Source: Paludibacteraceae bacterium (GTDB lineage Bacteria > Bacteroidota > Bacteroidia > Bacteroidales > Paludibacteraceae). From it: a DNA stretch of 33,674 bases. The DNA is taken from positions 1 to 33,674 of the forward strand of contig JAKSKX010000023.1 of the NCBI GenBank assembly GCA_024401535.1, read 5' to 3'. The translations under genes and the position numbers were made by a program. Of the stretch, positions 1 through 33,674 are shown piece by piece. The first letter of the stretch is position 1; each line of letters opens with the position of its first letter. The notes beneath the pieces were generated by a model that worked only from the letters and a program-made list of their open reading frames with translations, searched no databases and was not told the origin of the DNA.

Positions 1-2
1 AG

Positions 3-413
3 ATTATCAAGGCATATAACCAAGAGCAGAATCGCGCAACGATAGAAAAGACCTTTGAAGAACTGATGCATCTGTCTCAGTCGCTCAGTGATGAGGAGAA
101 ACGATATGTACGTGAAGGATTCAGAAGCGATGAAGAACTCTCGCTTTACGACCTGCTCTTGAAAGACAATCTGTCAAAACCGGAGATAAAGAAACTGAAG
201 GATGTAGCTATAGAATTGCTTGCCAAAATAAAAGGGCAGTTGGCAGGTATGGACCATCCTTTCGATAAGCCAACAACTCGTGCAACCCTTATTATTACCA
301 TTCGTAATGTTCTTTGGCAGGAACTTCCAGAGAGTTACAGCGAAGAAAGTATAAACTATTACCGCGACACCATCTACAACTATGTTAGCCAAAGATATGG
401 CGGTGTAGCATAA
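3..413 (+). CDS. hsdR: Type I restriction enzyme R subunit, C-terminal fragment (partial at window edge)
   Basis: The reading frame is open from base 3 and enters from outside the window, so only about the last 136 residues are seen. They are helical and charged and resemble the C-terminal helical domain (DUF3387 type) of HsdR, with a stretch like 'FRSDEELSLYDLLLKDN' matching the family's 'elgLseeElaFYDaL' region. In the family this domain docks the motor/nuclease subunit onto the HsdM2S methyltransferase core; the nuclease and helicase domains would lie upstream, outside the window. A methionine at base 66 is internal and not the start. No hsdM or hsdS follows within the window, so they would be upstream or elsewhere. 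The identification rests on the C-terminal domain only. Confidence 0.75.
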   Translation: MIKAYNQEQNRATIEKTFEELMHLSQSLSDEEKRYVREGFRSDEELSLYDLLLKDNLSKPEIKKLKDVAIELLAKIKGQLAGMDHPFDKPTTRATLIITIRNVLWQELPESYSEESINYYRDTIYNYVSQRYGGVA

Positions 414-661
414 AACCAAGTTATGGCACTACGCTTCATGAAAGGGAAGGCCCAGCAGAAAGACCACTGACAGAATTGCCAACTCAATTCATGAACTTGC
501 TATAACTTAGTAAGGCCGAATTATAACAAACACTAAAAACTAAAGAATCCAGACAACCGAGCTAAGACACTAGCACATCCAACATCGAAGTGCAAGTGTA
601 TAACTACCTTAAAAACATGGGACACTCGGTAAATATCGAATGCCCCATGAAACTGAAAGGT
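414..661. other. Intergenic, possible gene debris
   Basis: About 250 bases between two convergent genes. No intact gene is visible. Bases 570-672 can be read as a roughly 34-codon open stretch on the plus strand ending just inside the next gene, without a start codon. No clear terminator hairpin is seen here for either flanking gene. Confidence 0.4.
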
Positions 662-2869
662 TTATTTTCCTAAACTTAATTTTTCATATCCTATACAGCC
701 TGCGGTTGTCAATACCTTTACGAAATAGATTCCTTCAGGCAGAACAGATACGTCAACTACCCTGCTGTCCGCCCTAAATACGACCTGTGACAAGGAATTG
801 ACAACTTCTACGCAATCAATATCTTCGTCAGAGACAACTTCAAATATTCCGGTTGTTGGGTTAGGTACAAGAGTAAATGAACCTGCTGTATTAGGACTTT
901 CATTGCCAGCATTGACGCATTTCTTCTGCTGAAGAATGTCCGTAGAAGCTAAAACCTTGCCAGATGACTTGCATATTGTCAGAATACCAGTTTCATCCGC
1001 ATCGTCCTTCAATTTCCACTTGAACGAACCGCTGCCAGTAATGCCATTAGTGAGTTCAGAGGCAGATGTTCCTGTCGGGAACAAGTAATTGATATTGACG
1101 TTCTCTGCGGCCTTGACATATAGTCGAAGCTTGGATGTCTGTACAGGCGGGAACGAAGCAGAATACTTCTTGCCGATAGCAGTACCTTCAAGTACGGTCT
1201 GCCACTTGCCATCAACATCGCACTGAATCTCGAACTCAGATATAGCTCCATATTTCTCAAACTCGTCAATCTGCACTCCTGCAACAACCTGACTTCCGGA
1301 CAAATTGACCTGAAGCCATGAACCTGCAAATCCATCTTTTCCCTCTAAAGCACCCCAACGGCTGCTTTCTCCGTTCTTGCCGTCGTCAGTCAGTGCATTG
1401 CTTGCCGCCCACTTGAAAGAACCGCCTTCGGTCCACTCACTTGAAGCAGAAGCGCTTGATGGCATTATCTTCTCTCCATTTTTGCCGGTGTTCCACATCA
1501 GTTTGAAAGACTTAGAGGTTTCCCCCGTCATAGTCCAGGAAATTTCATTCTCGCTGCCAGCACATAGAGCGGTCAACCCATCCAAATCAAAGGAAAATTC
1601 AGGATCGGGCTCAGCAGTGCCGCCACCAATTCCACAGTCAACTTCAGACATGTCGATCTTATGCCCAGCCCAAGCCTTCTTCCAAGAATCGGCATCGGCA
1701 GTCACTGTGCTGGTTCTAATGTTCGTATTGGCACTCTCCTGCCCATACAGGAACTTGCTGATAAATTCCTGAGCCGCGCTATTCTGCCTGGACGAAGCCT
1801 GACAATGGTTGTGACCTCCCTCAATAACATAACCGAAACGGTCGCCTATGCCCATCGCCTTCCATACCTCTTCAGCCGCTTTCAACGAGATATAGCCGGA
1901 CTTGTCTCCCAGCCATGTGTAATCGGGATTACCGAAAGCCAGGAATGCACGCGGAGCAATCATAGCTATCAGCTCGTGATGGTCGTATGGAATCTTTGAA
2001 GTCCTGCCATTGAAGTTAGTCTTGAACGAAGACATGAACCAGTCATAGTTTGTATTGGAAATTCCCTCGACGTCGCTTCCAATCTGCTCGCTTACACGCC
2101 ATGAGTTTATGCCTCCACCACCCGACTCCTGAGCAATTGTCAAGGCAATACGTTCGTCGAAGGCACCGGCAAAAAGAGCCATCTTACCGGCATAGGAACA
2201 GCCAGTTACAGCAATATGACCTAAGTCTGCATTAATCTGGTCCTTAACAATCTCCAATCCGTCAATCAGGCGGCTAATACCCCAAGACCAGGCGCAATAG
2301 TCTCCTTTATGGAATGAATTGGGATAGAACTGAAAGAATGGGTCCGACTGGCTCTTTCCTCCATTGTTTAAACCGCTGTTGTACTCTGCTATCTGAGTGT
2401 GAGTGAATGGCACCTGAATACACTTGGAGAAATAGCTTGAAGACAAACTGCCGGTATTCCCATCCATACCAATAACAACAGGATGAGGACCGGAACCGCT
2501 TGGAACACTAATTTTTGCAGTGAGTTTCAAAGTTTTTCCCCCGTTTTTCACTGTTACAGTCAATGTGCCTCCGGAATAAGTGGCATCCACACTCTCAAAA
2601 GCAGGTATGTCACCAATCTCGTAATGCTCAATCTCTCGCTTGATTTCATTACGACGCTGACTCCACTGGCAAAAGCTTTCCACGACACCACTGCCATCAG
2701 AAAATTCAAAAGGATTAGGCAATCCTGAAATAGTAGGACACTGAGCTGCTGACGGGAATACCGGATCTGGGTATTCGGCTCCAGTATTCGCTACCGAATA
2801 TGACAACGGCACATCTGCAAAAGCCGTAGAAGTTGCCGCCATCACAAGTAATGAGTAAAAAAATTTCAT
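662..2869 (-). CDS. Secreted CE15-like (glucuronoyl methylesterase family) esterase with discoidin-like and type IX sorting domains
   Basis: 735 residues. A signal peptide covers about residues 1-18. Residues 30-380 look like carbohydrate esterase family 15, which cleaves ester bonds between lignin and glucuronoyl residues of xylan: the nucleophile elbow is GCSYAGK (Ser225), the acid region is AQESGGGG (Glu248) and the histidine region is GGHNHC (His353/His355). The usual elbow is GCSRxGK, so the conserved arginine is a tyrosine here. Residues of about 455-615 resemble an F5/8 type C (discoidin) carbohydrate-binding fold. Residues of about 665-735 form a type IX secretion C-terminal sorting domain, beginning LVPNPTTG and ending in a GIYFVKV-type strand. 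The protein is therefore expected at the cell surface or outside. It is a single gene, convergent with the HsdR fragment. The family call is firm; the actual substrate is not known. Confidence 0.8.
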   Translation of the reverse strand: MKFFYSLLVMAATSTAFADVPLSYSVANTGAEYPDPVFPSAAQCPTISGLPNPFEFSDGSGVVESFCQWSQRRNEIKREIEHYEIGDIPAFESVDATYSGGTLTVTVKNGGKTLKLTAKISVPSGSGPHPVVIGMDGNTGSLSSSYFSKCIQVPFTHTQIAEYNSGLNNGGKSQSDPFFQFYPNSFHKGDYCAWSWGISRLIDGLEIVKDQINADLGHIAVTGCSYAGKMALFAGAFDERIALTIAQESGGGGINSWRVSEQIGSDVEGISNTNYDWFMSSFKTNFNGRTSKIPYDHHELIAMIAPRAFLAFGNPDYTWLGDKSGYISLKAAEEVWKAMGIGDRFGYVIEGGHNHCQASSRQNSAAQEFISKFLYGQESANTNIRTSTVTADADSWKKAWAGHKIDMSEVDCGIGGGTAEPDPEFSFDLDGLTALCAGSENEISWTMTGETSKSFKLMWNTGKNGEKIMPSSASASSEWTEGGSFKWAASNALTDDGKNGESSRWGALEGKDGFAGSWLQVNLSGSQVVAGVQIDEFEKYGAISEFEIQCDVDGKWQTVLEGTAIGKKYSASFPPVQTSKLRLYVKAAENVNINYLFPTGTSASELTNGITGSGSFKWKLKDDADETGILTICKSSGKVLASTDILQQKKCVNAGNESPNTAGSFTLVPNPTTGIFEVVSDEDIDCVEVVNSLSQVVFRADSRVVDVSVLPEGIYFVKVLTTAGCIGYEKLSLGK

Positions 2870-2924
2870 TAAAAATGTGTTTTAAATATTAGACTATAAG
2901 CGTTTATTTTCTTGTTACCACATC

Positions 2925-2932
2925 CAAAAATA
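2925..2932 (-). promoter_or_regulatory. Possible -7 box for the esterase gene
   Basis: On the minus strand this reads TATTTTTG, matching the Bacteroidetes TAnnTTTG element, about 56 bases before the start codon. No well-spaced TTG is present upstream, so support is weak. Confidence 0.35.
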
Positions 2933-3094
2933 TAAAAGTAACGGACAACTCGCCTAAATAAAATCCAACAATTAATCATTGCAAATACAAATTGACTGAA
3001 TAATCCAATTTTTTACTGAATAATCCAATTAAGGGAATGGCTATTAAGGAAAAGACTAAAGATTTTAGGAATACAGCCATCTTGAACAGTACAT

Positions 3095-3131
3095 AAAAAA
3101 GCCTGACAGTAAGTAAGCTTAACTGCCAGGC
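3095..3131 (-). terminator. Rho-independent terminator of the DUF4010 gene
   Basis: On the minus strand a 10-bp stem (GCCTGGCAGT with GCCTGACAGT's complement, one G-T pair) with an 11-base loop is followed by six T residues. It lies about 60 bases after the stop codon of the upstream membrane-protein gene. Confidence 0.8.
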
Positions 3132-3190
3132 TTTGACTCGCTCGCCACCGTCAAATAAACATATCCATTTTTCAAGGCAAACGCCCTGTC

Positions 3191-4477
3191 CTAAATAAAA
3201 ATCAGCAGCAAAAGGATGTTGCATAGACAGATGACGCCAAAACCTACGCACAAAGGTCTTGTAAGCTTCTTTTCCGAGAAGAAGATTCCGTACAGCATCT
3301 TCACAACATTGTTGCTTATTATAGCCTGGAAGGCTGCCAGAATCAACAGCGACTCAGAGACATTGTGCTGTGTCTGGAAAAGGTTTATTATGAAAGGATT
3401 GATGTCAGTCACTCCCACAATAATAGAGAGAATCCTAAGTCCGCTGTCTCCGAAATATATCAGTGCATAGTGGGTTACAAGAGTGAAGGCTATGAACAAA
3501 AAGGCAAACAGAATGGCAACCTTGAACTCAAGCGGGTTCTTCTCCTCCTCATCGGTCTCTATCACTTCCTTTGTATCCTTCTGCTTCTCTCCCCTTTTCT
3601 TCCAGTAGAACAGTGCCACCAGAGCCGAAACTGCAATCATTATTGCAAACAAGTACCAGTAGCGGGCAGTCAGCTCTATGTTGAAGATTCCAAGCAGAAC
3701 AAGAATCTTGAAGTACATCATCGTAATCGCGCAGAAAATTGCGCAGACATATTCGTTTATCTCTCCAGTCTTGTCCTTTGCCTTCTTTGCAAGGATTATG
3801 CAGGTGGCAGTACTGCTGTATATACCGCCAAGTATTCCCGTGATTATCACTCCCCCATCGGGAAACAGGTATTTCTTGACAAGGTAGCTGATGTACGAAA
3901 TGCCAGAAATAACCACTGTTGCAAGCCAAATAGTATATGGGGTAAGTCCGGAACCCTCTATAAGTTCATTCTTTGGAAGAATCGGAAGTACAACACCGGC
4001 AATAATCAGGAACTTTGCAAGGTTTATGAACTCCTCGTCATTCATCTTTTTTGTCAGCTGCGTGAACTTGTCCTTCATTTCAGTCAGTATCAGCACAGAT
4101 ACAACAACCAGTATTGTTACCGTAAGCGAAGTCCTATAGACAATCGGCGCAATACAATAGGTAATGAGCGCAATCATTATTGACGTGATGCCTGCGCTTT
4201 GCCTTACAAATATCTTTTGGGCGTAGTTGATGCCTAGAAACAAGGTCAGGGCAGCACCTCCGCAAAGAAAGGCTGTCAGGCTCTCATTTCCTATGACATA
4301 CAGAATATAGCCGAGAATACCTATAAGCGTAAATGTTCTGTCCGAACCGAACGTGTTCAAAATATCGCTATTTTTAAGATAAAGTTTTCGTTGCGACAAT
4401 CCTATAACAAGGGACATTAGTGCGACAACAATAAAATTTATCATGTGTTCGGAAAGTATATTTGTTATCGATTCCAT
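3191..4477 (-). CDS. MgtC/SapB-DUF4010 family integral membrane protein
   Basis: 428 residues with about twelve hydrophobic segments. The N-terminal 140 residues resemble the MgtC/SapB membrane domain (segment ending in a conserved 'VALMSLVIGLSQRK' helix, then 'TFTLIGILGYI'). Residues of about 180-428 match the DUF4010 layout, with a glycine-rich 'GGIYSSTATCIILAKKAKD' motif between membrane helices. A charged cytoplasmic loop rich in Lys and Glu lies at about residues 292-312. The protein sits in the inner membrane; the function of the family is unsettled (often annotated as a putative Mg2+ transporter-C homologue), so no substrate is assigned. It is a single-gene unit with its own promoter and terminator. 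The start at 4477 fits the promoter spacing. Confidence 0.8.
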   Translation of the reverse strand: MESITNILSEHMINFIVVALMSLVIGLSQRKLYLKNSDILNTFGSDRTFTLIGILGYILYVIGNESLTAFLCGGAALTLFLGINYAQKIFVRQSAGITSIMIALITYCIAPIVYRTSLTVTILVVVSVLILTEMKDKFTQLTKKMNDEEFINLAKFLIIAGVVLPILPKNELIEGSGLTPYTIWLATVVISGISYISYLVKKYLFPDGGVIITGILGGIYSSTATCIILAKKAKDKTGEINEYVCAIFCAITMMYFKILVLLGIFNIELTARYWYLFAIMIAVSALVALFYWKKRGEKQKDTKEVIETDEEEKNPLEFKVAILFAFLFIAFTLVTHYALIYFGDSGLRILSIIVGVTDINPFIINLFQTQHNVSESLLILAAFQAIISNNVVKMLYGIFFSEKKLTRPLCVGFGVICLCNILLLLIFI

Positions 4478-4536
4478 AGCATTGCAATTTATATTGTTTT
4501 CAATTTAATTCTTTCCCAGGTTAAACCCCTTTCTCG

Positions 4537-4568
4537 CAAATATATATAAATATTCGTTACCTGAACAA
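4537..4568 (-). promoter_or_regulatory. Promoter of the DUF4010 gene
   Basis: Minus-strand TATATTTG (4544-4537) with a TTG at 4568-4566, separated by 21 bases, about 60 bases before the start codon. This fits the Bacteroidetes -33/-7 pattern. Confidence 0.55.
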
Positions 4569-4760
4569 TTTTTATTATGAAAAAAGAACAAAATGCAGCT
4601 TATACATGTTTCACAATATCAGAATCACTGACAAAAACACCTTTTATTGAATCTGACCGTTTTATTGCAACAAAATTGGCAATACATGGAACTAAACCAT
4701 CAATTTTATCCATCAAATGTTAAAACAGTGTTAAAAAAAGTACGATTTATTCGGGTTTTC

Positions 4761-4791
4761 TTGTCCAGTATATTTCCAAAATTTACTTTTG
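4761..4791 (+). promoter_or_regulatory. Promoter of the first FISUMP cassette
   Basis: TTG at 4761-4763, a 20-base spacer, then TACTTTTG at 4784-4791, an exact match to TAnnTTTG. Transcription would start near 4797, about 28 bases before the ATG at 4826. The stretch 4569-4760 upstream shows no convincing gene. Confidence 0.75.
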
Positions 4792-4825
4792 CCAATGTTA
4801 AAACAATGACAAAAAATAAGAGAAT

Positions 4826-5305
4826 ATGATAAAGAAAGTTTCAGCAACACTACTTGGTCTGGCATCCCTCTTAGGTGTATATGCCAACGAGGTTATCGGC
4901 ATCTCGGCTGACAGATACGAGGACTCGTTCGATTTGAGCGAGGTCATGAGCCTGAAGTTCCACGAGGAGGAGATGATATCAGTAAACCTTTACGACGGGA
5001 ACAAGAACATGGGCTACCAAACCATAGTTTTCCAAAAGGACAAGCCTCAGGCCGCACCAAATATCACTGCAAGCTTAGACGATGCAGTTTCAACAGAACA
5101 GGCTAACATTACAGTTTATCCGAATCCCGTAGAGAAGGTTCTATATGTGAACGGACTTGCCGAGGATTCAGACATCAAGGTAATCAGCCTAACCGGAGAG
5201 GTAATCAAGCAGGTTAAGGCTCAGGAAGTGGATGTAGAGAACCTGCCTAAGGGTGTCTATATTCTTAATGTAAATGACAGAATGGTGAAATTCATAAAGA
5301 AGTAA
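4826..5305 (+). CDS. Short secreted protein with type IX sorting domain
   Basis: 159 residues. A signal peptide covers about residues 1-20 (ends in VYAN). A variable middle follows, and residues of about 92-159 form a type IX secretion sorting domain: 'ITVYPNPVEKVLYVNG', 'VISLTGEVIKQ', 'LPKGVYILNV' and a basic end FIKK. Nothing in the 70-residue middle is recognised, so the cargo function is unknown. It lies 4 bases ahead of the double-FISUMP gene and almost certainly shares its transcript. A counterpart with the same layout (9210-9677) leads the mirror cassette. Confidence 0.75.
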   Translation: MIKKVSATLLGLASLLGVYANEVIGISADRYEDSFDLSEVMSLKFHEEEMISVNLYDGNKNMGYQTIVFQKDKPQAAPNITASLDDAVSTEQANITVYPNPVEKVLYVNGLAEDSDIKVISLTGEVIKQVKAQEVDVENLPKGVYILNVNDRMVKFIKK

Positions 5306-5309
5306 TAAT

Positions 5310-6731
5310 ATGAAAAGACAATTTTTAACATTAGCTACAGCATCTCTTGCTACTCTTGCTTTTGCTCAGTCACATTTCTATGTACACAAGACAGACGGTA
5401 CATTGATTACATACGACATCAACGAGGTTGACAGTATCAGTTTCGATAAGGTTGTTCCCGACAGCAATAATTTGTCTGACAACAAACAGCAGTCCAAATC
5501 CGACAGCAACGAGCTTTATGTTGACCTTGGACTTCCTAGCGGTACACTTTGGGCAAAGATGAACGTCGGAGCTACTTCTCCGGAGCAGATTGGCGACTAT
5601 TTCTCTTGGGGAGAGACTTCACCCAAAGACAACTACAGCCGTAGCAACTACAAGTGGAATGGCTGGGATATAGACCAACTTATTGAAAACGGCATTTGCG
5701 GAAGCGACTCTACACTTGCTCCAGAGCATGACGCCGCCACTGTAAATATGGGCGAGGAATGGAGAATGCCCAACCTTCAGGAATGCATTGAGCTTCTTAA
5801 AGCATGCGCTTGGTCCGACACTACTATAGCAAACAATGACAGAGAGACACTGTTGTTCAAAGTCACAGGTCCAAACGGAAACTACATCCTTCTTCCAAGA
5901 ACCGGAGTAAACAACCAATGGGATGCAAGCGCCTATTACTGGACATCCGAAACAAGCAAGTTCTATGTAAGTAATCCAAACGACTGTTCTTACAGTATGT
6001 TTGCTCATAACTCAGGCTCGTTCGGCTATAACAGAAATCTTCACCAGAGACACACTCGTTATGACGGTGTTCCGGTTCGTGCCATAAGAAAGCCTATCAA
6101 GAAGGACGCAGACAATGAGCAATATGTTGACCTTGGTCTTCCAAGCGGTACAAAGTGGGCAAAGATGAATGTCGGAGCTACTTCTCCGGAGCAGATAGGT
6201 ACTTACTTCGCTTGGGGTGAGACAGCACCAAAAGACAACTACAGCCGTAGCAACTACAAGTGGGCAAGTACGGAGATTGACAAGCTTATCGAAAATGGTA
6301 TTTGCAAAACAGATGCATCTGTAGGCCCTCATTATCCACTGGCTGCACTAAGTCCGGAACATGACGCAGCGACTGTAAACATGGGCGAGGACTGGAGAAT
6401 GCCAACTGTTGTAGAATGCAACGAACTTCTTAAGAAATGCGCTTGGTCTGACACAACAATAGTCAACGAAGAGGGCCAGAGCATCCAAATCTACAAGGTT
6501 ACCGGTCTGAACGGAAACTACATTCTTCTTCCAAGAACAGGTCTTAACGGTTACCCAGGAAGTAGCACATACTACTGGAGTGCTACACCAAGCGCTCTAT
6601 GGTACAGCCAGCCTGGCGACTGCTCGTACAGTATGTTTGTACACTACATCTCTGATGACCCAACAAGCAGAAACACACACCAGAGACACACTCGCTATGA
6701 CGGGGCTCCGGTTCGTGCCGTAAGAAAGTAA
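5310..6731 (+). CDS. Secreted protein with two FISUMP domains
   Basis: 473 residues. The signal peptide ends at about residue 19 (LAFAQ). A short N-terminal module ('FYVHKTDGTLITYDINEVDSI') common in secreted Bacteroidales proteins is followed by two tandem FISUMP domains at about residues 68-260 and 270-473. Each begins YVDLGLPSGT and contains WGETxPKDNYSRSNYKW, a WRMP motif and an NGNYILLPRTG motif, and ends in VRAxRK. The domain is named for Fibrobacter succinogenes; its role is not known, and extracellular binding is only a guess. There is no type IX sorting domain on this protein, unlike its upstream partner. The two domains are nearly identical in DNA over their first 150 bases, pointing to a recent internal duplication. 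Confidence 0.8.
   Translation: MKRQFLTLATASLATLAFAQSHFYVHKTDGTLITYDINEVDSISFDKVVPDSNNLSDNKQQSKSDSNELYVDLGLPSGTLWAKMNVGATSPEQIGDYFSWGETSPKDNYSRSNYKWNGWDIDQLIENGICGSDSTLAPEHDAATVNMGEEWRMPNLQECIELLKACAWSDTTIANNDRETLLFKVTGPNGNYILLPRTGVNNQWDASAYYWTSETSKFYVSNPNDCSYSMFAHNSGSFGYNRNLHQRHTRYDGVPVRAIRKPIKKDADNEQYVDLGLPSGTKWAKMNVGATSPEQIGTYFAWGETAPKDNYSRSNYKWASTEIDKLIENGICKTDASVGPHYPLAALSPEHDAATVNMGEDWRMPTVVECNELLKKCAWSDTTIVNEEGQSIQIYKVTGLNGNYILLPRTGLNGYPGSSTYYWSATPSALWYSQPGDCSYSMFVHYISDDPTSRNTHQRHTRYDGAPVRAVRK
5515..6727 (+). repeat. Internal tandem duplication encoding the two FISUMP domains
   Basis: Copy one spans about 5515-6090 and copy two about 6118-6727. The best-conserved parts are the starts: exact blocks include one of 26 bases at about 5569 and 6172, and a 33-base block at about 5625 and 6232. 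Such blocks are long enough to recombine. Confidence 0.7.
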
Positions 6732-6755
6732 AAACAAAAAGTACACTAACGAAAA

Positions 6756-6796
6756 GAGCGTGTAGAGAAATGATTCTCTGCACGCTCTCTTTTATT
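6756..6796 (+). terminator. Rho-independent terminator of the first FISUMP cassette
   Basis: A 14-bp stem (6756-6769 with 6774-6787, arms starting GAGCGTG and ending CACGCTC, one mismatch-type pair) with an ATGA loop, followed by a T-rich run. Confidence 0.85.
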
Positions 6797-6847
6797 TCAA
6801 GGTCGCCCCTAGAATTTTTATATATGTAGTTTCAACCTTATTTTGTT

Positions 6848-7522
6848 TTATTCTATCCACTCGAAGTTTTCCTTGCCGGCACCTACTTCGAAATGATATT
6901 TGACTATTCCCAAATCCATTTTTGTGTAGCCGAACAGAGAGAATGTTCTCTTTGCCCTAACTCTGTCGGGGGCTATGTATTCGAAATGGAATTTCTGCTG
7001 ATTGATTGCTGTCGGAGCCAGAAGAGCAGAGACTACCCCATCACTAAACCATTTAGGTGTAGCTTCATTGGCATTGCTTACTTGAGCAATATTCTTTCGC
7101 TTCATGTTTCTGCCCGGCTCATTTCCGTAACCTAGAGCAATCATACAGCACAGTTTCTCTCCTTCTTCAACGACATAGGCGCTCTTGATATTGTTGTAAG
7201 TCAAACCTACCCAACACGTGTTAAGGCCGAGAGTCTGGGCAAGCAGAACCAACTGCTCACCGTAGTAACCTATGTTCTCTGAAAGCTTGTCACACTTCTT
7301 TCCCACCATGGCAAAGTAGTTGCTGACTCCACTGAAAACACCATAGGCCATCCTACCCTTGAACGCCTTTGGTTCGTTGGTAACCAGCTGAATGTGAAGG
7401 TTACCGAGCTTGTTGCACTCGCCAATCTTTGCCTGAAGAGTGTCTATAACTTCTTGAGTTAGCGGTTTGTCCAGGTATTTGCGCACGCTTTTGCGCTGTT
7501 TGATAGCTTCTTGCAGTGTCAT
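6848..7522 (-). CDS. Nitroreductase family protein
   Basis: 224 residues. The start 'MTLQEAIKQRKSVRKYLDKPL' is the typical nitroreductase N-terminus, whose Arg/Ser residues contact the FMN phosphate; 'GYYGEQLVLLAQTLGLNTCWVGL' and 'CCMIALGYGNEP' match the central helix and FMN-side strand. Such enzymes are cytoplasmic FMN proteins that reduce nitro groups or quinones with NAD(P)H. The C-terminal part (from about residue 150, 'PKWFSDGVVSALLAPTAINQQKFHFEYI') resembles the TM1586-like subgroup in which the two nitroreductase halves are fused. The physiological substrate is not known. It lies between the two mirror-image FISUMP cassettes, 25 bases after the terminator hairpin of the second. Confidence 0.8.
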   Translation of the reverse strand: MTLQEAIKQRKSVRKYLDKPLTQEVIDTLQAKIGECNKLGNLHIQLVTNEPKAFKGRMAYGVFSGVSNYFAMVGKKCDKLSENIGYYGEQLVLLAQTLGLNTCWVGLTYNNIKSAYVVEEGEKLCCMIALGYGNEPGRNMKRKNIAQVSNANEATPKWFSDGVVSALLAPTAINQQKFHFEYIAPDRVRAKRTFSLFGYTKMDLGIVKYHFEVGAGKENFEWIE

Positions 7523-7545
7523 GATGTCTTATCAGTTTAGAATGG

Positions 7546-7578
7546 AAAAAGGGAGGAGGCTAAAAACAGCCTTCTCCC
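7546..7578 (-). terminator. Terminator hairpin of the second FISUMP cassette
   Basis: On the minus strand an 11-bp stem (GGGAGAAGGCT paired with AGCCTCCTCCC, with a G-T pair) and a 6-base loop are followed by TTTTT. It sits 8 bases after the stop of the FISUMP gene and just before the nitroreductase start. Confidence 0.8.
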
Positions 7579-7585
7579 AAATTAA

Positions 7586-9199
7586 TTATTCAGATACGGG
7601 GCGAACTGTGCAGCCCTGATATTTATCGGAACTGTAAGTTACAATATTCAAGTCTGAAAATCTGGAAACATAAGCTGTTTTTTCGTCTTTCGCAGTAGAA
7701 CTCCAATAATAACCAGACCATCCTTTAGACAAAACATTTGCATTGTAATAATAACCAGATATAGGTATGAATATCCAATTGTCATTACCTTCCTGTCTGC
7801 TCTTAATTTTATACCCTTCGACGCCGTTTATTATCAAGGTTGAAAAGTCACAATTGTTGTACAACTCCTGATAGTCTTCTCGTGTAGGCATTCTCCAACT
7901 GCTACCCCATGTCTGCGTTGCCACATCATAGGTTGCTGCCAAATTACCTTCCGAGCTTACGAAACCATCATTCTCCTTATTGTAAGTCAAAGAGTTATCT
8001 TGGAAGTATTTTTCTTTTTTAGTTGTCTCTCCCCATGCGAAATAGTCTCCATCATCCTCAGGCTTTGAAGCACCGATGTTGCAAGTAGCCCATTTCAAAC
8101 CACTAGGCAAACCCAAATCCACGTAGCTGTGACCATCTATCTCGGGATTTTCAACTTTTCTGTATGTTGCATAAATAGACATTTTAGTCCAGACATACTT
8201 ATATGATTGGCTCCAACCTGCGAATTCATAGCCTTCAATAGCGGGCATATCAGGAGCAACGGCGTCCTCGCCTTCTATCACTAACTGTTTTTCTATGAGT
8301 ATGCTGTCCGGAGAATAGAAGCAAACTTCAAACCTTGGCTTTGATTTTATGTATTCTCCGGAAACGGGACGAACGCTAAATCCATTAAAACCTTGTGATG
8401 ACGTTAATGTACATAAAGAAACAGGAGCGATTGAAATTGTAGTTGTCATTTCCCATTTCCAGTTATAGGAACCATCAGTATTGGAAACACGGTATCTGCC
8501 ATACTCACCCATGCTGTCATGATAGCTTGCATTATACCAACCGGCAGCAGGCAGGAAAATCCAATTATCATTATATTGACTTACAAATTTGCAGCCAGCC
8601 ACACCATTCAGTGTATCCCACACAACTTCGCAGTTGTCAATAAGCTCTTGAAACTCCTCATATCTGGGCATTCTCCAGTTTGGTCCCCAATTATAAGTGG
8701 CAGCGTCATATTGTGAATTAAGTACATTCTGCGAGTTTATGATTCCTTTTGACACTAAATCGGACCAAGACCAGTCTTCCAAGAAATATTGATTGTAATG
8801 ATAGTTTTTCTTTGGAGTAGTCTCTCCCCAAGAAAAGAAATCTCCATAACTTTCTGTATATGAAGTACCCACGTTGCAAGTAGCCCATTTCAAACCACTA
8901 GGCAAACCCAAATCCACGTAGTCATAGCCGTCAACTTGACCGCTCACTGACATTATGTAGTCATTATGAAACACCTCCTTGACATTCTCGACCTCGAACT
9001 TGTCTGTGGCATTGTCCGAAGTGAATACATTCATGTATCTGGTGGAAGTTGATTGGTCAGTTTCGTAGTTTACTTTTTCAACATTTTCAAGGTCATAATA
9101 GGTAACCTTGCCATCTGTTGTCTTGACGTTCATATATTCAACTGCACTTGCAGTTAAAGCAAGCGTAGGCATTAGCATTGATAGAATTATCTTCTTCAT
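7586..9199 (-). CDS. Secreted protein with two FISUMP domains and an InlB-type repeat between them
   Basis: 537 residues. The signal peptide ends at about residue 19 (LTASA). A short N-terminal module ('YMNVKTTDGKVTYYDLENVEKVNYE') appears twice. The first FISUMP domain is at about 92-280 (begins YVDLGLPSGLKWATCNVG), a Listeria-Bacteroides repeat (InlB B-repeat) at about 288-350 ('EGYEFAGWS'), and the second FISUMP domain at about 360-537. Both domains carry WRMP motifs and end in VRPVS. It is a paralogue of the plus-strand protein at 5310-6731 but with a more divergent sequence and an inserted B-repeat. Function is unknown; a surface-exposed or periplasmic binding role is an inference. It follows the short secreted gene by 10 bases. 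Confidence 0.8.
   Translation of the reverse strand: MKKIILSMLMPTLALTASAVEYMNVKTTDGKVTYYDLENVEKVNYETDQSTSTRYMNVFTSDNATDKFEVENVKEVFHNDYIMSVSGQVDGYDYVDLGLPSGLKWATCNVGTSYTESYGDFFSWGETTPKKNYHYNQYFLEDWSWSDLVSKGIINSQNVLNSQYDAATYNWGPNWRMPRYEEFQELIDNCEVVWDTLNGVAGCKFVSQYNDNWIFLPAAGWYNASYHDSMGEYGRYRVSNTDGSYNWKWEMTTTISIAPVSLCTLTSSQGFNGFSVRPVSGEYIKSKPRFEVCFYSPDSILIEKQLVIEGEDAVAPDMPAIEGYEFAGWSQSYKYVWTKMSIYATYRKVENPEIDGHSYVDLGLPSGLKWATCNIGASKPEDDGDYFAWGETTKKEKYFQDNSLTYNKENDGFVSSEGNLAATYDVATQTWGSSWRMPTREDYQELYNNCDFSTLIINGVEGYKIKSRQEGNDNWIFIPISGYYYNANVLSKGWSGYYWSSTAKDEKTAYVSRFSDLNIVTYSSDKYQGCTVRPVSE
8078..8126 (-). repeat. 49-bp exact direct repeat, copy 1
   Basis: Identical to 8873-8921 over 49 bases; encodes the start of the second FISUMP domain. 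The exact identity of otherwise diverged domains suggests recent duplication or gene conversion. Confidence 0.85.
8873..8921 (-). repeat. 49-bp exact direct repeat, copy 2
   Basis: Identical to 8078-8126; encodes the start of the first FISUMP domain. Recombination between the copies would delete about 795 bp in frame (265 codons) and leave a one-domain protein. Confidence 0.85.
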
Positions 9200-9209
9200 C
9201 TTGAGTCAG

Positions 9210-9677
9210 TTATTTACGAATTAGCTTGATTGTTTTCTCCCCTATAATCAACAGATACACACCCTTTTGATTAGGCAAAACCATAGTCGCGAAACCGTTC
9301 TCGTCAGCACGTGTTTCTCTAATAACAACACCGCAAGCTGTTGCCAGAACAACACCCTCATTTGCATTGGCATGATATACTTCAACTATTTCGTCATTAA
9401 CAGTTACTATGCCAATTTCGTCTGCAGGCAGAGAAAATGAGGAAGAAGAATTGACCTCGGTAAAGTAGTAATTCTTAACTCTTTGGAGTTCGTAACTTGT
9501 ATATTCGTCACCATCTACAACAAGATTTCCATAACTATAGGTAATCTCTGGATTTGAATCTAGCAAGAAATTGTATTTCTCGCCATCCTTCATCTCAATA
9601 GTCATGCAATTCTTTTCGGCATAGAGTCCATAGGAAATGCATAACATGAAAAGCGCAGCAAAAATTTTCTTTGTCAT
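9210..9677 (-). CDS. Short secreted protein, likely with type IX-like C-terminal domain
   Basis: 155 residues with a signal peptide of about 20 residues (ends GLYAE). The C-terminal 65 residues ('IVTVNDEIVEVYHANANEGVV', 'KGVYLLIIGEKTIKLIRK') have the strand pattern and basic end of a type IX sorting domain, although the usual PNP motif is missing. The middle is not recognised. It has the same size, layout and position as the 4826-5305 gene, leading a two-gene cassette with a double-FISUMP protein 10 bases downstream. It is less certain than its counterpart that the sorting domain is functional. Confidence 0.65.
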   Translation of the reverse strand: MTKKIFAALFMLCISYGLYAEKNCMTIEMKDGEKYNFLLDSNPEITYSYGNLVVDGDEYTSYELQRVKNYYFTEVNSSSSFSLPADEIGIVTVNDEIVEVYHANANEGVVLATACGVVIRETRADENGFATMVLPNQKGVYLLIIGEKTIKLIRK

Positions 9678-9711
9678 GTCAAATGTTAAAATATATATTC
9701 AAAATACTTGG

Positions 9712-9741
9712 CAAAAATACTAAACTTAAGCCACGAGGCAA
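9712..9741 (-). promoter_or_regulatory. Promoter of the second FISUMP cassette
   Basis: Minus-strand TATTTTTG (9719-9712) and TTG (9741-9739), separated by 19 bases, about 35 bases before the ATG at 9677. This is a good match to the Bacteroidetes consensus. Confidence 0.7.
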
Positions 9742-10422
9742 AATTCTAATAGTCAAAAGGAAAAGTCAATTCTTAAAAATTCTTAAACGATCATGGAACG
9801 ATTTTCAAACAATCCCCAAATGTATATCGGCTTCCCGAAAACAATAATGTAAAAATGAAATTTGTAAACCCTTGTCCAATATAAAACTTAGGGCGAAGAA
9901 CATTTGATTTCGGAAACGCAAGCCTAAAGCACAATCTTAATGTAAAAATTCGTTTCTGACATGATATTCATCTAATTCAAATTTTCAATTTTCAATAAAT
10001 GACAAAGAATAAACAGGTCTTATTTCCCTTTTGAGTGCAGGGCGAACATCTTTCTACTATTTGTTTCGCATAAATTTTAGCTAAAAAGTCATATATTATT
10101 TACACAAGAATAAACAGACACTACCCCAATACACTCATAATTCTACCTTCTGAAGCGACCTGCGAGGTATATACTATGTATATACCCAGCATAGAACGTT
10201 TTTATTTTTTTTGTGAGGCGCCGCCGAGCTAATAACTATTATACCCTTATATATAATAATTATTATAAACTTATAATATGAGGTGTAACATCATCAAATG
10301 ATTTGTCTGTATGATGTTACTATTAAAATAGAATCAAGAGTATTAAATAAATATGGGACGGAGAATTTGAGTTTGTATCTAGTTGTTTTTCAAATATATA
10401 CGTTAAGAAATCGAGCGCTAAA
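9742..10422. other. AT-rich non-coding region preceding the iteron field
   Basis: About 680 bases with no credible gene in either direction. It holds the 21-bp palindrome at 10166-10186, a short GC-rich island (GGCGCCGCCG, 10218-10227) and a 14-bp AT palindrome (ATAATAATTATTAT, 10253-10266) in a strongly AT-rich patch, all plausible parts of a replication origin. Confidence 0.5.
10166..10186. repeat. 21-bp perfect palindrome upstream of the iterons
   Basis: Arms GGTATATAC and GTATATACC with TAT between them. It is a likely protein-binding site, though which protein binds is not known. Confidence 0.6.
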
Positions 10423-11461
10423 TGTCGAAAGTATGGTATTTATATGTCGAATCTATGGTAATATTCGGCTATTTAACTGTCAATTCTATGGTATTTATGT
10501 GTCGAGTTTATGGTAAAATATTGAAATACAGTCTAATTTTGCGCTAAATGTCGATTCTATGGTAAATTTTAGGTATTTGTTAATCTTATAGGCAATAAAT
10601 AACTACTATTATATAAATGATTGATATACAATACTTTTACACTTTAAGTGTCGAATCTATGGTATCTAATTTTCAAGTTTATGGTAATTTTGAGCATATA
10701 TTATAACGCCTTGAAAACAGCCTAACTGTCGAGTTTATGGTAAAAATAAGGCTATATTGGGGCTTTATCTGTCAATTTTATGGTAAAATTTGGCTTTAAC
10801 TGTCGAGTTTATGGTAATTGAATAATAATTAGGTGCATTTTTTAGCAGTTTCTATAGCCAGATCGTTTCTTTCTTTTTACTGAACTGTCGAGTTTATGGT
10901 AAGATTTTAAAGGTACAGAGTCTTTCGTTAAATAATAATATGCAGATATTCAGCAAGATATGTTTTCAACTGTCAAGTTTATGGTAAAATATAGTCTGAA
11001 ATCTGTAAAATCTAGCTAATTGTCAATTCTATGGTAAGATTTAGCACTAAAAAATCGAATCTATGGTAATAAATGGCTTTAATTGTCGAGTTTATGGTAA
11101 ATTTAGGCCTGATTTTGCTCTTTTGCCTTATATAAAACCGACATTTCGCATCGTTTTAGTGCTTATTGTCGAGTCTATGGTAATTTTTTCTGGTCCATTT
11201 CCAGGCATGATTATAATCTCGACATTTGGCTTGAATAAAGGCGAAATGTCGAATTTATGGTAAATTTCCTAACCCGTTTTTGGTCGGGCAAGTTCTGAAA
11301 TTTTGCGCTAGATAGGCTTTACTTTGCTTGAAGTCGCTTTCGCAATTTTCACTTTTTGCTTGAAAATCTCAACTTTTGTAACTTGCAGATAAATAGAGAG
11401 ATATATAAATAATGTCGAAATTATGGTAAAAAAATCCCTATTAAGTGTCGAAACTATGGTA
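10423..11461 (+). repeat. Iteron field of a replication origin (19 direct copies)
   Basis: Nineteen copies of a 16-bp element, core TGTCGAnTyTATGGTA, all in the same direction. They start at 10423, 10445, 10478, 10500, 10549, 10649, 10671, 10727, 10770, 10801, 10886, 10971, 11021, 11053, 11084, 11167, 11247, 11413 and 11446. The copies at 10671 and 11053 have a changed first half. ATGGTA is invariant. Spacing is irregular, though many gaps (22, 31-33, 43 and 85) are near whole helical turns. Iterons of this kind bind Rep_3-type initiators, and the initiator gene follows directly. The number is far above the 3-7 usual for small iteron plasmids. The intervening sequence is AT-rich and non-coding. 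Confidence 0.9.
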
Positions 11462-11470
11462 TTTTTTATT

Positions 11471-11478
11471 TACTTTTG
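11471..11478 (+). promoter_or_regulatory. -7 box of the rep promoter, overlapped by the last iteron
   Basis: TACTTTTG matches TAnnTTTG; the start codon is 30 bases downstream. The -33 region falls at about 11448-11452, inside the iteron at 11446-11461, so an initiator bound there would block polymerase. Confidence 0.7.
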
Positions 11479-11507
11479 CAGAGTAATTTACAAGTGATGA
11501 TGTATCA

Positions 11508-12920
11508 ATGGAGAACTTATTAAGCCAACAAGACAATAAACCTGTCGTTATTCAGTCGTGGAAATTAACAAAGGTAAAATATAAATTCAATAAAACTGAG
11601 AAGAATATATTTCTAAAAATCATAGAAATATCTCAGAAGCATCTTAACAAGGAGAACCTTGGTAAGAAGTGTACCTTTGAAATGCTGCAGAAGTTTGGCA
11701 AGGAGTATCCCCAGATTACATTCCCGATAAAGGACCTTTTGAAGAACTCGAACAACTACAAGTATATTTGCGAAAGTTTGGACAGCCTGGGTAGCAAATC
11801 CTTTGGTATGCCGGCAAATAAAGACTGGGACTTTCAAAAGTGCTTTTTGTTCTCCAAGGTGTCTGCCAGCGAAAACAAGGGAATAGCTTTGGTCGAGCTG
11901 ACTCCCGCATTTTGGGAAGCGTTCCTGAATACGGAAACATACAAGAGTATTGACCCGCACCTTGAATACAAGTTTGACAGTGTATATACTATGCGTATGT
12001 ATGAGCTGTTGGTCGGAAACAAAAGAGAAATCACTTACAAGATTGCAAATCTGATTGATATGTTCTGCTTGGAGAAATACACTGCAAGTCAGTTCATTAC
12101 ATACGTCATTCAGATTGCTCAAAAAGAGATGAAAGAAATGGACGAGTGCCCTTTCTACTTCGAATACGTGGTAACTAAGGAGGGAAGGAAGTTCGACAAG
12201 CTTACGTTTATTCTTGTCCATAAAAATGCGACTGACAGTATTCTTGGCGATGTAGTGCTTAGCCAGAATATCGAGTCCGGAGTGAAGTTCATGTTCGGAA
12301 TCGAGGAGCTTTCAAAGTCTCTAACCGATAAACTTATCAAGCTTCAGGTTTTGATTGGCGAGAAGCCCCTTGAAAAGAAGTTGAAGGATGTATTCATGAA
12401 GACGAGCGACATGCGTGAGGAGGGAACTCTGAATGCAGATCCCGTGGCGTATTTGTCCGTTTGCCTTGATAACCTGTACAATGTCTCTGTTTCAAACAAG
12501 GAAGAGCAGCAGGCAAGAAAGCAGGAAGCACAAGATATAGAAGTTATAGACACTTTTGACACATTCGTCTCTGCAGTTCCAGAACTTTCTGCACAGGATA
12601 TGTGTCATAATTCTATTCAACAAGTAAGACAGGATTCGGAATATATGCAGAAAATAGCTGCATACCACCAAGTTACAGTTCAGATGATAGAGTCTGTACT
12701 TGACCGAATACTTAGTAACGCTGACCTAAATGCTTCATGGTCTAATGACGATTCTGTAGAGAAGGTCAAGAAGCATTTGATGAATGCCAAGACTATTATT
12801 GATGTAATTAAGAACTCTGGTCAGCCCCAATTTAAATCTCCAATGACTGTTTCATCTCGTTTGCAGATGCAACGAAGAAATATTGACGTTCCAAACAAAG
12901 AAGACTACAATGAGTGGTAA
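11508..12920 (+). CDS. Replication initiator protein, Rep_3 (RepB) family
   Basis: 470 residues. Residues of about 15-240 have the twin winged-helix layout of Rep_3 initiators: 'NKPVVIQSWKLTKVKYKFNKTEKNIF' at the start and the family signature 'YTMRMYELLVGNKREITYKIANLIDMF' in the middle. The C-terminal 200 residues are less conserved and helical. Such proteins bind iterons, open the origin and recruit the helicase, and as dimers repress their own promoter. The iteron field lies immediately upstream. The downstream helicase-loader gene overlaps the last 11 bases. It is longer than the 250-330 residues of typical plasmid RepB/RepE proteins, so the extra C-terminal region may have a replicon-specific role. 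Confidence 0.85.
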   Translation: MENLLSQQDNKPVVIQSWKLTKVKYKFNKTEKNIFLKIIEISQKHLNKENLGKKCTFEMLQKFGKEYPQITFPIKDLLKNSNNYKYICESLDSLGSKSFGMPANKDWDFQKCFLFSKVSASENKGIALVELTPAFWEAFLNTETYKSIDPHLEYKFDSVYTMRMYELLVGNKREITYKIANLIDMFCLEKYTASQFITYVIQIAQKEMKEMDECPFYFEYVVTKEGRKFDKLTFILVHKNATDSILGDVVLSQNIESGVKFMFGIEELSKSLTDKLIKLQVLIGEKPLEKKLKDVFMKTSDMREEGTLNADPVAYLSVCLDNLYNVSVSNKEEQQARKQEAQDIEVIDTFDTFVSAVPELSAQDMCHNSIQQVRQDSEYMQKIAAYHQVTVQMIESVLDRILSNADLNASWSNDDSVEKVKKHLMNAKTIIDVIKNSGQPQFKSPMTVSSRLQMQRRNIDVPNKEDYNEW

Positions 12921-13713
12921 AATCCAATTGACTAATGAAATCCTAGATGAATACAAGAATATCCAGAAAATATTAAGAGACGGAGGCGAAATAACTAACG
13001 GGCAGAGAGCTACTTTGGAAATTGTGAAGGAGTGCAATACTCCGCATAATTTCTATGACACTAAGTCCGGTAAGCTAGTGTGGGATTCTAGGTTAAGTGC
13101 AAAACATATCGAATGCTCTTTCAAGAATGCATTTAAGAGTCACATAGAAAACTCTGGTAACATATTCAAGGTTACCCAGGAGGCTAAGGAAAACTGCGAG
13201 AGAATTAGCGAATGGCTATATTATCAGCAGAAGCCTTTCCTTATTCTCCAGGGCTCTTTTGGAAATGGCAAGACTTCAAGCGCCAAGTCCATTATGAATG
13301 TGATTAGAAAAAGCAACTTCAAATCAAAGAGCTGGGAGGGAGATTTAAACGACAAAGATTTGTCTGTTGCCGAATATGATGCCGCTACCCTATTCGAAGA
13401 CCTTGCTTTTGGTAGAGTTGACAAGGAGAGGATCTATACAATTCCGTTTCTTAGTATTGATGACCTTGGAGTTGAGCCAGCCTCGTATAATCATTTTGGA
13501 ACTGTGCTTACTCCGATTCATGACCTTCTGAGGGCTCGTTACGAAAGAAGGTTGATTACCGTAATTACTACAAATCTTACTGCAAAGTTGATTCGAGAGT
13601 CTTATGGTGAAAGAATATTCGACAGATTGAAGGAGGCTTCCGAAAGAATACTTTTTATTCAAGATTCATTTAGAGGCTGTGAGGATAATTCCTTTATGAA
13701 GATGGCTAAGTAA
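12910..13713 (+). CDS. DnaC/IstB-like AAA+ ATPase, probable helicase loader
   Basis: 267 residues from the ATG at 12910, which overlaps the rep stop codon; an alternative TTG nine codons upstream lies inside rep and is less likely. Walker A is GSFGNGKTS (Lys121), Walker B is FLSIDDLG (Asp184-Asp185), sensor 1 is VITTNL and a possible arginine finger is YGERIFDRL. This is the AAA+ core of DnaC/DnaI and of the IstB transposition helper. No IS21-type transposase lies nearby, and the gene is translationally coupled to rep, so helicase loading at this origin is the better reading. The N-terminal 100 residues would be the helicase-binding part and are not recognised. Confidence 0.8.
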   Translation: MSGKIQLTNEILDEYKNIQKILRDGGEITNGQRATLEIVKECNTPHNFYDTKSGKLVWDSRLSAKHIECSFKNAFKSHIENSGNIFKVTQEAKENCERISEWLYYQQKPFLILQGSFGNGKTSSAKSIMNVIRKSNFKSKSWEGDLNDKDLSVAEYDAATLFEDLAFGRVDKERIYTIPFLSIDDLGVEPASYNHFGTVLTPIHDLLRARYERRLITVITTNLTAKLIRESYGERIFDRLKEASERILFIQDSFRGCEDNSFMKMAK

Positions 13714-13942
13714 AGTTTCTTACTTTATTATGTCTTTTATAATCAATAATATAATATTATAAATATGTAATAAAATAATACTATAATATTTATTTATTGC
13801 AAGCATTGTTAAGTTGTTATATTATTTTGATTTCTTTTGCAACAAGCGTTAACCGGCTTTCATTGGTTACTCTTATGTGTCTTTAGTTTGTATGTAATAT
13901 TGCAAGTATATAATATCATAATATTTCTTTAGTTATTAGCAT

Positions 13943-13980
13943 AAGGCATCCTGAAAGATCAGAAACAGGATGCCTTTGTT
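13943..13980 (+). terminator. Hairpin terminator of the rep-loader operon
   Basis: A stem of AAGGCATCCTG with CAGGATGCCTT around a 12-base loop, followed by TTGTTTGT. It is 230 bases past the loader stop and could work in both directions. Confidence 0.7.
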
Positions 13981-14231
13981 TGTATTATAGCTCTCATTTC
14001 AATAATAAAAAAAACGTTTGTTTTATTGTTCAGTCTTATATTTTGTACTACCCTCCCCTTCAGATTTTGATTTTGTCTATTCTATGATATTAGGTATTTT
14101 GTCTAAGTCGGTTTGCCGTTTTTTTAAGTTTCTCGTATTCTCAAATAGCCTTTTTATATAGATTTACCTATATTTTTCATTTTTCTATAATAATATAATG
14201 ATTATTTGTTTCTGTTTTTAGATTTATTAAT

Positions 14232-14239
14232 TATCTTTG
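14232..14239 (+). promoter_or_regulatory. -7 box of the parA promoter
   Basis: TATCTTTG matches TAnnTTTG; the nearest upstream TTG (14206-14208) is 23 bases away, slightly long. The leader of about 80 bases is filled with AT palindromes that could be a ParA operator. Confidence 0.5.
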
Positions 14240-14322
14240 CGTCAGTATTATAATATTGTAATAATATAATTCTATAATACAGAAATAAATATAATATTAT
14301 AAGATAGAAATAATTATTATAT

Positions 14323-15075
14323 ATGACCAAGATTATTACGTTCGCCAACCATAAAGGTGGAGTTGGAAAAACAACGTCAGCCGTAAGTATTGGCGCTGGA
14401 TTTGCTAAAAAAGGCAAGAAAGTATTGTTGATTGACCTTGATGCTCAGGCTAACCTTACTGCGTCTTTGTCCTCAGTAAACTTTGATGAGACTGACGAAA
14501 GAACGGTTTATGAAGCCATGCTTGAGCGAAAGGACATCCCAGTCTATAATGTTTCGGAAAACATGGACATCGTGCCTGCTTCTTTGATGCTTTCTAACGC
14601 CGATATGCAGCTAATCAATGCCATCAGCAGGGAAACCATACTCAAGGACCTAATTGCGCCTGTAAAGAGCAAATATGACTATATTTTGATTGACTGTCCC
14701 CCATCTCTTGGAATCATGACAATGAACGCGTTCGTTGCCTCCACTGATATTATCATTCCTTTGACAATGGAAACTCTTCCTGTAAAGGGATTGATTATGA
14801 TGCAGAATTTCCTTGATACAATCAAGAATACTGTAAATCCAGGATTGAACTTGATGGGAATTCTAATCACTAATTACGAAGGACGTAAGATCAACAAGGC
14901 CTACGAGGCAAGTGTGAACCAGCAGTACGGAAACCTTGTTTTCAAAACAAAGATTCGTAAGAACATCACGGTTACAGAGGCTCCAGCTGCTCACTTGAGT
15001 TTGTTTGATTATGATCCTTCTTGTAATGCGTCTAGTGATTATAGTATGCTAGTTGCTGAAATATCAGCATTATAA
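14323..15075 (+). CDS. parA: ParA-family partition ATPase
   Basis: 250 residues with the deviant Walker A motif KGGVGKTT (Lys11, Lys16), the switch region 'LLIDLDAQANLTASL' and Walker B 'DYILIDCPPSLG'. It is the short ParA form (type Ib/Soj-like) without an N-terminal DNA-binding domain, so operator binding would be done by its partner. ParA uses ATP-dependent binding to the nucleoid to separate replicon copies. The partner gene begins 40 bases downstream. The pair directly follows the replication genes, which is the usual order on low-copy replicons. Confidence 0.9.
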   Translation: MTKIITFANHKGGVGKTTSAVSIGAGFAKKGKKVLLIDLDAQANLTASLSSVNFDETDERTVYEAMLERKDIPVYNVSENMDIVPASLMLSNADMQLINAISRETILKDLIAPVKSKYDYILIDCPPSLGIMTMNAFVASTDIIIPLTMETLPVKGLIMMQNFLDTIKNTVNPGLNLMGILITNYEGRKINKAYEASVNQQYGNLVFKTKIRKNITVTEAPAAHLSLFDYDPSCNASSDYSMLVAEISAL

Positions 15076-15115
15076 TATCATAAATATATAATAACCTAAT
15101 AATATAACATTTATT

Positions 15116-15445
15116 ATGGCTAAGAAAGATTATGGTGCTTTGGTTGCTAATGTAATGCAGCAGACGGTTGCAAATAATGTGTCAACTCCAGCAGTTACTA
15201 AGCCTGAGCCGAAGTTAGTTGAGCAGCCAGTAGTAAAGCCTGCCTCAAAGAAGGACAAGGTTTTCACTGCTATAATTGATGAGGAGCTTCTTGAGAAGAT
15301 GAGATATATTGCTAAGTCGAACAACCTTTCATTCAAGGCGGTTATCGAGGCTTCCTTTAAGAAAAGTATATCTTCATTCGAGGAAAAGAATGGAACAATA
15401 GTTGTCGCTAAAAAGGAGTCGGGTAGGGCAGAGGACTTGTTCTAA
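15116..15445 (+). CDS. Small ribbon-helix-helix protein, probable ParA partner (centromere-binding)
   Basis: 109 residues. The N-terminal half is rich in Val, Pro, Lys and Gln and probably flexible ('TKPEPKLVEQPVVKPASKK'). Residues of about 48-92 read as a ribbon-helix-helix fold: strand 'KVFTAIIDEEL', helix 'LEKMRYIAKSNN', helix 'SFKAVIEASFKKSI'. A small basic DNA-binding protein directly after a short ParA is the standard arrangement for type Ib partition, where the flexible N-terminus stimulates the ATPase. No canonical ParB (KorB domain) is present, so this is inferred from fold and position. Downstream lie the 133-bp repeats that could be its binding site. Confidence 0.65.
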   Translation: MAKKDYGALVANVMQQTVANNVSTPAVTKPEPKLVEQPVVKPASKKDKVFTAIIDEELLEKMRYIAKSNNLSFKAVIEASFKKSISSFEEKNGTIVVAKKESGRAEDLF

Positions 15446-15500
15446 CGCATCTATAATATCTATTATATATAACATTATAATAGATTAAGTATTATTATAT

Positions 15501-15530
15501 GGCAGAGAATACATTTCTCTGCCTTTTTTT
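15501..15530 (+). terminator. Terminator of the parA operon, repeat copy 1
   Basis: A 9-bp-plus stem (GGCAGAGAA with TTCTCTGCC) and a short loop are followed by seven T residues. Confidence 0.85.
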
Positions 15531-15633
15531 ATCCTTACTTACTCTTGCCTTTTGAATGAGAGTTTCTACATATTGCCAATTATTTATAATATCTATTATA
15601 TATAACATTATAATAGATTAAGTATTATTATAT

Positions 15634-15662
15634 GGCAGAGAATACATTTCTCTGCCTTTTTT
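15634..15662 (+). terminator. Terminator, repeat copy 2
   Basis: The same GGCAGAGAA hairpin and T-run, duplicated with the 133-bp unit. Confidence 0.8.
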
Positions 15663-15742
15663 ATCCTTTCTTACTCTTGCCTTTTGAATGAGACTTTCTG
15701 CATATTTGCCATTTATTTATAATATCTATTATATATAACAAT

Positions 15743-16602
15743 ATAACATCATAAGAATTGTTATGATGTTATTTTTATTTTGCTTTCTTATATGACTTGC
15801 AAAGTTTACTTTGTATTCAGATTTGTGTTATATTATAGGAATTTATATACGTGTTGTCTAATCAAGCTTGCTATTCATACGCTCACTCTCAGAACTCATG
15901 CTGAAGAGGAAGAACAGGGTGTTCTGCCCTTAACATTCCTCGTATGGACAACAAGTGTATAATTGCCATATTATATCGTTTGGCGATTCTGTGATTAGGA
16001 AGGGTAGTGCCTCATTATTTTCTAGTCAGTTTGATAACCATAATTATTCTTAGTTATAATATTATAATAATATAATTACCTAATATATCTTATATTTTTT
16101 TTCGTACCTTTTGAATTATCTAATGTGGAGCTGAAGTCCTGATATCTATTCTATATTTTTTGTTGTCTACTATATTTTCGCTCGTATGTGAAGTCAACTC
16201 TCTCTAAGCTTTGTCTAACCTGGTTGATTTGTATATAATGATATAATAATACTTATAGCTAATATATAAAGTATATAATATTATAATTATTATTTTAATG
16301 TTATATTATTAGTTTCTTTACGTCTCTTAATCTTCTCTGCTTGACCAATTTACACATTATGTGATACGTTTAATTTACTCAAATATTCGCAGATTTTACT
16401 TATTTGCTTGCACATCTAGAAAAATCTCTATAACTTGCCGCTGATTATTGGTAGGTTTTGTTGGGTAATTTCTAAAAATGACTTGTTTGGTATTAAGTTT
16501 GTTATGGAAAAATCCAATTATCAAACTGATAATCAAAATATATCATATTAACACTATGAATTATTATTAACAAAGTGTTTAATACTAATTTTAACATTGG
16601 AA
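15743..16602. other. Long AT-rich intergenic region
   Basis: About 860 bases with no gene that I can support. A 60-codon open frame at 15780-15962 has no family resemblance. Runs of alternating AT palindromes recur at about 16054-16073 and 16260-16312. A weak TAnnTTTG box (TAAGTTTG, 16494-16501) without a spaced TTG might serve the next gene. Confidence 0.45.
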
Positions 16603-19548
16603 ATGGCAGATGGGTTTAAAACGATAAAGGAATTTATCGATTATATAAGCGAAACATACACTACAAGAGCCGCCTACAAATTCATTGTAGATGAAACGGT
16701 AGAAAGCAGAAGTTACAATCAACTGAAATCTGATTCATATTCGTTGGCATCGTTTCTCGTCAACAAAGGATACAGCCACAATCACATTGCAATTCTTGGA
16801 GAAACAAGTTATGAGTGGATTGTGTCTTTTTTTGCTGTTGTGATTAGTGGCAACGTCGTGATTCCAATCGACAGAATGCTTCCAGAAAAGGAGATGCTTT
16901 TCCTATTTGGCAAAGGTGACGTGGATTGCATTCTTCACAGTGAGGATTTCAACCGAGTTGCAGATCATGGCAAGGAATCGGTAGAGAGCGTCAAGGAGAC
17001 AATCTCTTTTTCTTCAGACGTTTTCAAGCAGGGTATTAAGACTTCTCACGTCGAACTGCCTCAAACCAATCCCGACGATATGGTCGAGATTCTTTTCACA
17101 TCCGGAACCACAGGCACAAGCAAGGGCGTGATGCTTTCCCAGACAAATATAGTCCATAATTTGAAGGACATCATCAGAATGGACTACGCTTCCAATTTGA
17201 AAAGCCACATAGTCGTGTTGAGTGTGTTGCCTATTCATCACACATTCGAGCTTACTGTGGACAATTTGGGAGTGTTAGGCTGTGGTGCAACAGTCTGCAT
17301 CAACGACAAACTTGAGAATATTGTCAAGAACTTGTGTCTATTCAAGCCGAATATGATTCTTATTGTACCTGCCATTGCAGAGGCTTTCTACAAGAAAATC
17401 CAGGAGGCAATCAAAGACCCAGCCACACAGAAGAAGCTTAATCTGGGACGCAGGCTTGTCAAGATGTCAAAGGCTTTGGGTATGGATGCCAGAAGAAAGG
17501 TGTTCAAGTCGATGTTGGAAAAATTCGGAGGAGAACTAACAAACATCGTAGTGGGAGGTGCTGCGCTTCGTCCGGAGATTTGCAAGTGCTTCGACGAGTT
17601 CGGAATCAATGTTTTCCAAGGCTACGGCTTGACAGAGTGCGCACCTTTGGTGTCAGCCAACTATCCAGGTATGGACAGAGTCGGATCGGTCGGTCAGGCT
17701 GTCAAGTATATGGATGTCAAGATTGAGAATGACGAGATTTTGACCAAAGGTCCAGGCCTTATGCTCGGCTACTACAAAAGCCAGGAGCAGACAGACGAGG
17801 TAATCAAAGACGGATGGTTCCATACGGGTGATTTGGGCTATATTGACAAGGATGGCTACATCTTCATCACTGGCCGTTGCAAGAGCTTGATTATTCTTGA
17901 CAACGGAAAGAACATCTATCCGGAGGAGTTGGAAGAGAAACTTCTTCATATTGATGGGGTGAAAGATGCCTTTGTATATGGAGACAAAGGGCGAATATGC
18001 GCATTGATTCTACCGTTCGAGACTACTAATATTGAGAAGAAGAGGGCAATAGAGAATGAGGTTAAGAAGATTAACGAGATTCTCCCTACCTACAAGAAAA
18101 TCACTCTTGTAACCTTCTCAAACAAGGAGTTTCCAAAGACAACTACATTGAAAATCAAGCGACACGAGCTGCTAAAGACTATTCAGAATCAGTCCGCCGA
18201 CGACGAGGTGAAATATGTTGCACCAAACACACCTACCGAGAAGCAGGTGGCAGAGGCTTTCGAGCAGATTCTGGCGCAGAAGGTCGGCTTGCACGACGAT
18301 TTCTTTGATATGGGTGGAGATTCTTTGAGTGCTTTCGAGTTGGCTGCAAACCTAGGAATTACAGCGCAGGACATCTATGAATCGCCAACTGTGGAGCAGC
18401 TTGCAAAATTCATTGACGAAAGTAGCGACACCGTTCAGGAGGAGAATAATGTGGATGTAAACGCACTTTTGGCGGAGGATGCCAATGTGGTGGTAGAGAA
18501 TCCTCACAAGTGCATCTTCATCACTGGAGCAACTGGTTACTTGGGCGCACACGTGATGCGTGAGTTCTTGAAAAGGAATCTGAATGTCATAGCGCTTGTC
18601 AGGGACGAGGCTCGTTTGAAGAAGACATTGGAGCGTTACTTCCCTAAGGAGTACGCATCATTCAAATATAGGGTAGTGAAGGGAAATATCGAGATGGAGC
18701 ATTTCGGTATTGACGATGACGCATACGCCGCACTAACAAAAGAGGTGGATACAGTTGTGCATATTGCAGCCAACGTTCACCACGCCGGAAACTATGCTGA
18801 GTTCGAGCGAACAAACGTGGGCGGAACAAGGAACGCTATCCAGCTCAGCAAGGATGCCAATGCTGTGCTTCACCACACATCTACGGCTTCGGTTTGCGGT
18901 GTGGGAACAGTTCCGATTCCGCAGACTGACAAGCCGTTCGACGAGTTTGTCTTGAATATCGGTCAGAAGTATGTTCAGAACGTCTATATCCACTCTAAAT
19001 ACAAAGCCGAGGAGGCTGTGTTGCTTGAAAGAGCCAACGGGTTGAGGGCAAACATCTATCGTATAGGAAACTTGACGTGGAGAAAGTCTGACGGTCTGTT
19101 CCAGAAGAATGCCGAAGAGAACGGATTTATCGGAAGGTCAAGAGGTCTATTCAAGGCAAGACTCTATAGTCCGGAGTTGGCAGAGTACCCGATGGATTTC
19201 ACCGCTGTTGACGAGTGTGCGGAGGCATACGCAAAGCTTGTGCTACACAACAGAGCCAACAACGTCTATCAGCTGTATAACCCGAACGCCTACACTATTC
19301 AGGAACTTGCGAGCAAGATGTTCATGAGATTCAAGTGTATTCCTAAGGATGAGTTTGCAACCTTCTTGAAAGAGCATATCATGGACAAGGACATTGCAAT
19401 CTTGTCGTTCTACAGCTCGATTGCTTCTAAGTCAAGAAACGTGCCATTGAACAATGACTTCACAACCAGGACATTGAAGGATTTAGGTTTCAAATGGCAG
19501 AAGATAGGCTTCTTCTACTTGAGATATTTCAGAAGATTCATGAAATAA
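16603..19548 (+). CDS. Carboxylic-acid-reductase-like protein: adenylation, carrier and thioester-reductase domains
   Basis: 981 residues from the ATG at 16603 (an upstream in-frame TTG two codons earlier is less likely). The adenylation domain (about 1-520) carries LFTSGTTGTSKG (Ser167-Gly175), GYGLTECAP and GDLGYIDKDGYIFITGR. The carrier domain (about 540-615) has DMGGDSLS with the phosphopantetheine serine at Ser574. The reductase domain (about 635-981) is of the SDR-type thioester-reductase family: FITGATGYLG for NADPH and YIHSK (Tyr795, Lys799) as catalytic pair. By family logic the enzyme activates a carboxylic acid as acyl-AMP, loads it on the carrier and releases it by reduction to aldehyde. 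It is shorter than actinobacterial Car (about 1170). A phosphopantetheinyl transferase is needed and is not in the window. The substrate is unknown. Confidence 0.85.
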   Translation: MADGFKTIKEFIDYISETYTTRAAYKFIVDETVESRSYNQLKSDSYSLASFLVNKGYSHNHIAILGETSYEWIVSFFAVVISGNVVIPIDRMLPEKEMLFLFGKGDVDCILHSEDFNRVADHGKESVESVKETISFSSDVFKQGIKTSHVELPQTNPDDMVEILFTSGTTGTSKGVMLSQTNIVHNLKDIIRMDYASNLKSHIVVLSVLPIHHTFELTVDNLGVLGCGATVCINDKLENIVKNLCLFKPNMILIVPAIAEAFYKKIQEAIKDPATQKKLNLGRRLVKMSKALGMDARRKVFKSMLEKFGGELTNIVVGGAALRPEICKCFDEFGINVFQGYGLTECAPLVSANYPGMDRVGSVGQAVKYMDVKIENDEILTKGPGLMLGYYKSQEQTDEVIKDGWFHTGDLGYIDKDGYIFITGRCKSLIILDNGKNIYPEELEEKLLHIDGVKDAFVYGDKGRICALILPFETTNIEKKRAIENEVKKINEILPTYKKITLVTFSNKEFPKTTTLKIKRHELLKTIQNQSADDEVKYVAPNTPTEKQVAEAFEQILAQKVGLHDDFFDMGGDSLSAFELAANLGITAQDIYESPTVEQLAKFIDESSDTVQEENNVDVNALLAEDANVVVENPHKCIFITGATGYLGAHVMREFLKRNLNVIALVRDEARLKKTLERYFPKEYASFKYRVVKGNIEMEHFGIDDDAYAALTKEVDTVVHIAANVHHAGNYAEFERTNVGGTRNAIQLSKDANAVLHHTSTASVCGVGTVPIPQTDKPFDEFVLNIGQKYVQNVYIHSKYKAEEAVLLERANGLRANIYRIGNLTWRKSDGLFQKNAEENGFIGRSRGLFKARLYSPELAEYPMDFTAVDECAEAYAKLVLHNRANNVYQLYNPNAYTIQELASKMFMRFKCIPKDEFATFLKEHIMDKDIAILSFYSSIASKSRNVPLNNDFTTRTLKDLGFKWQKIGFFYLRYFRRFMK

Positions 19549-19565
19549 TCGGGTGGAGCAGAACA

Positions 19566-19600
19566 AAAATAGGACAGGCAGAAACCTGTCCTATTTTGTT
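19566..19600. terminator. Bidirectional terminator between the reductase and alcohol dehydrogenase genes
   Basis: A 13-bp stem (AAAATAGGACAGG with CCTGTCCTATTTT, 6-base loop), A-rich on the left and T-rich on the right, lies between two convergent genes and can stop both. Confidence 0.9.
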
Positions 19601-19621
19601 ATGGATTTACAACATTTTAAA

Positions 19622-20791
19622 TCAACCCTTTATATGATTCAAAATCTCCTCAATTTCTTTCTTTCCCAACCATGTAGGGCACCCCTGCATTATAGCTTCC
19701 CACTTCACTCTGCTCACAATCTGAGGATAGTCCTCCTTCTTGATGTCGGCAAACTGAGTCTGGACTCCCAAGTCCGCCAACAGCTGGTCGATAGCCTTGA
19801 TGAAGCCTTCTGCATTGTCGGCTATGCCACTGTTCTTTGCCAAGAAATCAAGGTCTGCTCTTGCGTCTTTCAGTGATGCCCTCAATACATGCGGAAGAAT
19901 TACACCGCAAGCCAAACCATGCGGAATATGGTAGTTTTCCCCAATGCGGTGAGCGATAGCGTGGACAAATCCAACGGCATTTCTGCGAAAGTTTATTCCG
20001 GCATTATAAGCCGCTTTAGCCATTGCCAAACGAGCCTCCTCATTGTCAGGTTCATCCTTGACTACCGGCAGGTATTTGAAAATGTCACGGCAAACCTCAG
20101 GAGCTGACTTTGCATCTTCCTTGAATGCAGGCTTCAATTTGCTGATGAAAGCTTCCACCGAGTGAGTCAATGCATCAAGTCCGGCATAGACGGTAGGATT
20201 GGCTGGTACTGTATGAAGAAGATTATAGTCGAAGACAATGTGTCTCGGCATAAACTTGTCTGTGGCGATGGCGCACTTCTTATGTTTCTTTTCATCAGTG
20301 ATGACAGAGAAATATGTCACTTCCGAACCGGTGCCAGATGTAGAAGGCAGAACGTACAGAGGTATGGATTTGACAAGCGGACGAATATAGAAAGCCATTG
20401 CACTGACCGGCATCCATGAGTTTGTGGCTCTAAGCGCAATCACCTTGGCACAGTCAATTACCGAACCACCTCCGGCAGCGACTACGCAATCGCAGTTGTT
20501 GGCCTTCAACACCGACAACCCTTCCTCCACGTTCTGAATAGTTGGGTCTGGAACGATATTTGTGAACACCGTTGTCTTTATGCCCTTTTCATTAAGCTTT
20601 TCAATCAGTTCGTGAAGCATGTTCTCCCTGTTGATAGTGCGGCTGCAGGCAATGAATACGGACTTATATCCGGCCTCTTCAATAGGTTTGGCCAGCTCAG
20701 AGGCAACGCCTTTGCCAAAAGTGACGGGAATAGAGTCGGCATTTTTCATTTTCATATATAATGCCGCAAAAGCTTGTATCGGGTTCATCAT
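19622..20791 (-). CDS. Iron-containing alcohol dehydrogenase
   Basis: 389 residues, the usual length of group III alcohol dehydrogenases. The nucleotide-binding GGGSVID motif is at 107-113, and the metal ligands can be placed as Asp206, His210, His277 and His291, in GLDALTHSVEAF and FVHAIAHRIG...HIPHG. These enzymes interconvert aldehydes and alcohols with NAD(P)H in the cytoplasm. The gene converges on the carboxylic-acid-reductase-like gene, which would supply an aldehyde, suggesting acid to aldehyde to alcohol. It lies 131 bases after the symporter gene on the same strand and may be cotranscribed with it. No promoter matching TAnnTTTG was found just upstream. Confidence 0.9.
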   Translation of the reverse strand: MMNPIQAFAALYMKMKNADSIPVTFGKGVASELAKPIEEAGYKSVFIACSRTINRENMLHELIEKLNEKGIKTTVFTNIVPDPTIQNVEEGLSVLKANNCDCVVAAGGGSVIDCAKVIALRATNSWMPVSAMAFYIRPLVKSIPLYVLPSTSGTGSEVTYFSVITDEKKHKKCAIATDKFMPRHIVFDYNLLHTVPANPTVYAGLDALTHSVEAFISKLKPAFKEDAKSAPEVCRDIFKYLPVVKDEPDNEEARLAMAKAAYNAGINFRRNAVGFVHAIAHRIGENYHIPHGLACGVILPHVLRASLKDARADLDFLAKNSGIADNAEGFIKAIDQLLADLGVQTQFADIKKEDYPQIVSRVKWEAIMQGCPTWLGKKEIEEILNHIKG

Positions 20792-20922
20792 AATTTTTGT
20801 GTCTAATATTCTTATTTGCGAAGATATAAATTTTTTTGCTTCAAAGTGTCCTATGTGATGAAAAAGTCATTCTAAAAGACAATAGGCAAGCCCGAAAATG
20901 TTTAACGAACTTCAAGATTAGG

Positions 20923-21858
20923 TTAGTTTTTCCCATTCCATTTCTTCAAAATCTGTGCGGCAATGCTTCCGGAGAAGTTGTGCCAGACAGAAAATATGGC
21001 ACCCGGCACAGCCGCCAGCGGGAACATTGCGAAGTGCGTTGTTGCCAGAGAAGTGGCGAGTCCGGAATTCTGCATGCCAACCTCTATGCTTATTGCCGTG
21101 CGTTTCTCCGGAGACAGTCCTATTACCTTGCCAGCCAAATAGCCAAGAGACAGACCAAGTATATTGTGCAGTACTACAGCCACAGCTACAATCAGGCTGC
21201 ATCCGAGGATACTCTGGACATTGTGGGAAACGATAATTCCTATGATAGAGGCAACAACGAGCGTTGAAAACATTGGCAGATAGGGGGTTATCTTCTGTAT
21301 AAATCCATTGAAAAAGTGGCTTGTCACTAGTCCCGCAACTATTGGCAGAATCACTACCTGCACAATGCTGATGAACATTTTTACAATATCCACAGGTACA
21401 GATTCTCCGGCGAGAAGCAGCACAAGAGCCGGTGTCACAAACGGAGCCAGCAGGGTTGAAACTCCCGTCATTGCGACACTTAGTGCGACATCACCCTTGG
21501 CTATATAGCAAATCACGTTGCTTGCAGTTCCTCCGGGGCAGCAGCCCACGAGTATCACTCCCAATGCAAGCTCCGTAGGAAGGTTGAGCAAATGGCAGAT
21601 AGTCCACGCGGCACACGGCATTATGATGAACTGTGCGAGCTCGCCCACGACAATCTCTTTGGGATGCATCAGCACTGGCTTGAAGTCGGACGGCTTCAGT
21701 GTAAGTCCCATTCCGAACATCACTGCGCCGAGCATAGGGTTTATGGTCGCCATTCCTATCCATAGAAAAGATTGGGGGGCAAAGAATGCGATTGCTGTTA
21801 CTGCCACAACAACTATTGTAATGTTTGAGGCTATCCAAGTTGCTATTTTGTTGCTCAT
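20923..21858 (-). CDS. Bile acid:sodium symporter (BASS) family transporter
   Basis: 311 residues with about ten membrane helices. Family motifs are visible: MFGMGLTL near residue 48, CCPGGTASNV at about 105-114 and EVGMQNSGLA at about 255, which form the sodium-binding crossover region, plus AAVPGAIFSVWHN near the end. BASS members move bile acids, pantoate, or other organic anions with sodium across the inner membrane; family membership alone does not give the substrate. The gene is divergent from the DUF2147-ferredoxin-OYE-SDR operon and upstream of the iron alcohol dehydrogenase. The context of reductases that act on hydrophobic enones makes a bile-acid- or steroid-like substrate worth considering, as an inference only. 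Confidence 0.88.
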   Translation of the reverse strand: MSNKIATWIASNITIVVVAVTAIAFFAPQSFLWIGMATINPMLGAVMFGMGLTLKPSDFKPVLMHPKEIVVGELAQFIIMPCAAWTICHLLNLPTELALGVILVGCCPGGTASNVICYIAKGDVALSVAMTGVSTLLAPFVTPALVLLLAGESVPVDIVKMFISIVQVVILPIVAGLVTSHFFNGFIQKITPYLPMFSTLVVASIIGIIVSHNVQSILGCSLIVAVAVVLHNILGLSLGYLAGKVIGLSPEKRTAISIEVGMQNSGLATSLATTHFAMFPLAAVPGAIFSVWHNFSGSIAAQILKKWNGKN

Positions 21859-21880
21859 TTGTTTCTTTTGATTTCCAATG

Positions 21881-21909
21881 CAAAATTACTTGTTTGTTTC
21901 CAAAAACAA
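21881..21909 (-). promoter_or_regulatory. Promoter of the BASS transporter gene
   Basis: Minus-strand TAATTTTG (21888-21881) and TTG (21909-21907), spaced by 18 bases, just ahead of the ATG at 21858. Confidence 0.6.
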
Positions 21910-22079
21910 TATTGAGTGTAAGATATATTTTCAATGAAATCTGAAGGTAAAAAAACAACAAAGTTTCATTATTTGTCAATTTGGAAGATAAAAATGAACT
22001 AAATGTACTGCGAGGCAAATAATTGAGCATTATATTTGATATGTTTGCACAAAAGCAAGGATTTTAAAAATTTTTAAAG

Positions 22080-22087
22080 TACATTTG
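22080..22087 (+). promoter_or_regulatory. -7 box of the DUF2147-EFR1-OYE-SDR operon
   Basis: TACATTTG matches TAnnTTTG, 22 bases before the ATG. Two further matches, TATATTTG (22031-22038) and TATGTTTG (22040-22047), lie upstream. None has a well-placed TTG. Confidence 0.45.
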
Positions 22088-22109
22088 CAGAATATGAACA
22101 TTATTTGAT

Positions 22110-22568
22110 ATGAGAAATTACGTTATGACACTGCTTCTCACACTTCTCTATAGTGTGGCTGCATTCTCACAAAGCGGAGGAGACAAAATTATCGGAAATT
22201 ACCTGGTTGAGTACGAAGGACATCAATCCAAGGTAAAGATCTTCAAGTATAAGGACGGCTACAGAGTTCAGAACTATTGGATGAAAGAGCCTAACCATCC
22301 GGACGGAACACCTGTCAGGGACATAAACAATCCTGACAAGTCTAAGCGCAACACACTGATGACAGAGGTTGTGTTCGTGGACAAGGTTGTTTACAAGGAC
22401 GGGGAGTGGACTGACGGACAAATCTATGACCCGACATCGGGCAAGTCATACAATGTAAAGATGAAATTCGACGATGACAAGACTCTGCATCTCAGGGCCG
22501 GTGTTTGGGGTGTGTACCCAAAGTCAATATACTGGAAGAAACTGCAAACGGCAACGCCTGAAAAATAA
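22110..22568 (+). CDS. Secreted DUF2147 protein
   Basis: 152 residues. The signal peptide ends at about residue 20 (VAAFSQ). The body matches DUF2147, a small beta-rich domain: 'IIGNYLVEYEGHQSKVKIFKYKDGYR', 'GQIYDPTSGKSYNVKMKFDDDKTLHLRA' and a final 'SIYWKK'. It is expected in the periplasm. The family has no proven function; a lipocalin-like ligand-binding fold is often proposed. Only 3 bases separate it from the ferredoxin gene, so it is the first gene of the operon. Confidence 0.8.
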   Translation: MRNYVMTLLLTLLYSVAAFSQSGGDKIIGNYLVEYEGHQSKVKIFKYKDGYRVQNYWMKEPNHPDGTPVRDINNPDKSKRNTLMTEVVFVDKVVYKDGEWTDGQIYDPTSGKSYNVKMKFDDDKTLHLRAGVWGVYPKSIYWKKLQTATPEK

Positions 22569-22571
22569 CGC

Positions 22572-23633
22572 ATGAACTGTCTGCTTCTATACTATACCGG
22601 CACCTTCAACACTCGCTATATAACGCAGAAGTTGAAGCTGCGTCTGGAAAGGGAGGGGTGGAATGTGTCCACCTACGAGATTGATCCGCTCAATAACGAG
22701 AGGCTGGATTTCTCTGCGTATGACATAATCGGTTTAGGAAGCCCTATATATGGCTTTGCCGCTCCGTACGCATTCCTTAAATTCATTCGCCAGCAGAAGT
22801 TTCCTGCCGGTATCAAGGCGTTCATATACAAGAATTCCGGCGAGACGTACCATGCCAATGACGCATCGTCAAAGTATTTTCTGCGCAAGCTACACAAGGA
22901 CAAGGTTGACGTGCAGAACGAATATCATTTCATGATGCCCTACAACATTCATTTCCCTTTCGACGACTACTGCATCCGAGAGATGATGGAGATGAACAAG
23001 AAACTGCTAGAGATACTTGTCAACGAAGTGAAGAATGGAATTCCAAACCTCAGTCCGTACAAATTGTGGCCAAGGTTTGTGACGACTGTAGTTGCCCGTC
23101 CTCAGTACATTGGCGGAGATGCAAACTCTTTTCTTTACCATGTCGATATGAACAAGTGCATAGACTGCGGACTCTGCATCAAGCGTTGTCCGACGCAGAA
23201 TATCTATAGGAAGCCTTCAAAAGACGGTAGGGGAGAGTTCGCCTTCCATCACAACTGTTTGATGTGCATGCGATGTTCTTTCTTTTGTCCCGCAGATGCA
23301 TTCGATATCGGGTTCCTTGAGGACTGGGGCTGGCACGTGAACAAGAAGGGCGGCTACGACTACAGGAAGATTGAGCAGATGCCCCTTGACGAACCCTTTG
23401 TCACAAACAGCACAGAGGGATTCTTTACATGCTACTGCGAAAAATACGAAGCCATAAACAAGCGGTACAGGGAACTGTTCGGGAACAAGCCGGTCGAGAA
23501 TCCCGACTGGGCGCCTTCTCCCGTGTCGGAAAGATGGAAGGAGGAGAACAGCAGGGTGACGGCACTCAAGCACTCTGACCGAACATACAAGCAGGCGAAA
23601 GCCTTTTATATAGACAGTCTTTTCTCTGAATAA
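22572..23633 (+). CDS. EFR1-type flavodoxin/ferredoxin fusion protein
   Basis: 353 residues. The N-terminal 165 residues form a flavodoxin-like domain with an FMN phosphate-binding TGTFNTR loop at 9-15 and 'IIGLGSPIYGFAAPY'. Residues 190-245 carry two [4Fe-4S] motifs: C196/C199/C202/C206 and C229/C232/C235/C239. Such proteins shuttle electrons in anaerobes. The C-terminal 110 residues (rich in Trp, Tyr and Lys) are unassigned. It is the second gene of the operon and its natural partner would be the OYE 27 bases downstream, supplying or taking low-potential electrons; that is inference. Confidence 0.85.
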   Translation: MNCLLLYYTGTFNTRYITQKLKLRLEREGWNVSTYEIDPLNNERLDFSAYDIIGLGSPIYGFAAPYAFLKFIRQQKFPAGIKAFIYKNSGETYHANDASSKYFLRKLHKDKVDVQNEYHFMMPYNIHFPFDDYCIREMMEMNKKLLEILVNEVKNGIPNLSPYKLWPRFVTTVVARPQYIGGDANSFLYHVDMNKCIDCGLCIKRCPTQNIYRKPSKDGRGEFAFHHNCLMCMRCSFFCPADAFDIGFLEDWGWHVNKKGGYDYRKIEQMPLDEPFVTNSTEGFFTCYCEKYEAINKRYRELFGNKPVENPDWAPSPVSERWKEENSRVTALKHSDRTYKQAKAFYIDSLFSE

Positions 23634-23660
23634 CAAGACTAAAACTACTTAATAATTACC

Positions 23661-24887
23661 ATGGAGAATTCAAAACTTTTCACGCCATTCAAACTCGGTC
23701 CTATCACTTTGCGAAACCGCACAATACGTGCGTCTGCTTTCGAGTCTATGGGAAAGGACTTTGGTCCAACTCAGGATTTGAAGGACTATCACGTGGCAGT
23801 GGCTAAGGGTGGAATAGGAATGACTACTTTGGCCTATGCTTCAGTGAACAGAAGCGGAATATCGTTCAACAGCCAGCTTTGGCTCCGTGACGAGATTGTG
23901 CCGGGACTACGTGACATTACGGACGCAATTCATGCCGAGGGTGCTGCAGCAAGCATTCAGATAGGTCATTGCGGCGACATGACTCACTTTTTCACTGCCG
24001 GTTGTATGCCCGTTGGCCCTTCAACAGGCTTCAACCTATATTCGCCGACTTTTGTACGTGGACTCCGTAAGAGCGAACTGCCCGGAATAGCCAAGGATTT
24101 CGGTAAGGCCGTAGAGGTGGCCCACAACGCCGGTTTCGATGCTGTCGAGGTACACGTTGGACACGGATATTTGATTTCTCAGTTCCTTAGCCCTTACACA
24201 AACCATCGTCGTGACGAGTTCGGTGGCTCTCTTGAAAACCGCATGCGTTTCATGAACATGTGTCTGGACGAATGTGTCGAGATGGGAGCTAAGTATGGAA
24301 TGGCTGTGACTGTGAAGCACAATATGGAGGACGGTTTCAAGGGGGGAATAGAAATTCCAGAATCAATAGAGATAGCCAAGGAGATTGAGCGTCGCGGTGT
24401 CGATGCAATCACACTTTCCTCAGGGTTCGTTTCCAAGACTCCTATGGCTGTTATGCGTGGCAGAATACCAACCAAGACTATGGCGCACTATATGTCGTTA
24501 AAGTCGCTTCCGCAGAAGATTGTTGTCTCGCTTTTCGGAAAGTGGCTGATAAAGACTTGGCCTTACGAGGAGTGTTTCTTCCTGGAGAATGCCAAGAAGT
24601 TCCGCAATGAAGTGAAAATCCCGTTGATTTATGTTGGCGGACTGGTTTCCAGAGAGGGTATAGAGAAGGTTCTTGGGGAAGGTTTTGAACTTGTGCAGAT
24701 GGCTCGCGCACTTGTCAACGACCCTGCTTTCGTAAACAAGCTTAAAGAGGGGGACATGGCAACCCGTTCAGGTTGCGACCACCGAATTTACTGCGTTGCC
24801 CGTATGTATTCCGACAAGATGGTCTGCTGTCACAACTGCAAGGACATTCCCGACAAAATCTGGGATGAATTGAAAAAGATTCAGTAA
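23661..24887 (+). CDS. NADH:flavin oxidoreductase, Old Yellow Enzyme family
   Basis: 408 residues forming one TIM-barrel FMN domain. 'FTPFKLGPITLRNRTIRAS' is the N-terminus; the active-site segment is HVGHGYLISQFLSPYTNHR (His165, His168), followed by 'FGGSLENRMRF'. The C-terminus has 'YVGGLVSREG' and 'MARALVNDPAF' for FMN phosphate binding. It lacks the C-terminal FAD/NAD domain of 2,4-dienoyl-CoA reductase and BaiH-type enzymes. It nevertheless keeps a cysteine-rich tail (GCDHRIYC...CCHNC, last 40 residues) reminiscent of their iron-sulfur site, so it may take electrons from the ferredoxin encoded upstream. OYEs reduce activated C=C bonds, including in bile acids and steroids. The substrate is not known. 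Confidence 0.85.
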   Translation: MENSKLFTPFKLGPITLRNRTIRASAFESMGKDFGPTQDLKDYHVAVAKGGIGMTTLAYASVNRSGISFNSQLWLRDEIVPGLRDITDAIHAEGAAASIQIGHCGDMTHFFTAGCMPVGPSTGFNLYSPTFVRGLRKSELPGIAKDFGKAVEVAHNAGFDAVEVHVGHGYLISQFLSPYTNHRRDEFGGSLENRMRFMNMCLDECVEMGAKYGMAVTVKHNMEDGFKGGIEIPESIEIAKEIERRGVDAITLSSGFVSKTPMAVMRGRIPTKTMAHYMSLKSLPQKIVVSLFGKWLIKTWPYEECFFLENAKKFRNEVKIPLIYVGGLVSREGIEKVLGEGFELVQMARALVNDPAFVNKLKEGDMATRSGCDHRIYCVARMYSDKMVCCHNCKDIPDKIWDELKKIQ

Positions 24888-24891
24888 TGTG

Positions 24892-25704
24892 ATGCCGCAG
24901 ATGAAGAACATCATAATTACAGGTGCATCGGGCAGTATCGGTGCCGCCGCATCTTGTGTCCTGGCTCAACAGGGGTGGCACGTCATCATGGCTTGTCGAG
25001 ACGTGAACAAAGGGGAGAAGGTAAAGGCGGAAATTCTCTGCAAATGCCCCACTGCAAGTGTCGAAGTGCGCGAACTGGAGATGTCTTCCCCAGAGTCAAT
25101 ACGTGATTTTGCAGAGGGACTAAAAGGTACAACGGTCAATGCTCTCTTCAACAATGCAGGTATAAAGGCGCATAAGTATGTCGAGACAGCACAGGGCATT
25201 GAGCAGAATATGGCTGTAAACTATATTGGAGCCGCCATGCTGACCGAACTAATCGTTCCGCTTATACCTGCAGGAGGAAGTGTAGTGAATATGGTGTCGC
25301 TGACAGTACGCTTTGCCAAGCTTGACATGAACTGGAGGGAGCGCAAGCCGGAGGAGTTCAGCCAGCTCGGTTTCTATAGCACTTCAAAACTTGCCTTTCT
25401 GTACTATTCCATAGGTCTTGCCAGACGTTGTCCGCACCTTAGCGTCAATGTGTCGGACCCGGGTATTGTGAACAGCAATATGATTACTATGGGGCATTGG
25501 TACGACCCTTTGGCGGACATTTTCTTTCGTCCGTTCATCAAGACTCCGGAGCAGGGTGCAGAGCCGTCACTCAACGCACTAAACTATGTCGGCAGTTTGC
25601 AGTACTTTGTCGGTAGGAAGCATAGTCCGATTGCCGGCAAATACGTTGAATCTCCGCTCGTTGAACAGTTATGGCAGCAGCTTGGCTCGTATTTGCGGAC
25701 GTAG
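24892..25704 (+). CDS. Short-chain dehydrogenase/reductase (SDR family)
   Basis: 270 residues from the ATG at 24892, 4 bases after the OYE stop; a GTG one codon earlier is possible. TGASGSIG (10-17) binds the cofactor and NNAG is at 87-90; the catalytic tetrad can be assigned as Asn110, Ser136, Tyr162 and Lys166. The classic SDR fold is complete to about residue 190, and the C-terminal 80 residues are longer than in minimal SDRs. 'MACRD' after the second strand hints at NADP(H). The enzyme would oxidise or reduce a hydroxyl/keto group on the molecule handled by the OYE. It is the last gene of the operon. Confidence 0.85.
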   Translation: MPQMKNIIITGASGSIGAAASCVLAQQGWHVIMACRDVNKGEKVKAEILCKCPTASVEVRELEMSSPESIRDFAEGLKGTTVNALFNNAGIKAHKYVETAQGIEQNMAVNYIGAAMLTELIVPLIPAGGSVVNMVSLTVRFAKLDMNWRERKPEEFSQLGFYSTSKLAFLYYSIGLARRCPHLSVNVSDPGIVNSNMITMGHWYDPLADIFFRPFIKTPEQGAEPSLNALNYVGSLQYFVGRKHSPIAGKYVESPLVEQLWQQLGSYLRT

Positions 25705-25853
25705 GCTGTTAAATTGTTCTGTTGAAGATAAACGAGCCAATGTCACTTCTATGAAGTCTGCAGATATAGTCAGAAACTGTATTGAGGCTTTGTATTATGT
25801 TTTCAAATAATCTGGGGATTATTATTGTCTTTTTCAAAAGGCTTTATAGAATA

Positions 25854-25895
25854 AGAAAGGTATGGACATTTGTTTGTCCATACCTTTCTAGTTTT
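25854..25895. terminator. Terminator of the SDR operon (possibly bidirectional)
   Basis: A 15-bp stem (AGAAAGGTATGGACA with TGTCCATACCTTTCT) with a 6-base loop, followed by AGTTTT on the plus strand. It sits between the convergent SDR and MarR-type genes. Confidence 0.8.
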
Positions 25896-26013
25896 AGTTC
25901 AATCGTTATGAAGACTTGATTATCTTGATTATTCTCTATTTTTAAGCATCTGCCTTGAAATTAGAGTTGTCAATTCAGCCTTTATATTTCTACGATTGGA
26001 AAGGACAAAAAAA

Positions 26014-26472
26014 CTACTTTCCGGCTCTGCCAATGTTTTCGAACACACCGATAAACTTGTCCAGCAGCCCTGCCATAGACCTCAGCTCCTCTTCGTTTAT
26101 TCCATTGCTCACTACTTCTCGGGCAAGACAGTTTGGAACTTCCTTGATTTGTTCCTCAAGCCGTTTGCCTTCACCGGTAAGTGAGATAATTCGTGAGCGT
26201 GAGTCTGCCTGACTTTTCTGGCGGACAATGAGGCCTTGTTTCTCCATTCTTTGAAGAAGTGGTGTCACAGTATTCGTCTCGAGATGCAGATGTTCGGTAA
26301 TCTCGCTTATTATTCTGTTGTCCTGTTCCCAAAGCAGCATAAGTACCAGGTACTGAGGGTAAGTTATGCCAAACTTTTTGAAGAAAGGGGAATACGCCGA
26401 AGTGACGAGTCGTGCAGCTGTATATAGTCGAAAGCACAGCTGATTGTCAAGCTTTAGTTGTGGGTATGCCAT
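26014..26472 (-). CDS. MarR/OhrR-family transcriptional regulator
   Basis: 152 residues. The N-terminus 'LDNQLCFRLYTAARLVTSAY' followed by 'ITYPQYLVLMLLWE' matches OhrR-type peroxide sensors, with the reactive cysteine at position 13. The winged helix-turn-helix lies at about residues 50-100 ('EITEHLHLETNTVTPLLQRMEKQGLI', then the wing 'KSQADSRSRIISLT'). OhrR proteins leave their operator when organic hydroperoxides or hypochlorite oxidise this cysteine. It is the last of four genes on this strand, 43 bases after the previous one, and probably represses the operon through the inverted repeat at 27205-27301. No ohr peroxidase gene is in the window. Confidence 0.85.
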   Translation of the reverse strand: MAYPQLKLDNQLCFRLYTAARLVTSAYSPFFKKFGITYPQYLVLMLLWEQDNRIISEITEHLHLETNTVTPLLQRMEKQGLIVRQKSQADSRSRIISLTGEGKRLEEQIKEVPNCLAREVVSNGINEEELRSMAGLLDKFIGVFENIGRAGK

Positions 26473-26515
26473 TTTAACTAAAATTTTATTGTAGCTAATC
26501 TAACGGCAGGGTTTA

Positions 26516-26701
26516 CTATTTCTTTAGGCTGTATTTTTGGCGCAAAGCCTCGCGTTCTTCTTCGGGCAGGCTTCCCATGTAGCCCTTCCAACCAGGGCAG
26601 AAACCTATGTGCCAGTGCCAAAAACGACCAAGCAGTGACTTAGGGTCGTTGTCATACTTTGCTCGCAGTTTACAGTCTGCGCATTTATACTCTTTTGCCA
26701 T
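26516..26701 (-). CDS. Small cysteine- and tryptophan-rich protein, unknown
   Basis: 61 residues, not recognised. It has a CxxC pair (KCADC, residues 7-10), another cysteine in FCPGWKGY (about residue 35) and several histidines and tryptophans (GRFWHWHIGF), suggesting a zinc or other metal site. No signal peptide or membrane helix. It lies 18 bases after the 84-residue gene in the OhrR operon, and the tight spacing with a clear ATG supports it being a real gene. Confidence 0.6.
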   Translation of the reverse strand: MAKEYKCADCKLRAKYDNDPKSLLGRFWHWHIGFCPGWKGYMGSLPEEEREALRQKYSLKK

Positions 26702-26719
26702 AATATAATGATTTTAATG

Positions 26720-26974
26720 TTATTTATTTCTTTTTGATTTCCACCACTCTTTGATTTTCAAGATGCCCTCTTTCCCGATTATGGTAAGTCCGCCATACTG
26801 GAATGTCTTTGCCAGACCAAAGAACACGGTCCAAAGCGCAACTTTCATTGAATTGCTTATAGGGAATGCTGCCTGGGCGAATGCTAGAATGTAGAATGGT
26901 ATGCACATGGCAAGTATGATTACGCCAGTGCGAAAAGAGAATTTTTTTAGAAAGTTTTGAATTCTTTCTTTCAT
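26720..26974 (-). CDS. Small two-helix inner membrane protein, unknown
   Basis: 84 residues with two likely membrane helices ('TGVIILAMCIPFYILAFAQAAF' region and 'KVALWTVFFGLAKTFQYGGL' region) and basic ends (MKERIQNFLKK, KEWWKSKRNK). No family recognised. It is the second gene of the four-gene operon, 34 bases after the ferritin-like gene. Together these suggest a stress-response membrane component, but that is inferred only from its neighbours. Confidence 0.6.
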   Translation of the reverse strand: MKERIQNFLKKFSFRTGVIILAMCIPFYILAFAQAAFPISNSMKVALWTVFFGLAKTFQYGGLTIIGKEGILKIKEWWKSKRNK

Positions 26975-27008
26975 TTATTTTATTCTTTAACTGTTGTTTA
27001 TGAGGAAG

Positions 27009-27203
27009 TTATCCGTATAGTTCTTTGACTATGCTTCTTAATGTCTCTCCGTGTTTTCCTTCGTCACTTGCAAGGGACATAAACTTTTCGTGAATTTTCG
27101 GATTGTCCTTTGCAATTCTCTCTGCAATCTTTTTGTAGAGAATTACAGCATTGATTTCTCCTTGCTGAGCTTTAAATAAATCTGCTTTGCTGATAGTGTC
27201 CAT
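27009..27203 (-). CDS. Half-length rubrerythrin/ferritin-like protein
   Basis: 64 residues containing one helical hairpin of a ferritin-like four-helix bundle: 'AQQGEINAVILYKKIAER' (an ExxxY helix) and 'FMSLASDEGKHGETLRSI' (a DExxH helix). Rubrerythrin-type proteins have two such hairpins to build the di-iron site, so a 64-residue protein must dimerise to form it, or it is a truncated gene. The next gene does not supply the second hairpin. It is the first gene of the OhrR operon, with the operator around its promoter. A role in peroxide handling fits both the family and the regulator. Confidence 0.65.
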   Translation of the reverse strand: MDTISKADLFKAQQGEINAVILYKKIAERIAKDNPKIHEKFMSLASDEGKHGETLRSIVKELYG

Positions 27204-27204
27204 A

Positions 27205-27301
27205 TCGTATGCGATTTAGTGATCTATCTTGTAAATCGTTAGTATTGTTTGTTATATCTTCGGATGCAAAGATAGTACAATTTATTTAATATCGCATACG
27301 A
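27205..27301 (-). promoter_or_regulatory. Promoter and inverted-repeat operator of the OhrR operon
   Basis: Two 11-bp copies of TCGTATGCGAT, in opposite directions, at 27205-27215 and 27291-27301. Between them on the minus strand is TATCTTTG (27274-27267), matching TAnnTTTG. The distal copy covers the expected -33 region and the proximal copy touches the start codon, so a repressor bound at both would block transcription. Confidence 0.65.
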
Positions 27302-27698
27302 CATAATGGTTTTTCTAATTTTTTTTTGCTTTTCCCCTATACTTGAATAGGCATACCAATATGTTTAAGCATGGTGTTGCGGATTCGGTGGCTCTTTTCT
27401 TTTTTAATCATAGACCTCTGACAGAAGAATCAACAACTTGCATTTCGATAACCGAGAAACTTAAAAGCGACTGTACAAACATTCATTCAAGCCTGAGGCT
27501 GACAGGCAACGAACAGACACATGTATTTTCTTTCTCCATAATTCTTGGCAGAGAACAATCAAACAACTTATACTCATATAGTTACCTTTGCATAGAAATT
27601 TGCATTTGAGCATTCCCTTTTCGCTTTCATCGGCGATAAAATGAGAGATGCCGAGGGCGATGGAAGGTGTATGGGATTGGGAAAACATGAAATGAGAT
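27302..27698. other. Intergenic, no gene supported
   Basis: About 400 bases between the OhrR operon and the tracrRNA. An 88-codon plus-strand frame begins only at a non-ATG codon and shows no family resemblance; it is not accepted. A TACCTTTG box at 27583-27590 (plus) has no -33 TTG. I see nothing else in it. Confidence 0.4.
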
Positions 27699-27783
27699 AA
27701 AAAAAAGCCACCGATGAGGTCGATGGCAGCCTAATGTTTTCACAACGGAATAATCCTTATTGTGAATTGCTCAAAAAATCCTA
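27699..27783 (-). ncRNA. tracrRNA of the type II-C CRISPR-Cas system
   Basis: Read on the minus strand, the 5' part is an anti-repeat: bases 27784-27760 are perfectly complementary to positions 2-26 of the CRISPR repeat (25 pairs, plus a G-U at position 1). It continues with a short GGA-UUAU-UCC hairpin (27756-27747) and a linker GUUGUGAAAACAUU. It ends in a terminator hairpin (27727-27720 with 27714-27707, 5-base loop, 8 bp with one G-U) followed by eight U residues. It is driven by the promoter at 27787-27816. The RNA would be about 85 nucleotides. Confidence 0.9.
27707..27727 (-). terminator. Terminator hairpin of the tracrRNA
   Basis: Stem GCCATCGA with TCGGTGGC (one G-U pair), loop CCTCA, then eight T residues on the minus strand. 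Confidence 0.9.
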
Positions 27784-27813
27784 TTGCAAAGTTAAATACT
27801 TTTATTATATTTG
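27784..27813 (+). promoter_or_regulatory. Promoter of the cas operon
   Basis: TTG at 27784-27786, 19-base spacer, TATATTTG at 27806-27813. The mRNA would start near 27819, giving a leader of about 20 bases before the cas9 ATG. Confidence 0.8.
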
Positions 27814-27816
27814 CAA
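27787..27816 (-). promoter_or_regulatory. Promoter of the tracrRNA, overlapping the cas9 promoter
   Basis: On the minus strand TTG (27816-27814), 19-base spacer, TAACTTTG (27794-27787). It occupies nearly the same DNA as the cas9 promoter in the opposite direction, offset by 3 bases. Confidence 0.85.
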
Positions 27817-27840
27817 GCATAAACCGTTTAAAATTTAAAA

Positions 27841-30800
27841 ATGAAGAAAATTTTAGGATTAGACCTGGGAACAAACAGCATAGGCTGGTCAGTTATCAAT
27901 GAAGACGAAAAAGGGAAGAAAAGCATAATAGCAGCAAGCAGCCGCATTTTGCCTTTCGATTCCGACATGATAGGAAACTTTGAAAAAGGAAACAAGGTTT
28001 CTGCAACTGAAATCCGAACACAACTGAGAGGCGCACGCAGACTTCGTGAAAGATTCCTTTTACGAAGGGAAAGACTGCTTCGTGTACTTGCTCATATAGG
28101 ATTTCTTCCCAAGCACTATGCCGACAAGCTTGACAGATACGGCAAGTTTGTTGACGACTCCGAACCTAAGATAGCATGGGACAAGGACAACAATGGCAAA
28201 AACCAGTTCCTGTTCATGGACAGCTTTAACGGAATGGCTTCGGATTTCAAGGAAAGACACGGAGATATAGCAATACCACACGACTGGACTCTATACTATT
28301 TGAGAGCAAAGGCTACAAAGGAGAAAATCAGTAAGGAGGAGCTTTCGTGGGTACTTCTCAGCTTCCTGCAGAAAAGGGGATACAATCCTACCGCCGGTCT
28401 TGACGAAGTGCCTGAGGATGAGACCAACAAGAAAACTAGAGAATTTTTCTTGAGAGGCAAAATCAAAAGCATTTCGGACACAGGAAGAATGTTCAAAGAT
28501 TTGAAGGTTCTGCTTGTCGAACTTGAGGACGGAACAAAGGGCAAGTTTTACAGAAAAGATGTTCCCAACTGGATAGGCGAAGAAAAGACAATAATAGCAG
28601 TAATGCAGATAGACAAGGAAGGCAATGACAAAATGGACAACGACCTGAACTGTCCTGACTGCAAATTTCAAATCCCTACGGATTTGGAATGGGACTCGAA
28701 GTGGGCTCTACTCAAGAAACGCACAGAACAGGAGTTAAGGGACTCCGGACTCTGCATAGGTGAATACATATACAACGCACTGCTTTCAAATCCTTCACAG
28801 AAGATTATTGGCAAACTTGTCAGAGTTGTGGACAGAGAACTGTATGAAAACGAACTTAATGCCATACTTACTGCACAATGCGAGTTTCATCCGGAGCTAA
28901 AGAACGAGAGTTTGTACAAGGAGTGCATAGAACTGCTCTATGCATCCAACGAAGCATACCGCCAAAGTATTGCACGCAGGGGATTTGTATATCTTATAAA
29001 AGATGACATAATACTATATCAAAGGCCTCTCAAAGTCAAGAAAAACCTGATTTCCGACTGCCAGTTTGAAAAGACAAAGGACAGCCAGGGCAATGAATAT
29101 GGAGTGAAATGTATTGCACGTTCGCATCCGCTTTTCGAGGAGTTCAGACTTTGGCAATGGGTGTCTAACGTAAAGATATTGCAAAAGGGCAACGAGATTG
29201 ATGTAACTAACAAGTTCATAAGCGACAACAACGAGAGACAGAATCTGTTCGAGATGCTCAAGAACTATGAGTCCATCGACATGAAAGCATTCCTAAAGCT
29301 TTACATGCCAAAGGGCAACGAGTACCAGAAATATCGCTGGAACTATGTCGAGGACAAGTCCTACCCATGCTGCAACACAAACGCAAGGATTGTCAAGGCT
29401 CTCGAAAAGGCAGGTATAGAGACAAAGGGAACAACAGACAATGCGACAATAGAATCGCTTTGGCATATACTCTATTCAGTATCCTCGAAGAAGGAACTAG
29501 AAAAGGCAATGAAACAATTCTGCGTGAAGCACTATCCCGCAGCTGACAGCACAGCATTTGCCTCAGCTTTTATTAAAATTCCTGCTTTTGTCAAGGAATA
29601 CGGCTCATATTCGGCGAAAGCCATCAAAAGACTGCTTCCGCTGATGCGATGCGGTGACTTGTGGAACGTCGAGGACATCGACACAACCACTATGGCAAGA
29701 ATAAAAATGTTCCTGGCGGACAATAAGGATGCATCCATATCGGAACGTGCATGGAACAACGTGAAGAAAGCAGAGTTGAAAAGCATCGATGACTTTCAAG
29801 GTCTGCCGCTTCACCTTGCATGCTATATTGTGTATGACAGAAGCAGCGAAACCCAGGATACAGACAAATGGGAATCACCTGCCGACATCGACGATTTCGT
29901 AAACAAGTTCAAACAGCACTCGCTGAACAACCCTATCGTTGAACAGGTGACTCTTGAAACACTTCGTGTAGTGCGTGACCTTTGGAATAGATATGGAAAG
30001 GTTGACGAGATACATATCGAGATGGGAAGAGAACTGAAGCAGACAAGCGAACAGCGAAAGAACGCAACATCAAGAATCCTTGAAAACGAGACTGCAAACC
30101 GAAGGGCAAAGGCTCTGCTTCTTGAGTTCAAGAATCCTGAGTTCGAGATTTTGAATGTTCGCCCTAACTCTCCGTCCCAAATGGAGATTTTCAGAATATT
30201 CGAGAATGACATTCTTGAATCGTATGAACACAAGGAGTTCGACAGTTTCCTCAAGATGTATGCCAACGCAGACAGCAAGAAATGGCCGTCAAAGGCAGAG
30301 GTCAAGAAATACAGACTATGGCTTGAACAGAAATACCGCTCCCCATACACTGGCAATTTCATTCCACTTTCTCGCCTGTTCACATCTGACTATCAGATAG
30401 AGCATGTAATTCCGCAGGCACGGTACTTCGACGACTCTTTCACAAACAAGGTTGTATGCGAGGCAGAAGTCAATCTGCTCAAGAGTTCGCAACTGGGATA
30501 CGAGTTTATATGCAACCATCACGGACAGAATTTAGGAAAAGGTGTAGAGATATTTTCAGTTGAACGATACGAGCAGTTTGTCAACGACACTTACGGAAGC
30601 AACAAGCAGAAAATGAAGAAAATGCTTGCAAAAGACATACCTGATGTGTTCAACGAACGACAGATGAACGACACAAGATACATCAGCAAACTTATATCTT
30701 CACTACTTTCAAAAATAGTCAGAGAAGAAGGCGAAGATGCCGAAGTGTCAAAGAACATCGTATCTGTAAACGGTTCTATAACAACAAGACTCAAGAAGGA

Positions 30801-32265
30801 CTGGGGATTGAACGATGTATGGAACCAGATTCTGCTTCCTCGCTTCGAAAGGCTCAACAATATGATGAATGTTGAATACTTTACAGCGATAACAGAAAAC
30901 GGGCATCGCATTCCTCAGCTTCCATTTGATTCAAAACTTGACAAGAAGCGACTTGACCACAGACACCATGCTATGGACGCAATAGTCATTGCCTGCGCCA
31001 CAAGGAATCATGTCAACTTGATTAATAACCTTGCAGCAAAGAGCGACATAACAAGGTATGACCTGCAGAAACTGCTTCGCAAACACGAGACATACACAGA
31101 CGAAAACGGAAAAAAACGAAACTGCTTCGGCGATTTCTTGAAACCTTGGGATACATTCACCGAGGATGCTAAGGCTGTGCTTTCCGCTGCTATTGTCAGC
31201 TTCAAGTATGCAAACAGAATACTCACACGCACTTCCAACCACTATCAGAAGTACGAGGATGACGAGAACGGAAACAAGAAGAAAAAAACTGTAAAGCAGT
31301 CAAAGGGTGACGGTTGGGCAATACGAAACTCACTGCACAAAGACACCGTATTCGGAAAGGTTAACCTTCAAAAGACAAAAGAGGTTGCGGTTAAGGATGC
31401 CGTCAAGGACACATCGAAAATCGTTGACAGAAAAGTACGCAAGACTATCTGTGACATGCTTGCAGAAAACAAGAAGATGAAGGATATAGAGTCTGCTGTC
31501 GGCAAAAGAGTACAGGTTTATTGCTACACAAACGAATCAGATAAACCTTGCTATGCTACACGCAAGACAATAGACACGACTTTTGACAAGAAAAAGATAC
31601 TGGAGCATGTAACTGACACAGGCATTCAGAAAATCTTGCTCAACCACCTTGAGGCAAACGGCAACAATCCGAACACTGCCTTCTCGCCCGAAGGTATTGA
31701 GGAGATGAACAGCAACATTGTAGCACTGAACGGAGGTGTACAACACCAACCTATATACAAAGTAAGATACTATGAGGCAAGCGAATCCAAGTTCAGCATA
31801 GGAACAACCGGCAACAAAAAGGACAAGTTCGTGGAAGGTGACAAGGGTTCAAATGCTTTTTATGCCATATATACCGACAAAGACGGAAAACGCTCTTACC
31901 GTACAGTCACGCTTAACGAGGCTATTTCAAGAATGAAGGATGGCAAGCATGCTGTTGAAGATACATACGGCGACGCAAAGCTACTTTTCTATCTTCAGCC
32001 TATGGATATTGTCTATCTGCCAACTGAAGCAGAAAGAGAAAAAGGTATTGACTGGAATAATATTGACCGTTCGAGAATTTACAAGTTTGTAAGTAGCAAC
32101 AATGTACAATCGTTCTTTACTCCTTTTTCTGCTGCAACCGCTATAGTTGACAAAATGGAATTTGAATCCCTAAATAAAATGTCAAAAGCAATTACAGGTG
32201 AAATGATCAAGGAATTCTGTGTCAAAATCAAGATTAACCGAATTGGCGAAATAGAGCATGATTAA
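27841..32265 (+). CDS. cas9: CRISPR-associated endonuclease Cas9, type II-C
   Basis: 1474 residues, among the larger type II-C proteins and in the usual size range of Bacteroidetes. RuvC-I is ILGLDLGTNSIGW with Asp8; an arginine-rich bridge helix lies at about 57-90 ('ATEIRTQLRGARRLRERFLLRRE'-like). RuvC-II is HIEMGRE with Glu727. HNH is YQIEHVIPQARYFDDS with His855 and Asn878, 23 residues apart as in SpCas9; RuvC-III is DHRHHAMDA with His1043 and Asp1046. All catalytic residues are present, so both strands should be cut. The residue before the HNH histidine is Glu where Asp is usual. The C-terminal 350 residues are PAM-interacting by position. Only cas1 and cas2 follow (no csn2 or cas4), hence II-C. 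The stop overlaps cas1 by 8 bases. Confidence 0.97.
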   Translation: MKKILGLDLGTNSIGWSVINEDEKGKKSIIAASSRILPFDSDMIGNFEKGNKVSATEIRTQLRGARRLRERFLLRRERLLRVLAHIGFLPKHYADKLDRYGKFVDDSEPKIAWDKDNNGKNQFLFMDSFNGMASDFKERHGDIAIPHDWTLYYLRAKATKEKISKEELSWVLLSFLQKRGYNPTAGLDEVPEDETNKKTREFFLRGKIKSISDTGRMFKDLKVLLVELEDGTKGKFYRKDVPNWIGEEKTIIAVMQIDKEGNDKMDNDLNCPDCKFQIPTDLEWDSKWALLKKRTEQELRDSGLCIGEYIYNALLSNPSQKIIGKLVRVVDRELYENELNAILTAQCEFHPELKNESLYKECIELLYASNEAYRQSIARRGFVYLIKDDIILYQRPLKVKKNLISDCQFEKTKDSQGNEYGVKCIARSHPLFEEFRLWQWVSNVKILQKGNEIDVTNKFISDNNERQNLFEMLKNYESIDMKAFLKLYMPKGNEYQKYRWNYVEDKSYPCCNTNARIVKALEKAGIETKGTTDNATIESLWHILYSVSSKKELEKAMKQFCVKHYPAADSTAFASAFIKIPAFVKEYGSYSAKAIKRLLPLMRCGDLWNVEDIDTTTMARIKMFLADNKDASISERAWNNVKKAELKSIDDFQGLPLHLACYIVYDRSSETQDTDKWESPADIDDFVNKFKQHSLNNPIVEQVTLETLRVVRDLWNRYGKVDEIHIEMGRELKQTSEQRKNATSRILENETANRRAKALLLEFKNPEFEILNVRPNSPSQMEIFRIFENDILESYEHKEFDSFLKMYANADSKKWPSKAEVKKYRLWLEQKYRSPYTGNFIPLSRLFTSDYQIEHVIPQARYFDDSFTNKVVCEAEVNLLKSSQLGYEFICNHHGQNLGKGVEIFSVERYEQFVNDTYGSNKQKMKKMLAKDIPDVFNERQMNDTRYISKLISSLLSKIVREEGEDAEVSKNIVSVNGSITTRLKKDWGLNDVWNQILLPRFERLNNMMNVEYFTAITENGHRIPQLPFDSKLDKKRLDHRHHAMDAIVIACATRNHVNLINNLAAKSDITRYDLQKLLRKHETYTDENGKKRNCFGDFLKPWDTFTEDAKAVLSAAIVSFKYANRILTRTSNHYQKYEDDENGNKKKKTVKQSKGDGWAIRNSLHKDTVFGKVNLQKTKEVAVKDAVKDTSKIVDRKVRKTICDMLAENKKMKDIESAVGKRVQVYCYTNESDKPCYATRKTIDTTFDKKKILEHVTDTGIQKILLNHLEANGNNPNTAFSPEGIEEMNSNIVALNGGVQHQPIYKVRYYEASESKFSIGTTGNKKDKFVEGDKGSNAFYAIYTDKDGKRSYRTVTLNEAISRMKDGKHAVEDTYGDAKLLFYLQPMDIVYLPTEAEREKGIDWNNIDRSRIYKFVSSNNVQSFFTPFSAATAIVDKMEFESLNKMSKAITGEMIKEFCVKIKINRIGEIEHD

Positions 32266-33166
32266 GAGGACAATAGCCTTCAGTACCCCGGCATACCTAT
32301 CGCTCAAGGACAAGCAGCTGGTTGTAAAGTTCCCGGATGATGAAAAATCTCCATGCACAATCCCTATAGAGGACATAGGGGTTGTGCTGTTGGAGCATAG
32401 ACAAATAACCATAACTTCGGGACTTATTTCCGCATTGGTAGAAAACAACTGTGCTGTAGTATCGTGCAACGAAAAGAATATGCCGACTGGCCTAATACTT
32501 CCGCTAGAAGGACACACATTGCAGAGCGAGAGGTTTACAGACCAAATAAATGCCTCGCTACCTCTAAAAAAACAACTGTGGCAACAGACAATACAATACA
32601 AGATACGCAATCAGGCAGCTGTATTGCAGAACATCTGCGAACTGCCGGCAACAAACATGCTAGCCTGGGCAAGAGATGTAAGAAGCGGAGACCCCGACAA
32701 CTACGAAGGCAGGGCGGCAGTATATTACTGGAAAAACCTGTTTCCAGAAACAGAGAACTTCAAAAGGGACAGATACGGAGAGACTCCTAACAATGTACTG
32801 AACTATGGCTACGCAATACTTCGTGCCGTGATTGCACGTGCCTTGGTTGGCAGTGGACTGCTTCCAACTCTCGGCATTCACCATCATAACAAATACAACG
32901 CATATTGTCTTGCCGATGACATCATGGAACCATACAGGCCCTATGTGGACATATTAGTAAGAGATTTAATAGATGATGGGTATGAACTATGTGAGCTTAC
33001 TCCAGAAATAAAGAAAGAACTTTGGAAAATACCAGCCATAGATGTAAATATAGGAGATAAAACAAGTCCTCTGCTTGTCGCGGCATCCACTACAACATCT
33101 TCGCTTGCAAAATGCTACAGCGGAGAGCTGAGAAAAATAGTTTACCCGGAAATGCCAACACTATGA
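32258..33166 (+). CDS. cas1: CRISPR-associated integrase Cas1
   Basis: 302 residues. The metal-binding triad can be placed as Glu150 (NYEGRAA), His208-210 (LGIHHHNKYN) and Asp220/Asp221 (CLADDIMEPYRP). It has the type II-like Cas1 length and layout. With Cas2 it inserts new spacers at the array. It starts 8 bases before the cas9 stop codon, so the two are translationally coupled, and its own stop overlaps the cas2 ATG. Confidence 0.95.
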   Translation: MIKRTIAFSTPAYLSLKDKQLVVKFPDDEKSPCTIPIEDIGVVLLEHRQITITSGLISALVENNCAVVSCNEKNMPTGLILPLEGHTLQSERFTDQINASLPLKKQLWQQTIQYKIRNQAAVLQNICELPATNMLAWARDVRSGDPDNYEGRAAVYYWKNLFPETENFKRDRYGETPNNVLNYGYAILRAVIARALVGSGLLPTLGIHHHNKYNAYCLADDIMEPYRPYVDILVRDLIDDGYELCELTPEIKKELWKIPAIDVNIGDKTSPLLVAASTTTSSLAKCYSGELRKIVYPEMPTL

Positions 33167-33519
33167 GTTTGGAAAGACTTAACAAATACAGAGTTATGTG
33201 GGCTATAGTATTCTTTGACCTGCCAGTCACGGAGAAGTCTGACGCACGTGCTGCTCAACATTTCAGAAAATTCCTGATGCAGGAAGGTTTTACAATGATG
33301 CAGTTTTCCGTCTATATGCGTTGCTGTCCAAGTATGGAAAATGCGAACGTACACCTCAATCGTGTACGCCAGTTCCTTCCTGTTCATGGAAATGTCGTGC
33401 TGTTCACGATTACTGACAAGCAATTCGGCCAAATGCAATTTTATTCTAACCTTGAAAAGAAAAAAGAGAAAAGCGAAGAGGACAATAGCCATTCATACGA
33501 ACAGTTAACCATTTTTTAA
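33163..33519 (+). CDS. cas2: CRISPR-associated protein Cas2
   Basis: 118 residues from the ATG at 33163, which overlaps the cas1 stop in an ATGA. An upstream open frame continuing into cas1 is not a credible start. 'MWAIVFFDLPV' is the classic first strand with the conserved Asp; 'FLPVHGNVVLFTITDKQFG' is the last core strand. The tail of about 25 residues is rich in Lys, Glu and Ser. It forms the structural centre of the Cas1-Cas2 integrase. It is the last gene of the operon. Confidence 0.93.
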   Translation: MSLERLNKYRVMWAIVFFDLPVTEKSDARAAQHFRKFLMQEGFTMMQFSVYMRCCPSMENANVHLNRVRQFLPVHGNVVLFTITDKQFGQMQFYSNLEKKKEKSEEDNSHSYEQLTIF

Positions 33520-33542
33520 GATATGCAAAAATCATAACAAAC

Positions 33543-33575
33543 AAAAAAGTTCATCAACTATGATGAACTTTTTTA
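33543..33575. terminator. Bidirectional terminator shared by the cas operon and the CRISPR array
   Basis: AAAAAAGTTCATCA pairs with TGATGAACTTTTTT around an ACTA loop. The A-run on the left and the T-run on the right make it work for cas transcripts on the plus strand and for array transcripts on the minus strand. Confidence 0.85.
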
Positions 33576-33627
33576 TTTTCTAAACATCCTTGCAACTATT
33601 TGTTTTTCTGCAATATACAAGCAATAA

Positions 33628-33674
33628 GTTGTTATTGCGTAAGCAAAGATAGGATTTTTTGAGCAATTCACAAC
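33628..33674 (-). CRISPR. First visible repeat of the CRISPR array (47 bp, truncated by window edge)
   Basis: A 47-bp unit that, read on the minus strand, starts GTTGTGAATTGCTC and ends GCAATAACAAC. Both ends show the GTTGT/ACAAC symmetry of type II-C repeats, and the length fits the 46-48 bp known from Bacteroidetes. Positions 2-26 match the tracrRNA anti-repeat exactly. The window ends on its last base, so no spacer can be seen. The complementarity sets the crRNA direction as minus, toward cas2, so this is probably the last repeat in transcription order. Confidence 0.88.
33644..33673 (-). promoter_or_regulatory. Promoter inside the CRISPR repeat
   Basis: On the minus strand, TTG at repeat positions 2-4 (33673-33671), 19-base spacer and TATCTTTG at positions 24-31 (33651-33644). 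This is a complete Bacteroidetes promoter within the repeat; transcription would start near position 37 and run into the adjacent spacer. Confidence 0.7.

Follow-up and report, generated by a model that had tools for sequence, protein, structure and literature searches.

An iteron-rich Rep_3 replication and partition module that may drive a chromid-like replicon in a gut relative of Candidatus Scybalocola

The window analysed here, a stretch of 33,674 nucleotides that makes up contig C16 of a metagenome-assembled genome (MAG), carries a plasmid-type replicator and partition module that is intact in sequence and probably working. Our preferred reading, held with moderate confidence, is that this module drives a chromid-like secondary replicon of at least 77 kb, so that the 77-kb stretch may be a small second chromosome. 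An earlier note on this DNA had thought of Prevotella as the host; the genome instead falls in Paludibacteraceae, beside Candidatus Scybalocola. The host is a gut bacterium whose relatives have been found in horses, and one member of its genus (G005) is Ca. Scybalocola fimicaballi, also of Paludibacteraceae.

The origin elements and the genes next to them are arranged as follows.
10231 to 10290, no strand: most A+T-rich 60-bp stretch of 9700-11510 (83%, sliding A+T content), candidate unwinding element
10423 to 11461, plus strand: field of 19 same-direction iterons, TGTCRANTYTATGGTA (16-mer search and alignment of copies)
11132 to 11149, minus strand: inverted half-iteron, candidate Rep operator (partner iteron 11241-11258, pair I2, 89% complementary)
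11213 to 11230, minus strand: second inverted half-iteron, candidate Rep-dimer operator (10 nt from the iteron at 11241, pair I4, 83% complementary)
11471 to 11478, plus strand: TAnnTTTG -7-like box directly behind the iteron field, candidate promoter of rep that Rep would repress
11508 to 12920, plus strand: Rep_3 initiator, 470 aa (Pfam PF01051 and PF21205; WH1 at residues 14-168, WH2 at 179-234)
12591 to 12917, plus strand: C-terminal helical extension of Rep (from alignment; common only to the Rep of locus L016, 53% identity)
12910 to 13713, plus strand: DnaC-like AAA+ helicase loader, 267 aa (PHROG 50, 3277 and 26922)

Of the 21 sites in the window that match the 16-mer at up to three mismatches, 19 fall inside the field; 100 shuffles averaged 1.68 matches and never exceeded 6. 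All 19 copies lie on the plus strand, and ten positions, TATGGTA included, are invariant in every copy. The copies are unevenly spaced, at 22-166 bp, and show no significant helical phasing (p about 0.36). The earlier description of 19 irregularly spaced iterons running in one direction over about 1.04 kb is therefore correct, and so is its claim that the field is unusually large: the same counting script found 2-7 repeats upstream of rep in every one of ten Bacteroidota Rep_3 plasmids, which were chosen by hand among the best 40 of 80 matching records and three of which have less than 2 kb upstream of rep inside the stretch. Three shuffles each gave 1-5 repeats for these plasmids and 4-5 for the window. 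The available text of a review likewise gives 2-7 iterons for iteron plasmids (PMC4980987). Six relatives of the window Rep have 9-28 iterons by the same script, the shuffles of one (L013) reaching 6-12, above those of the others. A more distant locus outside these six (L022, Rep 25% identical) has 5 repeats against 3-4 in shuffles and thus no field above shuffles.

Both Rep domains score above the Pfam cut-offs (Rep3_N, 2.3e-10; Rep3_C, 1.8e-5). These two winged-helix domains, together with the direct repeats next to rep, which in such replicons measure about 16-22 bp, place the locus among the Rep_3 iteron replicons, and a profile built from seven Reps weakly matches the RepE-type chains 2Z9O and 1REP (E 0.004 and 0.007). 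The window shares the WH1-WH2 initiator and direct repeats with RepE/pi-type plasmids (F, R6K, pPS10, RK2), in which inverted half-iterons precede the initiator gene as they do here; it differs from them in its 19 iterons, its own loader, the C-terminal extension of Rep and the lack of a detectable DnaA box. DnaA boxes, with the consensus TTATCCACA, are usual at Rep_3 iteron origins, though not universal. We found no DnaA-like box with up to one mismatch near the iterons; between 9500 and 16700 one site lies within one mismatch of this consensus, which is uncalibrated for the host, at 13680 inside the loader gene. TAnnTTTG is the consensus of the -7 box, and its 41 occurrences in the window make the box at 11471 weak evidence for a promoter.

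The loader gene overlaps rep by 11 bp. Its product matches PHROG 50, a family of DnaC-like helicase loaders, at 1.5e-28 and NCBIfam PRK08116 at 1.6e-14, which is below the cut-off; there was no Pfam match, nor a PDB match at 0.01. Because no curated cut-off was reached and no solved homologue found, we call the protein DnaC-like rather than DnaC. It is 61% identical in L016, where the segments GNGKTSSA, IDDLGVEP and GERIFDRLKE, which we take to be Walker A, Walker B and the arginine-finger region, are conserved. A 317-kb Segatella plasmid considered as another example of the module was rejected, as it has no Rep_3 and its upstream repeats do not exceed those in shuffles.

Only the Reps of the window and L016, the two whose next gene is a loader, have the C-terminal extension, and a structure model places helices at residues 362-435 (mean pLDDT 65.9). 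These two loci suggest a link between extension and loader. By eye the extension resembled DUF7833, a domain adjoining a Segatella loader homologue; we dropped this idea because the extension has no Pfam match and because the proteins encoded before three loader homologues align poorly. In three other relatives (L017-L019) a DnaB helicase gene follows rep by 9-22 bp, with no loader in that place; counting these together with the two loaders, a helicase function accompanies Rep in five of the seven aligned Reps. IncQ plasmid RSF1010 pairs an iteron initiator, RepC, with a replicon-encoded helicase, RepA. L017-L019 likewise encode a helicase, of the bacterial DnaB family, while the partner in the window is a loader. 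In phage lambda the initiator O binds iterons and the helicase loader gene P lies directly downstream; the window has Rep_3 instead of O and a DnaC-like AAA+ protein instead of P, and is linked to parAB. The Reps of small Bacteroidota plasmids such as pBACSA02 and pRRI2 are 27-34% identical to that of the window, among the best 40 of 80 matches. In the ten plasmid rep regions no neighbour is annotated as a loader or helicase, several neighbours being hypothetical proteins.

Downstream of the loader lie the partition genes, which completes the order of rep, overlapping DnaC-like gene and partition genes that the earlier note had read from the sequence.
13750 to 13761, no strand: palindrome TATAATATTATA, candidate centromere site 1 (this and the other three from an exact palindrome search)
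14290 to 14301, no strand: the same palindrome, candidate site 2, 21 bp before parA
14323 to 15075, plus strand: ParA ATPase, 250 aa, lacking an N-terminal DNA-binding domain (Pfam AAA_31 over residues 2-176; 90% identical in L016)
15116 to 15445, plus strand: Arc-like protein, 109 aa, putative ParB (PHROG 582, Arc-like repressor, weak at E 6.9e-5; 69% identical in L016)
16055 to 16066, no strand: the same palindrome, candidate site 3
16274 to 16285, no strand: the same palindrome, candidate site 4

The Arc-like gene begins 40 bp downstream of parA. A ParA without an N-terminal DNA-binding domain, followed by a small putative DNA-binding partner, points to a small-ParA (type Ib) system. The plasmid pBACSA02 also encodes a ParA (43% identical), and a search of 72,556 plasmid records at 1e-3 returned nothing for the Arc-like protein. 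L016 is the only other complete module that we found; it has the same four genes, with parAB inverted, and its contig belongs to a MAG labelled Clostridium. Exact copies of TATAATATTATA surround parAB in both, four in the window and four in L016 (chance means 0.00 and 0.01), and the palindrome occurs in no further independent locus among 236 compared, the other five with a match being copies of the window. It is thus a candidate centromere of parAB.

The MAG is fragmented, with 69 contigs, 91.5% completeness and a reported contamination of 0.26%. Bases 1-55 of C16 repeat the final 55 bases of contig C11, and a gene runs across the junction.
1 to 413, plus strand: end of hsdR (1047-aa frame continuous over the C11/C16 junction, intact)

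The C11 part of hsdR matches HSDR_N and related Pfam families; hsdR stands after hsdM and hsdS. Exact 55-base sharing links 31 pairs among the 138 contig ends, C11/C16 being one, in a table that leaves out C63-C66 (read as N) and three pairs with overlaps of 30, 33 and 48 bases. C11 and C16 therefore form one segment of at least 77 kb. The start of C11 and the end of C16 have no overlap partner among the other contig ends, and the two ends of the window do not overlap each other. Positions 33649-33673, at the window's end, match an anti-repeat-like stretch at 27760-27784, which places the end of the contig at a presumed CRISPR array; the presumed repeat is absent, at up to four mismatches, from all other stretches scanned, contig ends included. 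The earlier note had proposed asking whether the contig is separate from the one with dnaA and rRNA. The gene dnaA does lie on another contig, C23, but this separateness is weak evidence because the MAG has 69 contigs and C16 joins C11. A fragmented MAG also raises the question of whether the contig was binned from another organism, all the more as L016 comes from that Clostridium-labelled MAG. We regard this as very improbable given the exact overlap, the continuous hsdR frame, the low reported contamination, a GC content that matches the genome's and the genes described next.

Two genes found throughout the genus have their only detected copies in the MAG on this segment, one on C16 and one on C11.
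20923 to 21858, minus strand: SBF-family transporter (in 9 of 9 genus genomes, 8 of 8 congeners being matched)

The other, a 115-aa gene on C11, is single-copy in all nine genomes; second copies of either could be missing from a MAG that is 91.5% complete. These genes speak against foreign origin and also against an ordinary large low-copy plasmid, dispensable and carrying captured chromosomal genes, which we consider rather unlikely. Composition argues in the same direction: the joined segment has 42.3% GC compared with 42.0% for the chromosome, and its dinucleotide distance (x1000) of 23 (C16, 38; C11, 13) falls within the 11-91 of 31 other 19-20-kb stretches, although the origin module at 10.4-16.6 kb stands apart from the rest (33.8% GC, distance 86.5). 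No relaxase was found among the 44 Pfam-searched proteins of C11 and C16 (54 in the gene list). In favour of such a plasmid, any Rep_3 occurs in only two of the nine genus genomes, and related reps sit on plasmid-like contigs: the contig of the nearest congener rep (L017, in G005) measures 8.9 kb and also encodes a relaxase and HipA, and the rep regions of L020 and L021 are 92-98% identical across two genera. The segment's restriction-modification, CRISPR-Cas (cas9, cas1 and, by Pfam, cas2 in the window) and phage genes are common cargo as well. Window positions 1-25000 had no nucleotide match in plasmids. No tRNA and no classical essential gene was noted on C11 or C16, and C16 had no Rfam match.

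The cumulative GC skew of the window has its minimum at 10270, within the 10-11.5 kb at which the earlier note had predicted it, and the V is 350 deep, whereas none of 17 other 19-20-kb stretches exceeds 204. At third positions, however, the skew is -0.05 on the left of the minimum and 0.00 on its right, so the V mostly reflects gene orientation; nor is the minimum the global one of the joined 77 kb, and we rejected it as proof of an origin. Third-position top-strand skew is at most 0.06 in all four successive windows of C11 and C16 and at least 0.085 in 25 of 32 other stretches; the remaining 7 of the 32 are also low. In the contig series from C69 to C14 and from C5 to C6, traced from strongly skewed contigs, the skew falls toward zero, as expected near a terminus, and C11-C16 could therefore lie there. 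The module would then be a plasmid integrated into the main chromosome, probably close to the terminus, in a region of weak strand skew, a reading that we find less likely but take seriously. Genes flanking the module have orthologues on skewed, chromosome-like contigs of congeners, and phage-like genes as well as a transposase lie on C11, as they might in a variable terminus region. Against integration, the congener SBF transporter lies in strongly skewed, not terminus-like, sequence in all three cases checked (G003 C2, 0.116; G001 C24, 0.141; G006 C28, 0.152). The iterons, rep, the loader, parAB and the palindromes all look intact, not like sequence in decay, and in L016 a 93%-identical 61-aa piece of the 115-aa gene lies 1.3 kb from rep, so that this genus-wide gene is linked to rep there too. 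Among rep-bearing stretches of relatives, L012 (0.085) and L015 (0.105) are skewed and L013 (0.004) is flat; with two of three skewed, flat skew is no mark of the Rep clade.

We return to the chromid-like reading. Chromids usually occur genus-wide. As set out in the available text of one report, they combine plasmid-type replication and partition, chromosome-like composition, core genes that are chromosomal in other species, and separateness as a replicon (PMC12456017). The segment has the first and, outside the 6-kb module, the second; for the third it offers the two genus-wide genes, neither of them classically essential and both counted in an incomplete MAG; for the fourth, a length of at least 77 kb, outer ends that overlap no other contig, and dnaA elsewhere. 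The earlier proposal of a large chromid-like replicon is thus partly supported, by the complete replication and partition module, the position of dnaA, chromosome-like GC and the two genus-wide genes detected only here, and weakened by the rarity of Rep_3 in the genus, the orientation-driven skew minimum and the junction with C11. According to the parts of the published descriptions available to us, the second chromosome of P. intermedia OMA14 carries a Rep_3 gene and lacks a clear GC-skew transition, and its authors report no iterons or plasmid-maintenance genes near Rep_3 and call the origin unknown (PMC4755523), while the P. fusca chromid carries a type II-C system with Cas9 and Cas1 (PMC12456017). 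As far as these descriptions go, the window resembles the former in Rep_3 and skew and the latter in cas9 and cas1, to which it adds cas2; it differs from P. intermedia in having iterons and partition genes and in its host family. Our literature search found no account of a Bacteroidales chromid with a multipartite genome or replication origin.

If the module works as its parts suggest, iteron-bound Rep monomers would open up an A+T-rich stretch, and DnaB would be delivered to the opened strand by the C-terminal extension of Rep and the DnaC-like loader. Iterons in excess would titrate and pair Rep, and we propose that copy number would therefore stay near one. ParA and the Arc-like protein would segregate the copies via the TATAATATTATA sites, and the replicon would be independent of the chromosome.

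At least seven relatives were found among the 585 named-genome stretches listed, none of those listed being a Prevotella second chromosome with this module, and none of 412 candidate stretches from viral contigs is a relative of Rep. Our literature search returned no account of iterons with a replication initiation protein and dnaB in Bacteroidetes, nor of an iteron plasmid in Paludibacteraceae. We tentatively suggest that a gut Bacteroidales Rep_3 clade with very large iteron fields brings its own helicase delivery, either DnaB or a DnaC-like loader matched by a C-terminal docking domain of Rep, and that one branch may have become a chromid origin with a palindromic centromere, showing what a second-chromosome origin in Bacteroidales could look like. 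That the same kind of Rep can have either a loader or a helicase as its neighbour suggests a way for an iteron origin to escape the helicase-loading machinery of its host. The window holds in one 6-kb module the parts not found near the P. intermedia Rep_3, and this module is testable as a minimal replicon.

A 16-mer search of the window for the iteron found 21 sites, 19 of them on one strand in a single field, whereas shuffled sequence gave 1.68 on average and never more than 6. The consensus is TGTCRANTYTATGGTA, in which TATGGTA is invariant in 19/19 copies. With a counting script, we obtained 19 repeats for the window versus 4-5 in three shuffles, and the identical script detected 2-7 repeats upstream of rep in ten Bacteroidota Rep_3 plasmids (chosen from 40 listed of 80 matching records). 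This bears out the unusually large field of same-direction iterons claimed in the earlier note. Six relatives of the window's Rep have 9, 10, 21, 21, 27, and 28 iterons, and a large field is therefore typical of this Rep clade and not of the window locus alone. The iterons are of four sequence kinds in all, three beside that of the window, and the relatives divide into L016; L011; L012 and L013; and L014 and L015. Those of L014 and L015 occur in both orientations. The field is followed by rep and a loader gene:

10423-11461: field of 19 iterons, all on one strand
11508-12920: Rep, with both Rep_3 winged-helix domains
12910-13713: loader gene, overlapping rep, DnaC-like by PHROG (1.5e-28)

Downstream of the loader lie ParA and a 109-aa Arc-like partner (a putative ParB), confirming the proposed order of rep, overlapping DnaC-like gene and partition genes. 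No match of the loader passed a curated family cut-off, and a profile of seven Reps matched RepE-type structures weakly (E 0.002-0.007). In the three related loci L017, L018, and L019, a DnaB helicase gene starts 9-22 bp after rep (DnaB_C 7e-96 to 8e-102); the sequence of L020 stops shortly past rep, and in L021 a different gene follows. The clade thus often brings its own helicase or loader, as five of the seven aligned Reps do. The same alignment shows a C-terminal extension common to the two loader-associated Reps and absent from the other five, which a predicted model of modest overall confidence (mean pLDDT 65.9, pTM 0.34) folds into a separate helix group at residues 362-435. Considering these two loci, the extension perhaps docks the loader. 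The Reps of L020 and L021, from two different genera, are 92.5% identical and their adjoining genes up to 98%, which suggests recent transfer of this element between genera.

Rep most likely binds the iterons and opens an A+T-rich stretch near 10231-10290, where the loader, possibly held by the Rep extension, would deliver DnaB. Inverted half-iterons near 11213-11258 and the last iteron, adjoining a -7-like box, may serve Rep self-repression, and the many iterons would keep copy number low through titration and pairing. We infer this whole mechanism from the layout of the parts and from known relatives. A search near the iteron field with a general consensus, which may differ from the host's, gave no DnaA-like box; such an absence would suit an origin that depends on a loader of its own.

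The only other complete module found, L016, occupies a 6,511-bp contig and is 55% (rep), 61% (loader), 90% (ParA), and 69% (Arc-like protein) identical to that of the window, with parAB inverted. The palindrome TATAATATTATA occurs in four copies around parAB in the window and in four in L016 (chance means 0.00 and 0.01), and is present in 6/236 compared loci, namely L016 and five copies of the window. We propose it as a candidate centromere. Past the ParB-like gene, a 133-bp unit occurs twice in tandem in near-identical form (15449-15714), each copy with the hairpin GGCAGAGAATACATTTCTCTGCC, and a stretch near 15832-15967 recurs at 99% in contig C57 of the same genome. Beside the par region lies a gene (16597-19548) for a protein of 983 aa whose domains are of the AMP-binding, carrier, and thioester-reductase types.

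The matches listed in named genomes place Rep relatives in Bacteroidales MAGs, among them Candidatus Scybalocola fimicaballi and Candidatus Physcocola equi and some of them from horse faeces, on one contig of a MAG that bears the label Clostridium, and, more distantly, in Labilibaculum. The congener G005, with rep on an 8879-bp contig, is Ca. Scybalocola fimicaballi, whose genus PMC8957277 places in Paludibacteraceae. Thus, the host is not Prevotella, contrary to the assumption in the earlier note. Any Rep_3 was found in 2/9 genus genomes, and the Rep search of the wider family matched 6/358 genomes, own genome counted.

The window's genome comprises 69 contigs (2.96 Mb, 91.5% complete), the window being the 33,674-bp contig C16. 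Exactly 55 bases are common to 31 pairs among 138 contig ends. One such pair joins the C11 end to the C16 start, neither with another partner, and a 1047-aa hsdR frame runs over the junction, which gives a segment of 77 kb or more. No partner was found for the C11 start or the C16 end among the 138 ends. As to the check for a separate dnaA contig, dnaA lies on C23, but this says little in a 69-contig genome where C16 joins C11. On C11, hsdS and hsdR of the type I restriction operon are separated by a gene (39954-40847) with a Fic domain and a weakly matching Bro-N domain, and positions 588-17010 encode a phage-like primase, tape measure, glucosaminidase, and integrase-core transposase. Lcl_C-like proteins (5310-6731, 7586-9199, C11:33894-36377), with matches around or below the Pfam cut-off, have short similar stretches in many dispersed copies across the genus. 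The far end of C16 carries a CRISPR locus:

27841-33519: cas9, cas1, cas2

The window ends in a single CRISPR-like repeat matching an anti-repeat-like stretch at 27760-27784. Copies of 92-93% identity to the CRISPR-side end (33591-33667) and to the stretch upstream of cas9 (27396-27692) lie on another contig, at C3:28184-28259 and C3:30126-30422, and in the 10 kb read around them none of the window's cas genes was matched; this locus is apparently a cas-less twin or scar of the window's CRISPR locus.

The cumulative GC-skew minimum expected at 10-11.5 kb was found at 10270, with a V deeper than in any of 17 other stretches. As an origin argument it is not supported, because third-position skew is only -0.046 to the left and 0.003 to the right, leaving little replication component. 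Third-position skew reaches at least 0.085 in 25/32 other stretches of the genome, and C11+C16 stays at or below 0.06 in 4/4 successive windows. Such low skew agrees with a replicon outside the chromosome arms; for the P. intermedia second chromosome, too, PMC4755523 reports no clear skew transitions. A chromosome terminus also matches, as skew declines towards zero along the 55-base-linked series C69-C53-C14 (C69 and C14 measured) and C5-C6. In the relatives, three rep-bearing stretches were compared, of which two show skew and the third is flat. The joined segment has 42.3% GC versus 42.0%, the 6-kb module alone 33.8%.

A conserved gene of unknown function (C11:27049-27393, 115 aa, no Pfam match) is single-copy in 9/9 genus genomes, its only detected copy here being on C11; L016 carries at its edge, 1.3 kb from its rep, a piece of 93% identity to it. 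The SBF transporter (20923-21858) has matches in 8/8 congeners, in strongly skewed sequence in the three checked, and elsewhere in its own genome just a weak 52-bp match. Its congener neighbours have their matches in the window's genome split among C16, C6, and C40. These patterns would fit chromosomal genes moved to a second replicon; a rearranged chromosome carrying an integrated plasmid would look similar. The chromid-like reading of the earlier note is plausible given the module, the only detected copies of two genus-wide genes, and the low skew. What is new here is a complete module with a candidate centromere, conserved in a second locus.
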